From a virus: a stretch of DNA of 64,000 nucleotides. The translations under genes were made by a program, and so were the position numbers. Under the pieces are notes generated by a model that worked only from the letters and a program-made list of their open reading frames with translations, made no database searches and was not told the origin of the DNA. The stretch's first letter is position 1. Every line of letters begins with the position of its first letter. Of the stretch, positions 1-64,000 are shown piece after piece. The DNA lies in the IMG/VR virus record IMGVR_UViG_3300005663_000037, positions 36,622-100,621 of that record; one strand, given 5' to 3'.

Positions 1-243
1 GTTGACCTTGATCCAATACTACATGAGATGATACACTATATCAATATGGATGCTATTACTGTACTACAAACAAGAGGAGGCTTTCATATACTTGTTGAGT
101 TAAAGAAGATACGTGACGGATATGTTAAAACATGGTACAAGGGAATGACTACTATTACAGGTTGTGACATCAAAGGAGATAACATGATACCAGTACCTGG
201 TTGTACACAAGGTAACTTTATTCCTTCTTTCCTTTATACTTAA
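1..243 (+). CDS. Hypothetical protein, 5' end outside window
   Basis: The frame is open from the first base, so the gene starts upstream; 80 residues are visible. The segment LQTRGGFHILVEL is followed by GDNMIPVPGCTQG. The Gly-Gly-Phe-His core recalls the His-containing strand of archaeo-eukaryotic primases, but no Asp pair is visible in this fragment, so no function is assigned. It is followed after 25 bases by a chain of very small genes with identical leaders. Confidence 0.6.
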   Translation, partial: VDLDPILHEMIHYINMDAITVLQTRGGFHILVELKKIRDGYVKTWYKGMTTITGCDIKGDNMIPVPGCTQGNFIPSFLYT

Positions 244-254
244 CATTTAACTAC

Positions 255-271
255 TAAACAATACAATAATG
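255..271 (+). repeat. 17-bp gene leader repeat, copy 1
   Basis: TAAACAATACAATAATG ends in the start codon of the following small gene. Identical copies lie at 442-458 and 589-605, each ending in a start codon. Shorter variants (TAAACTAC..., TAAACCCATAA..., TAAACTCATAA...) precede most first-in-operon genes on this strand. There is no purine-rich Shine-Dalgarno; this fits Bacteroidota translation initiation. Confidence 0.75.
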
Positions 272-433
272 AATAAACTTAGACGATATATAATAGGTAG
301 TATGATAGGTATGTGTTTTGAATATACTTATCGAGTAGATTCTAATGTATGGTACATACCTTTAATCATAGGTATATTGTTGAGTACAGTTGTAGTTCTT
401 GATGTAATAAAAACACCTAGAGATAATAGTTGA
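269..433 (+). CDS. Small membrane protein (54 aa)
   Basis: An uninterrupted 54-codon frame starts exactly at the end of the repeated leader and stops with TGA. The N-terminus is basic (MNKLRR). A hydrophobic stretch at about residues 29-47 is a likely membrane segment, followed by a short charged tail. I do not recognise a family. It belongs to a run of tiny genes whose shared leader is the main reason to accept it. Confidence 0.55.
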   Translation: MNKLRRYIIGSMIGMCFEYTYRVDSNVWYIPLIIGILLSTVVVLDVIKTPRDNS

Positions 434-441
434 CGTATTAA

Positions 442-458
442 TAAACAATACAATAATG
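442..458 (+). repeat. 17-bp gene leader repeat, copy 2
   Basis: Identical to 255-271 and ends in the ATG of the 42-codon gene that follows. Confidence 0.75.
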
Positions 459-584
459 AAAGACAGACAACAATCCCAGACATTACCACCAGCACCACCT
501 GATGATGGTAGTTGCCTTTGGCTAGTTCTTGCTATAATAATGGTGGTCATAATATGTAGCATTCTAATTAAGGTAATAGTATAG
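456..584 (+). CDS. Small single-pass membrane protein (42 aa)
   Basis: A 42-codon frame begins at the repeated leader. The N-terminal half is polar and proline-rich (LPPAPPDDG). The C-terminal half, about residues 21-42, is one long hydrophobic segment (LWLVLAIIMVVIIC), so it is probably a tail-anchored or single-pass membrane peptide. No family is recognised. A longer minus-strand frame here (362-595) has no leader and is taken to be a shadow. Confidence 0.5.
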   Translation: MKDRQQSQTLPPAPPDDGSCLWLVLAIIMVVIICSILIKVIV

Positions 585-588
585 TAAC

Positions 589-605
589 TAAACAATACAA
601 TAATG
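589..605 (+). repeat. 17-bp gene leader repeat, copy 3
   Basis: Third identical copy of the leader, ending in the start codon of the 154-aa gene at 603. Confidence 0.75.
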
Positions 606-1067
606 GAAACAATTGATATTACACCAAAGAGGATATTAACAAGAGAGGAACTTACACTAGAGGTGAGTAGGCTTAATGCTATGTTAGACAGTGATATAAT
701 TACGGGGGAACCATTTTTGTTTCCTCATTCAAATCAGATACGAGTAGATCCTTTGATACCAAGAGTAGCTGCATTATCAATTAAAGTGAACGAATTAGAT
801 CGAAGAAATACAGAAGCAAGTAGAATACCTTCTTCTCCTAAGAAACTATCAAAGAAGAGTAAAGAAATCTTAGCTGAAATAAATGGAAAAAAGAAACTAT
901 GGGAAAATGGTGATAAGACTTGTCATTTTACCTATACTTTAAGCATTAAGGAGTTTAAACCTCTAGTTAGTATTCTTTCTGATTACTTTTATGTTTATAC
1001 AGCAGTAGTAAGACACCGTTCCGGTAGAGGAAAGGGAGAGAAAATAGTAACTATTACCTTTAAATAA
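603..1067 (+). CDS. Hypothetical protein (154 aa)
   Basis: The start is fixed by the repeated leader. The first 75 residues look helical with mixed charge. A lysine-rich linker (about 80-100, PKKLSKKSKE) leads to a C-terminal part rich in beta-type residues ending VTITFK. The basic linker would suit nucleic-acid contact, but this is inference only. No family is recognised. It is likely co-transcribed with the small genes on either side. Confidence 0.6.
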   Translation: METIDITPKRILTREELTLEVSRLNAMLDSDIITGEPFLFPHSNQIRVDPLIPRVAALSIKVNELDRRNTEASRIPSSPKKLSKKSKEILAEINGKKKLWENGDKTCHFTYTLSIKEFKPLVSILSDYFYVYTAVVRHRSGRGKGEKIVTITFK

Positions 1068-1162
1068 TATTGATCAACAGTGTACTGACGCACCTACAGG
1101 AGCTCTACGTTACTCAGTATAGTAACTCCTGGATCATTTTTAAACCATTAACTACTAAACAA

Positions 1163-1600
1163 ATGAAAAAAGGAACTTATAAATCACAAGTTATTAAAGC
1201 TCTTAAGAAACTCATAGAGCAGTATAGAAACCATGCATATGTACCTGGACGAGAGGTATGTCCTTTATGTAATATCTTCTCTAAGATCAGAAGGGCCAAC
1301 CTCTACGCCTCTGAGTGTAATGGATGTCCAATGGCCCCATTATATGCTGGAATCATACAACAGAAAGGAGGTTGTAGTTCTTTTCACTCCTATCAAAATG
1401 TAACACATATGCATCGTTTCGATGACACTCCGTCTAGTCGAAGGACTTTGATTAAAGCACAAGATAAAAGAGCTGACTTCCATGAAGAGCTATTAAAACT
1501 AGTAAGAACATTACCTACTAGTCAATTTAATCCAAAGACATGGAAGTATTTAGATTTACGATACATAGAAGATAAGATTCAAGCTTTAAATAAAGACTGA
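1163..1600 (+). CDS. Cys-rich CPLC/GCP paralogue family, copy 1
   Basis: The frame is open from 1070, but the ATG at 1163 follows TTAACTACTAAACAA, the local leader, so it is preferred (145 aa). It has an N-terminal helix (LKKLIEQYRNHAYVP), then CPLC and CNGCPMAP, a later GGCSSF, and a C-terminal RADFHEELLKLVRTLP helix before a WKYLD ending. The paired Cys motifs suggest zinc or another metal. Copies with the same layout follow directly at 1600 and at 4795. The family is common in Bacteroidota phages as a hypothetical protein; its function is unknown. Confidence 0.7.
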   Translation: MKKGTYKSQVIKALKKLIEQYRNHAYVPGREVCPLCNIFSKIRRANLYASECNGCPMAPLYAGIIQQKGGCSSFHSYQNVTHMHRFDDTPSSRRTLIKAQDKRADFHEELLKLVRTLPTSQFNPKTWKYLDLRYIEDKIQALNKD

Positions 1601-1935
1601 TGACAAAGAAAGAAAAAACGATAAAGGCACTAATAGAGTTAATTGACTTGTACAGGAATCATAACTATGTACCTCATGCAAAATCCAAATGTCCTCTCTG
1701 TACGATACATTGGGACTCTGAACATGGCTGTAAAGGATGTCCTTTAGCTAACTCTTATGGGAGCATGGGATGTACGCATTTTACTTCTTATGTTGACTTT
1801 TCTCGGACATCTCAGAAGACTCGTGAAAGAAGAGCTAAGTTTCATGAAGATTTAATTAAGTTTATAAAGCCATTACCTACTAAACAGTTCACTAAGGGTG
1901 GATGGAAGTTCCTAGACATTGGTTATGAGAAATAA
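1600..1935 (+). CDS. Cys-rich CPLC/GCP paralogue family, copy 2
   Basis: Its start overlaps the stop of copy 1 by one base, so the two are translationally coupled. The 111-aa protein keeps the order helix (IELIDLYRNHNYVP), CPLC, CKGCPLA, MGCTHF, then RRAKFHEDLIKFIKPLP and GGWKFLD. It is a tandem duplicate of the upstream gene with a shorter Cys-motif insert. It probably binds a metal; its role is unknown. Confidence 0.7.
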   Translation: MTKKEKTIKALIELIDLYRNHNYVPHAKSKCPLCTIHWDSEHGCKGCPLANSYGSMGCTHFTSYVDFSRTSQKTRERRAKFHEDLIKFIKPLPTKQFTKGGWKFLDIGYEK

Positions 1936-1947
1936 ACAATTAAACTA

Positions 1948-2460
1948 ATGAAAAAGATATTAAGATATTACATGAATCTCAATGAGCGGGACAGTAACAA
2001 GTATTTAATTCATTACCTTGTAACAGCTAGTTTGACAATAGTGCTTTCTATTCTCCTCCTCAAGGATATACTTGTGGCAAGAGAAATAAGTATAGTTATA
2101 GTAGGTATAGTATTATCTACTTATACTTTAACAGTAATGGTCTTCTCTACATGGCCTACATTTAGATTCATAGAGCCTAAGTATTTCTGGCCTGTTTACG
2201 CCAGATTCTATAAAAGATTTATTGATTCAGAAGTAACGCATTATTTCTTTTATAGTAAGAAACAAGAACGAAAAGATTATTCATTAGGATATAATTGGTC
2301 AACTCCCTGGCTTCCTGCTAGAAATAGTTTAATCTATTTCAAGGGTATGTCCTATACAGAGATGAAAGAAATAGGACATGGTTGGTCTAATTATTGTGAT
2401 GTTAGACTAGTAGGACTTGGGAGCCTCAAAGATATTAATGTATTAAAGTTAACGAAATAA
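1948..2460 (+). CDS. Two-pass membrane protein (170 aa)
   Basis: Two hydrophobic segments are clear, at about residues 20-40 and 47-68, close together with a short charged loop. They are followed by a long soluble tail rich in aromatic residues (WPVYARFYKRF, YNWSTPWLPARN). The N-terminus is basic. It starts 12 bases after the previous stop. Probably an inner-membrane protein with a cytoplasmic tail; no family is recognised. Confidence 0.6.
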   Translation: MKKILRYYMNLNERDSNKYLIHYLVTASLTIVLSILLLKDILVAREISIVIVGIVLSTYTLTVMVFSTWPTFRFIEPKYFWPVYARFYKRFIDSEVTHYFFYSKKQERKDYSLGYNWSTPWLPARNSLIYFKGMSYTEMKEIGHGWSNYCDVRLVGLGSLKDINVLKLTK

Positions 2461-2476
2461 TTAAACCACTAATACA

Positions 2477-2881
2477 ATGTGTGAGATATTAGAAGACTTT
2501 ACAGAGTCTAAGAACTTTACTGGCTACAAAGTAGCTAGAAAAGAAAAAGGAAAATACTACTCTCTTACAACAGGGATAGAGTATCGAGAAGGACGTACGA
2601 TGCCTAAGTTAAGACAGAAACTAGTAAGAGCGGATGTAGAAAGATGGCCTTGGAATCTACTAGAATCGGGTTCTACGTTTTATTCACCTGGAATGCAGGG
2701 CAGAACAGGAGTATTTGTACACAAACCAACTGTTCATCTTATTCAAAGTCCAGATACAGCAGTGTTATTAAAAATGACTATAACTGGGGGACTAAAAAGA
2801 GGTAGGTATATCGGTTCAGTTCTTCTTATAGCAGGAAGAAAGATAGTCAAGTTTAAAGAAGTAAAGTTTGCTACTATCTAG
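2477..2881 (+). CDS. GYK/AGR paralogue family, copy 1
   Basis: A 134-aa protein behind a TAAACCACTAATACA leader. It begins with TGYKVARKEKGKYYSLTTG, then EYREGR, GRTGVFV, a beta-rich LLKMTITGGLKRG stretch and a C-terminal IAGRKIVKFKEVK. Copies with the same skeleton lie at 2992 and, more divergent, at 7077. Such proteins are frequent in Bacteroidota phages and have no assigned function. Confidence 0.65.
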   Translation: MCEILEDFTESKNFTGYKVARKEKGKYYSLTTGIEYREGRTMPKLRQKLVRADVERWPWNLLESGSTFYSPGMQGRTGVFVHKPTVHLIQSPDTAVLLKMTITGGLKRGRYIGSVLLIAGRKIVKFKEVKFATI

Positions 2882-2991
2882 TACTAAGAGTAAACTTACT
2901 GTGTAGTAGAAAGACATCCCATCTTTTTCTAGAGGGATAAAACTTAATGCAAAGACAATACAGTTTATTCAAACTATTAAACTACAAACAA

Positions 2992-3435
2992 ATGTGTGAT
3001 TTAACCGAAAACATTTCTAAATCTATAGTCTTTGGCTATAAGATAGCCGTAAAGATTATAAAAGACAATGGTGAGATAGAATATAGATCATTAGCTACCC
3101 GTATAGCTTATAAGAAAGGTAATGTTGAAGTTCCTGACCAGTCCAAGAATATTACTGCTTATCTTTGTTTTGCTCCTGACTTACATAGACCTACTTCTCC
3201 TGCTTATGTTCCTAGTTTAGTAGGAAGAACTTCCGTCTTTGTTATTCTTAGTGATGCTATATGTCTTGGTTCTAATCTACCAAGTTATTTGGGAAAAAAT
3301 CAAGATAGATTGTCACTTGTAGTAATAAAATTGGGATTAAAAGATGATCTCATGCAAGGATGCTATGCTAGTTCTCCTGTCTATGCTGGTAGAAGAATAA
3401 CAAGTGTAAAGGAGATTGAAGAAATAAGGTACTAA
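2992..3435 (+). CDS. GYK/AGR paralogue family, copy 2
   Basis: The frame is open from 2947, but the ATG at 2992 is preceded by TTAAACTACAAACAA, the local leader, so it is used (147 aa). The skeleton of copy 1 is kept: FGYKIAVKI, YRSLATRIAYKKG, VGRTSVFVI, LVVIKLGLKDDLMQG, YAGRRITSVKEI. The C-terminal AGRxIxSxKE ending is the most conserved part. The function is unknown. Confidence 0.65.
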   Translation: MCDLTENISKSIVFGYKIAVKIIKDNGEIEYRSLATRIAYKKGNVEVPDQSKNITAYLCFAPDLHRPTSPAYVPSLVGRTSVFVILSDAICLGSNLPSYLGKNQDRLSLVVIKLGLKDDLMQGCYASSPVYAGRRITSVKEIEEIRY

Positions 3436-3471
3436 ATTAAAGATAAGTTAAACTACTAAACCCATAAGACA

Positions 3472-3843
3472 ATGAAAATATACTATACTATTAAACGAAA
3501 CAATACCAAAGGTCAATGGCGACCACTACAACATAGAAAGCGACAGCAAAGAAAGCCTCGAACAAGAGATTTAAGAAGTACAGTTAAACATTTCTTTTAT
3601 CTTGGTACTGTTGAAGGTACAAATAATGGAATAGGAAATACTGAAAAGGAGTTTGAGAAGGCTTTTAAATTAAGTTATCATAATATAGGAACAGAAGTAT
3701 ATAAATATAAATATTCCTTATGGAGTATACTATGTGATGCCTTTGTTGCCGGTGTCTTTGTGGGATTTAGTAAATCCTATTTATGGATTGAAGGTGATCC
3801 TTTTAATCATTACTTAGATACTCATAATATATGTTTTATTTAA
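3472..3843 (+). CDS. Hypothetical protein (123 aa)
   Basis: It starts at an ATG following AACTACTAAACCCATAAGACA. The first 45 residues are very basic (RKRQQRKPRTRD). The middle contains EKEFEKAFKLSYHNIG and the end is hydrophobic and aromatic (FVAGVFVGFSKSYLW). The basic N-terminus suggests nucleic-acid or membrane-surface contact. I recognise no family. Confidence 0.55.
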   Translation: MKIYYTIKRNNTKGQWRPLQHRKRQQRKPRTRDLRSTVKHFFYLGTVEGTNNGIGNTEKEFEKAFKLSYHNIGTEVYKYKYSLWSILCDAFVAGVFVGFSKSYLWIEGDPFNHYLDTHNICFI

Positions 3844-3855
3844 ACTCATAAGATA

Positions 3856-4074
3856 ATGAAACACTTAATAATAATACTACTACTCATTTGTTGTAGTTGT
3901 AAAGCTTCAATATTACCAGTTAAGTATTGCACCACACCTGATAGTTGCCCAAGACCAGAAACTACAGCGAGTATGTTGACAGAAACAACTAAGTGGGAAG
4001 GGATCATGGTAACAGGAGTTGGAGGACTTTTGGTTGTGGTCTTTATTGAAGCACTAATTGAAGCTAATAAATAA
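3856..4074 (+). CDS. Small exported or membrane protein, possible lipoprotein
   Basis: The 72-aa product begins MKHLIIILLLICCSC, a signal sequence with three cysteines near a possible lipoprotein cleavage site (about residues 12-15). A second hydrophobic segment spans about residues 49-66. The cysteines between (YCTTPDSCP) could form a disulphide. It might act at the envelope, but nothing ties it to lysis. The TAAACTCATAAGATA leader supports the start. Confidence 0.5.
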   Translation: MKHLIIILLLICCSCKASILPVKYCTTPDSCPRPETTASMLTETTKWEGIMVTGVGGLLVVVFIEALIEANK

Positions 4075-4117
4075 AGAATAAAGATAAAACTATATTATAA
4101 ACTAACTACAAACTACA

Positions 4118-4702
4118 ATGGAAGAGATTAAATTAAGCAACTACGAAAGTACAAAAGTAAATGAGATCTTTGGTATACCTCAGGAAAGAATAGACAGGAT
4201 AGAGTTCTCACTCTATAAGAACCTATTGGCTTGTCTATTCAGTACAGGTGATGAGTCATTGCAAGTCCTAGAGTGTATTATAAACTCCTATGCTAATTCT
4301 GCTAAAGAATCTGTAGCTATTACTCTACTATACGCTGAAAAGATGACGGACATTGCGAAAATGAATGTTACTCATAGAGCAGTACATTGGTTAAAGCTAC
4401 AAGTTAGTAAAGATGTTACTACTTTGGAAGAGTTTGAATCAGTAGCACCTATTCCTTCTACTCTTAATCAGAACCTGGTAGAAGACGCAATACGGTCTAT
4501 GGCAAGAGTACATGTAGAATCTGGAAGCTGTGGACAGCTTGGTACAGGTAACTGTATGTTGGAGGAAATCTATTTAGGTAAAGAGAGTCCGGGTTTGATT
4601 ATAAGACAGGACATGGCAAAGGAACATCCACATTCTTCATCTGAGCTTCCCCATATGCCTAGTCTCGCTGGTCTTAAAAGATTACTAGGAATACGGATAT
4701 AG
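4118..4702 (+). CDS. Hypothetical protein (194 aa)
   Basis: Starts after AACTACAAACTACA. The first 110 residues are largely helical, with a hydrophobic core (YKNLLACLFSTG, AITLLYAEKM). The rest is more polar, with SCGQLGTGNCM near residue 140. It ends in TAG followed directly by TAA. The same frame then continues with 25 lysine-rich codons (see 4706-4783), which may be a lost C-terminus. No family is recognised. Confidence 0.6.
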   Translation: MEEIKLSNYESTKVNEIFGIPQERIDRIEFSLYKNLLACLFSTGDESLQVLECIINSYANSAKESVAITLLYAEKMTDIAKMNVTHRAVHWLKLQVSKDVTTLEEFESVAPIPSTLNQNLVEDAIRSMARVHVESGSCGQLGTGNCMLEEIYLGKESPGLIIRQDMAKEHPHSSSELPHMPSLAGLKRLLGIRI

Positions 4703-4705
4703 TAA

Positions 4706-4783
4706 AGAAAAAAGAAGATAGCAGAGAAGTTAGCTCAAGCTAGAAAGAAAGAAGCAAATACTAAACTAGGTAAAAACTACTAA
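4706..4783 (+). other. Possible detached C-terminal coding remnant
   Basis: Directly after the tandem TAG TAA of the upstream gene, and in the same frame, 25 codons read as a basic helix (KKKIAEKLAQARKKEA) and end in TAA. There is no start codon. The peptide character suggests a former C-terminus lost by stop mutations, but chance is not excluded. Confidence 0.25.
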
Positions 4784-4794
4784 ATATAGACATT

Positions 4795-5139
4795 ATGAAC
4801 AAGAAAGATAGAACAATCAAAGCAATCGAGTATCTTATAGTTGAGTATAAGGCACATAACTATATTCCTTATATTACTAACTGTCCTCTCTGTATCCTTC
4901 ATCGAAGGCATCCGTTCCCAAAGTCTTGTAAGGGTTGTCCCCAAGCTTGTATAGAAGGCGGCATAGGCTGTATACTTTTTGACTCCTATCCAAAAAGTCC
5001 TTCTTCCCCTACTTATCAAGTAGCTCAAGATATTAGAGCGGCCTTTCACGAAAGACTACTTAAGAAGATTAAGAGACTACCTCCCAGTCGATTTACAATA
5101 AGAGGCTGGAAATACCTTAAAATGAAATATGACCAATGA
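4795..5139 (+). CDS. Cys-rich CPLC/GCP paralogue family, copy 3
   Basis: The 114-aa protein has the layout of the copies at 1163 and 1600: IEYLIVEYKAHNYIP, CPLC, CKGCPQAC, GGIGCILF, RAAFHERLLKKIKRLP, and GWKYL at the end. An extra Cys follows the GCP motif. It stands apart from the tandem pair and is followed by a strong terminator, so it probably ends a transcription unit. Metal binding is inferred; the role is unknown. Confidence 0.7.
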   Translation: MNKKDRTIKAIEYLIVEYKAHNYIPYITNCPLCILHRRHPFPKSCKGCPQACIEGGIGCILFDSYPKSPSSPTYQVAQDIRAAFHERLLKKIKRLPPSRFTIRGWKYLKMKYDQ

Positions 5140-5186
5140 GACATTGTTGATGCCTATTGCTAGTAGGTAGTTTAGTAGTAGTGGTT

Positions 5187-5219
5187 GAGCAGGAGTCTAT
5201 TCAGGCTCCTGTTCTTTTT
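5187..5219 (+). terminator. Rho-independent terminator
   Basis: A 9-bp stem (GAGCAGGAG with CTCCTGTTC, one G-T pair) and a 10-base loop are followed at once by five T residues. It lies about 50 bases after the copy-3 Cys-rich gene. Confidence 0.8.
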
Positions 5220-5237
5220 ACTTTAAACCCATAAAAA

Positions 5238-5699
5238 ATGAAGATATATTATGCTCACAGCAATAAAGAGATTAATTCTCCTGTTCATAGAAGACGGGAG
5301 ATTTTCCTAAAAGAAACCTTTGGTAAGGTAGCCGAGGTTATAGACCCCTCCCACGATTTACCATTAGGTATGTTATCTAACCAGTATATTGATTACGCTC
5401 TTAACGAGTGTGGCCTTGTAATAGCTACTGAATATCTAGACTTTATAGGAAGAGGAGTTTATACTATTCTTTCTAAGTGTATTCAGCAGGATCATAAACC
5501 TAGAGCTATCTTAATGAGAGAAGATGAAGATAAATTAGGTGTATCCTTTTATCTTGTAAGAGAGGTAGCATTAGTAGAACCTTCCGATTGGGTTGTACGA
5601 TATGGTAAGGTTACTGTAACAAGAGAGGTTAAGTTACTTGACTTGATAGAATTATTAACTAGTAAAAATATACCAGATGCCGAAGATAAGAAAGTTTAA
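5238..5699 (+). CDS. Nucleoside 2-deoxyribosyltransferase-like protein
   Basis: The 153-aa product opens with MKIYYAHSNKEI, a Rossmann-like first strand, then RRREIFLKETFG, VIDPSHDLP, YIDYALNECGLVIATEYLDF and GRGVYTIL. This order resembles the nucleoside deoxyribosyltransferase and TIR-like fold used by phages to handle nucleotides. Catalytic residues cannot be assigned safely. It starts just after the terminator at 5187-5219 behind a TAAACCCATAAAAA leader, so a promoter is expected nearby, but I could not identify one. Confidence 0.5.
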   Translation: MKIYYAHSNKEINSPVHRRREIFLKETFGKVAEVIDPSHDLPLGMLSNQYIDYALNECGLVIATEYLDFIGRGVYTILSKCIQQDHKPRAILMREDEDKLGVSFYLVREVALVEPSDWVVRYGKVTVTREVKLLDLIELLTSKNIPDAEDKKV

Positions 5700-5874
5700 A
5701 GTACTAAAGACTAATAGTGATGAAGAGTTCCAGACTCAGTTAAATCACTACGAGGATGATGGTGGAGATGTAACAGTACATAGTCATCGGTCTAAGTCTG
5801 TACCACCTAAACAGATACCTGGTTACACAAAGCATTCTGCGCTTATCAGTTATTGGACAGATGGTAGTAAGTAG
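5677..5874 (+). CDS. Hypothetical protein (65 aa)
   Basis: Overlaps the upstream gene by 23 bases in another frame. The N-terminus is basic (MPKIRKFKVLK), then comes an acidic turn (EDDGGD) and a polar tail. It is likely translationally coupled to the deoxyribosyltransferase-like gene. Nothing identifies it. The stop at 5872-5874 lies just before the structured RNA region. Confidence 0.5.
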   Translation: MPKIRKFKVLKTNSDEEFQTQLNHYEDDGGDVTVHSHRSKSVPPKQIPGYTKHSALISYWTDGSK

Positions 5875-5879
5875 AAAAA

Positions 5880-6208
5880 ATACAACAGAGCAACTTCAAG
5901 CAAATGAATTTATCTTCATGGGTTTGAAGAACTAGGCCCTGCCTAGACTAAATACCGGAACTTTAGAAACTACGATGTTACTGCAAGGTGAAGTAAGACT
6001 AGGGTTGGTGTTAAACCGGGTATGGGAATATTACCTAACTCCCCAAGTATTTAAGATTAAGGAGAGTAAGTTGATGAGGGACTCCCACCAGAATAGCTAG
6101 ATACAACTTCAAGAGTAGGCATGCTACGTTTGGAGGAGAAAACGAGGTGAAAAGGGAGCGAAGTCAAGAGACATAGAGAACTGGCTCTCTGTCTCAACTC
6201 TCCTTTTA
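5880..6208 (+). ncRNA. Structured non-coding RNA candidate, about 330 nt
   Basis: No open frame of useful length spans this stretch, yet it is dense in hairpins and visibly richer in G and C than the genes around it. Helices read by eye: 5894-5899 with 5924-5929, enclosing 5904-5908 with 5915-5919; a perfect 6-bp stem with a 3-base loop at 5932-5946; 5953-5958 with 6016-6022, enclosing 5978-5982 with 5992-5996; 6061-6067 with 6082-6087 (one bulge); 6107-6112 with 6130-6135, enclosing 6115-6118 with 6124-6127. It ends in an extended terminator hairpin. CAACTTCAAG occurs at 5891-5900 and 6104-6113. I cannot match it to a known class; group I intron and hammerhead were considered and rejected. 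Confidence 0.6.
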
Positions 6209-6209
6209 A
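6150..6209 (+). terminator. Terminator closing the structured RNA
   Basis: GAGACA (6168-6173) pairs with TGTCTC (6190-6195) and AGAG (6175-6178) with CTCT (6185-6188) around the loop AACTGG. An outer helix can form between AAAAGGGAG (6150-6158) and CTC-T-CCTTTT (6198-6207). The final TTTT is the release tract. Confidence 0.7.
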
Positions 6210-6252
6210 TTACTTATATTCAAACTATTATTAACCTTAAACTCATATTATT

Positions 6253-6573
6253 ATGTCAAACAAAGATAAGAAACTAGTTGTTATCCTTATGGATATTACC
6301 TGTGGATGTAGTACGGAAGTACACAACATTCTAAGAGAAGTTTCAAAGACTTCCAAGATAACTCACCAAGAAAATATGGGTGAGGGTATATCCAACTTAA
6401 AAATTAGAGATATTGATCTTAAGGATTGGGACCGCTGGAAGGAAGATGAAAGTTTCTTTGGTGAGGCCTGGGAAGAAATAGAAGAAGAAGAAAAAGAAAA
6501 GATCATTCTAAAAATGGGGAAGCAGGGAATTGATAAAGATGGGGATCTTATAATTCATGAGAGTCCAGGATGA
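6253..6573 (+). CDS. Acidic hypothetical protein (106 aa)
   Basis: Starts behind TAAACTCATATTATT. The first strand is hydrophobic (KKLVVILMDITCGCS), with a Cys-Gly-Cys. The second half is strongly acidic (EAWEEIEEEEKEK). An acidic helix of this sort can mimic DNA or bind a basic partner; this is inference. The stop overlaps the next start by four bases, coupling it to the membrane gene. Confidence 0.55.
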   Translation: MSNKDKKLVVILMDITCGCSTEVHNILREVSKTSKITHQENMGEGISNLKIRDIDLKDWDRWKEDESFFGEAWEEIEEEEKEKIILKMGKQGIDKDGDLIIHESPG

Positions 6574-7073
6574 TGGAACTTCTAACTTATTACATAGTAG
6601 GAGCCTTCGCAGTAGGTGCTATTACTTTTACTACTAGTCAAAGTGGTATATTTAAGGAAGTAAGAGATTGGATGGGTAGATTACACCCTAAGATAGATGA
6701 TCTAATACATTGTCCTTGGTGTTCTAGCTTCTGGGGATCAGTTATATTTATGTTTATAGCTATGTTCTTAGCTGATTTACCTTTGTTTATCATCAGTAGT
6801 TATACCTGGTTTAATATACTAGTTATACTATTTGCTTTTCATGCAGTTACTGGATTTGTACATTATATACTTATCCTAGCGTACGCACCTATAGCAAAGA
6901 ATGAGATGGCAAGGAAGCAGAGAAGACAACAGGAACTCGCTGCAAGAATAGGAAGCTCCGTTCATCATGAAGATTCTGAGATTCAGATAGCAAAAGGAAA
7001 GAGAAATTTGAAGTTCCCTGAGGTTAAAACAGGAGTAGAGAAGAAAAGATTATATAATAGTCTAAATAGATGA
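6570..7073 (+). CDS. DUF1360-like membrane protein
   Basis: The 167-aa product has an N-terminal hydrophobic segment (about 4-22), then HCPWCSSFWGS at about 47-57, and further membrane segments at about 54-75 and 80-106. The C-terminal tail is basic and soluble. The Cys-Pro-x-Cys-x-x-Phe-Trp signature just before a membrane helix is typical of DUF1360 proteins, found in phages and bacteria with unknown role. It is coupled to the upstream acidic protein. Confidence 0.65.
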   Translation: MMELLTYYIVGAFAVGAITFTTSQSGIFKEVRDWMGRLHPKIDDLIHCPWCSSFWGSVIFMFIAMFLADLPLFIISSYTWFNILVILFAFHAVTGFVHYILILAYAPIAKNEMARKQRRQQELAARIGSSVHHEDSEIQIAKGKRNLKFPEVKTGVEKKRLYNSLNR

Positions 7074-7076
7074 ACA

Positions 7077-7616
7077 ATGTACCGTATAACAGAAAAGTTA
7101 CAAGGACAGTTAGTAGTAGGCTACAAGATAGCATATACTACAAAGGAAGATGGTTACTACAATTCAGTATATACAAGTATGGTATATGATACTGGTAAGA
7201 TACCGGATCTTTCTATGTTGATGACTAATAAGGGTATGGTTCCTCTAAATAGTCTTCCTGTTCATCCTCAACTTACTTATCTCAGAAGCGAACAGTTCCT
7301 TTTAGATGATACTGATATATTTAATGAAGTCTTACGTGACCATTTTAGTAAATATCATCACAAAAAGACGGCTCTTTATGCTAACCTTCTGGATGCCCAA
7401 CGACACTTAGGTAAGCTGAAATATTGGCTTGATGACCATCCAACAGATTATAGTTTAGATTATCAACCCCCCAATATTATTCTAGTAGTATTACAGATGG
7501 AAGGAAGAGCTTGGTGGAGGATACAAAATACAGAAGATCCTTCTAACTATCTAGCCGGAGCAAAAGGGTTCCTAATAGGAAACATCAAGTCAATAGAGGA
7601 ACTAAATAGAATTTAA
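7077..7616 (+). CDS. GYK/AGR paralogue family, divergent copy 3
   Basis: The start keeps VVGYKIAYTTKEDGYYNSVYT and a following VYDTGKIPDL, matching the copies at 2477 and 2992. The end IGNIKSIEELNRI matches their SxKEI ending. A helical insert of about 60 residues in the middle (residues 70-125, DHFSKYHHKKTALYANLLDA) makes it longer, 179 aa. The function is unknown. Confidence 0.6.
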   Translation: MYRITEKLQGQLVVGYKIAYTTKEDGYYNSVYTSMVYDTGKIPDLSMLMTNKGMVPLNSLPVHPQLTYLRSEQFLLDDTDIFNEVLRDHFSKYHHKKTALYANLLDAQRHLGKLKYWLDDHPTDYSLDYQPPNIILVVLQMEGRAWWRIQNTEDPSNYLAGAKGFLIGNIKSIEELNRI

Positions 7617-7663
7617 AAGAATCCTAGTTAAATAAAGTTAAAAACAGTTAAAACAAAAGAAAC

Positions 7664-8185
7664 ATGTCAAAGACAGTTAAAATTATTACGAAAGAAGTTC
7701 TTAAGGACAAAACAAAAGTAGATTATGCCAAGTTAGGTATACTTGAAGAAAGAGGTGAGAAGGTTACAGACCCTGTAACAGGGGAACAGTACTTTGCTCA
7801 CTCAGATCCGAAGAAAACAAGTTTTAATGCCTGGAGTAAAAAACCCTGGGATAAAGAAGGTGAGGCTAGTCCCGACCTTGGATATAACCTAGAAGTAGGT
7901 CAACGTATCCTTGGTTCTGTAGTTACTAGAAGAGTAACTCCATACGATATGCCTGTTGACCCAGATTCAGGGGAGATACGAAGCGTTGATACCTATAGCT
8001 GTTTAGTTAAAGGTGATACAGATAATGCTGAGGAATTTGAGATTGCTATTGAGCGTCAGTTCAGAGCAAATAATCATCCTCTTCCAAGTATAGAGGAAGA
8101 AGCAAAGATGGAAGAAGAGAAGCTTGCCACTGGAACGGCACTACTCTCTGAAAAAAGCAAAGTTCCAGTAGCCGAGTTAGGCTAA
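7664..8185 (+). CDS. Hypothetical soluble protein (173 aa)
   Basis: A hydrophilic, mostly acidic protein. Segments include VTDPVTGEQYFAHSDPKKTS, LGYNLEVGQRILGSVVTRRV and a beta-like SVDTYSCLVKGDTDN, ending with an acidic helix (EEEAKMEEEKLA). The middle could be a small OB-like beta domain, but this is not secure. A strong terminator follows 8 bases after the stop, so it ends an operon. Confidence 0.6.
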   Translation: MSKTVKIITKEVLKDKTKVDYAKLGILEERGEKVTDPVTGEQYFAHSDPKKTSFNAWSKKPWDKEGEASPDLGYNLEVGQRILGSVVTRRVTPYDMPVDPDSGEIRSVDTYSCLVKGDTDNAEEFEIAIERQFRANNHPLPSIEEEAKMEEEKLATGTALLSEKSKVPVAELG

Positions 8186-8192
8186 ACAATTA

Positions 8193-8231
8193 GAGAAGGG
8201 AGGTAATTAGGATTCACCTCCCTCTTCTTTT
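8193..8231 (+). terminator. Rho-independent terminator
   Basis: AGGGAGGT (8197-8204) pairs perfectly with ACCTCCCT (8216-8223). The stem can extend by GAG/CTT pairs with a bulge, and it is followed by CTTTT. Confidence 0.85.
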
Positions 8232-8261
8232 ACACTAATTTTTAATACTAAACCCAAAGTT

Positions 8262-8609
8262 ATGCGCAATGAAACTACAAGTTTAATTCTTAATTGGAGA
8301 ACGAAGACTGGTGAAATACCAATAACGGAGATGGATTATGATCATTTAACCAAAGCTATATCAACAGTCAGGAGTCGGTTGAGAGCATACAAGAAACAAA
8401 TAAATGTTCTTAATGCTCTTAAAGAAGAAAAGGATAGAAGAGAAGAGCAAGCTAAAACAATAGCTCTTCAGGAGATAGAGGGGTTAACTTCCGAAAATAT
8501 CCTTCTTATAGGTAGTGAAAACGAAGTCTTATTAGATTTAGAGGATAGAAAAGAGTACTACCAGAGGGTAGCTCATTCGGGGAAGATAGTTAAACTCAAT
8601 TTTGTATAG
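8262..8609 (+). CDS. Coiled-coil hypothetical protein (115 aa)
   Basis: Starts behind TACTAAACCCAAAGTT. Residues 25-75 form a long charged helix (STVRSRLRAYKKQIN, LKEEKDRREEQAKT) typical of a coiled coil. A short beta-like end follows (SGKIVKLNFV). No family is recognised. It is isolated by a terminator upstream and a promoter downstream, so it may be a one-gene unit. Confidence 0.55.
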   Translation: MRNETTSLILNWRTKTGEIPITEMDYDHLTKAISTVRSRLRAYKKQINVLNALKEEKDRREEQAKTIALQEIEGLTSENILLIGSENEVLLDLEDRKEYYQRVAHSGKIVKLNFV

Positions 8610-8631
8610 TAATTAACTTTTTATTCATTTA

Positions 8632-8682
8632 CTTGACATTTAGTAGGAAAAGTGGTAATTTGCCCTTTCCTACCTTGTCAAG
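8632..8682. repeat. Nested inverted repeat over promoter and start site
   Basis: CTTGAC (8632-8637) pairs with GTCAAG (8677-8682), and inside it GTAGGAAA (8643-8650) pairs with TTTCCTAC (8666-8673). The -33 TTG lies in the outer left arm, and the -7 element and predicted start lie in the loop. It could be an operator for a dimeric regulator or a 5' RNA hairpin. Confidence 0.65.
8633..8662 (+). promoter_or_regulatory. Promoter, TTG-N20-TAATTTG
   Basis: TTG at 8633-8635 and TAATTTG at 8656-8662 are separated by exactly 20 bases, the plan of Bacteroidota -33/-7 promoters (TTTG / TAnnTTTG). It would start the transcript for the membrane gene at 8700. The AAAAGTGGTAAYTT context is shared with the promoter at 22375. 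Confidence 0.65.
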
Positions 8683-8699
8683 TTAAACTCATCAACACT

Positions 8700-8936
8700 A
8701 TGACAAATCATATATTAATCCAAGGACTACTTTACCTACTTGGATTCTACCTACTAGGAATACTAATCACTCACATTGCTATTAGAATAACTTGGACTAT
8801 CGTAGGTATGAAGATGCGAGAAAGCGAGAAGATATGGCTCCTGAGTACAGCTCATTGGAGTTGGTGGGGTCTTTATACCTATATCAAAGGACATAGACAA
8901 GCAATTAGGGAAGCGAACAAGAAAAAAGGAGAGTAG
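8700..8936 (+). CDS. Small membrane protein (78 aa)
   Basis: The frame is open from 8652, but the ATG at 8700 has the leader TTAAACTCATCAACACT and lies downstream of the promoter's expected start point, so it is used. About residues 5-36 form a long hydrophobic region (LLYLLGFYLLGILITHIAI). The C-terminal half is basic with several Trp and ends in a lysine-rich tail. It could be a small envelope or holin-like protein, but its position among early genes gives no support for lysis. Confidence 0.55.
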   Translation: MTNHILIQGLLYLLGFYLLGILITHIAIRITWTIVGMKMRESEKIWLLSTAHWSWWGLYTYIKGHRQAIREANKKKGE

Positions 8937-8947
8937 AATTACTCTCC
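8922..8947 (-). terminator. Minus-strand terminator
   Basis: GGAGAGT (8928-8934) and ACTCTCC (8941-8947) form a 7-bp stem. On the minus strand it is followed by TTTTTTC; on the plus strand no T run follows. It therefore serves leftward transcription and sits about 45 bases after the stop of the gene at 8993-9172. Confidence 0.75.
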
Positions 8948-8992
8948 TGTATATAGAACATGAAGTATAGTTGGAAATGTCATTAATCCTTT

Positions 8993-9172
8993 TTATCCTA
9001 TAATTTGTAAATCAGTATTGATTGTAGCCTTGATACAGCCTATAACCATACGTACTCTATCCCTAGTGATAGTCTCGATACCTCTTTCTTGGGGGGTAGC
9101 TTCCAATTTCCTTGCCTTCTGCCTTGCAACGGCCTCGATTGAAATTACAAATCTGTCTTGTGCAGTAAACAT
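8993..9172 (-). CDS. Small gene on the opposite strand (59 aa)
   Basis: This 59-codon frame (start MFTAQDRFVISIEAVARQKA, end CIKATINTDLQIIG) is the only leftward gene in the early half. It has its own promoter at 9210-9238 and its own terminator at 8922-8947, which make an isolated frame this small credible. The peptide is amphipathic and helical with many Arg and Glu. No family is recognised. It might regulate the flanking operons, either as a protein or through its antisense position. The overlapping plus-strand frame 9018-9242 has unnatural composition and is its shadow. Confidence 0.6.
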   Translation of the reverse strand: MFTAQDRFVISIEAVARQKARKLEATPQERGIETITRDRVRMVIGCIKATINTDLQIIG

Positions 9173-9209
9173 GATGATTATTAAATTTAGTTCCTTGTAT
9201 TATTTAAGC

Positions 9210-9238
9210 AAGTTATACAAAGTACAGTTAAGATGCAA
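9210..9238 (-). promoter_or_regulatory. Minus-strand promoter, TTG-N20-TAACTT
   Basis: On the minus strand TTG (9238-9236) and TAACTT (9215-9210) are exactly 20 bases apart. TTGCATCTTAA at its start is identical to the start of the promoter at 22375. It reads toward the 59-aa gene and overlaps the start codon of the DNA polymerase gene. A TTGTAT/ATACAA inverted repeat flanks the expected start site. Confidence 0.65.
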
Positions 9239-12200
9239 GTAAAACATAACATTTATTTCCTGACATTAAGAACGCATAGTGAGATAAAGCGATTTCCTAT
9301 TATTCGATCAATAGAACCAGTAATCGAAGCATTAAGAAAAACAGACTCCATCGGATTTGACCGGGAGTTTACTAATCTCGATCCAATATTGGCAGAACCC
9401 TTACTCAGTCAGATCGCTACACCTGAGGTAGCTTTTATAATTGATGATGTCTCAATAGACCTGGGAGAGATTCTGAAAGACTTTACACACCTACAGTTCA
9501 TAGGTCACAATATAAAGATAGACTACCAGATGACCAAGCTAAATAATAATATAGTCTTTAGAAACGTTTGGGATACAATGATAGTAGACCAAAGACTATC
9601 TCTAGGTTCTGGTAGGTCGAATGCACTTGAAGCAACTGTTGAAAGAAGATTGGGTATACGTCTGGATAAGAGTAGAGTTAAACTGTTCATAGGTATGACA
9701 CCTGACAGTACGATCACAGATGAACACTTAGAATATGCTATAGAAGATGTTCTCTATCTACATAATGTACGAGAAAGTCAACGTAAATCTATTGAGAAAC
9801 ATAAACATGAACTGTTGCTTTACGATATTGAGTTTCCTTTAGTGTCTTTGATAGGAGATACAGAATTAGAAGGAATGATACTTCTAGAAAAGTGGAAGGA
9901 ACAAATTACATATAATGAGAAGATACGACAGGAGATAGAAATAGGATTAGATAAAATACTCTTAGAAATATATGAAAATCAGAGTGGCTTTGAGGAGCAT
10001 GAGGGGTTAAAGCCATTAGTTCCTGTCCTTAGAAGGAAAAGAAGATATGAAAAGACATATAAACTTGATCTCTTTGAAGACTCTGCAATAAGTAAAAATG
10101 CTAACGCTCGATTTATAAACTATAACTCATCGAAGCAAGTTCTGGACATATTCAGACTACTCGGTTTATGGATTCCTACAGCAAAGAAGAAGGATGCTAA
10201 GACCGGAGTAAAAAAAGTAATAAATTCTGTAAGTGAAGAGGCTCTACAGCAATATATCATAGACTATGATACAGTTCTTACTCCTTTTATAAAAGAGTTA
10301 CTAAAACTTAAAGGAGTAATAAAGGGATTAGATTCATTTGGAGAAAGATTTTTAGTTAGTAAGTATAAGGTATATAAAGGAGGAAGGAAAGACCAGTCTA
10401 AGATAGGATTTAAGAATCCAGTAACGGGAAAGGTTCATACTCTATACAAGCAAGCTATGACTGAGACCGGTAGATTAGCTAGTGGTAATGAGAAGATAGG
10501 GAAGTTCAATTCACAGAATGTACCAAAAGATAATAGATACCGCACCTGTTTCGGAGTAGAAGAAGGTTTTGAGGTAGTAACAGCAGATCTATCAGGAGCT
10601 GAATTAGTAATAGGAGCTTCACTATCTGGTGACAAGAGACTATTAGAGTTGGTAGCTGGAGATGATCCTGATGTACATAGTCCTTTAGCAGAGATATGTT
10701 ATGATGAAATTACAAGTTATATTCTTAATAATATAAAAGGAGAAAGACAAAGAAAGGAATTAGAGGAGTTATATGAAGCTGCAGAGTATATTTATGGGGA
10801 TGAGAGACACGAGATTACCCAAAAACGAGTAAAGGAAGTACTAGAAACCGGTCACTTTGTTCTTAATAAAGAGACAGCTAAAGACATAAGAGATAAGTTT
10901 AAGAACGTTAGCTATGCCTTACCTTATGGAGGAGGCGTAGAAAGAATCATGGATATTCTCAATATGGCTAATGCCTATGCAACAATTGTAGAAAGTACAT
11001 TAAAGAACGAACTTCCCGACTTCTTCAAGTATCTTGAAGGTAGTGCTAAACAAGGAGTTGAGAATGGAGTAGTTTACTTCAATTCAAGAACTAATAGTAG
11101 AAGATGGTTTCCTAAGGCAATGGAAGCTAATAGCAGACGACAACGACTCTCATTTGCTGATCAAGGTGCAATTGAAAGAGAGAGTAAGAATGCCGGTATT
11201 CAAGGATGCCTACAAGGTCATAGTAAAGTATTAACAGAATTAGGATATATAGAAATAAGTAAAATACATAGGAAGATGGAAAAGCCAATGAAAGTATGGA
11301 ACGGTAACAAGTGGTGTGAATTCAATGTTTTAGACAGAGGATCATGCCAACTAGCTCAGGTGCATCTTTCTAATGGCCTGATGCTAGACTGTGATACTCG
11401 CCATGAATTGTTAGTAGTTACAGAGGAGAGAAGCAGCTTCAAAAAAGTTACCGAACTTACGTCAGAAGATAAAGTAGCTATGAGTATGCCGGAACCTATG
11501 GATGTAGGAATACCTCCTCAATCCTTTAGTTATAAGGCAGGAGTACATAACTCTATTTCTTTTGACTATCAACCTGACTCAGAGTTATTCTATTGGATAG
11601 GTAGATATTTGGGTGACGGTAATATGTACGACTATCGGCTGGTTATTGTATTTTCTACTAAGCCTAGTGATTTAGAAGCATTGGCTCGTGCAGAGACATA
11701 CTTTGCAGGGTTTAATCCAAAGGTAAGGAAAGTAAAAGAGAATCTGTATGAGTTCACAGTAAACTCAAAGGGATTAGTAAAATTGATAGAGGCACAAGGG
11801 TTTAAGCAAAATAAAACTGCTAAAACTAAGAGAATACCAAACAGTATCTTTTCCCTTCCCTTAGAGTATAGGAAAGAGCTAGTAAGAGGTTTTATGGGAG
11901 CAGACGGATGGTTAGGTAGTAGAATAACCTTACATCTTGCTCAACGTGAAATATTAGTAGAAATGATGAGACTTCTACGTACCTGTGGTGTTGCTTCTCG
12001 TTTGCACGGCCCTTATAAATATAAAGAATTTACTAGCTATAGATTGGATATTAGTAAGCGTTTGTATCTAGAGCATATGGAAGGAATTAAAACTCCTAAT
12101 ACCTATCCTCAAACTTATGCTACAAGAGCAATGAAAGAAAGATTTGCAGAGCACTACAAGTACAAACGAAACTTATTTAAGACTGGGAGTAGTGAAAGAT

Positions 12201-12655
12201 CTTTGTTTAATCGTATGTTGGTTCATGACCCAAGAGACATTTCCGTATATAAACTTAAAGAAATGGATATAGAGGGAGCAATAGAGATCTACGACTATGA
12301 TACTTTCGAAAAGCTCGTAGTATTGGAAGAAGAGGCTGTTACTTATACCTTAGAAGTAAAGGACTTATCTCATAGATTTGATAGTGAGGGAATTATCTCA
12401 AAAAATACTCAAGCTGATATGCTTAAAGAAGCTACAGTAGACTATTTCTATCAATACATTCAACCTAACAACCTAGAGGAACGTGTTAAGTTTCTTCTAT
12501 TTGTTCATGACGAGATAGCTATAAAGATACCAAAGGGAGAACATCATCACGCAGATAAATTAAAGTTTCATATGAGTCAAGCTGCTAATAGATACTTGAT
12601 ACCAAGTATTAAGATGGGAGCTGAATATAAAATAAGAAAGACATGGATAAAGTAG
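9233..12655 (+). CDS. Family A DNA polymerase with 3'-5' exonuclease and intein
   Basis: Replicative polymerase; the mature form is 740 aa after removal of a 400-aa intein (residues 659-1058). The exonuclease domain has D43 and E45 (GFDREF), D97 (GHNIKIDYQM) and Y168/D172. The polymerase domain has motif A with D452 (TADLSGAELV), motif B R553-K557-Y565-G566 and motif C VHDE with D1093. There is no 5'-3' exonuclease domain, as usual for phage PolA. The intein lies between IQG and TQAD, in a conserved active-site segment, so splicing should be needed for activity. The start at 9233 keeps a complete first exonuclease strand. The following gene overlaps its end by 13 bases. Confidence 0.93.
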   Translation: MQVKHNIYFLTLRTHSEIKRFPIIRSIEPVIEALRKTDSIGFDREFTNLDPILAEPLLSQIATPEVAFIIDDVSIDLGEILKDFTHLQFIGHNIKIDYQMTKLNNNIVFRNVWDTMIVDQRLSLGSGRSNALEATVERRLGIRLDKSRVKLFIGMTPDSTITDEHLEYAIEDVLYLHNVRESQRKSIEKHKHELLLYDIEFPLVSLIGDTELEGMILLEKWKEQITYNEKIRQEIEIGLDKILLEIYENQSGFEEHEGLKPLVPVLRRKRRYEKTYKLDLFEDSAISKNANARFINYNSSKQVLDIFRLLGLWIPTAKKKDAKTGVKKVINSVSEEALQQYIIDYDTVLTPFIKELLKLKGVIKGLDSFGERFLVSKYKVYKGGRKDQSKIGFKNPVTGKVHTLYKQAMTETGRLASGNEKIGKFNSQNVPKDNRYRTCFGVEEGFEVVTADLSGAELVIGASLSGDKRLLELVAGDDPDVHSPLAEICYDEITSYILNNIKGERQRKELEELYEAAEYIYGDERHEITQKRVKEVLETGHFVLNKETAKDIRDKFKNVSYALPYGGGVERIMDILNMANAYATIVESTLKNELPDFFKYLEGSAKQGVENGVVYFNSRTNSRRWFPKAMEANSRRQRLSFADQGAIERESKNAGIQGCLQGHSKVLTELGYIEISKIHRKMEKPMKVWNGNKWCEFNVLDRGSCQLAQVHLSNGLMLDCDTRHELLVVTEERSSFKKVTELTSEDKVAMSMPEPMDVGIPPQSFSYKAGVHNSISFDYQPDSELFYWIGRYLGDGNMYDYRLVIVFSTKPSDLEALARAETYFAGFNPKVRKVKENLYEFTVNSKGLVKLIEAQGFKQNKTAKTKRIPNSIFSLPLEYRKELVRGFMGADGWLGSRITLHLAQREILVEMMRLLRTCGVASRLHGPYKYKEFTSYRLDISKRLYLEHMEGIKTPNTYPQTYATRAMKERFAEHYKYKRNLFKTGSSERSLFNRMLVHDPRDISVYKLKEMDIEGAIEIYDYDTFEKLVVLEEEAVTYTLEVKDLSHRFDSEGIISKNTQADMLKEATVDYFYQYIQPNNLEERVKFLLFVHDEIAIKIPKGEHHHADKLKFHMSQAANRYLIPSIKMGAEYKIRKTWIK
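11207..12406 (+). mobile_element. Intein with LAGLIDADG homing endonuclease in DNA polymerase
   Basis: An in-frame 400-residue insertion begins with Cys (CLQGHSKVLTELG) and ends with Ser-Lys-Asn before an extein Thr. A block-B-like CDTRHELLV lies about 60 residues in. Two LAGLIDADG helices are visible: WIGRYLGDG (788-796) and LVRGFMGADG (883-892), each with an acidic catalytic candidate. The C-terminal block reads LEVKDLSHRFDSEG followed by IISKN. The penultimate residue is Lys instead of the usual His, a tolerated but less common variant. The endonuclease frame is intact, so the element may still be mobile. Confidence 0.9.
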
Positions 12656-12909
12656 AAAAATGGAGAAACAACAAGACCGGTGACATTTACTGGGAACTTT
12701 GTTCTCTAGTTGATGCTACCAATGAACCTAAATATGGAGATATAGTTTTTTATACCAAAGTGATAACATGGAAGGATCTTCTTTCTAGAATTACTTATTG
12801 GATAAAGGGATATAAGCATCCAGCTAAAACATTCTTCTTTCGAGAGTCAGGGGAGTTCATAGATAAGTTTACTCCTCTAGATATATGGAAGATGAACAAT
12901 TACTTGTAG
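12643..12909 (+). CDS. Hypothetical protein (88 aa)
   Basis: Overlaps the polymerase end by 13 bases, suggesting coupled translation. A small soluble protein rich in Trp, Lys and Tyr (GDIVFYTKVITWKDLL, YWIKGYKHPAKTFFF). No family is recognised. Its tight linkage to the polymerase makes an accessory replication role possible but unproven. Confidence 0.55.
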   Translation: MDKVEKWRNNKTGDIYWELCSLVDATNEPKYGDIVFYTKVITWKDLLSRITYWIKGYKHPAKTFFFRESGEFIDKFTPLDIWKMNNYL

Positions 12910-12936
12910 AATAAGTTTTTACCAACTAAGTTATAT

Positions 12937-13296
12937 ATGGAAACTATAAATGATCATTACTTTATTATGACCCTGGGTAGTTTAATACTCCTAGTAGTCT
13001 TTATTTTTCTTTATAGTATGCGTAAACCTACTAAGAAAGTAGAAATTGAGCTAAAGATAGCTCCAGCAGCAATGCAAGAGCAGGAACTTATAGACCTGCT
13101 TCAACTAGGAGAAAATGGAGAGAAGGAAGAAGCAAAAAAATTCTTAAAACAAAACTTTAACTATGCAACTGCAAAACTACAAGAATTATCCAACCCTGTA
13201 CAAGAAAGACAGTCTGGGAAAGATACGAACATTCACGATACGAATAAACCAGATGGACAGTGGGACGGTATTGTCACAGACCACAGGACTATTTGA
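12937..13296 (+). CDS. Single-pass membrane protein overlapping ligase gene
   Basis: Residues 8-28 are a membrane segment (FIMTLGSLILLVVFIFLYSM), followed by a basic stop-transfer and an acidic helical domain (ELIDLLQLGENGEKEEAKKF). The last 44 codons overlap the DNA ligase gene in another frame, which is unusually long. That overlapping tail is polar and low in structure, so the original stop may have been lost. The first 75 residues look like a real protein. Confidence 0.5.
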   Translation: METINDHYFIMTLGSLILLVVFIFLYSMRKPTKKVEIELKIAPAAMQEQELIDLLQLGENGEKEEAKKFLKQNFNYATAKLQELSNPVQERQSGKDTNIHDTNKPDGQWDGIVTDHRTI

Positions 13297-14341
13297 TGGT
13301 AAGAAGATAACTACAGAAAGATGGTTTCTTCATGGTACTAATATAGGTAAAGCCAATGAAAAGACTCCTTATGATGTAGCCATTACAGAAGCAGAACATA
13401 GGATTTCTAAGAAGAAGGATGGAGGGTATAAGAAAATAAATGTTCTTGGGCCGGAAAGAAAAACAGAGAGTCTTCGATTATTTCTCCTGGACTCTCTTCC
13501 AGACACGGCCACAGATGCTCAAGGAGTATCTAAGCCAATGAAGGCAAAGGTTGTTGATTATAGTAAGGTAGACTTTCCTATATATGTACAACCTAAACTC
13601 AATGGTGTTAGACTCACAATACGAGAGATAAACGGAGTAGTAAGAGCACTCAGTATTAGCGGCAAGCCATATGATGTAGCGGCTGCTCATATAGTTAGTG
13701 AGCTTACCCCTCATCTTCTTGGAAGTGGTCTAGTACTCGATGGAGAGTTCTATAAACATGGTTGGACACTAGGTAAGATAGGTGGTCTTGCTAGAACACA
13801 ACAATTTTCAATTGAACACCAAGAGTTACAGTTTTGGGTCTTTGATATGGCAATGGAGGGTATCTCTCAAGGAGAGAGACTTCAACTATTCAATGCTATT
13901 CCATTTGAAGAACTAAAGACGTGCCATAGAGTAGCAACTCATATGATATCCGCTAAAGAAGCTATAAAGAAACTACATGACATCTTTGTAAATGATGGCT
14001 TTGAAGGGGCCATACTCAGAAACATAGATGCGGAGTATGGCTTTGGAAAAAGAGATTGGAGAATGCAGAAAGTTAAAGCTTTTATGGATGAGGAGTTTAA
14101 GATTACTGGTGGTAAGACTACTCCTGGTGTTTCAATCGAAGATTCCTTCGTGTTCAAGTTTGAGACGAAAGAAGGCAAGACCTTCTATGCTAAACCAAAA
14201 GGTACTGCTGCTGTGAGAAAGAACTATGCCTCACAGGTAGATAGCTTGGTGGGAAAGATGTCAACTGTTAGATTTTTCGAATGGACAGAGGATGGTCTTC
14301 CTCATCAAGGACGTATGGTAGTAATTAGAGATTATGAGTAA
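13163..14341 (+). CDS. ATP-dependent DNA ligase
   Basis: Seals nicks using ATP. Nucleotidyltransferase motifs are in order: motif I VQPKLNGVR with adenylated K145, G148 and R150; motif III VLDGEFY with E195; motif IIIa QFWVFDMA (223-230); motif IV EGAILRN (281-287); motif V MQKVKAF with K303 and K305. A C-terminal OB domain follows (about 305-392). The N-terminal 90 residues (TLYKKDSLGKIRTFTI) resemble the WGR-like domain found in some phage ligases, which supports the start at 13163 despite the 134-base overlap upstream. 392 aa is normal for such enzymes. Confidence 0.92.
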   Translation: MQLQNYKNYPTLYKKDSLGKIRTFTIRINQMDSGTVLSQTTGLFDGKKITTERWFLHGTNIGKANEKTPYDVAITEAEHRISKKKDGGYKKINVLGPERKTESLRLFLLDSLPDTATDAQGVSKPMKAKVVDYSKVDFPIYVQPKLNGVRLTIREINGVVRALSISGKPYDVAAAHIVSELTPHLLGSGLVLDGEFYKHGWTLGKIGGLARTQQFSIEHQELQFWVFDMAMEGISQGERLQLFNAIPFEELKTCHRVATHMISAKEAIKKLHDIFVNDGFEGAILRNIDAEYGFGKRDWRMQKVKAFMDEEFKITGGKTTPGVSIEDSFVFKFETKEGKTFYAKPKGTAAVRKNYASQVDSLVGKMSTVRFFEWTEDGLPHQGRMVVIRDYE

Positions 14342-14537
14342 ACTAGTATTAACAAGAGATGTTTCTATAGGGGAATGTCCTTGGCTTGATAAGGATATGA
14401 AAAAAGGTGATATGGTCTATGAGTACAAAGAGTATACTTATGGTTGTATAACTAACAACGGAGTAGCCTGTTCTAAAGAAGAAGAGGAGACTCCTTTCTT
14501 TGAATTACCAATAGATTCAGTTAAAGTAATAATATGA
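14334..14537 (+). CDS. Small hypothetical protein (67 aa)
   Basis: Overlaps the ligase by 8 bases. It includes MKKGDMVYEYKEYTYGCITN, then an acidic run and PFFELPIDSVKVI. This beta-rich pattern is seen in small phage proteins of unknown role in Bacteroidota. It ends 4 bases into the next gene. Likely a coupled accessory to the replication operon. Confidence 0.6.
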   Translation: MSKLVLTRDVSIGECPWLDKDMKKGDMVYEYKEYTYGCITNNGVACSKEEEETPFFELPIDSVKVII

Positions 14538-14719
14538 GCGATATATTAGTAAAGGATGGTACGACCATTCTAATTAAGGAAGACAAGCTACTTGTAGAAG
14601 TAACTATAGATCTGGAAGGAATTAAGACGGCTACATATGCTCTTAAGTCTAGAGAACATAATAGAGAAGATACAGAACCTATTCAATCTACGTATGTACA
14701 GTTTCATGAAGGAGAATAA
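14534..14719 (+). CDS. Small hypothetical protein (61 aa)
   Basis: Four-base overlap with the previous gene (ATGA type). A short beta-rich protein: ILVKDGTTILIKEDKLLVEV, then TIDLEGIKTATYAL, with a polar end. No family is recognised. It belongs to a chain of four tiny coupled genes between the ligase and the frameshifted gene at 15270. Confidence 0.5.
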   Translation: MSDILVKDGTTILIKEDKLLVEVTIDLEGIKTATYALKSREHNREDTEPIQSTYVQFHEGE

Positions 14720-14724
14720 AGACT

Positions 14725-14952
14725 ATGAGTAAGGACAAGCTTCCTTCTAAAATAGTAGTAGCACCAAAAAGTACAGCCCCTCTTACTATTACTTTTGAAA
14801 GTCAAAAAGATGATAAGACATTAGTCACTATTATTAGAAATGACGGAAAAAAGGTACAGAGTCATCTCTGTTCCCCCTTGGAACGGGATAACTGGTTAAT
14901 TACTATTCACAATGAGACATTACAAGTAGAAACTAAATATTACTATGAATAG
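14725..14952 (+). CDS. Small hypothetical protein (75 aa)
   Basis: Lies 5 bases after the previous stop and overlaps the next gene by 8 bases. All-beta character: KIVVAPKSTAPLTITFESQK, TLVTIIRNDGKKV, WLITIHNETLQVETKYY. It could be a small beta-sandwich protein. Nothing identifies the role. Confidence 0.5.
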   Translation: MSKDKLPSKIVVAPKSTAPLTITFESQKDDKTLVTIIRNDGKKVQSHLCSPLERDNWLITIHNETLQVETKYYYE

Positions 14953-15268
14953 TATAGGAAAACCAAGGAAGGATGTATTTTGGAAGGATGTACCCGAGAA
15001 GGAGAAGTACCAATTCCTTCCTAATACATATGCAGATCAATTTAGTCATATATTTGGAACGAGTCCGAAAAAGTATGAAGATAGATCAATATCAATGATT
15101 GAGTTGCAGTATAGACTCGACCTACTTAAATTTGATGCCGAGTTCTTAGAAGTAAAGTTTCCAAATTACATTAAAGACGAAACTTCTATGAAGGCACTTA
15201 TTCTTAGAGAGTACGGAGAGGATGCAGGGAAGTTAGTTGAAATACTAGCTAATATTAAAGGAAATTGA
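14945..15268 (+). CDS. Hypothetical protein (107 aa)
   Basis: Overlaps the upstream gene by 8 bases. Charged and probably helical, with YADQFSHIFGTSPKKYEDRS, MIELQYRLDLLKFDAEFLEV and a C-terminal REYGEDAGKLVEILANIKG. No family is recognised. The next start follows 2 bases after its stop. Confidence 0.55.
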   Translation: MNSIGKPRKDVFWKDVPEKEKYQFLPNTYADQFSHIFGTSPKKYEDRSISMIELQYRLDLLKFDAEFLEVKFPNYIKDETSMKALILREYGEDAGKLVEILANIKGN

Positions 15269-15269
15269 T

Positions 15270-15726
15270 ATGAGTAAATACACATTTCAGAACATACTAA
15301 GGAAGCAAGAGGACGGGAGTATAACAGGGCCAATGAGCCCTGTTTCCTTTGTTAAAGCCGTAGCTCCTCAGATAGACATGATTCCTCATGGTATAGCTAG
15401 ATGGAACAGAGACAGAAACTCTAGTCACACATTTGACCATCTGATAGTAAAGCAAGCGTTTACGAACTGTAAAAGGAATAGAGGGTATTCCTGCTGCATT
15501 TTGGTTCGATAATGATAAAGACGTCACGATAACTCCTATTTATAAAAGTCAAACAACAGAAGAAATGCAGGGGGTACATAGGCTAGATGTGGAACTTCGT
15601 AAGAATGATCCAGAACATCCTATAGCTGTACTAACAGAGAAGGAATTCATTAGTTTATTTAAAGCAGCAGAAGCAAGTGGAAAATTAGAACTAAATCAAG
15701 ATGAAGGCAAGCTGGAAACTCTATAA
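15270..15726 (+). pseudogene. Frameshifted gene, about 151 codons
   Basis: The first frame runs from 15270 to a stop at 15512 but changes character after residue 66 (CKRNRGYSCC). The +1 frame then carries well-formed protein (VKGIEGIPAAFWFDNDKDV ... EKEFISLFKAAEASGKLEL) to a stop at 15724-15726. That second frame has a stop at 15442, so the shift falls between 15445 and 15510, probably near ACGAACTGTAAAAGG (15461). Removing one T there gives a continuous FTNVKGIEGIPAAFW. This is either a read or assembly error, a true mutation, or +1 programmed frameshifting. The family is not recognised. Confidence 0.6.
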
Positions 15727-15895
15727 GTGTAAGAAATGCGGCCACGAGAAACGCATACAGACCGACCATTATGGAGAATGTTATGGGTATATGGACAGTA
15801 ACATGTGTCATATATGTGGGTCAGAAGAACAGCAGAATTGTACCTGGCTTTGTCAGGAGAAACCACCAGAAGGTGAAAAGATTCCTGCTTCCTAG
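15701..15895 (+). CDS. Zinc-ribbon-like small protein
   Basis: The 65-codon gene starts inside the end of the frameshifted gene. KCKKCGHEKR and MCHICGSEEQQNC give two CxxC pairs about 25 residues apart, the pattern of a zinc ribbon. A Trp-Lys-Leu-Tyr start and a polar tail flank the ribbon. It may bind nucleic acid or a protein partner. It is the last gene of this tight cluster. Confidence 0.6.
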   Translation: MKASWKLYKCKKCGHEKRIQTDHYGECYGYMDSNMCHICGSEEQQNCTWLCQEKPPEGEKIPAS

Positions 15896-15949
15896 AAGAT
15901 AGTAACAATAGATAAGATAATTAACTAAAGTAATTTAAATCATAAGATA

Positions 15950-16726
15950 ATGAAAAACCCATTTACAGCAGTAAAACAATTAATTGTACCTCCAACTGTA
16001 GAAGAGATTCACGAAGACTTTCGTACAGAAGTAGAAAGACTAATAGAGGATGCTAATATCCTTCACTCAGAGGAAACTACTAAGGGGGAACTATTGACTA
16101 AGGCAGATGCACTTAATACATATGGCTTCTTCAATACTCCAGAAGCTAAGGAAGCAAGTAAGGAGGTAAAACGACTCTCTGTTCTACAAGAGGAAAATAG
16201 GAACAAAGAGCTTCTTAGAGAGGCAATCTACCACTTTAGTTCTAACTATCCTAACTATAAGTTCATTACTGAGTCTTCAGTAAAAGAACTTTGTAAAAAG
16301 TATGGTCTTATCTATGGTACTGTGAATTACTTTATTGGAGATGTACCAGATGTTAACTTGAAACACCTACAGGAGTTCATAGTAGCGGAAGGGGATGAAT
16401 GTCATATGTCCTATTCTAAGTATAATGACGGAACCCCATTTAATCTTAAGTATCTTACAAAGAAAGAAGTAGAAAGAGAAAAAGATATGCGGAGAGTATT
16501 TTCAGATATAAAATTTATCCAATGTCCTCTAGAAATAGTTGCTCCTTCCTCAGACTTCAACCTTAAAGGAATGGATATTACTGACTTCGAGATACGTCCT
16601 ACTCCTATAGAAGATCCTATTGTTCTTCATCCTGTATATTGGAAAGGTACAAAGCATTACCTTATAGGAACTGCATGGGGGCCAGAAGCTAGTGATCCAT
16701 TAGCAATCAATGAAAAGATGAATTAA
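15950..16726 (+). CDS. Hypothetical protein (258 aa)
   Basis: The leader TTTAAATCATAAGATA marks a new translational unit. Residues 15-90 are helical and charged (IHEDFRTEVERLIEDANIL, EASKEVKRLSVLQEENRNK). The C-terminal third is beta-like with FIQCPLEIVAPSSDF and HYLIGTAWGPEASDP. Similar proteins sit in replication regions of Bacteroidota phages without known function. The stop overlaps the next ATG (TAATG), indicating coupling. Confidence 0.6.
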   Translation: MKNPFTAVKQLIVPPTVEEIHEDFRTEVERLIEDANILHSEETTKGELLTKADALNTYGFFNTPEAKEASKEVKRLSVLQEENRNKELLREAIYHFSSNYPNYKFITESSVKELCKKYGLIYGTVNYFIGDVPDVNLKHLQEFIVAEGDECHMSYSKYNDGTPFNLKYLTKKEVEREKDMRRVFSDIKFIQCPLEIVAPSSDFNLKGMDITDFEIRPTPIEDPIVLHPVYWKGTKHYLIGTAWGPEASDPLAINEKMN

Positions 16727-16896
16727 TGACTTATGATGAATAGAAATTCTTAACCCTAGAAGAGGAACGAAGTTTTAATGAGGAAGAAGAACTAGACCGT
16801 GAGGAAGTTCTTCTTCTACTTAACGAAGATAAAAGAGAACAACAGTATGGAAATGGAAGAAATAACGATGACAGAAATACAAGTAACGAAGAGTGA
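16726..16896 (+). pseudogene. Small gene with in-frame amber codon
   Basis: ATG overlaps the upstream stop (TAATG). The frame reads MTYDE, then TAG at 16741-16743, then continues for 50 codons as an acidic helix (KFLTLEEERSFNEEEELDRE, EVLLLLNEDKREQQ) to TGA at 16894-16896. CAG to TAG is a single change, and glutamine would suit the position. TAG is a normal stop elsewhere in this genome, so this is probably a mutant allele, unless the host suppresses amber codons. It overlaps the start of the next gene. Confidence 0.45.
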
Positions 16897-18244
16897 GTCA
16901 GAGGAAAATTTAAACAAAGAGACTCTAGAGGTACCAGAACCTAAGTACTTAAAGATACAAAATAGCTCAGTACTTCCACTAGCCTTACTCTTTATGCTTG
17001 GTGCATCTACTAAGAAAGAAGATGCATCAAAGTTTGGAGAGTTTGGTACAGGATTAAAATATTCAATAGCTTACTTTGCCAGAACCGGAATCAAACTAAG
17101 AATGTTTCTTGGTAAAAAAGAGATTACCTATGCTGTTCATCCAAAGACAGTTAGGAAGCGTGTATTTAATCTTATCTATATTAACAATAGGAGTACAGGA
17201 TATACTACTGAATATGGATCAGGATGGAAAGCATGGGAAGTAGTAAGAGAGATTTGGTGTAATGCTATTGATGAAACTAACATTACCAAAGAAGTTGTAA
17301 CAAAAGATCAAATAGAAGGTACTGCTAGACATACTACATTTTTTCTAGAATTACAAAAACCTCTCCAGGACGTAGTAGATAATTGGGAAGATCATTTTCT
17401 AGAAACGGCTACTCCCCTTTATACTAGCTTCTCGCTAGACATTTATCAAAGTACCGGATCTCTTAGATTGTATAAAAACAAAGTGCTAATTCATAGTGCT
17501 GGAAAAGATGCACCTAGATCCTTATTCTATTATGACATAAAGGATGCTCCTCTCAATGAGTTAAGAGAATACAGAGGGTGGACAGAGTACGATATAGTTA
17601 AAGCGGTTACTCAGTCTAGTGAGAAAATAGCAGGAATGTTAGTACAAGCATTCCATAGTTACTATGAAGGTACGGAAAGTAATTCAGAACAGCAAAGTAA
17701 ATATGACTTTCATGAGCGTAGTTTAGATTATGCGTTCTATTCTTCCTACATCTCAAAGGAAAAGATATACGAAAACTTTAAAGGTAAGCTATATGTGTCT
17801 AGAGACTCTAGTAGGGGAATAAAACATGGAGCTAAGGTATCTAAGGGACTTCTCAAATTATTAGGAAAATGTGGACTGAAGACTAGTGATCTCTTGAGCT
17901 ATGGAGGTTATGGTGGAGGAGGATACGCTTCACGTATCGAGTATGAAGTTCTTCCTAATCCTAGACTAGAAGAGAAGATAAACCAGATCTTAAAGAAATA
18001 CAGTTTATCTCTTAATTTTAATGTAATGATTCCTATTGATGGAAAAGATGTAGACGTGGCTTTGGCCTCTGAATCTACTGTCTCCTTTAACACAAGACTA
18101 GAAACAGTAGATACTAGAGAGTTAGCCTCCATAGTCTTGACAGGACTTGTATTAGCCAGAGAAAAAAGCTATATTGTTCTTAAAAGACTAATAAAAACAA
18201 CTTTATCAAACAATAAGAAACTAAAGGCAGTCTTAGAATTATGA
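16847..18244 (+). CDS. GHKL-type ATPase domain protein
   Basis: The ATP-binding elements of the Hsp90/MutL/histidine-kinase fold can be read: an N-box-like VVREIWCNAIDETN and a G-box FGEFGTGLKYSIAYFAR, the latter before the former as in some phage and MORC-related members. LPLALLFMLGAST precedes them. The C-terminal half includes a glycine-rich YGGYGGGGYAS loop. It probably hydrolyses ATP to drive clamp-like dimer changes on DNA or protein. The frame is open from 16799; the ATG at 16847 is preferred because the earlier part overlaps the amber gene, but 16868 is also possible. The stop overlaps the next start. Confidence 0.6.
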   Translation: MEMEEITMTEIQVTKSESEENLNKETLEVPEPKYLKIQNSSVLPLALLFMLGASTKKEDASKFGEFGTGLKYSIAYFARTGIKLRMFLGKKEITYAVHPKTVRKRVFNLIYINNRSTGYTTEYGSGWKAWEVVREIWCNAIDETNITKEVVTKDQIEGTARHTTFFLELQKPLQDVVDNWEDHFLETATPLYTSFSLDIYQSTGSLRLYKNKVLIHSAGKDAPRSLFYYDIKDAPLNELREYRGWTEYDIVKAVTQSSEKIAGMLVQAFHSYYEGTESNSEQQSKYDFHERSLDYAFYSSYISKEKIYENFKGKLYVSRDSSRGIKHGAKVSKGLLKLLGKCGLKTSDLLSYGGYGGGGYASRIEYEVLPNPRLEEKINQILKKYSLSLNFNVMIPIDGKDVDVALASESTVSFNTRLETVDTRELASIVLTGLVLAREKSYIVLKRLIKTTLSNNKKLKAVLEL

Positions 18245-18678
18245 AAAAATTAATATTTCTAATGCTATTGATACTAGGAGCAGTATTTATAGCACATAGT
18301 CAACTAAAGACGGTTGACATTACCCGTACGGCAATCGGGTATCAGATTGATATTTTAGACTGGGACAGCTATGAAATAAGTAGCTATACTTACACTGGTA
18401 ATTCTACTAGTGGTATTCTATATAACAACTATTCCTACTCACCTGTTCAAATCACAGTAGAGTCAGAATGTTACAACAATACAGATAAACTTTTAGACTT
18501 AACATATGACACCGAGCGAATTAAAAACACAATGGCAGATTGGAGTAGTAGCAAAATTCAAAACACCTCAGGTAAATGGACATGGGACAGTAGTAGCGGG
18601 AACAGGAACAGGCAAGACCCGTATAGCTATTATCTTGATCCAAGGCTTAAACCAAAAGTCTCCTGGAAAATCGACTGA
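18241..18678 (+). CDS. Exported small protein overlapping helicase gene
   Basis: Clear signal peptide: MKKLIFLMLLILGAVFIAHS, cleavable near residue 20. The mature part is Tyr/Ser-rich (DWDSYEISSYTYTGNSTSG). The last 57 codons overlap the helicase gene in another frame, so the true C-terminus may be lost or simply overprinted. An exported phage protein in a replication operon is unusual; it may alter the host envelope or act in superinfection exclusion, which is speculation. Confidence 0.45.
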   Translation: MKKLIFLMLLILGAVFIAHSQLKTVDITRTAIGYQIDILDWDSYEISSYTYTGNSTSGILYNNYSYSPVQITVESECYNNTDKLLDLTYDTERIKNTMADWSSSKIQNTSGKWTWDSSSGNRNRQDPYSYYLDPRLKPKVSWKID

Positions 18679-20050
18679 TGTAGTAGTTCCGAGTAGAAAT
18701 TTGAAGAGGGATTGGGAGAAGACGGGAGGTCACATAGAGCAATGGGGATTAAAGGATGTTCATGTATTTGTAATAAACACATACAAGAACTTACGAAGAT
18801 CCCCAACGCTTCTAGTTTTAGACGAAATACATAACTACTCAGCTCCTACATATAAGTTATTATTTACTAACTCAAGCTATAGCTTCTTATTAGGTCTTAC
18901 TGCAACAATAGAAAGACTTGACCATGAACATTACTTCCTATTAGATAAAGCTCCTGTTTTTGAGAAACTATCTTTAGAAAAAGCTAGGAAGATGCAATTC
19001 GTGTCAAATTACGTTGCCATTAACTATGGAATAGAGCTTAGTGTTGAAGATCAGGATAAATCATCGGAGTGGGATGCTATGGTAAGTAGTACGTTTTCTA
19101 AGTTTTCTCACAATTGGGCACTTGCTAGAGCCTGCGCAGGAGGTTACCTCGTACCTGCTGTTGTATTCTTTCACAAATTTGAAGATATAAACAATCTTAC
19201 GGAGGTATCAGACGGAGCTAAAATAGCTATAACAAAGACTAGTAGAGATTGGAGATTATGGTATGCAACTCAGATGGGATGGGATGGGTTTACAAAGGAG
19301 GCCTACTTTAGTCCTCATACTTTACAACGAGAAGCTAATATTTTTACTCAGGCTACTAAGGCTAGAGAAAATTTCCTTCACAATCATCCATTAAAGCTAG
19401 AAACCATTCAAGAGATTAGGAACTTATTTCCTGGAAAGAAGATGGTTGTGTTCTCACAACGGACAGACTTTGCTGATGAAGTAGCTTTAAAAATTCCAAA
19501 CTCTTTCTCCTACCATAGTAAGACGTGTGGAGAGATAAGAGTACCAAGGAGTTTACCTCATAGTGATATTGTAGTAGGTCGGGGAATCCGAGTAGAGATT
19601 GCTGGAAAGAAGACACCTGTAATTAGGTATCGAGATCTAAATGATGGTACAGTAGAACAGTGGCCTTGGTTTAAGCAAGAATACCCTGGATGTAAGAGAA
19701 TAGGTGCTGCAAGTTATAAGGAAGAGATGATGGATAAGTTTAGGGCCAATGAGATTACTACCTTATCAACTGTTGTAACTCTAGACGAAGGCTTTGATGT
19801 GGAAGGAATAGAGATTGCAATTATAGCAAGTGGAACTGGCGTAGGAAGACAAAACATTCAGAGAATGGGACGTGCTGTTAGATTTGTAGATGGAAAAACT
19901 GCTTTTATATTTAATCTCTACTTTAAAGACACCCAAGATGAGAAATGGTTAAACCGTAGACAGTTTGGAAATACTAATCCTGTATGGATGAGCTCTTTAA
20001 ACTATGACAAACTTTTAGATCTAATTACCGATGAAAGAAAAAATATCTAA
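18506..20050 (+). CDS. SF2 DNA helicase
   Basis: ATP-driven helicase or translocase, 514 aa. Motif I is VVAGTGTGKTRIA (about 29-41), motif II LLVLDEIHNYSA (DEIH), motif III GLTATIERLDH and motif VI QRMGRAVRF. The N-terminal ELKTQWQ acts as a Q-motif-like element. The insert between the two RecA-like domains is long. SF2 helicases of this size are regular members of crAss-like replication modules. The start at 18506 leaves a complete motif I region. The next gene overlaps by 20 bases. Confidence 0.9.
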   Translation: MTPSELKTQWQIGVVAKFKTPQVNGHGTVVAGTGTGKTRIAIILIQGLNQKSPGKSTDVVVPSRNLKRDWEKTGGHIEQWGLKDVHVFVINTYKNLRRSPTLLVLDEIHNYSAPTYKLLFTNSSYSFLLGLTATIERLDHEHYFLLDKAPVFEKLSLEKARKMQFVSNYVAINYGIELSVEDQDKSSEWDAMVSSTFSKFSHNWALARACAGGYLVPAVVFFHKFEDINNLTEVSDGAKIAITKTSRDWRLWYATQMGWDGFTKEAYFSPHTLQREANIFTQATKARENFLHNHPLKLETIQEIRNLFPGKKMVVFSQRTDFADEVALKIPNSFSYHSKTCGEIRVPRSLPHSDIVVGRGIRVEIAGKKTPVIRYRDLNDGTVEQWPWFKQEYPGCKRIGAASYKEEMMDKFRANEITTLSTVVTLDEGFDVEGIEIAIIASGTGVGRQNIQRMGRAVRFVDGKTAFIFNLYFKDTQDEKWLNRRQFGNTNPVWMSSLNYDKLLDLITDERKNI

Positions 20051-20609
20051 TATTCATATACCTAGCTTTGTAGATCTTCTTGCTGAGTATCAAATAAATG
20101 AACACCAGTTCATGATATGCTGGTTTGTTCATACTAAGGATATGAAAACCTATTATAAGTATACTCAGGAAGTATCTCATGTACGGCGAGCAGATCTAGA
20201 AGAACTTGTGGAGAAAGGAGTTCTAATAACTCCGTCCTCCAACCTAAATACCTATGAGTTAGACTCAATGTCCTTAACGGGTTCGTTTGCTGAAGGTTTA
20301 TTTGTTCTAGATGCTAGAGAGGCCGCAATGGAGTTATGGAATAAGTATCCTGTAAGATTTACAAAAGATGATGGTACTAACTATCCGGCAAAGACCGTAA
20401 CTGATAGGGATAAGCTTCTAGAATATTATATTAGACAGGGAATAGGATACAACCTTAATGTACATAAGAACGTTCTAAAACTAACAGATGTTTATCTTGA
20501 GCTAGTGGGAAGAGGAGAGATGACAGGATTAGGAATAGAAAAGTATATAAGAGGGCATTATTGGGAACAGGTTGAGGTTTTAGCAAAAGAATTAGGGTAT
20601 GGAATCTAA
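20031..20609 (+). CDS. Hypothetical protein between helicases (192 aa)
   Basis: Overlaps the SF2 helicase end by 20 bases and the DnaB-like gene by 11. The N-terminus (IPSFVDLLAEYQINEHQFMI) with RRADLEELVEKGVLI resembles a winged-helix fold, often seen in replication initiators or loaders. The C-terminal half is helical. A helicase-loader or initiator role is suggested by position and fold only. Confidence 0.55.
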   Translation: MKEKISNIHIPSFVDLLAEYQINEHQFMICWFVHTKDMKTYYKYTQEVSHVRRADLEELVEKGVLITPSSNLNTYELDSMSLTGSFAEGLFVLDAREAAMELWNKYPVRFTKDDGTNYPAKTVTDRDKLLEYYIRQGIGYNLNVHKNVLKLTDVYLELVGRGEMTGLGIEKYIRGHYWEQVEVLAKELGYGI

Positions 20610-21597
20610 ACTATTAACGAGAACATTACCTATAGTTACTGCAAAACAGGCAGCAGAATTAGCACTTAAGGAGATAGAAGAAGGAAGATCTGGTATACAA
20701 CGATCCCTTCTTACTAGATGGAAGCATGTAAATAATTTACTCGTAGGTGGATTCAGATTTGGCAATACCTATGTATTAGGAGGAATGTCTGGTGGAGGAA
20801 AGTCTTATAAGCTAAACATGCTAAGAGAAGATTTCTTAAACAAGGAACTCAATAGTATGTTTACTAAACCATTTAGGCTTATACACTTTGCAATGGAGAT
20901 GAGTGCTTCTGATGAAGTACTAAGAACAGTAGGAGGTAATATTAAGACCTCCTATCAGTCCTTAATATCTGCCTTTAGAAAACTTCCGGATCAAAAATTT
21001 ACAGAAGCTATGGCTTATCTGGAATCCATGAAACATTTGGACATGGACTTTGTCGAAGTAACTGGAAACGTTCTTCAACTAAAACAGACAATACTAGAGT
21101 ATCAAGCTAAGTATCCTGGAATAAATCTTATAGTCTCTCTTGATCATACATTACTTACAGATTATCTTAATGAAAAAGATGAAATACAATTAGTAACAAA
21201 CGTGTCAAAGATGTTTCTCAGCGCAAGGAAAGAAATAGGTTGCATGGGAATTATAGTTGCTCAGTTAAATGATAAGATTGAGGATATAAGTAGAATTGGT
21301 AAAGCAAATTTTCATTATCCTACTAAGAAGGATATACATGGAGCAAAGGCAATATACAGAGATGCAGATTGTGTAATGGTTCTCCATGATCCTAGTCAAC
21401 TAGGGATAAGAAGATACGGCCCAGAAAGTAATCCAGATGGACAAGGTGGACTTGGGTATACAACAGAGGATAGAGTCTTCCTTCATGTACTAAAGATGCG
21501 GAAGGGAGTTCCTGGAATGATTGTATTTACTCAAGACTTTAAGAATGGTAATTTACATGAGGAAATAATAAATGCACCAAGATTAGTAATAGAATGA
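20599..21597 (+). CDS. DnaB-like replicative helicase (SF4, RecA fold)
   Basis: The RecA-like core has Walker A GGMSGGGKSYKLN (about 60-72), a Walker-B-type strand LIVSLDHTLL, and the following GCMGIIVAQLNDKIE, as in DnaB and T7 gp4 C-terminal domains. The N-terminal 45 residues (TRWKHVNNLLVGGFRFG) match the linker before the core. At 332 aa it lacks the DnaB N-terminal domain. It should unwind the fork with the primase at 24858 and the polymerase. Start and stop both overlap neighbours. Confidence 0.88.
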   Translation: MESKLLTRTLPIVTAKQAAELALKEIEEGRSGIQRSLLTRWKHVNNLLVGGFRFGNTYVLGGMSGGGKSYKLNMLREDFLNKELNSMFTKPFRLIHFAMEMSASDEVLRTVGGNIKTSYQSLISAFRKLPDQKFTEAMAYLESMKHLDMDFVEVTGNVLQLKQTILEYQAKYPGINLIVSLDHTLLTDYLNEKDEIQLVTNVSKMFLSARKEIGCMGIIVAQLNDKIEDISRIGKANFHYPTKKDIHGAKAIYRDADCVMVLHDPSQLGIRRYGPESNPDGQGGLGYTTEDRVFLHVLKMRKGVPGMIVFTQDFKNGNLHEEIINAPRLVIE

Positions 21598-22331
21598 CAG
21601 AAATAGCAACACAGCCGAAACCAACGGCAAAACCTGCAAGATTTAGATCATTACTTATAGATACAATTAGTCAACTACAAGACGATCAGTATCTAGCAGA
21701 ATTAGCTGCGGCTAAATCAAAGAAATTGGAGTATGATGAATGGAGGAATCATGGAGTGAGTATCTTAACTCTGTATAAAACAATAAAATCTCTTTCGGAT
21801 ACTACAGTAATTCAAGTCTTAGGATACGAAGGTACGGGGAAGAGTATGGGTGGGTACTATTTAGATCCAACTGAAACCTTTTGGTTAAATATTGATAAGA
21901 AACCACTACCCTGGGCCGGATGGAAGAAGACTTATGGGGATAAGCACAAAAACTACGCAGTGTCTTCAAGTTATTCAGAAGTAGAAGAGTTCATTACAGA
22001 GGCGCATTCTAGAGCTAAGAAACCGTTTGTAGTCTTTATACTAGGTCATTTGGAAGACTTCACCAGTGTAAGAGGAGAAAAAAGACAACAGCTTAGAGTG
22101 ATAGGTAAGATGGCACATAAGCACAATATAGAAGGAGCACTTGTTCATAACTACTATACTCGTATAGATGAGACTAAGGATGCGCTTGATCCCGAAAGGT
22201 ATCTACTATCTACTCAAAACTCGGGACTTAATACAGCAAGATCACCCTTTTTATTGTGGGATAAGATGCATATACCTACCAATTTCCAGAATATCGTTGA
22301 TGCAGTCGTCAAAGATTGGAATGAAATTTAG
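21594..22331 (+). CDS. RecA-like/AAA ATPase
   Basis: Walker A is VLGYEGTGKSMGG, followed by ETFWLNIDKKPLPWAGWKK. A Walker-B-like FVVFILGHLED and IEGALVHNYYTRI follow. This pattern is typical of small phage RecA-fold ATPases placed beside helicase and single-strand-binding genes, sometimes called Sak4-like recombination ATPases. The exact partner is unknown. It closes the helicase operon; a promoter begins 44 bases after its stop. Confidence 0.7.
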   Translation: MTEIATQPKPTAKPARFRSLLIDTISQLQDDQYLAELAAAKSKKLEYDEWRNHGVSILTLYKTIKSLSDTTVIQVLGYEGTGKSMGGYYLDPTETFWLNIDKKPLPWAGWKKTYGDKHKNYAVSSSYSEVEEFITEAHSRAKKPFVVFILGHLEDFTSVRGEKRQQLRVIGKMAHKHNIEGALVHNYYTRIDETKDALDPERYLLSTQNSGLNTARSPFLLWDKMHIPTNFQNIVDAVVKDWNEI

Positions 22332-22374
22332 GAGGATAAATCTTCAGGAATAGGCAAATTACTTGACCTTTTCC

Positions 22375-22403
22375 TTGCATCTTAATAGTAAAAGTGGTAA
22401 CTT
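22375..22403 (+). promoter_or_regulatory. Promoter, TTG-N20-TAACTT
   Basis: TTG (22375-22377) and TAACTT (22398-22403) are exactly 20 bases apart. The AAAAGTGGTAAYTT context is shared with 8633-8662, and TTGCATCTTAA with the minus-strand promoter at 9210-9238. It drives the acidic protein gene at 22448. Confidence 0.7.
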
Positions 22404-22447
22404 CATATTTCTAATTAATTATTTTTAACTCTAAACAAGTACAGATT

Positions 22448-23023
22448 ATGTCTTTTGATTTTAGACAAACAAGAGTGGTAAAGAAGACTTACACCAAAGA
22501 AGGTGGAGCTTCTACACAAAACTGGGACTTTAGGTATAAGGCCAGTGGTAGTAAACTAGGTAAAGCAGAGTTCTACATTTCTAACAACTTGTACGACTTG
22601 CTTGATCTTGAAAATACAGCGTTACTAGAAAGGGACGCTTTTGACGATGATGGTAACATTACTGCGGTTGCCCTTGCAGTAGTACCAGACATTCCTAAGG
22701 AGGATGGAGGCATTGGAACAATCAAATGTCGAAGATTTATGAAAGGTGCCAAAATGGATAAGACTAAGAAATTCAGTGCTGATGTACTGGAATCTGCACT
22801 CGACTCTATAGGTGTCATTGATAAGACTAAGGAAGGAAATCAATACATGACCCTTAATCTTATTGGCAAATTTGAAGATGCCGGAGCAGACGAGTTAGTA
22901 CCGGTAGATGAAGATGAAGAAGGTCACGACATTCGTGAGATCGTTGCCGTTGAAGCACCAGTTGATGGGGCTACTGGAACCGATGATGCTAATGATCCTA
23001 AAGAAGGACCAGCAGAAGAATAA
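22448..23023 (+). CDS. Acidic-tailed protein, possible DNA-binding factor
   Basis: The 191-aa product has a basic, beta-rich N-terminal half (TRVVKKTYTKEGG, GKAEFYISNNLYDLLDLENT) and a very acidic C-terminal tail (about 155-191, VPVDEDEEGHD). Such tails are common in single-strand DNA-binding proteins. It is a one-gene unit with its own promoter and terminator, which suggests high expression. The role is inferred; no domain is firmly recognised. Confidence 0.6.
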   Translation: MSFDFRQTRVVKKTYTKEGGASTQNWDFRYKASGSKLGKAEFYISNNLYDLLDLENTALLERDAFDDDGNITAVALAVVPDIPKEDGGIGTIKCRRFMKGAKMDKTKKFSADVLESALDSIGVIDKTKEGNQYMTLNLIGKFEDAGADELVPVDEDEEGHDIREIVAVEAPVDGATGTDDANDPKEGPAEE

Positions 23024-23049
23024 AAAAATCTCTCGGTACAGTAAAGTAA

Positions 23050-23078
23050 AAGGGGTAGACTGCTATCCCTTCTTTTTC
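23050..23078 (+). terminator. Rho-independent terminator
   Basis: AAGGGGTAG (23050-23058) pairs with CTATCCCTT (23063-23071, one G-T) around the loop ACTG, followed by CTTTTT. Confidence 0.85.
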
Positions 23079-23104
23079 TAATTTAAACTCTAATTATATT
23101 TTTA

Positions 23105-23932
23105 ATGAAAACACACGACAGTAAGGAAAAGGTTGTAGCGGAAAGAAGACTATTCACAGGACTAGCTCTTGTGAAGGTCATTGCAATTAATCCTACTATG
23201 GAAGAAATGGATGTCTTAGGAATTAGACAACCTAAGAAAGCCCCAGTTTATACTGAGGAAATGGATGATGGAGCCGGAGGAAAGTATATGAGAACAAGAC
23301 TAGACTTCTACTTGAAGAATGAAGCAGTCTCTACAAGAATGGCTCTATTCGTAGATGAACAGCAAGTACGAAGTAAGGATAAGACAAAACACCAATACAT
23401 TAACAATCATGCTCAAGTAACATGGGCAGAAGATCCAAAGGCGTTTATGTCATGGTACGTAGCTGAAACTGCAAGAATTGCTATCACAGGAGAAGAACGA
23501 CTTCACAATTTCTTATGGGCTTGGGGGAATATAAAGACCTTCGTAAGTAAAGAAGAAGAAATGGACGGAAAGACTCAAGCCTCTATCGATGCTTCTCTAA
23601 ATAGCCCGGCTAAGATAGCTGCTGGTGAGATCAAGGAACTTCGAGGTTACTTAAAGAACATCGCTAATAACGAGGTACGAGTACTCTTAGGAGTTAAGGA
23701 TTACCAGTTTCAAGATGTTTATACAGGTTACTTTGGTAGGGCTTCTACGGAATCTCATGCACAGTGGCTGAAGGCACTACAGAGTTCCTATTCACAGTAC
23801 AGGAATGACTATCAAGGTAATCTTGCCTTTAAGGTATATGTACCCCCTAATGAAGTAGACATTGCTCAGGATACCGGTGGAGCTACAGCAACGTCAGAGG
23901 AGAAGGCAAATGTATCAGATTCTTTTGATTAA
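23105..23932 (+). CDS. Probable single-strand DNA-binding protein
   Basis: The 275-aa product begins with LFTGLALVKVIAINPTMEEM, followed by MRTRLDFYLKNEAV and HQYINNHAQVTWAED. I recall this arrangement from a conserved crAss-like phage protein often annotated as ssDNA-binding. The C-terminus is acidic and ends VSDSFD, like the acidic-aromatic tips that recruit partners in SSB proteins. It is a single gene between two strong terminators. The match is from memory of the family and should be confirmed by profile search. Confidence 0.6.
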   Translation: MKTHDSKEKVVAERRLFTGLALVKVIAINPTMEEMDVLGIRQPKKAPVYTEEMDDGAGGKYMRTRLDFYLKNEAVSTRMALFVDEQQVRSKDKTKHQYINNHAQVTWAEDPKAFMSWYVAETARIAITGEERLHNFLWAWGNIKTFVSKEEEMDGKTQASIDASLNSPAKIAAGEIKELRGYLKNIANNEVRVLLGVKDYQFQDVYTGYFGRASTESHAQWLKALQSSYSQYRNDYQGNLAFKVYVPPNEVDIAQDTGGATATSEEKANVSDSFD

Positions 23933-23970
23933 GCAACTTGAAGTTGCCAACTGTTGTAGATGCAGAAAGA

Positions 23971-23994
23971 AGGAGGACGAAAGTCCTCCTTTTG
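23971..23994 (+). terminator. Rho-independent terminator with GAAA tetraloop
   Basis: GGAGGAC (23972-23978) pairs with GTCCTCC (23983-23989) around GAAA, followed by TTTTG. A smaller palindrome, GCAACTTGAAGTTGC (23933-23947), lies just after the stop codon. Confidence 0.9.
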
Positions 23995-24013
23995 TATTTA
24001 ATTAAACTACAAG

Positions 24014-24091
24014 ATGAGAATCAAAATAGAATTATCCGATTTTACATTCTTGCCAGCAGGCTACGGCCGCTATAAAGAACTTAACCAATAG
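24014..24091 (+). CDS. Mini-ORF (25 aa), possibly truncated
   Basis: The leader TTAAACTACAAG precedes an ATG and 25 codons (MRIKIELSDFTFLPAGYGRY to TAG). The LSDFTFxPxGYGxY start resembles the N-terminus of longer phage proteins that continue with a beta domain, so this may be a cut-down copy. It may instead be a leader peptide for the next gene. Confidence 0.35.
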   Translation: MRIKIELSDFTFLPAGYGRYKELNQ

Positions 24092-24105
24092 CAACATAGA
24101 GAAAT

Positions 24106-24402
24106 ATGGAAAATTTTAAAAAATTTACAACTGAAGAAAGTGGAAGTACAGAAATAACAGATAATACAGATATAGCACAAGAGAAACAAGATGTATTTAC
24201 AGAATTGCAGGAATGGATTAACGAATTAGAAAAAGACTGGCCTTTAACAAGCGGAACAGGGAAAAAATTAATCAATGCCTTTGCATTACAGGTTGGTAAG
24301 GAGGCAATTCAAGCAACACGTACAGCGTTTATTAATTATCCGAGTAATATAAGAAGGTTGATAATTGATGAATACAAACCACAGATAAAACAACTGAAAT
24401 GA
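24106..24402 (+). CDS. Hypothetical protein (98 aa)
   Basis: An acidic, Thr/Ser-rich N-terminus (EESGSTEITDNTDIAQEKQD) leads to helices (TELQEWINELEKDWPL, GKKLINAFALQVGKEAI). The stop overlaps the next start by four bases. Small helical proteins next to primase genes can be replication accessories, but no family is recognised. Confidence 0.55.
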   Translation: MENFKKFTTEESGSTEITDNTDIAQEKQDVFTELQEWINELEKDWPLTSGTGKKLINAFALQVGKEAIQATRTAFINYPSNIRRLIIDEYKPQIKQLK

Positions 24403-24710
24403 AGAATAGTACAAAGTATAAGATAGTTCAGTGGGTGGAAAGACTAATTGGCTATAAGCCAGATCCTATCATAATCCAGGATAAAGAAAGACGGGAAATA
24501 CAAGTAATTAAGTATTCGTTCAGTCTACACGAGTACAATCTTCTTGGTTTTAATTTAACTAAGAAAATGACAGTAGGTATAGTAGAGGAATTAATTAAGA
24601 ACAATGAGCTTTTAGTAATTACAACAAGGAAACATTCAGAAGACACAGTCGTTGCTACTGCTCTATTATTTTGCATTAAACCTATAAAACAATGGAAAGA
24701 GTCAGACTAG
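24399..24710 (+). CDS. Hypothetical protein (103 aa)
   Basis: ATGA overlap with the previous gene. The N-terminus is basic, then comes an alpha/beta core (SFSLHEYNLLGFNLTKKMTV, VEELIKNNELLVITTRK) and a hydrophobic strand near the end. The next gene starts 18 bases before its stop. No recognised domain. Confidence 0.5.
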   Translation: MKNSTKYKIVQWVERLIGYKPDPIIIQDKERREIQVIKYSFSLHEYNLLGFNLTKKMTVGIVEELIKNNELLVITTRKHSEDTVVATALLFCIKPIKQWKESD

Positions 24711-24883
24711 AACAATTTATTAGAATGTGGTTAAAGGATAACGGGGTAGAGTCTGTACACTACCAGGATCTTGTTCAACAAGGATTTGACAGTAGTATAG
24801 ATCTACAGATAAATGCACGACAACTACTTCTTTTAACGGAAGCAGTACTAGAAGAGAATGAAAGCAATACTAATACTGGATAG
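24692..24883 (+). CDS. Hypothetical protein (63 aa)
   Basis: Overlaps genes on both sides (19 and 26 bases). A short helical acidic protein (VRLEQFIRMWLKDNGVE, INARQLLLLTEAVLEENES). Position suggests translational coupling into the primase gene. No family is recognised. Confidence 0.5.
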   Translation: MERVRLEQFIRMWLKDNGVESVHYQDLVQQGFDSSIDLQINARQLLLLTEAVLEENESNTNTG

Positions 24884-25847
24884 AAAAACGGTCTTAGAGC
24901 ACGTCTCGCAGGAAGAAATATTTGAGAAGTATCTAGGACTACGCCCGCAATACGGAGTATCCTTTACTAACCCGCTTAGACAAGACAAGTATGCTGGATG
25001 CAGATTCTATGACAAATATGGTAGGATAAGATTCAAGGACTTTAGTAGAGGTTGGAATTGGGATTGTTTTGATGTAATTATGTTTGACTTCGGGTGTAAC
25101 TACAATGAAGCTCTAAAGATTGTGGCTACTGACTTTAATATCCAGACCTATGAGATTGGAGGATTCAGACGGAAGCCTTCAAGTGTTAGACTAAGCCGAA
25201 GGGAGTCCTTTTCTAGCGGGAATTCTTCTATAATCATAAAACAAAAAAAGTTCAGCCGGAAGGAACTTACTTTTTGGGGACAATATGGCATAGATGAACC
25301 TACACTAGAAAGATTTCGAGTTATGTCAGTAGAGAAAGCTTGGTTACAGTATCCTGATAAGTATAAGGTAGAAGTATACTCTTATAGCTACAGCGATATC
25401 TGTTTCTGTTATGACTTAGGATGGGAAATTAGGAAACTATACTTTCCTGAAAGAAAAGAGGATAGGTTTATGCAAGTTACTGCTAAAGTAGCTGAGGGTT
25501 ACGTAATGCTTCCAGACTTTGGGAGTCACTTAATAATAACTAAGTCATATAAAGACGTAATAGCACTATGGCTATACGATTTACTCTCCATTGCTCCGGC
25601 CTCTGAGACAGTAATTTTCCCTGAGAAGTTTATGGCTATCGTATTAAAGAGCTTTGATCAGCTCTTCACACTTTTTGATAACGATAAGGCAGGTAAGATA
25701 GCCAGTATAAAATACAGGGATCAATATAACACAACACCTCTGCTTTTTCCTTCTGACATGGAAAAGGATTTCACAGATAATCTAGTCTCCTATGGAAATA
25801 ATTTTATGATTGACTATGCGGAAGATTTTAAACAAAGATTTCTCTGA
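24858..25847 (+). CDS. DnaG-like DNA primase
   Basis: Makes RNA primers for lagging-strand synthesis. The first 100 residues keep the CHC2-like fold of Bacteroidota-phage primases (NPLRQDKYAGCRFYD, FKDFSRGWNWDCFDVIMFD) but without the classical Cys-His-Cys set. The Toprim-like part reads HLIITKSYKDVIALWLYD, with Thr-Lys where Glu is usual, and LFTLFDNDKAGKIAS supplies the DxD metal motif. 329 aa is typical for these short primases. An 8-bp inverted repeat overlaps its stop codon. Confidence 0.8.
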   Translation: MKAILILDRKTVLEHVSQEEIFEKYLGLRPQYGVSFTNPLRQDKYAGCRFYDKYGRIRFKDFSRGWNWDCFDVIMFDFGCNYNEALKIVATDFNIQTYEIGGFRRKPSSVRLSRRESFSSGNSSIIIKQKKFSRKELTFWGQYGIDEPTLERFRVMSVEKAWLQYPDKYKVEVYSYSYSDICFCYDLGWEIRKLYFPERKEDRFMQVTAKVAEGYVMLPDFGSHLIITKSYKDVIALWLYDLLSIAPASETVIFPEKFMAIVLKSFDQLFTLFDNDKAGKIASIKYRDQYNTTPLLFPSDMEKDFTDNLVSYGNNFMIDYAEDFKQRFL

Positions 25848-25867
25848 GAAATTTGGTTTTTTCTCAG
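25844..25867. repeat. 8-8-8 inverted repeat at primase end and promoter
   Basis: CTGAGAAA (25844-25851), an 8-base spacer and TTTCTCAG (25860-25867) form a perfect inverted repeat. The left arm contains the primase stop codon, and the -33 TTG of the next promoter lies in the spacer. No T run follows, so an operator is as likely as a terminator. Confidence 0.6.
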
Positions 25868-25881
25868 AAAATTTGTAACTT
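25853..25881 (+). promoter_or_regulatory. Promoter, TTG-N20-TAACTT
   Basis: TTG (25853-25855) and TAACTT (25876-25881) have a 20-base spacer. It would start transcription of the operon beginning at 25969 with a leader of about 80 bases. Confidence 0.6.
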
Positions 25882-25968
25882 ACCTAATAGTCTGGAAATC
25901 AAGCAGTTAGAATCAAGGGAAGTTAGAACGTCTAGCTTTAAGTTATTACTTACTAAACAAAGACAACA

Positions 25969-26205
25969 ATGAATCGTAACTATTATCTTACATTTGGACA
26001 GACCCATTACTATCCGGACACTGATATTAAGCTAAACGACTATTGGATCTTGATTAAGGCTCCTACCTATGCAATAGCTAGAGCTGCGGCATGGGATAAG
26101 TTTGGAGATAAGTTCTTTACCCTATATGAAGAAAGTGAGTTCTTAGACGATAAGAAGGAATACTTTCCTGGAGGAGAATATGAAGTAATTGAAGTAGACG
26201 AATAA
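25969..26205 (+). CDS. Hypothetical protein (78 aa)
   Basis: First gene after the promoter at 25853, with leader TTACTAAACAAAGACAACA. It includes RNYYLTFGQTHYYPDTDIKL, YAIARAAAWDKFGDKFFTLY and an acidic tail. The central helix plus strand pattern is seen in small phage proteins that copy a domain of host metabolic regulators, but no family is certain. The following gene starts 7 bases later. Confidence 0.55.
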   Translation: MNRNYYLTFGQTHYYPDTDIKLNDYWILIKAPTYAIARAAAWDKFGDKFFTLYEESEFLDDKKEYFPGGEYEVIEVDE

Positions 26206-26212
26206 TGAAACT

Positions 26213-26581
26213 ATGATGAAAAATTCAAAAGAAATAGAAGCTAATCGAGATTATGCTAAGAAGCATTACAATAATGCGACTAAGATAATAAGAACAAGTA
26301 ATCCCTTTACATATAATGCTATTGAAGACTATGAACCCTGGCGGGAGACAGAGTATGATTTACCTCCCAAAGGAAGAGAGATAATAGGCTTCCGGACAGA
26401 ATGGATACTGGAAGACTACAACCCTAACGGAACTAGACTTTGCTTCTACGGTGATTTTGGTTGGACAACTGCTAGATGGTGTAACGACCAAGACTCCTGG
26501 TATACAGATAACAGTGAAGATGACAAAGATGGTAAAGAGACTATACCTACACACTGGAAACCAAAGCCTAAACATCCGTAA
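26213..26581 (+). CDS. DUF551-like protein
   Basis: PPKGREIIGFRTEW opens the conserved part, then CFYGDFGWTTARWCND, and it ends near THWKPKPKHP. The Pro-rich opening, Trp-rich centre and final (T/V)THWxPxP are the marks of DUF551, a small beta domain common in phages. The function of the family is not known. It is followed 2 bases later by the next start. Confidence 0.55.
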   Translation: MMKNSKEIEANRDYAKKHYNNATKIIRTSNPFTYNAIEDYEPWRETEYDLPPKGREIIGFRTEWILEDYNPNGTRLCFYGDFGWTTARWCNDQDSWYTDNSEDDKDGKETIPTHWKPKPKHP

Positions 26582-26583
26582 CT

Positions 26584-26982
26584 ATGGGATACTCGGTAAA
26601 TCTACGTACTTTAACTCGTAAGTCTGTTCTTGGATTTGGTCAATATAGTGATATACCTATACAAGGAATCTTGAATCAAGATCATGCAGGCTATCTAAGA
26701 TGGATTTACTACAATTATACTAAGATTACATTCCTTCCTGAAATTCTAGAAGAGATTTCTGTTAAGGAGGAGGAATATAAGGTAGATAAACCGGGTAAAG
26801 ATCCTGAATTAGGTCATAAACTAGCCAGATCAATAACTCAGAGTAGGAGTAGTGAGGAATGGATAAAGATAATGAAACATAAAAGAAAACAAACAAAACT
26901 AACTCAGAGGAATTTAGAAAGAAATGAAGCCGTTCAACCAAAAGGAAAATTACAATGGATAAATCAAGGACGTAAGAAATAA
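26584..26982 (+). CDS. DUF3820-like small protein
   Basis: LTRKSVLGFGQYSDIPIQGI, followed by HAGYLRWIYYNYTKITF, resembles the 'fGkykg...i...dp.YL.W' pattern of DUF3820 and related phage proteins, sometimes found fused to exonucleases. The C-terminal 50 residues are basic and low in structure (KHKRKQTKLTQRNLE). A nucleic-acid role is suggested but unproven. Confidence 0.5.
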   Translation: MGYSVNLRTLTRKSVLGFGQYSDIPIQGILNQDHAGYLRWIYYNYTKITFLPEILEEISVKEEEYKVDKPGKDPELGHKLARSITQSRSSEEWIKIMKHKRKQTKLTQRNLERNEAVQPKGKLQWINQGRKK

Positions 26983-26983
26983 G

Positions 26984-27259
26984 ATGAAAAAATTAAATAT
27001 AAAGATGGACAAAGCAATAATAATGGATACCGCTAACAATGGCTTAATGATAATACCCGAAGCTCTAAACAATGATCTAGAACCTACTATTACATTTAGG
27101 GCAAAGGATCAATGTTTCATAAGACACTTCAGGAACTATATTGAAGATTGTCAGAATGAAGGTTCTTCTGCCAAGAATATAGAGGAACTTAACAGAATCC
27201 ATAACGAGTTCTCACGATGGCAATTAAAGCATACAGAACAAGTTAAAGTACCACAATGA
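26984..27259 (+). CDS. Hypothetical protein (91 aa)
   Basis: Starts one base after the previous stop; its own stop overlaps the next start by four bases. An alpha/beta pattern with MDKAIIMDTANNGLMIIPEA and a C-terminal helix (NIEELNRIHNEFSRWQLKH). Nothing identifies it. Confidence 0.5.
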   Translation: MKKLNIKMDKAIIMDTANNGLMIIPEALNNDLEPTITFRAKDQCFIRHFRNYIEDCQNEGSSAKNIEELNRIHNEFSRWQLKHTEQVKVPQ

Positions 27260-27915
27260 TACCGAGAAATAGATTTGACAGTGACGAAGAATGGTACTTT
27301 AGCTGGTACTTGGATGATCTGAAGGAAGCTGGTTTTATTAGTGACTATCAGTATCCAGGTAAGACGTTTGCTTTATCCGAGAAAGTTAGAAAGAAATATG
27401 ATGAAGTACTTAAGACTAAGATCAAGCGAGTAGATAGGGAATTACTTAGATCTCATACATACACCTGTGACTTCTTAATCTGGTGGGAAAGTAGGGCTTA
27501 TAAAACTTTATTCACTACTTTAAAAATAGTTGATTCAAGATATAAATATATTCCTTTTACTGCTAATATAGAAGTTCCACGTCATTATGAGGTAAATCCT
27601 TCTCCCGTTCGTATGAGCTACATAGATGTTAAGCCGGAAGTAGCTCGAAGGTTTACCGGAAAATTAGCGTCCTTCCACACGTTTCCTATTGATCAAAAAT
27701 GGGTAATGAAAAAGTACAATATCTACGTACAGAAGATAGCAGTACCTAAGGTATTTAAGCAAACCTTTACACCTAGTAGGTATCTTAGAACTGATGGAGA
27801 TAGACAGGATAGAGTTATGGACTACGAACCAAAGGAACTACATCGGTACTTAATTGAACAAAAGAATAAGAAAGATGCCATACAAGGAGAAGGAGATCAA
27901 ACAAAAATATTTTGA
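27256..27915 (+). CDS. PD-(D/E)XK-like nuclease
   Basis: The layout fits a restriction-endonuclease-like fold: an early helix with SDEEWYFSWYLDDLKEAG, a strand with catalytic-type Asp in HTYTCDFLIWW, and RMSYIDVKPEVAR, where D-x-K is the usual metal and catalytic pair. Such nucleases in crAss-like phages are proposed to act in recombination or host DNA breakdown. 219 aa is typical. A loop of about 35 residues separates the two strands. The next gene overlaps its end. Confidence 0.65.
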   Translation: MIPRNRFDSDEEWYFSWYLDDLKEAGFISDYQYPGKTFALSEKVRKKYDEVLKTKIKRVDRELLRSHTYTCDFLIWWESRAYKTLFTTLKIVDSRYKYIPFTANIEVPRHYEVNPSPVRMSYIDVKPEVARRFTGKLASFHTFPIDQKWVMKKYNIYVQKIAVPKVFKQTFTPSRYLRTDGDRQDRVMDYEPKELHRYLIEQKNKKDAIQGEGDQTKIF

Positions 27916-28165
27916 TATAAACGAAGTAGCCAAACTTACTAAAATACGTAATACGTCTAAGATAAGATACTGGGGAAGGGAGATGGATAGGGTTATAGAG
28001 AAGAGAAAGAGAAAAGGCTCCAGGATGTTTACGATAAAGGATATTAAGACTATAGCTACTATTAAGTTTATGATAAAGGAGGGCTATACTCTTGAAGGAG
28101 TTCGTAAGAACTTTAGTAAGTACAAATGTAATGAAGAATTTAAAGTAAAAAGAATAAAGTTATGA
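27875..28165 (+). CDS. MerR-like DNA-binding regulator
   Basis: The helix-turn-helix part reads YFDINEVAKLTKIRNTSKIR, then YWGREM, a basic wing (EKRKRKGSRMFTIKDI) and a second helix pair IATIKFMIKEGYTLEGVRKN. This is the N-terminal domain of MerR-family proteins, including the wing RxFT-x-x-D. No effector domain is present (97 aa). The frame is open from 27854, but the ATG at 27875 leaves the domain whole and shortens the overlap. MerR proteins act at promoters with 19-20 bp spacers; the N20 promoters here make it a candidate controller. Confidence 0.7.
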   Translation: MPYKEKEIKQKYFDINEVAKLTKIRNTSKIRYWGREMDRVIEKRKRKGSRMFTIKDIKTIATIKFMIKEGYTLEGVRKNFSKYKCNEEFKVKRIKL

Positions 28166-28419
28166 TTATTCAAATTTGGATGGAGGGCTATAGGGCCACA
28201 GAAGAACACGGTATAGCACAGATGATAGGAAGTTATGAAGCTGACGACTTTGATGAGGCTGTGAAGAAGTATATGGAAGAAAATCCTGGTGACGTAAGAA
28301 TTAATGGTAGAAACCGGTATCCTAGTGATACTGCTTATGAGAACAGACCTTCCAAATACAACATCTGGGCATGTAACTTATTTGATAACGAAGCAGATGC
28401 ACGCAAAGCATTTGGGTAA
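28162..28419 (+). CDS. Hypothetical protein (85 aa)
   Basis: Four-base overlap with the MerR-like gene. An acidic alpha/beta protein: IIQIWMEGYRATEEHGIAQM, YEADDFDEAVKKYMEENPGD, and ASNLFDNEADARKAFG-like end (read as ACNLFDNEADARKAFG). The pattern recalls small phage proteins of unknown role. Possibly a partner of the regulator. Confidence 0.5.
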   Translation: MIIQIWMEGYRATEEHGIAQMIGSYEADDFDEAVKKYMEENPGDVRINGRNRYPSDTAYENRPSKYNIWACNLFDNEADARKAFG

Positions 28420-28447
28420 TAGATTATACACAATAAATTAAAGAATT

Positions 28448-29089
28448 ATGAATGCATATGGATTATACAAGATAAGTGAGCAGTTACTAATAACTCTCTC
28501 ACAAATAGAAGAAGATGAAGGAGTATTAACGCCTGAGACAGAATCTGCACTAGCTATAAATCAAGAAGAACTTACACAGAAATGTACAGACTTTGACAAG
28601 GCTGGTAAGCTCTTTGATAGCCAAGTTGCTATGATAGACCAAGAGATAGAAAGACTTGGAAAGATGAAGAAGATTATTAACAATGGAACTAATCGTCTTG
28701 ATGAAGCACTACTCCAAGCTGTCTTACTATTTGGTGAACAAAAGAAGCCTACTAAAGCTCAGATAGAGAAGAACAAGGAAGGTACTAAATTCATTGAAGT
28801 ACACGATGAGAGTACTAACTTCAAGCTATCTAATACTCAGAGAGACGTACTAATAGGACCAGAAGAGTATCCAGATGAGATACAGATAAATTATGGAAAG
28901 CGATCAGTAGAGGTACAAATGCTAGATCTACAAGATGTTGTTAGCCTTCTTCAAGAAGCTAATATTGAACATAGAATAGTCGGAAACCTTCCTACTGTAT
29001 CTCGTACTGCTTTGAAACAGGCTATTGAAGAAGGTAAAGACTGTGGTCCTTATAGTATACAGAATAAGCATTACTTGAGGAAGACATAA
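28448..29089 (+). CDS. Gp157-like protein
   Basis: Starts with YGLYKISEQLLITLSQIEED, then GVLTPETESALAINQEELTQ, FDSQVAMIDQEIERLGKMKK, and NRLDEALLQAVLLFGEQ. This long coiled-coil plan with a 'LTPE...L' turn is that of the siphovirus Gp157 family, linked in some Streptococcus phages to resistance of the host to superinfection and often found near recombination genes. The C-terminal domain (about 115-213) is typical. 213 aa is normal. Confidence 0.75.
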   Translation: MNAYGLYKISEQLLITLSQIEEDEGVLTPETESALAINQEELTQKCTDFDKAGKLFDSQVAMIDQEIERLGKMKKIINNGTNRLDEALLQAVLLFGEQKKPTKAQIEKNKEGTKFIEVHDESTNFKLSNTQRDVLIGPEEYPDEIQINYGKRSVEVQMLDLQDVVSLLQEANIEHRIVGNLPTVSRTALKQAIEEGKDCGPYSIQNKHYLRKT

Positions 29090-29104
29090 CATTAGAATAA
29101 CTTG
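29075..29104 (+). promoter_or_regulatory. Promoter, TTG-N20-TAACTTG
   Basis: TTG (29075-29077) lies near the end of the Gp157-like gene and TAACTTG (29098-29104) just before the next start, with exactly 20 bases between. With the usual offset, transcription would begin at or just past the next ATG (29109), so it may serve the uracil-DNA glycosylase gene at 29257. Confidence 0.5.
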
Positions 29105-29108
29105 TAAA

Positions 29109-29264
29109 ATGAAAGAGCAAATAGAAGAAGTAACTAAAAGACTTGAAATTGAAATTAATAGAACTCCTACGGGGAAATTAAGAGAGTTATTGTGTGATGC
29201 AAACATCTTATTACAGGCATTGAACTCAGGTAATGACAGTACTAGTAAACAAATAGATGATTGA
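29109..29264 (+). CDS. Small helical protein (51 aa)
   Basis: A 51-codon frame begins after ATAACTTGTAAA and overlaps the glycosylase start by 8 bases. It is amphipathic and helical (MKEQIEEVTKRLEIEINRTP, KLRELLCDANILLQAL). No family is recognised. The overlap suggests coupling with the glycosylase. Confidence 0.5.
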   Translation: MKEQIEEVTKRLEIEINRTPTGKLRELLCDANILLQALNSGNDSTSKQIDD

Positions 29265-29976
29265 CTTTAAAAAAGAACTGGAAAGAAGCAGGAAAAGAAA
29301 AGACATGCTTGGAGAGTCCTGGGCAAAGCTACTAGGTAGTCAATTTGATTCACCTTATATGAAGGATCTTGGTAAGTATATTACAGTACGTAGAAGTAAA
29401 GCTACCGTATACCCACTGCAAGAGGAACTCTTCAAGGCGTTTCAATTGACTCCCTATGAAGACGTGAAGGTTGTTATACTAGGACAAGATCCGTATAATG
29501 ACGGAGCTGCACATGGATTAGCCTTCTCAAAGAAACCGGGATTTAAATCTAATTCTTGGTTACCTCCTTCTCTTGAGGTTATCTTTAAAGCGATACAGGA
29601 GGAGATTTCCGCCTCGTTCAGTTCTGCCCTTAGCGGAGACTTAACATCATGGGCAAAACAGGGCATCCTATTGCTTAATCCTATTCTTACTGTAGAACAC
29701 AAACGACCTACGGCACATGAGAGTAAGGGTTGGGAGAAGTTTACTAGTCGAGTTATAGATGTTCTCAATGATCATCCTAAGAGATTAGTATTTCTTCTAT
29801 GGGGTAACTATGCTAAGTCTTACTATAATAGAATTAGCGTACCTAAGAATCTTGTGATACAAGCATCACATCCTGTCTCCTCTAAGTATAATGATACAGA
29901 GTGGAACAGTAACGAGTCCTTTAAAAGGACAAACGAGTTTTTAAAAACAATAGAACGGAAACAAATAGAATGGTAA
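29257..29976 (+). CDS. Uracil-DNA glycosylase
   Basis: Removes uracil from DNA. GQDPYNDGAAHGLAFS (76-91) is the family-1 catalytic water-activating loop with D78; the usual GQDPYH has Asn in place of His here. LLLNPILTVE and ASHPVSSKYN (the HPSP-like DNA-intercalation loop, about 211) complete the signature. The N-terminal PLQEELFKAFQ also fits. 239 aa is close to the usual 220-230. It overlaps genes on both sides. A phage-encoded copy implies the phage limits uracil in its own DNA. Confidence 0.92.
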   Translation: MIDFKKELERSRKRKDMLGESWAKLLGSQFDSPYMKDLGKYITVRRSKATVYPLQEELFKAFQLTPYEDVKVVILGQDPYNDGAAHGLAFSKKPGFKSNSWLPPSLEVIFKAIQEEISASFSSALSGDLTSWAKQGILLLNPILTVEHKRPTAHESKGWEKFTSRVIDVLNDHPKRLVFLLWGNYAKSYYNRISVPKNLVIQASHPVSSKYNDTEWNSNESFKRTNEFLKTIERKQIEW

Positions 29977-30506
29977 TTGAAACAAACCAAGATGCACAAG
30001 ACCTACTAGATGGGTTAGGGCAATCAAAGCAAACCCCTGTTACTAAGATAGAATATGCCGTAATCAGGACAGAAGCTAAGTTAAAGAAGTATTTTCACAA
30101 CCTCTTTCAGCCTATTACAGGAGCAGTAAAAGGCTGGAAGGAATGGGACAAGGGACGTATTACTCTGTTAGAAAGACACTGCAAGAAAGATGAAAAAGGA
30201 GATCCTGTTATGGTACCTAGTCCAGAAGGACAGGTCTATGATTTTACTCCAGAAAATAAAATTATTGCTAGAGAAGAGATGACCAAGTTAGATCTCAAAC
30301 ACAAGGACTATAATGATGAAGTAAAGAGAAGAGAGAAGGAGAGTGTACGACTACTAAAAGAACCATTCACTGGAAATCAAGAGATCTACAAATTTGATCC
30401 TAAGTTCCTTCCTTCTAACCTAACAGGAGATCAACTAACCTGGTTACAGTTCCTTATGAAAGGAACAGAAAAAGAAATTGATGAAATTATTGAGAACTTA
30501 AACTAA
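29970..30506 (+). CDS. Hypothetical protein (178 aa)
   Basis: Overlaps the glycosylase by 7 bases. It is highly charged, with long helices (TKIEYAVIRTEAKLKKYFHN, EMTKLDLKHKDYNDEVKRRE) and a C-terminal QEIYKFDPKFLPSNLTGDQL. The second-half layout is typical of phage proteins of unknown role. It might bind DNA or a virion partner; no evidence decides. Confidence 0.55.
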   Translation: MVIETNQDAQDLLDGLGQSKQTPVTKIEYAVIRTEAKLKKYFHNLFQPITGAVKGWKEWDKGRITLLERHCKKDEKGDPVMVPSPEGQVYDFTPENKIIAREEMTKLDLKHKDYNDEVKRREKESVRLLKEPFTGNQEIYKFDPKFLPSNLTGDQLTWLQFLMKGTEKEIDEIIENLN

Positions 30507-30513
30507 AAAGATC

Positions 30514-30822
30514 ATGATGACTGATGCAAAACAAAAACAGAATAGATCTATTCGAAAGAATTTATTCGGCGCTTTAGACACAACTAATTCCTTTCCAAGG
30601 GTCATGGCCGGTAATCTAAACAGAGTACTAGAGAATTTAGATGGCAGTCTTGTACCAAGAGACGAGGAAAAAGAGAAAGAAGGTAATGAGATACTTGCTG
30701 GCTCTGCAGCCGAATCCGAACCTATGGAAAATGTTATCTTTCTACATTCTAGAGAAATGGAGATAACAAAAAGACAGATAGAGGTACAAGTTAAGATACT
30801 AATAGAAAAATTTGAAGCATAA
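30514..30822 (+). CDS. Hypothetical protein (102 aa)
   Basis: A charged protein, with a basic start (AKQKQNRSIRKNLFGALDTT), an acidic centre and a final helix (REMEITKRQIEVQVKILIEK). Its stop overlaps the next ATG by one base. No family is recognised. Confidence 0.5.
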   Translation: MMTDAKQKQNRSIRKNLFGALDTTNSFPRVMAGNLNRVLENLDGSLVPRDEEKEKEGNEILAGSAAESEPMENVIFLHSREMEITKRQIEVQVKILIEKFEA

Positions 30823-31553
30823 TGGAACTACAAGAAGTATTAGACTCAAAAGTATTTGTTAAAGGCAGTTCAATATCCTTTAACTCTCCAAAGAAGTATA
30901 TAGAGCCTTTCATGGAAAGAGTGGAAAAACTTTCTCCTAGTTGGATTACCGATGTTTCTGCCGTAGTCAGTAATGCAGAGGAAGAAGGAGATATGAACAC
31001 TGCCTATGGTAGAGTTCTCGTACAGGGACTTCTTCCTGGACTTGGAACAGATGATAGTAGAGGTATAATTGGGATGGTGTATGCTCTTGATACGGTCAAG
31101 CCAGTTGTCAGGGTATTTACTGGTCAGAACGTGAGTGTATGCATGAATCTTTGTATCTTCGGAACTAGTCACCTGTTCTCAGCAGATCTTCTTGGCGGTG
31201 GTATGGATGCTGCCTACAAAAAAGTAGAAGAGTATGTGGAAGGAAAGGAAGAAGAGGTTAAGTTCTATGTTGATACCATAGGAGAACTAAAATCTACTGA
31301 ATATGATTCAAAGCAAGTAGATGAAATTGTAGGTGCTCTTTTAAGAGAAGCTTTAACTGGTAAGTTAGGTTCCTCTTCTATCATAGCTGCTACAAGGAAA
31401 TTGAATAATCCCAGTTCACGATACTCTATGGTAGACGGACATACAACAGGTTGGAATATTTACAATGCTGTCACTGAACATATATCACATAAGGTAGATA
31501 TATTTGACCGGGCAGTAAAGACGCAAATTCTTTCTAGCTTAATGCTAAACTGA
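30822..31553 (+). CDS. DUF932-like protein
   Basis: The core reads RVFTGQNVSVCMNLCIFGTS, FSADLLGGGMDAAYKKVEEY and SSRYSMVDGHTTGWNIYNAV. The 'G..v.vC.N' strand and 'S...tgwn.YNA.T' segment resemble DUF932 and phage/plasmid-like proteins of the TIGR03299 type, found near replication genes. The function of the family is not known. 243 aa is within the range. Confidence 0.6.
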   Translation: MELQEVLDSKVFVKGSSISFNSPKKYIEPFMERVEKLSPSWITDVSAVVSNAEEEGDMNTAYGRVLVQGLLPGLGTDDSRGIIGMVYALDTVKPVVRVFTGQNVSVCMNLCIFGTSHLFSADLLGGGMDAAYKKVEEYVEGKEEEVKFYVDTIGELKSTEYDSKQVDEIVGALLREALTGKLGSSSIIAATRKLNNPSSRYSMVDGHTTGWNIYNAVTEHISHKVDIFDRAVKTQILSSLMLN

Positions 31554-31555
31554 TA

Positions 31556-31747
31556 ATGGGTAATCAAGAAGAACTCTATACAGAAGAGGATGTCCAAGCA
31601 ATGTATATTGCTGGACTCCTTGCCGGCATGGGCAGACCCAGAGACACAAGTAGTGTAGACTATCTTAGTGACCATCTCAACAATCATGGTTGGAAATGGA
31701 TAAGACAACTGTTAGATAATAGAAGGAACAAGAGACATGAGGAATAA
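31556..31747 (+). CDS. Hypothetical protein (63 aa)
   Basis: Starts 2 bases after the DUF932-like gene. An acidic helical start (YTEEDVQAMYIAGLLAGMGR) and a basic end (IRQLLDNRRNKRHEE). Its stop overlaps the next ATG by one base. No family is recognised. Confidence 0.5.
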   Translation: MGNQEELYTEEDVQAMYIAGLLAGMGRPRDTSSVDYLSDHLNNHGWKWIRQLLDNRRNKRHEE

Positions 31748-31995
31748 TGGGGGAAATAACAAAGAACTGGAACTCAAGTACTCCTGCAAAGAAAGGGGAA
31801 AAGGAAGAGGTCAAAGAGGTAGTTAAGCAGGAGACTAAGAAAGTAAATAAGAAAGCTTACACTACTGGTATGTGTAACACATGCAGAAGCTGGAAAAAGT
31901 TTAATCTGTATCAAGGAGACTGTTCTGATTCTGAGCAGGTACATGGTAAGCAAACGAATATAGGTAATTACTGTAGAAATCATGACAATGGATAA
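31747..31995 (+). CDS. Small Cys-containing protein
   Basis: The first 40 residues are lysine/glutamate-rich and probably disordered. The second half has MCNTCRSWKKFN, GDCSDSEQ and NYCRNHD, four Cys plus His, the pattern of a small zinc site. It could bind metal and nucleic acid. One-base overlap with the previous gene. Confidence 0.55.
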   Translation: MGEITKNWNSSTPAKKGEKEEVKEVVKQETKKVNKKAYTTGMCNTCRSWKKFNLYQGDCSDSEQVHGKQTNIGNYCRNHDNG

Positions 31996-32101
31996 GAAAA
32001 AGCGATCAATTGGACAGAAGCTATTTGGACAGCATTACGTGGGATTAGTAATAATTCTTTTAATATATTGCTTGTTCTATGTAGCTAGCAGATGGTTTTA
32101 A
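31982..32101 (+). CDS. Tiny membrane protein (39 aa)
   Basis: Overlaps the end of the Cys-containing gene. Basic start (MDKKKRSIGQKLFG, with ATG also at 31988) then one membrane helix (VGLVIILLIYCLFYVA, about 20-36) and a short Arg-Trp-Phe end. No family is recognised. Confidence 0.45.
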   Translation: MTMDKKKRSIGQKLFGQHYVGLVIILLIYCLFYVASRWF

Positions 32102-32400
32102 AATTTAAGATTCAAGGAATAATGAATATAGATATAGAAGAGTTAAAAGAGTTAGTAGAAAAACTTGAAATTGCCTATGGTTGCCTGATAGGTAGCCATA
32201 CAGGCAACACAACGGCAGAACAACAGTTTAAGCCTATAATAAAGGAGCTAAAAAAGCAGATTAAACAATCTCTATCTGATCAATCAGAAGTAGTAACCGA
32301 GAAGGAAATAAATAAAATCGTTAAGGAAGCTATGGATAAGTCTGAAAAACAGTCAAAGGTATTTGATAAAATGACAGAGATTAACCCTAAAGATTTATGA
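32092..32400 (+). CDS. Hypothetical helical protein
   Basis: Frame open from 32092 (102 aa); an internal ATG at 32122 (MNIDIEELKELVEKL) gives 92 aa and avoids the overlap, so the start is uncertain. Long helices, a Thr-rich GSHTGNTTAEQQ turn and an acidic/basic end. It resembles small phage coiled-coil proteins of unknown role. Confidence 0.5.
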   Translation: MVLKFKIQGIMNIDIEELKELVEKLEIAYGCLIGSHTGNTTAEQQFKPIIKELKKQIKQSLSDQSEVVTEKEINKIVKEAMDKSEKQSKVFDKMTEINPKDL

Positions 32401-32425
32401 AAGCAATATATTAAGTAACTACAAG

Positions 32426-32443
32426 CTAAAAGACAATGGATAA
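32426..32443 (+). repeat. 18-bp leader repeat, copy A
   Basis: CTAAAAGACAATGGATAA spans the leader, start codon and second codon of the gene at 32436. The identical copy is at 32786-32803. Confidence 0.6.
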
Positions 32444-32789
32444 GTTAAAAGAAGTAAGACGGAAAGTCTTAGTGGCATGGGGTAGCCACCAAAAAGGTCA
32501 CAGTTCAGAGTCCAAATGGATAGAAAACTTTAATAGCCTTCTTGAATGCTATCATAAAGGAAGAAAGTTAGAAGAACAAAGAGAAACAATTAAGAAATTA
32601 TTATCTCATACAAAGAAGAAACCCTGGTGGGCCTGGAACCAATGGAACTTTGGCTGGTTTACCTTAACTCAAGACTTCGAGAGGATAAACTTTAATCTCT
32701 TATTTGATATCTGCTGGACAGGAGAAGATAGACCGCTTATTGGAATAAGTATTCTCTTCTGGAACCTTGAATTAACATTTGGAAACTAA
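32436..32789 (+). CDS. Hypothetical protein (117 aa)
   Basis: A basic helical first half (LKEVRRKVLVAWGSHQKGHS, KLEEQRETIKKLLSHTKKK) and a very Trp/Phe-rich second half (PWWAWNQWNFGWFTLTQDFE). The aromatic part could pack on or in the membrane. No family is recognised. The next gene has an identical 18-bp leader and start. Confidence 0.5.
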   Translation: MDKLKEVRRKVLVAWGSHQKGHSSESKWIENFNSLLECYHKGRKLEEQRETIKKLLSHTKKKPWWAWNQWNFGWFTLTQDFERINFNLLFDICWTGEDRPLIGISILFWNLELTFGN

Positions 32790-32803
32790 AAGACAATGGA
32801 TAA
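32786..32803 (+). repeat. 18-bp leader repeat, copy B
   Basis: Identical to 32426-32443, over the start codon of the gene at 32796. The two genes do not look like duplicates of each other, so only the leader is shared. Confidence 0.6.
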
Positions 32804-33167
32804 AACAATAAAAATTATGAATGATATAAAAGAATTTTTACTTGGTGTTCTTTCTAACTATAAGAGCAGGTACAATGCTCAAGTAGAGGCAAGAGAAGAC
32901 AAAATTGATGTCACCCTCTTTGTAGGACTTAAACCGCAGGCATACTTTCTTCCATCAATGGTAATTACAACTAAAGCTGCACGTGCAGAGAAGCGAGTCC
33001 TTACGTATGCTGAGATATGGGTAGATCATACGTGTATCTTTCGAGTGTCCGGCCCTTCTGGAGAATCAGATGACGTAGCTATAAATAGACTTCTTATTGA
33101 AGTGTTACTGATTGGTCTAAGTAATGCACATATTCTTTCTGAAGACTTAAAAGCTAATCAGGAATGA
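32796..33167 (+). CDS. Hypothetical protein (123 aa)
   Basis: A helical start (IMNDIKEFLLGVLSNYKSRY), then strands (KIDVTLFVGLKPQAYFLPSM, VLTYAEIWVDHTCIFRVSG) and a C-terminal helix. The alpha/beta sandwich pattern is clear but I cannot name a family. The stop overlaps the next start by four bases. Confidence 0.5.
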   Translation: MDKTIKIMNDIKEFLLGVLSNYKSRYNAQVEAREDKIDVTLFVGLKPQAYFLPSMVITTKAARAEKRVLTYAEIWVDHTCIFRVSGPSGESDDVAINRLLIEVLLIGLSNAHILSEDLKANQE

Positions 33168-33514
33168 TATACTTAATAATTTACATCGTAGGATTTATAG
33201 TATCTATATACCTATTTATGAATCCTCCCGGTCGTGTTGTCAATGATATGAGTGGAGACGACTATCCCGAGTATGAGAAAGAAACAAGGGACTTTAGCTG
33301 GTGGGGTAGTGTATTAACCTTCTCCCTAGCTTGGCCTATTATCTTCTTCCTTATGATTCTTTCTATAACAAGGATTCTTATAATGGAGATAGAAATATTA
33401 TCAGTTAAACTTTATCTAAAAATTACAAAGAAATGGAAAAAGATAAAAAGACCTATCCTGCCAGAACTTGGGAAGAGACTGCTGACGTGGTTGAGAAGAC
33501 GATTACGGAAATAA
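33164..33514 (+). CDS. Two-pass membrane protein
   Basis: Hydrophobic segments at about 1-19 (IYLIIYIVGFIVSIYLFM) and 47-70 (WWGSVLTFSLAWPIIFFLMI) flank an acidic loop. The tail is strongly basic (KKWKKIKRPILPELGKRLLT, then WLRRRLRK). The final 82 bases overlap the next gene, so the tail may be partly overprinted. Both N- and C-termini may face the cytoplasm. No family is recognised. Confidence 0.5.
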   Translation: MIYLIIYIVGFIVSIYLFMNPPGRVVNDMSGDDYPEYEKETRDFSWWGSVLTFSLAWPIIFFLMILSITRILIMEIEILSVKLYLKITKKWKKIKRPILPELGKRLLTWLRRRLRK

Positions 33515-33681
33515 TATTAGCTTATAGAGATAGTAACATTGCGAAGATAGAAGATCTTATTCGTGAGTTTTCTCTAAGAAATGAGGTATCAGCACAGCAC
33601 ATAAAAACTGTGATGAGAATAGACGTAGAGCCTTACATTGGAAGGTATGTTCAAGAGGCAGGAAATAATTTAAAGTGGTAA
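33433..33681 (+). CDS. Hypothetical protein (82 aa)
   Basis: Overlaps the membrane gene by 82 bases in another frame and the next gene by 7. Helical (WEETADVVEKTITEIILAYR, KIEDLIREFSLRNEVSAQHI). The composition is natural for a soluble protein, so the overlap is accepted. No family is recognised. Confidence 0.5.
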   Translation: MEKDKKTYPARTWEETADVVEKTITEIILAYRDSNIAKIEDLIREFSLRNEVSAQHIKTVMRIDVEPYIGRYVQEAGNNLKW

Positions 33682-33959
33682 CTAATCCTAAAAGAATGAC
33701 TAAAATAGAAGACTTTCAAAAATTTCTGGTTGCCGTTACATCCGATCCAGAGGCTCGTCCGGATGAAGCATTTATGCTTCTAGAAAATCCAAAGGAGCTA
33801 GAGGAATTTGACATCAAGTGGAAATTAGCTGTACTAGAGGTATTCAAGATGGGATATGCTCTTGGTAAGTACGGAATGACAGATACAGATACTCTTAATC
33901 GAGCTAGACTAGATAGAGAGTTTTTAGACGGACAGAAGAAACTAAACTTAGACAACTAA
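33675..33959 (+). CDS. Hypothetical protein (94 aa)
   Basis: An acidic helical protein (KIEDFQKFLVAVTSDPEARP, ELEEFDIKWKLAVLEVFKMG) with an Asp/Arg-rich end. It overlaps the previous gene by 7 bases. The internal ATG (codon 8) is an alternative start. No family is recognised. Confidence 0.5.
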   Translation: MVTNPKRMTKIEDFQKFLVAVTSDPEARPDEAFMLLENPKELEEFDIKWKLAVLEVFKMGYALGKYGMTDTDTLNRARLDREFLDGQKKLNLDN

Positions 33960-33971
33960 TTAATAAATAAT

Positions 33972-34463
33972 ATGGATGATTTACAAAAACAACTCAATGA
34001 CATCGTACTCGAACATCTGCCTAAGCAGATGGGAGAGACGCTTATTAAACGATTTGACGAACTAGAGGCTATTGGGAAGGAGCATAAAGAGCTTACTGTA
34101 ACCTACAATAATCTCAAAATACAGGACGAGGCAAATAGGAAGGCTCTTCAAAAGGTTAAAGAAAAACTATCCGCTATTGAAACACGAGAAGAAAAAGCCG
34201 TGAAGAAAGACCGTGAATTACTCGAGCGTGAGAAGTTGATGGATAAAACTATGTTAGAAAAGGAACTCGAATTAACTAAACTGGCTAAAGAAGAGCAACT
34301 GGGACTTATCCAAACTGTCTTCAGGTGGCCTGTTATCAAAAAGAGTTATGCCATTTCGGGAGGACAAACAACAGCTGGATATACCGATTCTACTGGAGTG
34401 TGGCACGATGAGAGTCGTCCGGATGGAACTCGAGTAGGAACAAAAACTAAGGAGACAGAATAA
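33972..34463 (+). CDS. Coiled-coil protein, last gene of the rightward half
   Basis: Residues 20-115 form a long charged coiled coil (FDELEAIGKEHKELTVTYNN, LLEREKLMDKTMLEKELELT). A short C-terminal domain follows (KKSYAISGGQTTAGYTDSTG, ending in a polar GTKTKETE). Such proteins can be scaffolds or cargo, but its direction groups it with early genes. A terminator follows about 125 bases downstream. Confidence 0.55.
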   Translation: MDDLQKQLNDIVLEHLPKQMGETLIKRFDELEAIGKEHKELTVTYNNLKIQDEANRKALQKVKEKLSAIETREEKAVKKDRELLEREKLMDKTMLEKELELTKLAKEEQLGLIQTVFRWPVIKKSYAISGGQTTAGYTDSTGVWHDESRPDGTRVGTKTKETE

Positions 34464-34540
34464 GCTTAATCAAACAAGGAAAATGAGGAAAGGAAGCTAC
34501 ACTTAAGATAATATTTTTAGCTATTTGAGTAGTTCTGTTA

Positions 34541-34575
34541 GATTGGGTTAGAAGCGGGATTTGAACCCTTCTACA
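34541..34575 (-). other. tRNA-like T-arm fragment
   Basis: On the minus strand GGGTTCAAATCCCGC carries a perfect TTCAAAT T-loop on a 3-bp core stem, followed by TTCTAACCC. No matching acceptor strand, D-arm or anticodon arm can be assembled upstream, so this is not called a tRNA. It may be a relic of a tRNA gene. Confidence 0.3.
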
Positions 34576-34588
34576 GTTGCCTAAAATC

Positions 34589-34626
34589 GGGAGCGTAATA
34601 GGAGAACCTTTACGCTTCCACTTTTT
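34589..34626 (+). terminator. Terminator at the convergence of the two halves
   Basis: GG-AGCGTAA (34590-34598) pairs with TTACGCT-T-CC (34610-34619, one bulge). AGG/CCT extends the inside around AGAA, followed by ACTTTTT. It stops rightward transcription. On the minus strand the same hairpin is followed only by a weak TTTT, so it may slow leftward transcripts too. Confidence 0.75.
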
Positions 34627-34668
34627 CCTCCTTAGTTGATTGATATAACCATGTCCGTTTAACTATAA

Positions 34669-37600
34669 CTAGAATGTCTTCATATAGTTGATACGTTCTT
34701 CTAAATGCTTCAATCCCCTGATCTGATTCCATAATGGAACTACATCCAGTATCTTATCCCCTTTCCAACGTCCCTTCTTATCTCCCTTCTCATATCTCTG
34801 CCACTCGATACCATCAAAGGTAACGGCTGGTAGCATAGAGTATATTCCCTTACCTAACTTCTCTACTACACTGATAGTAGCCATAGGAGTTCTTAATATC
34901 TTACCTGCTTCTATAGGATTGATAAAGAACCATAGCTCTGAATTAAGTCTATATGCCTGGTACACGGCTAAGTCCCAGAAGAACCTCTTGACTGTTCCTT
35001 CCTCTGGTTCATCTCCAGCTTCTAAACTACTTAGAGCTGTTACAAAAATCAATGTTCCTAGCATCAAGACCCCTTCCTTTATAGTTTGCTGTATAAACAT
35101 TTTTCTCCAAGCCGGCATTTCATTCCAGTTCTTACTACTAGCAGCAACTATTCCTCCCAATCTCTTATAATCCTGTACTACTTCCATCAAAAAGTTTTTG
35201 GTAACTACATATCTACCCGGAAGATTAGCTCCAATTGCTTCATTGAATACTGTCTTACCTGCAAATTTCTCCCTACCAAATCTAGCATCCCATCCTGGAG
35301 CTAACCATCGTCTAAAGAGCATACTCATTCTACCAAGGACTGTTCTTTGCCATACAGTTGTATCCTTTTTGTTATAGTTACCATGAAGGTGTCTGTAAAG
35401 CTCTTTAATCCTCCCTGCAAACTCATATAAGTCTTTAGACAGAATACCTCCTTCCACCAATATACTTCCATCATCCTTCTTAGATATACTGCTATAGACA
35501 TCGGGTAGTTCGTTGAATACTTTCTTATTTGCTTTGTCCATAGGCTTATTGTGCTTCTCAGCCCAGTCCATGAAGGAGTATATCTTCCCTCCTTCTATTC
35601 TATGTGATTTAGCAAGAGACAGAGCTAGTTGAGTCTGCATCGTATGTTCCCCCATGTTGATCATAAACATGGAAGCTCCCATATTCAATCTTTTTAGTAT
35701 TGACTCCTCCTTTAACGGATTACCAAATTCATCAAAGGTCTGGTATATATCATATGCTTCCATATATCTACCAAATGTAGACTCTGTAAACCTTTTGGTA
35801 GTATCTGACATAAACTCAGGAAGTAATTTTATATACTCCTTAGTCGCCCATCTATAATCTGCACCAGTATAGAACAAGCCACCTGCCGTCATGATTGAGT
35901 TCATGAACTGACCTATTGTCATGTTATTAATTCCGGCTGACAGGTTGAATCCTAGTTGTAGTAATGCAGTAGATCTAGTTATTGTATCTAATACCTTAGC
36001 TTTATTAATCTTAGTTCCAAACAAGTCCCCCTCAAACTCCTTGTACTCCCCATATACAACCATGTCCAGATAAGAACTGATTCTCCTATATGCATTAGAT
36101 GTTCGAGGATTGATAGGAGATTGCTTTGGAGCAGGAGCACCTTCTGGAGTAACGGTTTTAATACTGCCCTTAGAGTCTACAACCGTTCTCATTCCTACTA
36201 AGTATTTGACTGCATGTAAATCAGGAGCTATAGAACTCATAGCACTGTAGTTCCTGCTCATGGTCATGAACCTAACTAAGTTTGATACCATATCCAAAGA
36301 AATTGCATTAGTATCCATTCCATTTTCCCCTCCTACCGTACTAACATATTTAACAGGAACCAGTTTGAATGGTCGATCCTGTCCATCTCTTCGTTCAATT
36401 GCATATTCCGTATTCTCTTCAGTTATCTGACTAGCCAATCTTAGTTCATGCTTCATAACACTAAGAGGCCCTTGACCTTCTGACAATCGTTCTTGTGTTG
36501 GTTTAAGAATAGGTATAAGCTGATTACCCTTTCTATATATTGCAGGAAGCTTTTCTTGTGCACTTCCGTAAAACTTATTGAAGAAAGTAATAAACTCCTG
36601 CTCCTCTTTAGCTAATTTCTTAAACTCGGAAGTTCCAGGAATAATATAATCTCCAGTAAGTTCTCCATCTTGCTTTATAAGCATGAAGTCATAGAACTTT
36701 CTGTAATTAAATTCACTTACTCCTTGAGACTTCTTATACTTTCTAAGAGCTTCTGATTGTTTTTGTAACTCTCCATGAACAAAGCTATTCATACTCTTTG
36801 CTATAATAGCTCTCTTACGTTCTACAGCCTTCGCTGTGAGAGCTAAGATAGGATCTACGGAACTAACCATTGCTCCGACCCGGTGCATTCCCTCTGTTAT
36901 ATCTTCACCTATGCTGTTAAGAGAATTACGTAAGTCCTCCTTAGTTAAATTCACATCTCTAGTATAAGGAAATAGAAACTCTACACTATTTTCCAGAGCT
37001 ACTTCCCGGTATATAGATTGTACGTCCTGGACAGCCTTAAGTACTGGTGAAATATATTTATCTCTATATTGTCTGTCAATCTTTAATCCTTCCTCTCCAA
37101 ACTCCCCATACATCTCCTTAAATCCTTCTTCGATTAATCCAAAGGAACTTGCATAATCTAAGAGCTTTTCAAGCTTCACTAGCTTCTCTCTAGGAGTACC
37201 AGCCGCAGCTTCTATCTCATCTAAGTCTTCTATTACGGCTCCCGCTTGGGCATTAGCGAACCGGGTATACTCTAGTATACCCTCTTTATATTGTACTTCC
37301 TCAAGTCTTCTTTCCAATTGCTCCCTCAATTTAACGAGGCTTGCATGGCTTTTTCCCTCTCCAATTTGCCGCTTATAGATCGCTAATTTGTGTTTGAGAC
37401 TATCTATCACTTTTTGGAGAACGTCTAGCTGTCGTGAAATTTGATTATCTCTGGTGGCAAATACAGCGTATCTGAGTTCGTCAGATTCCGGGGCTATCTT
37501 ACCCTCCTGTCTGTTCATAGCTTCTTGCGTCTTTCCAAACAACTCTTCTAAGACACTGCCACTTATATCAACTCCAAGTACAGTATTCAAAGCCTTGATC

Positions 37601-40600
37601 ATAAGATCAACAAACTCACTCCATATTGTAGTGTTCTCTTTCTTACCTTCTATGTAACTCAGTTGCCGTTGGAAATTTCTATCACTATATGCAGCAGTTA
37701 TGAACTCCTCTGGACTACTCAATCCTTGATGATCCGCAGGAAACCTATCCGCTTTCTTAACTCTATCCAGCATATCTACTACCTCTGCACTATACTGTCC
37801 ATCTCTTGATAGTAAAGGCATTGTTGCATAGTGTACAGCTTCATGTGTTAAGGCAAGAGTAAACTCCTCTATACCTAAATCCTCTCTGACTACCATACTC
37901 CGTTCTCGTAGATAGGCTAGAGCATCGGCCCTCTCTCCTTTTACTTTCTCCGTATTTACCTCAAAAGTCCCCTCCCTAAAGTCTACTTCTTCCCTTAATT
38001 TATCTATAAGTAACTGTATATCTTCATCAGCAGATAAAAAGTCAGTAGTATTAAAGAAGGTCTGTAGATTCATCTCCCCCTTTTGTCGTCTTCGAGTAGC
38101 AACAGTATTGGTTCTCAGTGAGAATATAATCCGATTATCTCTATCCTCATGTATATTATAGTTCTTTAACTTATAAGAATCTGTTATAATCTTCACTCTT
38201 TTAAATAGACCTTGGTCATTGAGCTTCTTAAGTAAAACTCTCTTATTAAGTCCTCTATCGAAAGCTACCATAGCTCCAGGCCAATCTGTTGTCACACCTA
38301 AGCCAGGAAGATACGTCTTACTTGACCCTCTTTTGGCAATAAATGACTTAGAAGTATCCTCATAAGATCCTCCATAAGGTACTAAGTCCTTAACGTGAGC
38401 ATTATTTTCTATAAACTGCTCCATAAAGGGTTCCCCAAATACTTGTTCCTTCTCAAATTGTATCATGGAATCCCGGAAGTAGTCAGCCATAGACTCTTGA
38501 GTGAAAGAATACTGGGGATCACTCCATACTTCTATTGGTACTAAGTCAATGATTGAATCAACAGTAGGGGTCATACCTTTGGAAAGAATAGTATAATGAA
38601 TCAAGTTTTTTCCAAACTCTTTAGTTTCAGAATTTTTAAGAATCTCTCGGAAGGCAATTGTTAGATCATCTTGTTCTCTCTGAGATAATCCATATCCTCT
38701 TTCTACTGATACAGTATTGTATCTATTGTCCCTATCCATATTATCTCTATGAGGTAACAATCTAGCAAGTAGTCTGTTATCCTTCATAGCTGGCAGTTCC
38801 TTCACTTTTTGCAATTGTATATCAATCGAATTAGTTCCTACCAGTAGCTCTTGTACCTTCTTCTCCGTGAATAGACCTTGTAACGGCCCCCCTTCTATTG
38901 TCATAAGCCAGAGGAAGGAGTCGTTGTTGATCAAGTTCATTTGATCTGCTGTAAGGTTATCTTTATTGAGATGAGAGACCATTCTACGCTTTATGTTAGT
39001 TAGTCCATCTCTAGTAAAAGGAAAGAACTGAGTTGAGAAATCTTTAGCCGCATTTATAACACCGTTAAAGGTTGAAGTCATTGGATAATCTCTTCCGTCT
39101 AGAACTCCTTCTACTCCTGTAATAATATCATTCCTTCTTTTTCTTCCCTCTCGTTCTTCTACTGGTGTACCATTTGTTACAGAGTCAATCAAGTCATCTC
39201 TTGCCTCAATAGCTGCAATAGTATTGATAGTTCCAGGAGTATCAGAACTAAAAACTCTGTTTACTTCTACTAACTTTCTCCCTGCTATATGAAGGAAATA
39301 GAAGGTAGATAGAAGTTCCATCTGTCCCTCAGCTTCACTTATCTCCTTTCCTATATTTCTTGCTAATACCTCTGTATCTATATTATATAGCCGATCTGTT
39401 CTACCTCCTAGCTTTTCTATTAAACTCTTTAAGTTTGCTGGAGTATTATCCCCACGTAGGTATTTCGTAGTCAACTCTAGAATAACTGGTTGATTAGTTA
39501 GAAGTACTGCTAGATTATTAGCGGCTGCCTCCCATTCACTAGAGGCTACGTTAACTACACCTAGTCTTAGTAGTAAGTTAATGACAGGAGTAGTAAACTC
39601 ATTATCATTAATAGATCCAAGTACAGGGTCTTTAGTATTATCTAAAGCCGCTGACAGTCTAATAGATAAATTGTCAGTAATCAAACGACCATTAGTATCC
39701 TTAACTCTATTGAGCTTAGTATACTTTTCTCCATCTACTATAACGGTGAAGTTACCTTGCAACCTTAACCCCCCATCTGATCTAGCATATTGTCCGATAG
39801 TCTGTCCTTTTAAAGCACTAGCATAGGTACTGATACCCCTACTTGCTGCCTTATTACGTATACTCATTTCTATCTCTGTTCCCGGACTATTTACATTTGC
39901 AAAAGGGTTACCTTTTGACTTCTTGGGTCTGAGTTTATTTGCAGCTTCGGTTAATACAGAACTATCTACACTTTCCAACATTTCCTCTAAGTGAGCAGGA
40001 TTAGTCAGAATCGAAGTATTAATATCTATTATCAGATTCTCAAGTCCTTCTCTAGTATTATCCTCTAAGTCTTCCGTGTTGTATTCAATCTTAGTTATAG
40101 TAGGATTAGTTGCACCTAGTCGTTGTTTTTCTGATTCTAGTTTGGATAAAGCATATTGTACTGATAGTGCGAAGTGACCTTTGAATTTTTCGGGATATTC
40201 AAGGGCAATGTCCTTTGCACTTTCCGGTGTGTGCATTAAACGGCTTAGAATATGGCTCTCCGAGGAATCAAACTTATAACCCTGTTTTTCTAAGGTGGCT
40301 GCAAAGTTACCCATTGGGTTCCACTTTTCCCCTGTCTTAGTAGTGTATTCCACTTTAGCATTAGGCATCATAAGGAATACCTTATCCATATCGAAGTCTG
40401 TACCCATTTGAGTAGTGATCTCGCCAGGAACTAGGATTACCTTACCCATTGACTCAGGCAAAATTCTAACTATTCTAAGTGGAATCATAGAGTTCTTACC
40501 ATGTCCAGGAATTCTATACCCCACAAGGGTTCTTAACTCTCCCGGTATCCCTTCAATATTCGTTATACCGAGTTTTTGAGCTAACTTATAAGGAAGAGCT

Positions 40601-43600
40601 ACTTCGGCTCCTATTACCTTCCCATCTTTATTTCTTACAAACCCTAACTCTTTAGTTCCTTTTTCTTCCTGTACTCCTCCTAACTCTGCTATCTGTACTA
40701 AACTAGCACCGTTAATAGTCTGATTAATAACATTCTTCTTGAATAAAGAAAGTATTATCTGTTCAAATCTCTTCTGATAAGCTGGAAATGCAAGGGGTAA
40801 TTCAAAGGTAACATCATTCTCCGTTTTTATAATGTTTAAGGCCCTTTCATAATTCTCCGGTAAATCTCTCTCTTCTATACTCCTCTTTATTACCCTTCCT
40901 AAGTTCGTATAAAACTTCTCTTTCTCTTCCAACCCCTTTATCTCTTCTTTAATAATCTGAACTTGATCTGGATGATAAACTACAATTTCGTCTACGTCCT
41001 TAATACCATAAGTAGTCTTAGTCTTAGCTTCTGCATCCGTAGTTACCCACTTTGAGATATTTAATTTTACCTCATAGATATGTGTACCATAGACCTTAGC
41101 ATCTTCTCGTGTAAGCGCAAAGTTTATTCCTCGTCCTTCATGTGCTTTACCTTGAAGACTCAGATCGAAGTTCTTTATATCCGGACTGTTCGACCCATGA
41201 TAATACGTCTCTTGTGTAATAGAATTAGGAAAAGGAGTTTCTGTAACAATTTCTTTAGTATAACCTAACTGCTTGTTTAAATCGTCAAGTGACCTACCTA
41301 CAAGTTGTTCTGTTACATTATGATAAAGATCAAAGAGTTCTTCTCCCCCTATCTTCTTACCGCCTAAGATGTATCCCTGTGTCCATTGTCCTTTCTTACC
41401 TCCAACTTCATCTGACAGCATATTAGATATTATATGCTTCCTTGCCTGAGTACTCATCATAACAGGCTTATCATTTTCCGGAACTATCTGAGGAATCCTT
41501 TGAAACCTTGTTTCTAACTCAACTGTTTTCCAGTTACTAAGATCATCATTTATATCCTTTATACCACTGAGATCAAGACCAACCTTTCGGGCTGATTCCA
41601 TGTTAACCTCGTCTATTCCCTGCTCCTCCATCGCCAGTCTCAGTTTCTCAAAAGCAGGAGAGGCTTTAGTAAATTCTCTAAGAAGAGGAAAGACAACGTG
41701 TTTATCTACAACCCGAACTACTCTGTTATCAACATCTAAATGGAATCCATCATAGATAGTTTTAATAGGATTTAACAAAGGTCTTATTCCATCTGGAGTT
41801 ACAAATTCCCCTCCAGCTTGATAATTCTTATAAGCTGCTTCGTGTTCATCAAGCCATGTTCCTTGCCCCTCCATCTTATGCCTGTGCTTATCTAAACTAA
41901 TAAAGCCCATCGAGTCTGTTTTATTAGCCCCCTTTCTATTAGGATTACCGGGTTCTTTTCTATAAGGAGCGATAACCTTTGCAGCTTCCTCAGTCGTAGT
42001 AGGAATAATCTTTTCAAGCCCGTCCAGTGTCTCAATATCCTCTTTAAATACATCCTTAAGAATAGAAGTAGTGTACGTCCTCTTGTCTCCATAAGAGTCA
42101 TTTAAGTCACTTAACTCCAGAGTTTCCATACCAGGAGTGGTAAGGGTTGCTGCTCTCTTATTAAAGTTATCGTAATCAGTATAAAAAGCCAAATCCCCTG
42201 CTATCAATCTCCTAAGTTCATTTTTAACTATAATGTCAGAAATCACATAATCTCTAACCATCTCCCTCCAAGGATCTGTGTTCTTATCTGCTGGATACAA
42301 CTTCCTCCAGTCAGGAGATACCGACTTCTTGTTTATCTTAAGGTTGTCTAATCTTGCTAATTCCGTAGTTAATTCATTTTCAATAAATTGATTAATCTCC
42401 TTTTGAAGATCTCCCATGAGATTCTTATTAGCATCAGTAGCTAACTCAACTTCAATCTGCTTTGCAGTCATATCTTCAACCATCTTCCGAATTTGCTGTG
42501 CAGTCTTAGATTTATTAAGAAAGGGGAGTAAAGTGAATTGCTGAGAGTTCTCTGTATAGTTCTTATATGTACTAGGAGTTCTTTTCTCCCTCTGCATCTT
42601 AGCAATATCTTGATAGAAGTAACTCATTAACATAGCTCTAACACCCATTGTATAGGTATTATGTTTGAGACTATCTTTCATACTTAGTCTAGGTACTACT
42701 GCAAACAGTAACTTCGACCTATCAGCAAAGAGGGGAAAGGCTATATGCATTACGTTTGGAGCCGCACCATTGACAAAAGCATTGTATCTTAAAACAGTTT
42801 CGTCTATCTCATTTAGGTTAGCAAATGTCTTCTTAGCTTCTATTTCTCCTTTGCGTTTATATGCACTGAATTGATACTTGCGAAGGATTCGTCTAAACTC
42901 CGGTTGCTCTAAGATTTGATCTAAGAATATAGATTTATACAATCTATTACCTGTAGGATTATACCATACATCCTTATCGTACATTTCTACGAAGCTAGAT
43001 CCTTCCTTCTTAAACTCCTCAAATACCCTATCAAGAGTACTAGGCATGTTTATAGGATAAACTGTCTTCCCCTCTTCATTTATATAGGAGTCTGTAGTGT
43101 TAGATTCAAAGTTCTTTTGTACTGAAATAGGACGGGTAAGGATACTTATATCTACATCATAGATATTCTGACCGTTCTTTAAGTCAGTGACTAGCTTACT
43201 AAACCCATATGTTTCCCCTATTCCTATAATATATCTGTATAAATTAGCACCAGAATAGTAACTTCCATCTGCCTCAACACCAGTTTCAAGTGCTAGTTCT
43301 AGGTTTTCTTGACTAATATCAGCACCTATAATCTCTAAGAACTCCTGAAGAACGGGAGCTCTCTTAAGTACCTCAGATAGATCTTCAATTACCTTTGCTC
43401 TATCCTCTAAAAGAGGAAGCAAGGTTTCAAGTTTCTGTACCTGTCTCTGATCAACTTCATACTCTAGATTCTCTCCCTTAATAAACAAGTTGTCCTTTGC
43501 ATTCCCTCTCCATCTCTCTAATATACGTCCCTCTGGTCTGGAAGCATTACTGTTGTAGGATCTTACAGTGACAGTCTTTGTATCGTCTTCATACGTCTCC

Positions 43601-46600
43601 TTCTCTATAAAGCCCATAAACTCATTAGAAACTAACATCATGTTTCTATAAAAATCTGCCATGAGTCTGGGATCGTACTCTGGAGAAGACACCTCACTCT
43701 TTCTCCTCAATGCTTCTCCTACCTTTCGGAGCTTCTCTAGTTTAGACGATGTTAGTCTAAATATTGCATCTTCAAGTTTCCTTGAAGTCGTTGTTATTTG
43801 TAAGACATCTGAGTATAGCTCATTGAAAGGTAGGTAGTTATATTGTTTCTTTTCAGGAGTTGAAAGATAACTTTCCTGATCAGTTTTTATAGTAGATAGA
43901 AACAACTTAACTTGACCACTCAGTTTATCTTTCATTGATTCTTCTAAATGAGAACCGATAAGATGATCTTTCTCGTATCTTTCAGGATCATCTGCTGCTT
44001 CTACATCATCATATCTTACCCTATGACCAAACTCTTTTAATTGTCTCTCTGCTTCTTCTCTCCATCCTCTTCCCTCTGGAGGTAAGTTCCCGTAAGGTTG
44101 TTCACTTGTATTCCAATTCTCATATATATGTCTGAATAGGAAGAAGTTCTTACTAAGTCTTACTCCTTTACTTGTTTGCATAATCTTTAAAGACGGAACA
44201 GTAAAGGATTTTATTGAATCATAAACCTTCTTGGCCTCGTCTACACCTAGATTATTACCTGTCTTAGCATCCAGAATAGCATTACTAAGTAAGCCATTAC
44301 GTATCCTTTCGTAGGTTATGAGAGGAGACTCTACTCTGCCTTCCGCAGCAATCTTCTTCTGCTCATCTAGAAATGCCGAGTTGATAGTTCTAAGAAGATC
44401 CTCCTTAGCTTGAGAGCTAACAGAAAACTGCAGGGAGAATACTGTATTGAAGTCACCCTCAGGGCCTAGTATGTCCGCCGGCTCCTCTTTTTCTAGCGGG
44501 GCTTCTCCAAGTGTAATATCAGAAGGCTTCCCAATGTTCTCTTCTAACAAAAGTTGTATGTCCTGGTATATACTACCATTCTTGTTTACAGCATTCGTTA
44601 GAAGAATACCGCCAGCAGGATGTTCCTTAGATGAAGTTAGATAGTTAATATAACTATCGTAGGTATCGTCAAAGGTTACTCTACTCTTATACTTTCCTAC
44701 ACTATTTATTAAGTCCTTTCTTACATTATATCTCTTGTTTTTAAGAAAGTTTCTTAGATTTTGTTCTATAGGATAAGTACTTATAGCTTTACTAGATATA
44801 AACTTCTCAGTTTCTTCATCGTACTTTTGAGGATAAACCGTTCCCTTAACCTTTGTTAGTTCTTCCTGATCTATCTTTATAACTTCTCCCTTTCCACCTT
44901 TTCCAGCAGATGTAGTATCATTAAAGAGAATAAACATTCCTTCCGTTCCTTCTCTTACTTGAAGGAAGAACTTATTATCTCTAGTCTCTATAGCAGAATC
45001 CGTAAACAAAATATGTTCCAACTCCGTTATGTCCCCTTTTCTTAAAAGATTGATCGCTGTATCTACAGCATCATCAGATAGGAAAGAGGTATGTAGTTGA
45101 AGTGCTTTATATATACCGGATGGAGACATAAAGGCTGTATAGATAAGTCCCTGTTTTGACATTTCTGGACCGCCTTCTAAATAGACTGCTCCAAGATCCG
45201 AGATCATCTTCTCGTCACTGAGATTACTTTTGTCTAATTCAATCTTTGTACCTTCTGCAAACTGACTACCTTTAGTGGTAAGTATAGTAAGAGGAACTGA
45301 CTCTAATTCAAACTTATTTCCCTTCTTCGGAACCCATTGAGTTTGGAGAGTGGTTATAGAAATATTAGCTCTAGGAACGGTCATGATGTTTGCGTTACCA
45401 ACTACCTTGCTATAATCTCTATGGTTTTGATTATCTTTGGTAGTAGTACGCATTTCCACTTTCTCACCTGCCTGAAGTCTGCGGTATAATTCCTTTCTCC
45501 CAAGATTGATCGATTCTCCTTCTACTTCCTTATTCCCTGCTAACTTAGCAGCTCTGATTCCACTTTCTTTTATTACTACGAAGATAGGATGTTGATTCCA
45601 TTCTTCTCCTTTAAACTCTTCTTTATGCTCATCCCACCACTTGCTTTCTCCTTCTTTTACTAACTCTAGTTCTACAACAGTACCAAGAGGTAGGTTAGGA
45701 CTAGCTATAATATCCCAATTAATTTCTTCTTCTGGATTAGCTACGATTGGTTCACCATTCGCTAAGACAATTTTCTTGTCGTAGAACTCTCCTTCGTTTT
45801 TATAGTAACCTCCAGATGTAAGTACAGTAGTAGAAGATGTTTCTGGTTTTGTCTTAGGTTCATAGGTATCAGGTGCAGTTTCTTGACTACGCTCCAGAGC
45901 GTCTTCTATCTGTGGAGCTACAATCTCTATATCCTCTCCTGTTATAATCCCAAGCCCCTCTTCTACCATCTCCTGTTCTCGGTCAGTAATTTCCTTAAGG
46001 AGTTTTTCTTTCTGTTCTAGTGTTTCTTCTGTAGTTATATCTATTACGTTACCTGTCTCCGGATGTTTCCAAAGTTGTACTCCCCCCTCATCATACTCCT
46101 TTATATAACCTTGTTCTATTAACTCAGTATCTGTAAGTGGAACTTCGGTAGGAGAAACATGCTCTTCTACTAATTCATCTATAGCCTCCTGAGCTTCTTC
46201 ACTAGTAGTCTCTTTTTTTAACTCTTCTAGAGTCTCAGGTTTTGTCCCTTCAAGGTCTTTCTTTACCCGTTCCTTTGTTGTTGCTTTCTTTTTCTCTCTT
46301 TCTGATTTAATCCTAGCTGCCTCTTCTTTGACAGCCTGTTCTGTTGCCTTTTCTTTACTTTCTAATCTCTTTAGCATAGACTCTCGACTAGCTTCTGCGA
46401 TCTTAGCAGATTGTATTTTATTTCTAGCTTCCGTAAGAAGTTTACTTCGATCTGCTACACTAAGCTCATTAAAGTTCTCAAATTGCTCATTAAGGTAATC
46501 GGCAACTTCTTTCCTAGCTGCCAACTGTTTCTTAGTTATATCTTCCTTCAACATTACCATTACCTCACTATTCTCAGCAATATTGAGTTCATTGAGATAT

Positions 46601-48459
46601 TTTCTGGAAACCAGGTTATTCAACTGATCATGACTTACTACATTATATAGTAACTTTTGATCTTCCTCGGTTGGCTTTAGTTTGTCGTACTCTGTCTGTA
46701 TAGACTTAAGATCTACCTTGGCTTGTTTAAGTTGCTTTGTTAGATCTGTTTTTTCCTTCTTCTTTGCTTGCTCTAAATTCTTTTCTAAGATTTGAATTCC
46801 TCCTTTTACTCCCATCTCAGTACGGAGAAGCTCCGCTGCCAATACTCCATCGGCACTCAACTTACTTATGTCCAGAGACTTAAGACTTATATCCGCCATT
46901 TGTTTGCTGACCTTTCCATTCTGGGCTAGTAACTGTTCATTTTCAAACTGCCTTCTAACAAGAGAATCTGTTATCTTAGGGCCATGCTTATTTATACTAG
47001 CATCCCACAATTGACCTATTCTCTTAGTATTAGCTATAATAGTATCAATTGATTGGATATACTCAGGAGAGAAATCAGCTTGTTCCTCTTTAGGAGCAGT
47101 CTTAAGGATACTGAGATCTTCTACCATCTTGTCTATCTCTCCTAGTGAGGCATTCTTGAGAGCTAGTTCTGCCATCATCTGATCTCTGGTAAACTCTGCG
47201 TTATAAGGATCATCAGTCTTTAACGATTCTACATAGGCATTATTTGCTTGTATGAAGGATGCTTGTCTAGTATTAATTGCATCTATTCTAGCATCGTCAT
47301 AAGACTGTTCACCTGGCTTTACTCCACGCTCAAACAGTTTTTGCTTTAACCCTCGTCCTGCTGTCTGCATAACACCAGCACCGATAGCACCAAAGAACAT
47401 AGCAGTGTGCATCTCAGGTTCTTTAAGATACTGTCCTATTCTATCATGAAACTCTGAATCTTCTGCTAATCCATTCCTAAGATCAGCTAGGTATTTACTC
47501 TCTCTTGCAACTACGTATTGATAGCCTTCTTCAAAACCTTCACCAGCCATATCAATTCCTATTGCTGTTGCCATTTTCCTTCTACTAACTCCTAGTGAAC
47601 CTATATCCCCCACACCCTTAGATGTTTTTGTTGATCTAGCAGTAGCCGATTTCCCAATACCTCTAGATAGTAACATGTACTGTGGTATGTCTTGAAGAAG
47701 CATAGCGTAGTTAGCTATGTATGAAGTATGCGCAGCTTCTGAAGCAATTGATCTAGCCTTATCCTCATTTCCTGTTTTCCTAAGAGCATCATCATAGGTC
47801 TCTTTCCATGTCTGACTAGCTTCCATCATATTCTCCATATGTCTGGAAATAGTAGCCTGTGCAATAGGTTCGGCAAATCTCATAACTCTGCCCATCTTTG
47901 TGCCTATTCCCATCACCTTTCCTAATGCGGCAAGTCCTCTCGTAGCTCCTACAGCTGGTAACATAAGAGATATAGAACTAGCTATACTTGAGCCATTAGC
48001 AGCCCACCATTCAAAGGATAGAGGATGAAATCCACCTGGATCGTGCTCATACACGGGAGTAACTTCCTTAGCTCCTTCCCTGAGCCCCTTACCTATATCT
48101 GATAACCAATTACCCCACTCATCATTTTGTCCTTTAACTGTCTCTGCTATTTCTTGAAAGTCTAGGAGATAGCCTATACCTTCTAGTGTTCCACCAAGGA
48201 GTTCCCCTACAATAGTTTGATTAGCAAATCCCCCAAGTTCACTTAAGAAACCCTGTTGTTCTGCTCTGAATATTCCTCTATCTCCGGCGGTAGGTAGATA
48301 TCCTACATCATATCCAGATACATCTCCCCTATAACCTAAGGGGTCAAAGTCATTAGTAGGAACACTAGAACTTCTCTTACCAAATAAAGCTTCTTCATTC
48401 TTCTCCTTATCTTCAACTAAAGGAGTAGAACTTCTTTTACCAAATCCAGAATCTTGCAT
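34669..48459 (-). CDS. Giant virion polyprotein with RNA polymerase, ART and metallopeptidase motifs
   Basis: At 4,596 aa this is the largest gene. The RNA polymerase signature is at about 2640-2693: YRIPGHGKNSMIPLRIV, VILVPGEITTQMG, then DFDMD (2688-2692) supplying three Mg-binding Asp, as in the double-psi beta-barrel of crAss-like virion polymerases. An ADP-ribosyltransferase-like domain lies at about 2417-2500 (YYHGSNSPDIKNFD, GRGINFALTREDAKVYG). A zinc peptidase motif HEAVH is at 3539-3543. Helical and coiled-coil regions occupy about 540-760. Hydrophobic stretches occur near 155-180, 4170-4195 and 4465. By analogy it is packaged, injected and transcribes early genes; such multi-domain proteins are called polyvalent. 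Related phages often split it into two or three genes. It ends in TAG. Confidence 0.88.
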   Translation of the reverse strand: MQDSGFGKRSSTPLVEDKEKNEEALFGKRSSSVPTNDFDPLGYRGDVSGYDVGYLPTAGDRGIFRAEQQGFLSELGGFANQTIVGELLGGTLEGIGYLLDFQEIAETVKGQNDEWGNWLSDIGKGLREGAKEVTPVYEHDPGGFHPLSFEWWAANGSSIASSISLMLPAVGATRGLAALGKVMGIGTKMGRVMRFAEPIAQATISRHMENMMEASQTWKETYDDALRKTGNEDKARSIASEAAHTSYIANYAMLLQDIPQYMLLSRGIGKSATARSTKTSKGVGDIGSLGVSRRKMATAIGIDMAGEGFEEGYQYVVARESKYLADLRNGLAEDSEFHDRIGQYLKEPEMHTAMFFGAIGAGVMQTAGRGLKQKLFERGVKPGEQSYDDARIDAINTRQASFIQANNAYVESLKTDDPYNAEFTRDQMMAELALKNASLGEIDKMVEDLSILKTAPKEEQADFSPEYIQSIDTIIANTKRIGQLWDASINKHGPKITDSLVRRQFENEQLLAQNGKVSKQMADISLKSLDISKLSADGVLAAELLRTEMGVKGGIQILEKNLEQAKKKEKTDLTKQLKQAKVDLKSIQTEYDKLKPTEEDQKLLYNVVSHDQLNNLVSRKYLNELNIAENSEVMVMLKEDITKKQLAARKEVADYLNEQFENFNELSVADRSKLLTEARNKIQSAKIAEASRESMLKRLESKEKATEQAVKEEAARIKSEREKKKATTKERVKKDLEGTKPETLEELKKETTSEEAQEAIDELVEEHVSPTEVPLTDTELIEQGYIKEYDEGGVQLWKHPETGNVIDITTEETLEQKEKLLKEITDREQEMVEEGLGIITGEDIEIVAPQIEDALERSQETAPDTYEPKTKPETSSTTVLTSGGYYKNEGEFYDKKIVLANGEPIVANPEEEINWDIIASPNLPLGTVVELELVKEGESKWWDEHKEEFKGEEWNQHPIFVVIKESGIRAAKLAGNKEVEGESINLGRKELYRRLQAGEKVEMRTTTKDNQNHRDYSKVVGNANIMTVPRANISITTLQTQWVPKKGNKFELESVPLTILTTKGSQFAEGTKIELDKSNLSDEKMISDLGAVYLEGGPEMSKQGLIYTAFMSPSGIYKALQLHTSFLSDDAVDTAINLLRKGDITELEHILFTDSAIETRDNKFFLQVREGTEGMFILFNDTTSAGKGGKGEVIKIDQEELTKVKGTVYPQKYDEETEKFISSKAISTYPIEQNLRNFLKNKRYNVRKDLINSVGKYKSRVTFDDTYDSYINYLTSSKEHPAGGILLTNAVNKNGSIYQDIQLLLEENIGKPSDITLGEAPLEKEEPADILGPEGDFNTVFSLQFSVSSQAKEDLLRTINSAFLDEQKKIAAEGRVESPLITYERIRNGLLSNAILDAKTGNNLGVDEAKKVYDSIKSFTVPSLKIMQTSKGVRLSKNFFLFRHIYENWNTSEQPYGNLPPEGRGWREEAERQLKEFGHRVRYDDVEAADDPERYEKDHLIGSHLEESMKDKLSGQVKLFLSTIKTDQESYLSTPEKKQYNYLPFNELYSDVLQITTTSRKLEDAIFRLTSSKLEKLRKVGEALRRKSEVSSPEYDPRLMADFYRNMMLVSNEFMGFIEKETYEDDTKTVTVRSYNSNASRPEGRILERWRGNAKDNLFIKGENLEYEVDQRQVQKLETLLPLLEDRAKVIEDLSEVLKRAPVLQEFLEIIGADISQENLELALETGVEADGSYYSGANLYRYIIGIGETYGFSKLVTDLKNGQNIYDVDISILTRPISVQKNFESNTTDSYINEEGKTVYPINMPSTLDRVFEEFKKEGSSFVEMYDKDVWYNPTGNRLYKSIFLDQILEQPEFRRILRKYQFSAYKRKGEIEAKKTFANLNEIDETVLRYNAFVNGAAPNVMHIAFPLFADRSKLLFAVVPRLSMKDSLKHNTYTMGVRAMLMSYFYQDIAKMQREKRTPSTYKNYTENSQQFTLLPFLNKSKTAQQIRKMVEDMTAKQIEVELATDANKNLMGDLQKEINQFIENELTTELARLDNLKINKKSVSPDWRKLYPADKNTDPWREMVRDYVISDIIVKNELRRLIAGDLAFYTDYDNFNKRAATLTTPGMETLELSDLNDSYGDKRTYTTSILKDVFKEDIETLDGLEKIIPTTTEEAAKVIAPYRKEPGNPNRKGANKTDSMGFISLDKHRHKMEGQGTWLDEHEAAYKNYQAGGEFVTPDGIRPLLNPIKTIYDGFHLDVDNRVVRVVDKHVVFPLLREFTKASPAFEKLRLAMEEQGIDEVNMESARKVGLDLSGIKDINDDLSNWKTVELETRFQRIPQIVPENDKPVMMSTQARKHIISNMLSDEVGGKKGQWTQGYILGGKKIGGEELFDLYHNVTEQLVGRSLDDLNKQLGYTKEIVTETPFPNSITQETYYHGSNSPDIKNFDLSLQGKAHEGRGINFALTREDAKVYGTHIYEVKLNISKWVTTDAEAKTKTTYGIKDVDEIVVYHPDQVQIIKEEIKGLEEKEKFYTNLGRVIKRSIEERDLPENYERALNIIKTENDVTFELPLAFPAYQKRFEQIILSLFKKNVINQTINGASLVQIAELGGVQEEKGTKELGFVRNKDGKVIGAEVALPYKLAQKLGITNIEGIPGELRTLVGYRIPGHGKNSMIPLRIVRILPESMGKVILVPGEITTQMGTDFDMDKVFLMMPNAKVEYTTKTGEKWNPMGNFAATLEKQGYKFDSSESHILSRLMHTPESAKDIALEYPEKFKGHFALSVQYALSKLESEKQRLGATNPTITKIEYNTEDLEDNTREGLENLIIDINTSILTNPAHLEEMLESVDSSVLTEAANKLRPKKSKGNPFANVNSPGTEIEMSIRNKAASRGISTYASALKGQTIGQYARSDGGLRLQGNFTVIVDGEKYTKLNRVKDTNGRLITDNLSIRLSAALDNTKDPVLGSINDNEFTTPVINLLLRLGVVNVASSEWEAAANNLAVLLTNQPVILELTTKYLRGDNTPANLKSLIEKLGGRTDRLYNIDTEVLARNIGKEISEAEGQMELLSTFYFLHIAGRKLVEVNRVFSSDTPGTINTIAAIEARDDLIDSVTNGTPVEEREGRKRRNDIITGVEGVLDGRDYPMTSTFNGVINAAKDFSTQFFPFTRDGLTNIKRRMVSHLNKDNLTADQMNLINNDSFLWLMTIEGGPLQGLFTEKKVQELLVGTNSIDIQLQKVKELPAMKDNRLLARLLPHRDNMDRDNRYNTVSVERGYGLSQREQDDLTIAFREILKNSETKEFGKNLIHYTILSKGMTPTVDSIIDLVPIEVWSDPQYSFTQESMADYFRDSMIQFEKEQVFGEPFMEQFIENNAHVKDLVPYGGSYEDTSKSFIAKRGSSKTYLPGLGVTTDWPGAMVAFDRGLNKRVLLKKLNDQGLFKRVKIITDSYKLKNYNIHEDRDNRIIFSLRTNTVATRRRQKGEMNLQTFFNTTDFLSADEDIQLLIDKLREEVDFREGTFEVNTEKVKGERADALAYLRERSMVVREDLGIEEFTLALTHEAVHYATMPLLSRDGQYSAEVVDMLDRVKKADRFPADHQGLSSPEEFITAAYSDRNFQRQLSYIEGKKENTTIWSEFVDLMIKALNTVLGVDISGSVLEELFGKTQEAMNRQEGKIAPESDELRYAVFATRDNQISRQLDVLQKVIDSLKHKLAIYKRQIGEGKSHASLVKLREQLERRLEEVQYKEGILEYTRFANAQAGAVIEDLDEIEAAAGTPREKLVKLEKLLDYASSFGLIEEGFKEMYGEFGEEGLKIDRQYRDKYISPVLKAVQDVQSIYREVALENSVEFLFPYTRDVNLTKEDLRNSLNSIGEDITEGMHRVGAMVSSVDPILALTAKAVERKRAIIAKSMNSFVHGELQKQSEALRKYKKSQGVSEFNYRKFYDFMLIKQDGELTGDYIIPGTSEFKKLAKEEQEFITFFNKFYGSAQEKLPAIYRKGNQLIPILKPTQERLSEGQGPLSVMKHELRLASQITEENTEYAIERRDGQDRPFKLVPVKYVSTVGGENGMDTNAISLDMVSNLVRFMTMSRNYSAMSSIAPDLHAVKYLVGMRTVVDSKGSIKTVTPEGAPAPKQSPINPRTSNAYRRISSYLDMVVYGEYKEFEGDLFGTKINKAKVLDTITRSTALLQLGFNLSAGINNMTIGQFMNSIMTAGGLFYTGADYRWATKEYIKLLPEFMSDTTKRFTESTFGRYMEAYDIYQTFDEFGNPLKEESILKRLNMGASMFMINMGEHTMQTQLALSLAKSHRIEGGKIYSFMDWAEKHNKPMDKANKKVFNELPDVYSSISKKDDGSILVEGGILSKDLYEFAGRIKELYRHLHGNYNKKDTTVWQRTVLGRMSMLFRRWLAPGWDARFGREKFAGKTVFNEAIGANLPGRYVVTKNFLMEVVQDYKRLGGIVAASSKNWNEMPAWRKMFIQQTIKEGVLMLGTLIFVTALSSLEAGDEPEEGTVKRFFWDLAVYQAYRLNSELWFFINPIEAGKILRTPMATISVVEKLGKGIYSMLPAVTFDGIEWQRYEKGDKKGRWKGDKILDVVPLWNQIRGLKHLEERINYMKTF

Positions 48460-50204
48460 TACTTGTTTTTAGTTTTGTATACGTCTAGAATGTCTGATAG
48501 TAGATCAGCAAAGTTACTATATTCTAAGTTATAAGTCTTTCCATCAAACTCTTCAATAAAGTATCCACTTGTCTCTACTTGACCTTGTGAATTTCTTCTT
48601 GTCTTCTTTCGTCCCTTTATCTTCATTTCGGGAAGTACCTCCCCCTCATTAGTTATACCAGGAGTAGTATCAAATAGATTAAACAGGGAAGTAGTAGCTA
48701 TGTTTTGAACTTTAGGACTTGACTCACTCATAACGTACTGCTTCTGTCCTGTACTAGTACGTATATTAACTACATTTCCATCTAGTATAGAAGGGTTATC
48801 AGCTATATTTCCTAAATAGCTAATAGGATTAAGTCCTCCTACATAGGTAAGATCTTCTAAATCAGAATAGAGTTCGCTTCTTTCTTCCTTCCTCACCTGT
48901 TTAATATTGCTAAGATCATCTATTTCAAAGAGCGTCCTTTGTAAAAAAGCAGCAGTTAATTCATCCTCCTTGTTTCGTCTAATTGCTGGATCACTTGTAC
49001 CAATGATATAATTTTGACTAACTCCAGGAAGTACATCCTTTTGATACTGATCCCACATATCTAGCATAGAGGAGCTAGTATAATCAAAGTTTTTAGGTGC
49101 TTCTTCTCCTGTCATTACTCTAAATACTTCAGAACTCTTATCTAAGTATTCCTTATTAAGTTTTATATTACTCTCCTGTTGAACAGTCTCATCAAATTTT
49201 CCTCCTATACTTGTATCAGCAAGAAACTTTGAGTACTCAGTAAGTGACTCTACGTCACCTTTAAACTGAACTGCTGATCTAGGATTAAACCCAAACTTAG
49301 TCTTAATGCTAGGTTTTACTGGTATATCCCCTAAACGTTCTAATGTCAAAGTACTTGGATCCCCTGGTTTCTCTACTCTATTCAGGAAAGAAGGAAAAGA
49401 ATAGGAACTTATATCATTGCTACGAACTTGTCTGGAAGCTACACCCTGTAAGTAGGTCAGTACACTCATCTCTTTTTCCTCTTCTGTCATCTGTCTTCCT
49501 AACTGTTCCTCATGTACCCTCAGAAGTTGTTTTCCTTCATCTGAATTTAAGAAGTGAAATATAGACTGTTTAGCTCTCTCATCTGTTCTGGCCTCTGTTA
49601 CTCTTCCTGTATATCTTCCTGTTCTTATACCAGCAACAGCATCATCAAATAATGAAACTAATTCTGGTGGCATTTCCCCGCTCTCCCCTAATATCTTACC
49701 TAAAGACTTTTCTGCCTGTCCTAACCAATCTAACTGTTGCTGTCCCCCAAATCGTCCAGGTATATATCTACCAGTCTCGGGATTAATAGTAGTTGTTGGA
49801 TCTCCTGTATCAAAGAGTAGACTTTCACCTGCAAAATCAGCCTGTTGTCGTAGTTTCTGTGCCTGCTTGTAGTTTGCGGAAGTCTGGGCAAGGGCTAGTA
49901 GTCGGGGGTCACTAACTAACTGCCTAGTCAGTCCTCGTGCCCTTGTTTGAAAGTCAGGATTATAAAGACCTCCCTTGGAGGAGTCTATCAACTCCCTATA
50001 TGCTTGATCAACCCCCCCTGCGATCTCACTTCTCAGTTCAACGTCCCCAGGAGCTACATCCAATGTACCGAAGTAATCAAGGATAGTTTGCTCTTGTTCA
50101 GAATTTTTTGCGTACCTATTCTCCATTGTTCCGAGTAGGTTACCAAATTGATCCACAGGCTGCTCTTGACTAGCATACTGCGTTGGTCTAAATTGTAAAG
50201 GCAT
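48459..50204 (-). CDS. Virion-associated protein (581 aa)
   Basis: Its stop overlaps the giant gene's start by one base, so the two are coupled. Starts MPLQFRPTQYASQEQPVDQF. Mostly helical and charged, with EQTILDYFGTLDVAPGDVEL, QTRARGLTRQLVSDPRLLAL and a beta-rich end. In crAss-like genomes this slot, just upstream of the polymerase polyprotein, holds cargo or injected proteins. No enzymatic motif is seen. Confidence 0.65.
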   Translation of the reverse strand: MPLQFRPTQYASQEQPVDQFGNLLGTMENRYAKNSEQEQTILDYFGTLDVAPGDVELRSEIAGGVDQAYRELIDSSKGGLYNPDFQTRARGLTRQLVSDPRLLALAQTSANYKQAQKLRQQADFAGESLLFDTGDPTTTINPETGRYIPGRFGGQQQLDWLGQAEKSLGKILGESGEMPPELVSLFDDAVAGIRTGRYTGRVTEARTDERAKQSIFHFLNSDEGKQLLRVHEEQLGRQMTEEEKEMSVLTYLQGVASRQVRSNDISSYSFPSFLNRVEKPGDPSTLTLERLGDIPVKPSIKTKFGFNPRSAVQFKGDVESLTEYSKFLADTSIGGKFDETVQQESNIKLNKEYLDKSSEVFRVMTGEEAPKNFDYTSSSMLDMWDQYQKDVLPGVSQNYIIGTSDPAIRRNKEDELTAAFLQRTLFEIDDLSNIKQVRKEERSELYSDLEDLTYVGGLNPISYLGNIADNPSILDGNVVNIRTSTGQKQYVMSESSPKVQNIATTSLFNLFDTTPGITNEGEVLPEMKIKGRKKTRRNSQGQVETSGYFIEEFDGKTYNLEYSNFADLLSDILDVYKTKNK

Positions 50205-50206
50205 AT

Positions 50207-52639
50207 CTATTCTAGTCTATTTCTATACTTAGGTTTAACTCCTGCTAATTCCAGTAATTCTGACTTTGTCATACCAAGAGACGCAGCTAGTTCATCAGGG
50301 TCTGTAGTCGATAATAACTGCAATAGCATTGCTCTTGACTGCATATCCCCTTGTTGAGCATTAGCCACTAAGTTCTGTATTTCTTGTGAAGTAGCTTCTG
50401 TTGCGGATACCCTAGCTGCAACAGCTTGGTTCTGCATCATAGCACTAACTTGAGCAGCTCTATTAGCTTCTGCTACATTTCGTGCTCCTACTTGAGTACC
50501 AATTCGTTGTTGTCCTAACTCAAACTGGCCTCTTGCTTGTTCATCTGCAATAGCTGCTGATGTATTAGCATTAACCATCTTACCAAATGTAGCTGCTCTT
50601 CCCAATGTTCCTGCTGTTCCTGTTACATTAGCCATACTCTCAGCACTTGCTAAATATGATTGTTCATTTCTACGTTGTATAGAAGGGAGTCTACTTCTGT
50701 ATCTTAAAGGATTGAAAGATTGATAAGTAGGATCATATCCAGTTTGTAAATTCTTTAAAGCTCGGTTTCTACTAATTGCACTAATTCCTACATTAGCTAT
50801 GTTAATTAGATCTCCTGCATTGTCTTTTGCAAAATTTCCAACTCCCTGACCTATATCACTATTCACAAGATTGAATCCTCTCCTTTTAAACCTGCTCATG
50901 TTAGCAGGATCTCTTCCTAAGCCTTCTACAGTATCAAATGGAAGAGATGAAGATTGTGGCGCTCCTCCATTAGGATCTATTTCATAAGTTCCAAATCCTT
51001 TTCCTGTCTGTACTGCTCCTAAATTTGCTACTGGATCTTCTATACCATACTTATATTGATTGGCTATTTGCTGCCAGTCAGGTATCTCCAATCCATCTTG
51101 TCCTTTCTTCTTTAATCTACCTCCGTATTTCTTTTTATCCTTTGTTGGACTAAAAAGATCTTGTAGTTCTTGATTCCCACCAAAACTTTCTTCATCCTCT
51201 ACTCTCTTAAAAGGAGCATTCAATCTCTGTTGGTAGTCAAGCAATTTTTGATCCTGAATATTATCAAATATTATCTTTCGTAAAGAAATCTTATCATCAA
51301 CAAACAACTTACCTGCATCAAAAGAGGGAGGAATAGATGTAAGGGGAGTAAGCTCTCCACCATCCTGTCTTTTTTTACCTCCGAAGTTCTTAGCAAAGTT
51401 AGCTTTCTTCACTATAGCAGGAGAGTACCTATCTTTATTTGACATTACTGCATTAGCAGCAGCCTGAACACTATCATGACCATGCCTCTTAGCCCATCTA
51501 GTAAAGGAACCTCTTCTAGAAGGCTCAATATACATACTTCCTCCCTTCTTCCGTAACGGCACACTACCTCTACTTCCCATTGGAGCCAGAGGAGTATTAG
51601 GATCAAAATCAACCGTAGGTCTATTCAGATCACTATTGAACTTGTTCCACCAATCTTGTACAGGAGTACCAGGAATAGTTACAGGCATATTAGAATTCAT
51701 CATAGGATGACTATACCTATAGTTTAATGCATCTGTTGGATTTATCTGACCTCTCGTTGGAAGCTGATCATAATATCCTTTTACTTGGGGAAGTTCTTTA
51801 CCTACTGTTTGTTGTCTAGCCATTGGATTATTATTAAATTCTGATTCATAAAATCTATCATATATCTCAAAAGGATAATTAAGTTGATCTACGTCAATTC
51901 CTTTATCTTTTAAAAAAGGAGGATCTATATCCCACTTATCATATACAGAAATATATCTACCCTTTTCGTCCGTTCCCGTACTAAGTTGATGTTTACCTAG
52001 TAAATCGCCAAAAAGAAGACGGGGTTCCTCATAGTTCTCCAAGAGTTCCATATTTGCTTTATACATTTGTCTTCTCTTTTGAAAGATATTTCGGGAAGGA
52101 TTCTGTGCAGATTCATAGGCATAATCAAAGGCACCAGGAGTATTCATCCGTCTCTTGGCTCTCTCTTTCATTGTAGCACCAATCGTATAGTATGTTGCGT
52201 CTGGATCTGTTGCTCTTGTGGGTTTGTACTGAGATTTTACTAAGTGACGAGGACGATCTTCTGGAATACCATAGTACTTGTTTATAAACTCCTTTCTAGC
52301 CTTCTGTACCTTCCTATCAGGAGGAATAAAGAAACCCTGTTTCTTTCCGGCTTTAACTCTATCCACAAACCTAGTAAGGTCTTTCAAACTCGTTGGGTAA
52401 CCAAAAGACTGAGCTTCTGCTATTCTCTTTCTTAAATCTAATTCTTCGGGAGAAAATTCACCATCTCCTCTACGATTCTTAAAATCTACTAGCGCATTAT
52501 ATAGGTCTACTAAAGGTTCTTTTTTATCTTTTGGTATTAATCCATATAGAAGACTATTAATTGTAGACAGGCGTTCTGGTGTAAATTTAGGAATTTCACC
52601 GCCATCTTGATACCTACGCTGACTTCTTTTATAAGCCAT
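50207..52639 (-). CDS. Virion cargo-type protein with QDGGE motifs (810 aa)
   Basis: Three short repeats punctuate the protein: RRYQDGGEIPKF at the start, KKRQDGGELTPL near 425, and KKKGQDGLEIPDW near 512. The FTRWAKRHGHDSVQAAANAV to VKKANFAKNFGG segment (about 375-420) is a motif I know from internal proteins of Bacteroidota phages. The C-terminal third is Ala/Gln-rich and helical (AAQVSAMMQNQAVAARVS-type). Probably packed in the capsid and processed or injected. It lies 2 bases from the 581-aa gene's start. Confidence 0.65.
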   Translation of the reverse strand: MAYKRSQRRYQDGGEIPKFTPERLSTINSLLYGLIPKDKKEPLVDLYNALVDFKNRRGDGEFSPEELDLRKRIAEAQSFGYPTSLKDLTRFVDRVKAGKKQGFFIPPDRKVQKARKEFINKYYGIPEDRPRHLVKSQYKPTRATDPDATYYTIGATMKERAKRRMNTPGAFDYAYESAQNPSRNIFQKRRQMYKANMELLENYEEPRLLFGDLLGKHQLSTGTDEKGRYISVYDKWDIDPPFLKDKGIDVDQLNYPFEIYDRFYESEFNNNPMARQQTVGKELPQVKGYYDQLPTRGQINPTDALNYRYSHPMMNSNMPVTIPGTPVQDWWNKFNSDLNRPTVDFDPNTPLAPMGSRGSVPLRKKGGSMYIEPSRRGSFTRWAKRHGHDSVQAAANAVMSNKDRYSPAIVKKANFAKNFGGKKRQDGGELTPLTSIPPSFDAGKLFVDDKISLRKIIFDNIQDQKLLDYQQRLNAPFKRVEDEESFGGNQELQDLFSPTKDKKKYGGRLKKKGQDGLEIPDWQQIANQYKYGIEDPVANLGAVQTGKGFGTYEIDPNGGAPQSSSLPFDTVEGLGRDPANMSRFKRRGFNLVNSDIGQGVGNFAKDNAGDLINIANVGISAISRNRALKNLQTGYDPTYQSFNPLRYRSRLPSIQRRNEQSYLASAESMANVTGTAGTLGRAATFGKMVNANTSAAIADEQARGQFELGQQRIGTQVGARNVAEANRAAQVSAMMQNQAVAARVSATEATSQEIQNLVANAQQGDMQSRAMLLQLLSTTDPDELAASLGMTKSELLELAGVKPKYRNRLE

Positions 52640-52673
52640 ACTAAGATCTGTTTAAGAATTATTTACGTATACT

Positions 52674-52702
52674 AATATAAGATATAAAGTTGGAGTTTCC
52701 AA
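52674..52702 (-). promoter_or_regulatory. Possible late promoter, TTG-N20-TATATT
   Basis: On the minus strand TTG (52702-52700) and TATATT (52679-52674) are 20 bases apart, matching the TAnnTT pattern of the early promoters, in the only gap of the downstream late operon. A 7-bp hairpin (52688-52704) overlaps it. Weak on its own. Confidence 0.35.
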
Positions 52703-52704
52703 CT
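52688..52704 (-). terminator. Weak hairpin between late genes
   Basis: AGTTGGA and TCCAACT pair perfectly around a 3-base loop. On the minus strand TTTATATC follows, a poor T tract. It could attenuate transcription from the 269-aa gene or be an operator. Confidence 0.35.
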
Positions 52705-52735
52705 CTATACCATTTCTTTAATAACTACGTACGGT

Positions 52736-53545
52736 CTACTGAGTTTCTAAGTAATAAACATTAGCAATTAGCTCACCAGCACTGATATTATCCCAGTCTG
52801 CACCACCAGTTATAGTTATTCTAGGTGTCTGTACAGCAGCCATTCCATCTGCACCATCAGTAGCAGGAACAGAACCAACAACACCAGCTGCAAGTACTGA
52901 TTGATCTACGTTTAAAGTAAATCTATCTAAATCACTAGATACACCACATTGAATTATTGCAGTAGTGTCGCCTGTGAACCCAGTAGTAACTTCAAACCTA
53001 CAGCCTAATGGAATACCACCAACAGGAACGTCTGTACCAAGATCTATATTTCCAAGAGCAGTTCCTGTCTCATTAGTGAAAGCACCAAATGCTACTGTCT
53101 CTGTTATAACTCCTATCTTCGGAACAGCCAACTTAGCGACAGTCCATATATCATCAGCAAATAACGCACGAGTTGCGGCATTATCTGCAAATGCACCATC
53201 TGCAACCTTCAATAAAAGAGTAGCAGCATCAACAAAATCTGTTGCTACTAAAGCTCTACCAGGTGCATCAGCAGACAATATACCTGCTATTAACTTTGTA
53301 TTAGGAATACTACCAGCTAACTTAGTAGCTAGAATACTACCCGCTAAGTTAGCAGATGTAATACTACCTGCTAATTGAGCATTGGTAATAGAACCGGCTC
53401 CTATATCCGTTGCTGCGTTAAAGAACTCATCATACATAGCGTCGATTATGTCTGTAACAGCGTCTAAAGCCTCGACTCTTGACTTAGAGGTAAGTCCTTG
53501 TTGTTTTACCTTTGCAATTTTTGCTTTTAATATTGATTCACTCAT
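52736..53545 (-). CDS. Repeat-containing virion protein (269 aa)
   Basis: After a helical start (AKIAKVKQQGLTSKSRVEAL) about residues 45-90 contain four to five copies of a roughly 9-residue unit (ITNAQLAGS, ITSANLAGS, ILATKLAGS, IPNTKL), the sort of regular beta-helix seen in phage fibres and head decorations. The rest is all-beta, with GGIPLGCRFEVTTGF and ITITGGADWDNISAGELI. Probably a surface decoration or fibre protein. It stands between the late hairpin and the 221-aa gene. Confidence 0.6.
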   Translation of the reverse strand: MSESILKAKIAKVKQQGLTSKSRVEALDAVTDIIDAMYDEFFNAATDIGAGSITNAQLAGSITSANLAGSILATKLAGSIPNTKLIAGILSADAPGRALVATDFVDAATLLLKVADGAFADNAATRALFADDIWTVAKLAVPKIGVITETVAFGAFTNETGTALGNIDLGTDVPVGGIPLGCRFEVTTGFTGDTTAIIQCGVSSDLDRFTLNVDQSVLAAGVVGSVPATDGADGMAAVQTPRITITGGADWDNISAGELIANVYYLETQ

Positions 53546-53562
53546 TTTCTTAAAGTTTAAAT

Positions 53563-54228
53563 TTATAGTTTAGTTTCTTCTTGTATAGAGAATAATCCTT
53601 CTATTACATTGCTTATACGTTCTAACATCAAGTTAGCTGTAGTTGTAGCTGTAGGGTCATAAAGTTCTAGCTTATCCTCCATCTTCTTTTCTATTAACCC
53701 CAGCTTCTTAACAGCATCAGCATAAGATAGCTTATTAAATCCGTTAGTAAATCCATTTTCCTCTAAGTAGTCTACAGCTTCACTAGGTAGCTTCCTTCTC
53801 TTGGAAAATACCATCTCTCCAGAAACCGCTTCCATACTTTCTAATTCTATATCTTCTTGTCCATCCTGATTTACATCAACGCCAATGCCCCCTTGCTCAT
53901 GTGAATTCCCGGTAAGAAAAGATACCCCGGATGAAATCTGGTTTAAGCCACCTCCACCAAGTATAGTTGCAGGAGTACCCGGCAACCTGATCCCCTGAGC
54001 AGCCGTAGCTCTAATTCCCTCTGTATTGTTATAGTTATTGTATTGTTCTAATTGGCTAAGGTCACTTTGATACAAAGCACCTCGATCTGTCTCTCTCCGA
54101 TCCCGTCTGTCTCGATTATCCTGGTCAAACTGCTGTTTCTGCTGTACAAGCTTCGATATAAAACTCAAGGCTACGCCAGCAAATCCTTTTCTACTAGTTC
54201 TCGTTTTACGTCTTTTATAATTGCTCAT
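53563..54228 (-). CDS. Internal virion protein with HEQGGIGV motif (221 aa)
   Basis: Basic start (MSNYKRRKTRTSRKGFAGVA), a polar Gln/Asn/Arg-rich helix, then LTGNSHEQGGIGVDVNQDGQ and ELESMEAVSGEMVFSKRRKL. The HExGGI...E.E..E...G..VFS pattern is a recurrent small beta domain of crAss-like internal proteins. The function is unknown. Overlaps the large tail gene by 4 bases. Confidence 0.6.
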   Translation of the reverse strand: MSNYKRRKTRTSRKGFAGVALSFISKLVQQKQQFDQDNRDRRDRRETDRGALYQSDLSQLEQYNNYNNTEGIRATAAQGIRLPGTPATILGGGGLNQISSGVSFLTGNSHEQGGIGVDVNQDGQEDIELESMEAVSGEMVFSKRRKLPSEAVDYLEENGFTNGFNKLSYADAVKKLGLIEKKMEDKLELYDPTATTTANLMLERISNVIEGLFSIQEETKL

Positions 54229-57200
54229 CTTGGTACTATATCAAAGTTTGAACTCATTTCCCATATATTGATGTCTTTATCCTGTACATCTGTATACTTA
54301 AAGGAGATCTTCATATATCTATCTTGTAGATCTATATTGTCTCCACTATTTCTAAACCCGTTATGGTTCCATGCAGACTTTACTCGTCTAGTATTTGCTG
54401 TGAGCATATCAACTAAGTCTGTATACTGTTGTACGGCTATCCAACCAGTATCTTGCTCTGCGGTCTGCATTCTTATCTGAGATATAGTATAGTCTGTTGT
54501 AAGAACACCACTAGCTCTGACCACATCATACCAGTTAACGGAATAGAATAGCTTCTCATCATCCGGTTTTTCATTGATTACTACAGTTGCTTCAAATGTT
54601 GACTCTATTCCGTCATAGTACGTGCAGTAAGCACTACTATTTCCATGCAAGAAAGACCGATGATTCAAGACTCCATACATTCCTATTATATTGTGAAACA
54701 ATGTACCTCTATAGACATGATTACTTACCCACAGTTTCTTCTGTGGATCATAACTATAAGTCCAATCATTCTCCCTACTGCAAATGACTATTCGTTCGTG
54801 CTCATCATCATAGGCCATAGAAACTCCTTTGTCGGCTTTGAAGGGATTATCTTCTGTGAGGACAAGGTTATCCTTAAAGAACTTTCTCTTCCCGTATTTG
54901 GATACCTCTTCGAGTTTAGCTCCGAGTATGAAAATTCTATTATCCGATACGAAGACATATCCAAACTTACATACCATAGTGCCGTATGCTGTGTTAGTAC
55001 CGAGGATTCCTTCCTCAGTAAATAAAGGTTCTGTTGGTTCTCGTTCAAATATCTCTCCACTTCCTATATATATTTCAGTTACGTCTGTACTTAATCTCTC
55101 TAATCCACGAGTAACAAACAACCCTCGTTCATGGTGAATCATTAATCTGTCACCGTGTCCAGTAATCGCTACAATAGCTCCTCTTGCCTTGTTCTGATCA
55201 TAATAATCAGCAGGTAAGAACTTTCTCCAATTGTTTTCTGTGCTTTCTTTATTTAGTTTAGGAAACTTGTATATTCTATAAGGGTAATTGTTTATCAGTG
55301 TAGTTGGATCTCTTACTTCTGCTTGGTCATAGATAGGTAAGGAGGAGTAACTTTGGTCGTAGTCGTACCAATTAGATTTGGTACAGACATACTCGGCCTG
55401 AGTTATCCCGGCAGGTACTTCATCCTCTACTATATCATTAGCACTCATTATTATTTTCTTATACCATTCACTTCCTTCATGTCTAAGAGCAATAATATTA
55501 TCACTGAACGCTAGATGTGTATTATGAATTTGACAAAAGGCAAAATCTACAGCATTTTCTGAAAGGTTCAGTGTATTAGAGTAGGTTAAAGTGTACTTAC
55601 TTACAGTCAAGTACACATCTCCATGTTCCATTTCACTACTACTTCCTGCTATGACTTCACCGTTAGTTACAAGTATTTGCTGATCGTATCCTGGATATAC
55701 ATCCTCTATGTATTGACAAATTGCAACATAATGTAGATTACTAGTAACGTAGTTCTCGGATAGGGAAAAAGCTAAATACTCCTCTTGGTATTTAGTATTA
55801 GCAGCTACATTGTGGTTAGGCTTATACTCCATACTACCATCTTCTATCTTCAGTATCTCGTCTTCTGTTTCTGTAACAAAGTTAGGAGATATGATAGAAA
55901 TTACGACTTGCTGAGGCGAGCCCGACCAAGGAAAGTAATCGGCTACATCATTGTTAGTTAATACAGGAGGAGTAGCTTTAAACTGTGACCAAAGATGGGT
56001 TCCCGCAGGTGTCCGCTTATTGGCTAGGTATTCAAAGGGATGTGCCCTATAGTCTGTACCTCCTGTAAGCAAAGTATCAGGACTACTAGCGAATTGATCA
56101 ACAAATGTAGTAACATTACCGCTATCATTACTAAAGGGTATAGTATAACCTAATATAGTCTTAGAAGCATCTCTTTTAGCGTATAGAAACTGGTAACCAT
56201 CAAAGGTACTATCGTCTATATTATTTAACTCAAATCCGAATGTTCGTGCAAACTGGGCTATACCTTCTCCTTTAATAAAGGCTAAAGAGGGTAACTTATG
56301 ATGACGTACCTTCTCTCCTGCAAAGTCTGGGAAGTCAGCAGGATATATTTCACTTGTGTTTTCCCAGAAACTAAGAGTTCCATACTCTCCTCCAGGATCC
56401 TTAGAGCAAGTATCAGTTACCTGAAAGACCTTTACAGCACTTCCTAGATTCTCTCCATTTTCATTTCCTGATACAGCATCTTTCTCCCCAGCAGCAAACA
56501 CTCTACCAGGAATATGATAAGCCGAAGTAAATGTACCATCTGTTCTTCTCCATCTTATATAAAGGGCATAAACTTCTCCGGGCATAAAAGAACGCCCTGC
56601 ATCAATTCCCGTGGGAATAGTAATAGGTGAACCCGCATCTAATTTCCATTCTACTGTAATAGCATTAGCTCTTTCTTGAAGTCCACTAATTTCTTCCGGT
56701 GTATCAACGTTTCCGGCATATAAGGTAGTTCCTATAGTAGTATAGCTTTTTATTCTATCTAAGGAACCTGAGTCTATGGTTAGTTCCTCCAATGAAACAG
56801 GAAACCAAGGTTCTAATCCGGTAATGGTTACCGTTTTAGTATCTAAGTCTATAGGGAGTTCTCTTGTCTTATACGATGCAACTTCTCCTCCAACTACTCT
56901 TACTATTCCCATTCTTATCTTTCTAAATTGAGTATAGTCTAAATTAGTTAGCACAATTTTAAATGAGTTATCCGACTTAATAGGTGTAGCCTCTGGTCTA
57001 GTAGTTGAAGAGTGTGCTATATACGCTCTGGACAGATGAGAATAGTCTGTCTCATTTCCAGACTCATGTACATAAGTCATACAGAAAAAATAAGCTCCTT
57101 CTTCTAACACACCACCATAATCTTTTGGTGTAACTATTATCCAGGATAGGTTTAAGTTTGGAAACTGTTGGGTAGCAGCTAAAGTAGCTTCTACAAGACT

Positions 57201-57623
57201 GGGTGTACCAGGAACTGTGGTTATATCTACAGTAATTAGTCTAGGAACATCATTGCCATTATCCGAAAATACTGCTATTATATTACCATTATAATCAAAT
57301 TCCGCTTTACCACTAATAGGATAGTCGATACTAAAGGAGAAGCCAAAAGCTCCAGTTGTTATCCATGCAGATCCTGCTACCCCTTTGTAGTATATTCTTG
57401 ATCCGGCATTACCAAAGACGAAATAAATCACATCTCCATTAGGTACTTTTACAAATCCCATTATAGTATCGTCACCAGGAGTAAAGGCTACGTCCTCGAT
57501 TACACCTTCTTCATTGGAAAGGAAGCCAGTTGATCGTATGACAGCATTCTTCCCTTCCAACCAAGTATCAGTAGGTTGGCTGATTAGTTCAGCGTCTGTA
57601 TGTTCTCCTTTTATAAATTTCAT
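54225..57623 (-). CDS. Large tail/stabilisation protein (1,132 aa)
   Basis: The start KFIKGEHTDAELISQPTDTW, then GKNAVIRSTGFLSNEEG and many beta-strand repeats, fits the large tail-hub or 'stabilisation' protein of crAss-like phages, probably beta-propeller-rich. Late elements are RGLERLSTDVTEIYIGSGE, YGTMVCKFGYVFVSDN and a C-terminal LQDRYMKISFKYTDVQDKDI, matching that family's end. It should lie at the tail-neck junction. Both ends overlap neighbours by 4 bases. Confidence 0.75.
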   Translation of the reverse strand: MKFIKGEHTDAELISQPTDTWLEGKNAVIRSTGFLSNEEGVIEDVAFTPGDDTIMGFVKVPNGDVIYFVFGNAGSRIYYKGVAGSAWITTGAFGFSFSIDYPISGKAEFDYNGNIIAVFSDNGNDVPRLITVDITTVPGTPSLVEATLAATQQFPNLNLSWIIVTPKDYGGVLEEGAYFFCMTYVHESGNETDYSHLSRAYIAHSSTTRPEATPIKSDNSFKIVLTNLDYTQFRKIRMGIVRVVGGEVASYKTRELPIDLDTKTVTITGLEPWFPVSLEELTIDSGSLDRIKSYTTIGTTLYAGNVDTPEEISGLQERANAITVEWKLDAGSPITIPTGIDAGRSFMPGEVYALYIRWRRTDGTFTSAYHIPGRVFAAGEKDAVSGNENGENLGSAVKVFQVTDTCSKDPGGEYGTLSFWENTSEIYPADFPDFAGEKVRHHKLPSLAFIKGEGIAQFARTFGFELNNIDDSTFDGYQFLYAKRDASKTILGYTIPFSNDSGNVTTFVDQFASSPDTLLTGGTDYRAHPFEYLANKRTPAGTHLWSQFKATPPVLTNNDVADYFPWSGSPQQVVISIISPNFVTETEDEILKIEDGSMEYKPNHNVAANTKYQEEYLAFSLSENYVTSNLHYVAICQYIEDVYPGYDQQILVTNGEVIAGSSSEMEHGDVYLTVSKYTLTYSNTLNLSENAVDFAFCQIHNTHLAFSDNIIALRHEGSEWYKKIIMSANDIVEDEVPAGITQAEYVCTKSNWYDYDQSYSSLPIYDQAEVRDPTTLINNYPYRIYKFPKLNKESTENNWRKFLPADYYDQNKARGAIVAITGHGDRLMIHHERGLFVTRGLERLSTDVTEIYIGSGEIFEREPTEPLFTEEGILGTNTAYGTMVCKFGYVFVSDNRIFILGAKLEEVSKYGKRKFFKDNLVLTEDNPFKADKGVSMAYDDEHERIVICSRENDWTYSYDPQKKLWVSNHVYRGTLFHNIIGMYGVLNHRSFLHGNSSAYCTYYDGIESTFEATVVINEKPDDEKLFYSVNWYDVVRASGVLTTDYTISQIRMQTAEQDTGWIAVQQYTDLVDMLTANTRRVKSAWNHNGFRNSGDNIDLQDRYMKISFKYTDVQDKDINIWEMSSNFDIVPR

Positions 57624-58459
57624 ACTTCCATAAATGCTTCTTCCATAAACCTACCATTCAGACTCATCCTAGTCCAGTGGTTAGTAAATTCTTCTGACAT
57701 ATCAATTGACGGCATCTTAGGTTCTTGTCTCGCCTGATCTCTATAATAGTCCCACTCTAAGTCTGCCTTTTTAAAGTTAAATTCTCCATGAGTCTCTCCG
57801 GAAAGAAGTAGCCTACTAAATACATACCACATAACAGCCTGTCTGTACTTAAACGTATCTACAATCATAGGGTATTCTGTAGTTTCATCCACAAAGAATG
57901 CCTTATAATGTACCTCAATAGTACCACTAACAAAGGTTGTTTGTATCCAGTCTCCTTGTATATTGTACGAATCAACTACATCATCTATAGGCTGAGTCTC
58001 AATCTTCAAGGCTCTGGTCATAGAACTAATAGTTGTTTGTGATTCAGCTACTGCATCTATTATATCTTGATCCGTAGGATCTGTTGCAAGTGTTATTATC
58101 AAAGCATCATATCTATCCACTTCTTTCTGTAGTTCAGCTACCTTTACAGCGTTTGCATCTGCTGACTCTTCTGTATCTCCTAAGTGTGGATACCTAAGAT
58201 TATACTGATTTCTGGATAAGGGAAGGGAGTAAGTTCCATAGAATATGGACAGATTGTCCTCCCCTCCCACAAATCTATACGGCTTCTTAACTCTGTAATT
58301 GCTAACAGTTAATTCTTCTACTACAGTCTCAAATCCAGTATGGTATCCTATCGCCTCAATAGCTTCCCCAATGAACATAATAGCATCGGCCCTTCTATTG
58401 GCTATGTTTATACCATACTGTCTCTTTATCTTGATCAATATTTGTTCAGTACTGGTCAT
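57620..58459 (-). CDS. Neck/connector protein (279 aa)
   Basis: DAIMFIGEAIEAIGYHTGFE, EELTVSNYRVKKPYRFVGG and a PMIVDTFKYRQAVMWYVFSR segment near residue 205 fit the ring-type neck proteins of crAss-like phages that extend the portal. A charged helical insert at about 110-165 (VAELQKEVDRYDALI) is extra. Four-base overlaps on both sides. The assignment is from recalled family features. Confidence 0.6.
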   Translation of the reverse strand: MTSTEQILIKIKRQYGINIANRRADAIMFIGEAIEAIGYHTGFETVVEELTVSNYRVKKPYRFVGGEDNLSIFYGTYSLPLSRNQYNLRYPHLGDTEESADANAVKVAELQKEVDRYDALIITLATDPTDQDIIDAVAESQTTISSMTRALKIETQPIDDVVDSYNIQGDWIQTTFVSGTIEVHYKAFFVDETTEYPMIVDTFKYRQAVMWYVFSRLLLSGETHGEFNFKKADLEWDYYRDQARQEPKMPSIDMSEEFTNHWTRMSLNGRFMEEAFMEV

Positions 58460-58944
58460 TTTATATAGTTTAATTCAACCAATGGATTGTCTTTCAAGTA
58501 GTGAGAAAGATTCTCCTTGTTTGCTCTACACGGTAAGAATTTATATGTATTATTATTGAAAGTAACTAGTGTCACATTTCCTATCGACCAGGAAAAGTAA
58601 TGACTATCTTGCTGTGTTACTAGATACTCTTCTCCTCCATTAGTCTTAGTAATCTTCCCCTCCTTATCTCTTTCTAATACTACAAATGGAGTCCTACCAT
58701 TGTCAATAATCTCCTTCTTTCTCTTTCTTGTCTCGTTGTAATTGATTGAAATCGTTCCTCGTCTTTTCTTTCGTGTGATACGGAGAATACCAAATCCAGG
58801 TATACTGAATCTTAACCCCTCTTCTATAACTGCTTTAGATAACTTTCTATTGAACTCAGTTATAATTCTAGGGAATACGTTTCTATCAAGTACACCATCA
58901 TCGGCTCTATATGCTTTGTATATGTCAGGACTTAGTATCGTCAT
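58456..58944 (-). CDS. Conserved crAss-like structural protein (162 aa)
   Basis: IYKAYRADDGVLDRNVFPRI, FNRKLSKAVIEEGLRFSIPG, FGILRITRKKRRG, then YFSWSIGNVTLVTFNNNTYK and CRANKENLSHYLKD. This helix, beta-hairpin, basic strand and final 'F.P.R.NK.NL' are a conserved crAss-like protein coded beside neck genes. Its exact place in the particle is not known to me. The basic strand could contact DNA at the portal. Confidence 0.6.
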   Translation of the reverse strand: MTILSPDIYKAYRADDGVLDRNVFPRIITEFNRKLSKAVIEEGLRFSIPGFGILRITRKKRRGTISINYNETRKRKKEIIDNGRTPFVVLERDKEGKITKTNGGEEYLVTQQDSHYFSWSIGNVTLVTFNNNTYKFLPCRANKENLSHYLKDNPLVELNYIK

Positions 58945-59572
58945 CTATCTTAATTTCTTCTGGTTCCGGTATATTAATATCAAGTTTTGTATAAATCTCT
59001 TTCTCTATTGCATTAGATAGATCTTGTTCTAGTTCAAAGTCACCAGTAAAACAAACACCTCCAGAGCAGTTCTTCAGTTTCCTTAGCTCTCTAGGATCAC
59101 CAAATGCAGCTCGGATGTTTATAGTAGTAGACTTAGAATTATATATATAGATATACTTATTAAGATAAGCATAGTACCCAAGTCTATTTATAAATTTAGT
59201 TTGCATAAGTCCAGGAAGATCTTCCGGATCTATATATGTCATGGACTCAGTTCTGTCATTGGAACCTACAAATGTAAATGAAGAACCTAACTTGCCGTTC
59301 TTAATTCTTATAGGATTGGGAACTCTAGCTACTGTTCTCATTACAGTAACATCTATATCTCCCTCACACTCAATATCGTCCGTCTCTTGTAACGCTAAGT
59401 TATCTAAGTCTTGTATAACAGAAGGAGATAGAACGTTGTCTCGTGAGTACTCTCTTCTAATGAACAAGGCTCTAAGGTCTAGAATATTATCTTCCATTCT
59501 TTTAATGAAAGAATAATCTCCTACCTTATCTCTATTAGCAGCTATGTTATCCGCTAATCCTCTAGTTGTCAT
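58925..59572 (-). CDS. Neck/ring-type structural protein (215 aa)
   Basis: SFIKRMEDNILDLRALFIRR, EYSRDNVLSPSVIQDLDNLA, then ARVPNPIRIKNGKLGSSFTF and GYYAYLNKYIYIYNSKSTTI. Helical start and beta core resemble the first ring protein of crAss-like necks. KNCSGGVCF near residue 165 holds two Cys. The acidic C-terminal tail (PEPEEIKIDDDTKS) may insert into a partner. Overlaps the 162-aa gene by 20 bases and the spanin gene by 4. Confidence 0.6.
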   Translation of the reverse strand: MTTRGLADNIAANRDKVGDYSFIKRMEDNILDLRALFIRREYSRDNVLSPSVIQDLDNLALQETDDIECEGDIDVTVMRTVARVPNPIRIKNGKLGSSFTFVGSNDRTESMTYIDPEDLPGLMQTKFINRLGYYAYLNKYIYIYNSKSTTINIRAAFGDPRELRKLKNCSGGVCFTGDFELEQDLSNAIEKEIYTKLDINIPEPEEIKIDDDTKS

Positions 59573-60261
59573 AGTAGTTTCTTTATGATTGGTTTTAATA
59601 TTCTAATTCCTAATACTATCAGTATTATTACAATTACTATACCTACTGTGCCTCCTGCCAGTCTTAATACACGAGGTACTCTTCTAACATCAAAGGTTAC
59701 CTGCTTATCTATTTCAAGTGCAATCTTTGTGTCTATTGGTAGTATTTTATAACTATGTATTAGTTCTCCACCTAAGATCCCAAGCGATATATCAGTACTT
59801 AAAGATAATTTTACCTCGCCTATGTTAAGTTTACGGGTTATAATAAAGGAGATTAGCGTATCTCTTATTACTGATTCTTCCTTTGCCTCTCCTAACAGCC
59901 ATCTAATTTTTTCTATTGTAATAGTGTCGCTCTCAGGTATGTTTAAAAGATCAATCAACAGTTGATCTACTACCGTGTATAAACTGTCTACTCTAGCAGT
60001 ATCCTGTACTATAATCTTTACAGTGTCTGTCTTAATCTCTGAGACTACATCTACCTTTACAGTCGTAGTAACTGTATCTACTAGATGAGGATATGCTAAG
60101 ACAATAGATCTAACTCTATTCTGTTTAGCGGTGATTTTCTCCACCTCTCTTTGAAGTGCTTTCTTCGCTGCTCTTTCTTTAGTGGGTACATACTTATAGC
60201 TGTTACAACCTTGAAGTAACAGGATAAGTACTACCAGTAATGTTACTATATACTTTCTCAT
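59569..60261 (-). CDS. Unimolecular spanin candidate (lysis)
   Basis: The N-terminus MRKYIVTLLVVLILLLQGCN carries a lipobox ending at C19, predicting attachment to the outer membrane. The C-terminus (about 205-225, TVGIVIVIILIVLGIRIL) is a membrane helix followed by basic residues, anchoring it in the inner membrane. Between lie helix and beta-rich parts (VEKITAKQNRVRSIVL, TVTTTVKVDVVSEIKTDTVK). This architecture is that of u-spanins, which fuse the two membranes at the end of lysis. The holin-like gene lies just upstream in the transcript, which supports it. Confidence 0.65.
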   Translation of the reverse strand: MRKYIVTLLVVLILLLQGCNSYKYVPTKERAAKKALQREVEKITAKQNRVRSIVLAYPHLVDTVTTTVKVDVVSEIKTDTVKIIVQDTARVDSLYTVVDQLLIDLLNIPESDTITIEKIRWLLGEAKEESVIRDTLISFIITRKLNIGEVKLSLSTDISLGILGGELIHSYKILPIDTKIALEIDKQVTFDVRRVPRVLRLAGGTVGIVIVIILIVLGIRILKPIIKKLL

Positions 60262-60599
60262 ATTTCCGTTGCTTTAGTGAATAGTTTATCAAATAAAATA
60301 CTTCCTAGAAAACCGGAAGCAATAGCGTACCCCTCGGCTACAAACTGAACATCAGGAAGGATAAATTCTTTAGGTGATCCTTGTATCCAAGTGATTAGGT
60401 AAAAGAGTATAGGTATTGCAAAGTAACCAAGAAATCCTCCTATACCTATCTTTATCCAATCGTCCCAATTTTTACTAGCATATACCTTATAAGGAAACGC
60501 TTTCCCGTCCTTATCATATATATTTTTAGCTTTATTAAAGCGAAGGTAGATACTAAATAGGATACCTCCAAGTACAAGTAAGAATATTATAATTGTCAT
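60258..60599 (-). CDS. Holin-like membrane protein (113 aa)
   Basis: Hydrophobic segments at about 2-20 (IIIFLLVLGGILFSIYL), 52-72 (GIGGFLGYFAIPILFYLITW) and a weaker one at 86-103 (AEGYAIASGFLGSILF) make two or three passes. Size, topology and overlap with the spanin gene fit a holin, which would make the inner-membrane hole. No endolysin gene is visible in the window. Confidence 0.5.
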   Translation of the reverse strand: MTIIIFLLVLGGILFSIYLRFNKAKNIYDKDGKAFPYKVYASKNWDDWIKIGIGGFLGYFAIPILFYLITWIQGSPKEFILPDVQFVAEGYAIASGFLGSILFDKLFTKATEI

Positions 60600-60603
60600 T
60601 ATT

Positions 60604-61569
60604 TTAAGGATTCGGGGTTCTACTGTTTAATACTGTTATACTAGATGCTTCTGGATCTGCCCATATGGCTGTCCCAAACTCGGCAGGAGTGGTTACCTTA
60701 ATAGATGATACTTCTACATAGTCTAAATAAAGAGCATGACTAGCATTATAGCTGGTAACATGGTGTACTATTCTCATCTTTACCTCATTATCATTTTCTC
60801 TGTCTATATGTCTCTCGTGATACTCATTAGAGTAAGTAGCATCAGATGTATTGCCTCCTGGCAGAAACTCATCGTTTATTAACTCCCAAGATGCCGACTC
60901 ATAATTATAAGCATATAATTCTTGATGATGCGAAGCGGGAGGGTTACCTGTATACCTACCAAATACACTAAACTCTGCTGGCCTGTAACTTGTACCGGGC
61001 AAGTTAAATGTCAATTCTACGTCTAAACCCGTGACTGCATCCTCTCCTATTTGCCAATAAATGTTATCTCTTGAAGCGGTATCTGTATACGCACCAGAGT
61101 CGTTATCTCCTTCATTAATAACTCCACTAATTACGTTAGACTGATTAGTAAAAGCAGCAGCAGCTACGTCAGCTTTAGTTGCTAACTCTTCACCAAACGA
61201 TCCCATATCCCTATGACCACTCTTTTGCTCATCCCAAATATTATCTATAGTAGGGAGAGTGTCTACATTCTCTACTGGTACATCAATTACATATACTCCT
61301 TCCTGCCACTCATTCCCAGCAACATCAATCCACAACACAAATACCTTAGCTACTATCATCTCTGTGGCACTTAAACTTACCTTTACCGCCTTACCCCCTG
61401 AAGGAGTTACTACAGGTAATGTTGCTAGATTATTGAATGCTCCCCCATCCTTACTAATCTTAAAATCCCCTGTTGCCAGGGTAGGATTAGTTTGGAATAC
61501 ACTTGGATCAGCAAAAGATACCAACGTAACATAGAAGTCATACGCAACTCCTTTTTGGGGTAGTGCCAT
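60604..61569 (-). CDS. Virion structural protein (321 aa)
   Basis: Start YDFYVTLVSFADPSVFQTNP, GDFKISKDGGAFNNLATLPV and VKVSLSATEMIVAKVFVLWI form an N-terminal beta domain seen in many phage tail or baseplate proteins. A helical linker and a second beta domain follow (NIYWQIGEDAVTGLDVELTF, SHHQELYAYNYESASWELI), the latter looking like a carbohydrate-binding-type sandwich. Probably part of the tail tip or an appendage. It precedes the holin gene by 4 bases. Confidence 0.6.
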   Translation of the reverse strand: MALPQKGVAYDFYVTLVSFADPSVFQTNPTLATGDFKISKDGGAFNNLATLPVVTPSGGKAVKVSLSATEMIVAKVFVLWIDVAGNEWQEGVYVIDVPVENVDTLPTIDNIWDEQKSGHRDMGSFGEELATKADVAAAAFTNQSNVISGVINEGDNDSGAYTDTASRDNIYWQIGEDAVTGLDVELTFNLPGTSYRPAEFSVFGRYTGNPPASHHQELYAYNYESASWELINDEFLPGGNTSDATYSNEYHERHIDRENDNEVKMRIVHHVTSYNASHALYLDYVEVSSIKVTTPAEFGTAIWADPEASSITVLNSRTPNP

Positions 61570-61572
61570 AGT

Positions 61573-61749
61573 TTAGCCTTTCTTTTCTTCCTTTTTGGAC
61601 TCTGGTTCCGGTACAGTAGTAACCTCTCTTATCTTGTCTTCAAAGAAGTAAACAAGATTCTTGATCTGCTTCATTGGAAACAGTTCCAACTGATTTATAA
61701 TCCCAGTTGCCTCCTTGATTGTAATTTCGATTTTCTTTTCACTTTTCAT
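61573..61749 (-). CDS. Small protein (58 aa)
   Basis: A 58-codon frame ends 3 bases before the 321-aa gene. EKKIEITIKEATGIINQLEL, FPMKQIKNLVYFFEDKI and a polar, charged tail (PEPESKKEEKKG). Short helical proteins in this slot can be tail-fibre chaperones or assembly factors. No family is recognised. Confidence 0.55.
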   Translation of the reverse strand: MKSEKKIEITIKEATGIINQLELFPMKQIKNLVYFFEDKIREVTTVPEPESKKEEKKG

Positions 61750-61762
61750 AGTACTAAATATT

Positions 61763-61930
61763 TTACTCTACAAACAATAAAAGTTGTTCATCAATTTCAT
61801 CAATTTTGCCTTGTAGTTCTTGCCTCTGTGCTTCAAGAGTTACCTTGGCAACCAGTCTTTCGCTAACAGTAGTAGTTATTTCTACTACATGATCAGCATC
61901 AACTTTTTTTATGATCTTTGTAGTTCCCAT
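61763..61930 (-). CDS. Small coiled-coil protein (55 aa)
   Basis: MGTTKIIKKVDADHVVEITT, VSERLVAKVTLEAQRQELQG and KIDEIDEQLLLFVE. A short strand followed by a coiled-coil helix, a type of tiny phage protein found next to fibre genes. It starts 26 bases after the tail-fibre stop with an AT-rich leader. Confidence 0.6.
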   Translation of the reverse strand: MGTTKIIKKVDADHVVEITTTVSERLVAKVTLEAQRQELQGKIDEIDEQLLLFVE

Positions 61931-61956
61931 TTTTTATGTATTAAATTAAATTTGTT

Positions 61957-64000
61957 TTAACTAAGAGTTGCCCAACCAGTCCAATTATACCCTTCAAAAT
62001 TACTTGTGGTTGTATTATATATTATCATTCCTTCTAATGCTGTTAAAGCATTTCTTTGTGTTGTTGTCATTCGTGGTAACAATAAAGCCCCTATTGTAGA
62101 CAATAATTCCAGTAACGCAGAGGTTGCTGGACTTGTTGTTCCAATTCCTACCCTCCCGTTTAAAGTTGCTATTGGAGTTTTAGTATCTCCATCTGTTAGG
62201 AGTTGAAATTCTCCCTCATTATTTCTTAATCTTATATAACTTGAACTATCTTTAATAAGAATATCTGATATAGTATCTGTACTCTCAAATTGAGCTTGAA
62301 TTTCTTCTGATGATGTAACGTGTAAAGGATAATCAGGACTTGTTTCTCTTATTCCAACTCTCTGCGAATTATCAATCGTTAGTGCTGTTACACTATTACC
62401 AGTTCTTAATGTTATTAGTCCTGCAGGATAATCAGTTGCTAATCTTAAATCATCATTACCTGCACTTGCCATTCCTAAATATCCTACCCTGTTTGCTTTA
62501 TTTCCACGATAAAATTCTATCAGAGTTGCTACTTCTTGGTCTGTTGCAGCATTTGAATCTGACAATCTAATTGTTGGGACGCTACTCTCTATATGCAGGT
62601 CTCTTTGCGGAATTATTGTTCCCATGCCTACTCCAATATTATCTATTCTCATTCTTTCAGTTCCCGAAATTGTTGTTTGGTTTACGCCTGTCATAAAACG
62701 TATAACCGTTGCGCTATTTTGAGAACTAGACCCTCCGCCTAAAACAACATCGTTAGAATCTGTATCTGAGATAATAAAAATTCCCATAACATCTTCTTCT
62801 GCTATTGTAAAATGTGGTAAAACTATCTTTCCTTGTTTAGATACTGAATTTGTTAATGAACTTCCTATCCTTATTTGAGGAGAACTCCTAATAATATCTA
62901 ATGGAACTGTTGGACTACCTGTTCCAATTAAAACATTTCCAGCAGCATCTACACTCAAAGCAGGGTCAGGAGTTCCATCACTTGCACTTAATTCTGAATG
63001 TCTATGTAGCGTATCAACTATAGAGTTATCTGTTAGAGTATCAAGCTCTGCTCCTGTTGCAGTTGTATCGTGACTTACAATAGTATGAGTTTCAGCATGG
63101 TGATCATCAGTTGTTCTCCCAGTAGTAGAAGCATGAGTTACTGGAAACTGGTCATCAACATACTTCTTAGTTGCTGCATCTTGGTCTAGGGTTGGGTCTG
63201 TTAATTCATTTATTTGATTAGAATTCATGTCTAAATATCCTGATATGACTGTGTTTCCAGCGTTATCAACATTAAAAACATTATTAGTATCTGTTACATC
63301 CCAAATATTAAAGTAGCCTGTTGCATCCCCAAGAACAACATCCACATCAGAAACAGTTGCTTTTATTCTAATTGCATCAACACCATCAGGATTTTGCTCA
63401 GATATTAAGTCTCCAAATCCCAACGAAATATTTCCTGTTGTATTAATATTTCCATCATTAATTATATTCCAAGTTCCATTTCCACCAAAAAGAGATCCAC
63501 CAATTATAACATCTTTTTCAAAAGTTGCGTTTCCGACAAGATTTAGTTCCCCTAAATTATTAATTCTAAATAAAATCGCTTTTGTTATTATATTGATTAC
63601 CTGAAAAATATCTCTCTCAGCATCTAATGTAGTTGCCGTAACATTGATAAGCAAACTGCTTGAGTTTAAATTTCCCAGAGTATCATTAACAGTTATATTA
63701 ACTAAATATTCTCTAACTTCTAATTGTGTTGCATTTGTTAAAACTCCTGTTGCAAAATTAATTGTAAAATTGCCCGTATCATTAACTGTGAAACCATCTA
63801 CCCCAACCCCGTCATCTGTTGCATCAATATCATAATTCAATGCTGTTTGGTTATCCAGGGTTTGATTTGCCAGATTTATAAAGAAAGGAGGGGTAGTATC
63901 TATTCTAAAAAACACTTGGGAAGAATTAATATTGTTTGTTGTATCATTACAATAAACTGTTCTGTTATTTAAACCTTCAATACCAGTCAAGTCAGTAAAG
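61957..64000 (-). CDS. Tail fibre with archaeal-like repeats, 5' end outside window
   Basis: Open through the right edge (the TTG at 63990 is not taken as a start), so at least 681 residues. The visible N-terminal 125 residues are Asn/Thr-rich Ig- or cadherin-like (RTVYCNDTTNNINSSQVFF, FRIDTTPPFF, YLVNITVNDTLGNLNSSS), a style I associate with surface proteins of DPANN archaea. The middle has fibre elements: ATKKYVDDQ, GRTTDDHHAETHTIVSHDTT, GNVLIGTGSPTVPLDI. The end is LLLPRMTTTQRNALTALEG and NFEGYNWTGWATLS, a common C-terminal fibre tip. It should bind the receptor. The N-terminal part may be foreign. Confidence 0.75.
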   Translation of the reverse strand, partial: FTDLTGIEGLNNRTVYCNDTTNNINSSQVFFRIDTTPPFFINLANQTLDNQTALNYDIDATDDGVGVDGFTVNDTGNFTINFATGVLTNATQLEVREYLVNITVNDTLGNLNSSSLLINVTATTLDAERDIFQVINIITKAILFRINNLGELNLVGNATFEKDVIIGGSLFGGNGTWNIINDGNINTTGNISLGFGDLISEQNPDGVDAIRIKATVSDVDVVLGDATGYFNIWDVTDTNNVFNVDNAGNTVISGYLDMNSNQINELTDPTLDQDAATKKYVDDQFPVTHASTTGRTTDDHHAETHTIVSHDTTATGAELDTLTDNSIVDTLHRHSELSASDGTPDPALSVDAAGNVLIGTGSPTVPLDIIRSSPQIRIGSSLTNSVSKQGKIVLPHFTIAEEDVMGIFIISDTDSNDVVLGGGSSSQNSATVIRFMTGVNQTTISGTERMRIDNIGVGMGTIIPQRDLHIESSVPTIRLSDSNAATDQEVATLIEFYRGNKANRVGYLGMASAGNDDLRLATDYPAGLITLRTGNSVTALTIDNSQRVGIRETSPDYPLHVTSSEEIQAQFESTDTISDILIKDSSSYIRLRNNEGEFQLLTDGDTKTPIATLNGRVGIGTTSPATSALLELLSTIGALLLPRMTTTQRNALTALEGMIIYNTTTSNFEGYNWTGWATLS

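What the first reader, a model, noticed from the sequence alone, without database searches (positions are those of the whole stretch)
34669..48459. Single 4,596-aa fusion carrying the virion RNA polymerase
The DFDMD loop (2688-2692) and the preceding YRIPGHGKNSM and VPGEITTQMG segments mark the polymerase. Many crAss-like phages divide this material over several genes; here it is one gene. It would be among the largest phage proteins and should be cut or unfolded for injection.
Basis: partly seen in the sequence, partly recalled or inferred. Interest (0 to 1): 0.62.

Follow-up and report, generated by a model that had tools for sequence, protein, structure and literature searches.

The report
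Giant phage polymerase with ADP-ribosyltransferase-like insert
A crAss-like phage makes its injected RNA polymerase as one 4,596-residue protein that joins three parts usually made separately, and, alone among 158 related polymerases compared, it carries an extra enzyme-like (ADP-ribosyltransferase-like) domain inserted into the polymerase itself.

Summary
The ORF is real (34669-48459, minus strand, 4,596 aa; DFDMD at aa 2688-2692). Its core is a two-barrel virion RNA polymerase of the phi14:2 gp66 kind: sequence E 4.5e-23; AlphaFold model of aa 1990-3060 matches 6VR4 at E 1.7e-32; K2233/K2253 of the second barrel are invariant. The protein is a three-in-one fusion of the crAss001 gp47-, gp50- and gp49-type cargo proteins, with a zincin-like domain (HEAVH 3539) between the last two. 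Fusion alone is not rare: nine relatives carry all three parts in one reading frame, up to 5,714 aa, and a single origin with the main fused group is rejected (AU p 3e-76). Cutting is unsupported: most of those relatives lack a zincin motif. It is absent from 157 other cores (barrel gap 118 aa versus at most 40). The same ART family sits in linker positions of the vRNAP genes in many crAss-like phages. Its catalytic tyrosine is Asn (H2421-N2446-E2491), so activity is uncertain. New variant of a known kind.

The parts
34669..48459 (-). ORF of 4,596 aa: three-in-one virion RNA polymerase cargo protein
46960..48282 (-). gp47-type N-terminal segment (aa 60-500)
   Evidence: blastp to p-crAssphage gp45, E 8.5e-16; iterated profile also finds crAss001 gp47
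44530..45852 (-). gp47-type middle segment (aa 870-1310), a separate ORF or part of one in several relatives
38110..44442 (-). catalytic subunit, gp50/gp66 type (aa about 1340-3450)
41260..42267 (-). second barrel region, DPBB-B side (aa 2065-2400) with invariant K2233, K2253, K2292 and Q2338, aligned to gp66 K1012, K1027, K1065 and Q1116
40924..41247 (-). ART-like insert (aa about 2405-2512) between the two barrels, aligned to a single point near gp66 residue 1173
40330..40914 (-). catalytic barrel DPBB-A (aa 2516-2710)
40384..40398 (-). DFDMD metal-binding loop (aa 2688-2692), aligned to gp66 D1361/D1363/D1365
39445..40062 (-). conserved region downstream of DPBB-A (aa 2800-3005) with invariant D2940; likely bridge helix/trigger loop (inference)
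37540..37872 (-). zincin-like domain (aa 3530-3640; HEAVH at 3539-3543, later ...SSPEEFITAAYSD...)
   Evidence: iterated profile from this segment reaches the annotated zincin of p-crAssphage gp45 and phi14:2 g065
34678..37422 (-). gp49/g065-type C-terminal part (aa about 3680-4594)
   Evidence: blastp to crAss001 gp49, E 2e-47
48459..50204 (-). 581-aa upstream gene, in the position of crAss001 gp46 (assignment by position only)
50207..52639 (-). 810-aa upstream gene, in the position of crAss001 gp45 (assignment by position only)

Best explanation
The ORF encodes a virion-packaged RNA polymerase cargo protein of a deep-branching crAss-like phage in which the three cargo proteins usually made separately (gp47, gp50 = catalytic, gp49) are one chain. 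Shown by comparison: a two-barrel catalytic core, gp47-type and gp49-type ends, a zincin-like domain between the last two parts, and an ART-like domain inserted in the connector between the barrels. Inferred: the chain is packed in the head, passes through the tail partly unfolded, refolds in the host and transcribes early genes, as reported for phi14:2; the ART-like domain enters the host as part of the polymerase and acts as an early host-modifying domain, or, since its catalytic Tyr is Asn, as a binding/regulatory domain on the clamp. No cleavage is required.
For: Core: phmmer to 6vr4_A E 4.5e-23; AlphaFold pLDDT 82, pTM 0.81; Foldseek to 6vr4_A E 1.7e-32, QDE-1 next; invariant Lys and Asp in 53 sequences, mapped to gp66. 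Fusion: homology along the chain to gp47-, gp50- and gp49-type proteins; origin separate from the L017-L023 fusions, AU p 3e-76. Insert: 97-98% gap in the other 52 rows while both flanks are nearly gap-free; barrel gap 118 aa versus at most 40 in 157 other distinct cores; ART-family HMM i-E 2.7e-6 at the right place, next in the protein 0.34; 41 of 49 members of the alignment hit Pfam ART-PolyVal; all 50 listed PDB structural hits are ART/PARP domains; BFVD hits include PolyVal ARTs at prob 1.00. Habit: 60 of 80 loci carrying this ART family also carry the crAss polymerase, always with the ART in a linker; a close relative (L183) has it between the 47 and 50 parts.
Against: No virion proteomics; packaging is by homology. 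The insert itself has no Pfam hit and is poorly modelled (pLDDT 65; best PDB E 0.08). Its catalytic Tyr position is Asn. The unique insertion and the fusion rest on one assembled genome. The tree is a 'quick' one with long branches.
Confidence: 0.78

Rival explanations
1. The chain is a precursor cut into gp47-, gp50- and gp49-like pieces during assembly or on entry, possibly by its own zincin-like domain; the one-gene arrangement is then only an expression format.
For: Relatives carry the same parts as separate genes, with breaks at corresponding linkers; the window has a zincin motif at the 50/49 linker.
Against: The HExxH motif is absent from L017, L018 and L020-L023, which are also fused; zincin position varies among relatives and it also occurs in phages with separate genes; P23-45 gp96 (5,002 aa) is full-size in virions (PMC10770324).
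Confidence: 0.2
2. The insert is a degenerate ART fold kept as a structural or binding element on the clamp, for example to hold DNA, RNA or a host factor, with no NAD+ chemistry.
For: The triad Tyr is Asn (H2421-N2446-E2491); the insert is shorter than most family members and diverges at otherwise conserved flank positions; it sits on a functional part of the polymerase.
Against: His and Glu are kept; Tyr is not strictly conserved in the family (26 Y, 13 F of 48).
Confidence: 0.45
3. The insert is an ART that modifies host proteins at the start of infection, as proposed for T4 Alt and for ART-fused N4-like polymerases.
For: Homology to ART-PolyVal; the same family accompanies the vRNAP in many crAss-like phages; precedent for N4-like vRNAP fused to ART (PMC5512222) and for injected Alt (PMC9503650).
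Against: Triad Tyr missing; no activity data.
Confidence: 0.35
4. The fusion or insertion is an assembly or annotation artefact.
For: Single metagenomic record; in the closest relative the 50 and 49 ORFs overlap by 13 bases in different frames (L013), so one indel could join them.
Against: Codon periodicity holds across the ORF; the 50/49 linker of the window holds a zincin-like domain not found there in L013; nine other relatives are fused too; the insert is in frame and homologous to domains found in vRNAP genes elsewhere.
Confidence: 0.04

Closest known systems
phi14:2 gp66 virion RNA polymerase (PDB 6VR4)
   Same: Two-barrel core, DFDxD loop, conserved second-barrel Lys, gene order beside other large virion proteins
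   Different: gp66 is 2,180 aa with g065 and g067 as separate genes; no insert between the barrels
p-crAssphage gp44/gp45 and cr50_1 4,774-aa protein
   Same: Partial fusions of the same three parts (50+49 in p-crAssphage; 47+50 in cr50_1)
   Different: Not all three in one; no ART domain between the barrels
IMG/VR relatives L017, L018, L020-L023, L192, L220 and L083
   Same: All three parts in one reading frame (5.2-5.7 k aa; L020 is cut at its 5' end, L018 has a stop near its N-terminus)
   Different: Longer, separate fusion origin (tested for L017-L023), mostly no zincin motif, no insert between the barrels
ART-PolyVal (PF18760) domains of polyvalent proteins
   Same: Profile-level homology; His and acidic residue of the triad
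   Different: Tyr replaced by Asn; placed inside the polymerase core instead of in a linker; below Pfam detection on its own
N4-like virion RNAP polyvalent proteins (PMC5512222)
   Same: Giant injected RNAP protein carrying zincin-like and ART domains
   Different: N4 polymerase is T7-like single-subunit type; here a two-barrel type, so the similarity is convergent
P23-45 gp96 (PMC10770324)
   Same: About 550-kDa vRNAP fusion of the two-barrel type
   Different: Fused to a tail tape measure protein; lacks the clamp into which the ART-like domain is inserted here

Membership tests
crAss-like virion RNA polymerase (gp66 type) | DxDxD metal loop in DPBB-A | tested here: met
   D2688/D2690/D2692 invariant in 53 sequences, aligned to gp66 1361/1363/1365
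crAss-like virion RNA polymerase (gp66 type) | Second barrel with conserved Lys in the same chain | tested here: met
   K2233, K2253 invariant, aligned to gp66 K1012, K1027; which of the invariant Lys line the active site was not checked on coordinates
crAss-like virion RNA polymerase (gp66 type) | Overall fold | tested here: met
   Foldseek 6vr4_A E 1.7e-32, prob 1.00
crAss-like virion RNA polymerase (gp66 type) | Crassvirales genome context | tested here: met
   TerL, MCP and gp49-type matches to Crassvirales; gene order as in phi14:2
crAss-like virion RNA polymerase (gp66 type) | Present in the virion and active early in infection | not testable with these tools
   no virion sample
ART-PolyVal (PF18760) | Pfam match at the curated cut-off | tested here: not met
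   No hit for the insert
ART-PolyVal (PF18760) | Homology to recognised members | tested here: met
   Family HMM i-E 2.7e-6 at aa 2408-2501; 41 of 49 rows of the alignment hit PF18760
ART-PolyVal (PF18760) | ART fold | tested here: inconclusive
   All 50 listed PDB hits are ART/PARP, but best E 0.08; BFVD PolyVal ART prob 1.00, E 2e-3; model pLDDT 65
ART-PolyVal (PF18760) | H-Y-[DEQ] catalytic triad | tested here: not met
   H2421 and E2491 present, Tyr position is N2446
crAss zincin-like domain | HExxH plus similarity to the annotated p-crAssphage zincin | tested here: met
   HEAVH 3539; iterated profile reaches p-crAssphage gp45 (6e-23) and phi14:2 g065
MPTase-PolyVal (PF18818) | Pfam match | tested here: not met
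   No match at E 10
N4-like virion RNAP | T7-like single-subunit polymerase | tested here: not met
   The polymerase matches the two-barrel type instead
P23-45-type TMP-fused vRNAP | Fusion to a tape measure protein | not tested
   No tape measure test was made; flanks match gp47/gp49-type cargo

The most novel reading that the evidence does not exclude
The polymerase is its own delivery and aiming vehicle for an ADP-ribosyltransferase: the ART on the clamp modifies the host RNA polymerase or the phage's own transcription complex at the site of early transcription. More widely, crAss-like phages carry an ART effector family inside their virion RNA polymerase cargo, making them a second, convergent case of an injected transcription-plus-modification system beside N4-like phages and T4 Alt.
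Probability: 0.2. Interest if true: 0.82.

Novelty: new variant of a known kind. Interest (0 to 1): 0.6.

Why it matters
crAss-like phages are dominant viruses of the human gut, and how they take over their hosts is little known. A recurrent ART domain family in their injected polymerase genes gives a concrete, testable candidate for early host modification. An ART-like domain on the polymerase clamp would be an unusual way to regulate or extend an RNA polymerase. The repeated fusion and splitting of the three parts also shows that this cargo works with either covalent layout, which bears on how such large proteins pass through the tail.

Tried and rejected
Pfam, PHROGs and NCBIfam scans of the whole protein gave nothing useful. 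A single-sequence search for relatives in viral contigs failed; an alignment query worked. tblastn of the insert against phages and plasmids found nothing, and a single-sequence scan of viral contigs likewise; the homology came only through L078 and L008, noticed by a motif search and weak tblastn. PF18760 and PF18818 searches of the genome gave no match. The ART profile against solved structures by sequence found nothing. Considered and rejected: intron or intein (no such domain, ORF continuous); the idea that three-part fusion is unique to this phage (nine others); the idea that these fusions share one origin (L083 lies far from both groups). The Vav, TetR, LPP20 and syntaxin-like weak hits were taken as chance. 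The Drobysheva 2020 paper is not held, and figure 3 of PMC7886860 cannot be read here, so an earlier drawing of a three-part fusion or an ART domain is not excluded.

Full report
Observation. The ORF at 34669-48459 on the minus strand is continuous, 4,596 aa, and contains the motifs at the positions stated. It is clearly coding: the chance of no stop over this length is about 10^-158, and the codon-position composition is nearly constant along it.

The polymerase. phmmer against the PDB gives phi14:2 gp66 (6vr4_A) at E 4.5e-23, with aligned stretches at aa 2066-2352 and 2639-2968. An alignment with 52 IMG/VR relatives keeps D2688, D2690, D2692, K2233, K2253, K2292, Q2338, Y2648, R2649 and D2940 in every row; these map to gp66 D1361/D1363/D1365, K1012, K1027, K1065, Q1116, Y1321 and D1612. 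AlphaFold on that alignment for aa 1990-3060 gives pLDDT 82 and pTM 0.81. Foldseek returns 6vr4_A at E 1.7e-32 and then QDE-1. Virion packaging and early transcription are inferred from phi14:2, as summarised in PMC7886860.

Three parts in one. In crAss001 the cargo is gp47, gp50 and gp49, and gp47 lies on the other strand; in phi14:2 it is g067, g066 and g065. p-crAssphage fuses 50 and 49, as cr3_1 does; cr50_1 fuses 47 and 50 into 4,774 aa. The window has all three: aa 124-375 match p-crAssphage gp45, 2066-3000 match gp50/g066, and 3939-4594 match gp49/g065. Across 158 distinct cores, nine other proteins carry the gp47-type N-terminal profile and the gp49-type profile in one frame, up to 5,714 aa. 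On a tree of the core the window groups with L013 and L014, whose gp49 is a separate ORF, so its 50-49 fusion most simply arose apart from that of L017-L023; the alternative of one clade is rejected (AU p 3e-76). The counts of changes are at least 10 for the 47/50 junction and 4 for the 50/49 junction. Gene layout is thus labile, and the parts evidently work joined or apart.

Zincin. HEAVH at aa 3539 lies in the 50/49 linker. A profile started from this segment reaches the annotated zincin of p-crAssphage gp45 and the N-terminus of phi14:2 g065. Position varies among relatives, and the motif is missing from L017, L018 and L020-L023, so a general role in cutting the fusion is unlikely.

The insert. 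Pairwise alignments with relatives break at aa ~2400 and resume at ~2520, while the relative has few residues between. In the alignment these columns are up to 98% gap, with nearly gap-free flanks; among 158 distinct cores the barrel-to-barrel gap is 118 aa in the window and at most 40 elsewhere. The insert sits between helices at aa 2372-2398 and 2497-2530 of the model, in the connector between the second barrel and the catalytic barrel, which PMC10770324 describes as one element of the clamp. Placement at the tip of a helical hairpin is inference from secondary structure; I had no coordinates.

What the insert is. By itself it has no Pfam, PDB or phage match. A motif search found an ART in the gp47-type protein of cr85_1 (L008), and weak similarity pointed to the gp49-type ORF of L078; both are Pfam ART-PolyVal (3.7e-23 and 4.9e-12). 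An IMG/VR scan from the L078 type gave 181 relatives, 80 kept. An HMM of 70 of them hits the window at aa 2408-2501 with i-E 2.7e-6, searching the window protein alone, and nothing else in it better than 0.34. In the alignment used for modelling, 41 of 49 rows hit ART-PolyVal and 2 hit PARP. A model of the insert is moderate (pLDDT 65), yet all 50 listed PDB neighbours are ART/PARP domains, with best E only 0.08, and viral neighbours include PolyVal ARTs at probability 1.00. His2421 and Glu2491 of the triad are kept; the Tyr position is Asn2446. I therefore call it ART-like and homologous to ART-PolyVal, not an active ART.

A wider pattern. Of 80 loci found through the ART family, 60 also encode the crAss polymerase core and 57 the gp49 part within the fetched stretch; several of the rest are cut short by contig ends. 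The ART lies at the N-terminus of the 49 ORF, at the C-terminus of the 50 ORF, in a small ORF between them, or between 47 and 50, never between the barrels. The close relative L183 has it between 47 and 50. I found no paper in the held library that links ART domains to crAss-like polymerases; PMC5512222 reports ART and zincin-like domains fused to N4-like polymerases, which are of another type, and proposes a T4 Alt-like role. The crAss-like case would be convergent.

Mechanism. Most likely the chain is packed whole, leaves through the tail partly unfolded, as argued for crAss001 cargo in PMC10172136, and refolds to transcribe early genes. P23-45 gp96, a 550-kDa fusion, is full-size in virions (PMC10770324), so size alone does not call for cutting. 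The ART-like domain enters the host with the polymerase. Whether it modifies host proteins or serves as a binding element on the clamp is open; the missing Tyr tilts me slightly to the second.

Verdict. The fusion itself is a new member of a known and labile series. The domain between the barrels, and the habit of carrying this ART family in the polymerase cargo, are the parts worth following.

Noticed in passing
L101-L180 (ART loci), e.g. L102:10001-10468: The ART family has nearly identical ends (SQYLDTIFPDSKVKDIVYHGT ... VFEPEQIHILGSKQDIEGFKEF) around a highly variable core of differing length, as if the core were a swapped or fast-diversifying cassette.
   Followed up: partly
L093 (Leptolyngbya phage Lbo-JY46): A phage of a cyanobacterium carries gp47-type (1,555 aa) and gp49-type (2,751 aa) ORFs, but the barrel profiles found no catalytic core there; either very divergent or lost.
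   Followed up: no
L078:12703-18246: The gp49-type ORF also matches Pfam PDDEXK_1 (5.8e-6, over cut-off) and weakly a GNAT acetyltransferase, beside its ART: a polyvalent-type protein.
   Followed up: no
L004, L081, L096: The catalytic subunit is broken near the DxDxD motif into two ORFs, in L004 with an annotated endonuclease gene between, probably an intron.
   Followed up: no
window 47200-48459 (-), aa 213-247: Sub-threshold ChaB-like match (E 8e-4) in the gp47-type N-terminal part.
   Followed up: no
whole genome (100,621 bases), L099 and L100: TerL is about 33% and MCP about 27% identical at most to the listed best matches in the phage collection, so the phage looks like a deep branch outside the named families.
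   Followed up: partly
L255, L256: Relatives of the polymerase occur on contigs binned as Eubacterium and Ruminococcus; binning error or non-Bacteroidota hosts.
   Followed up: no
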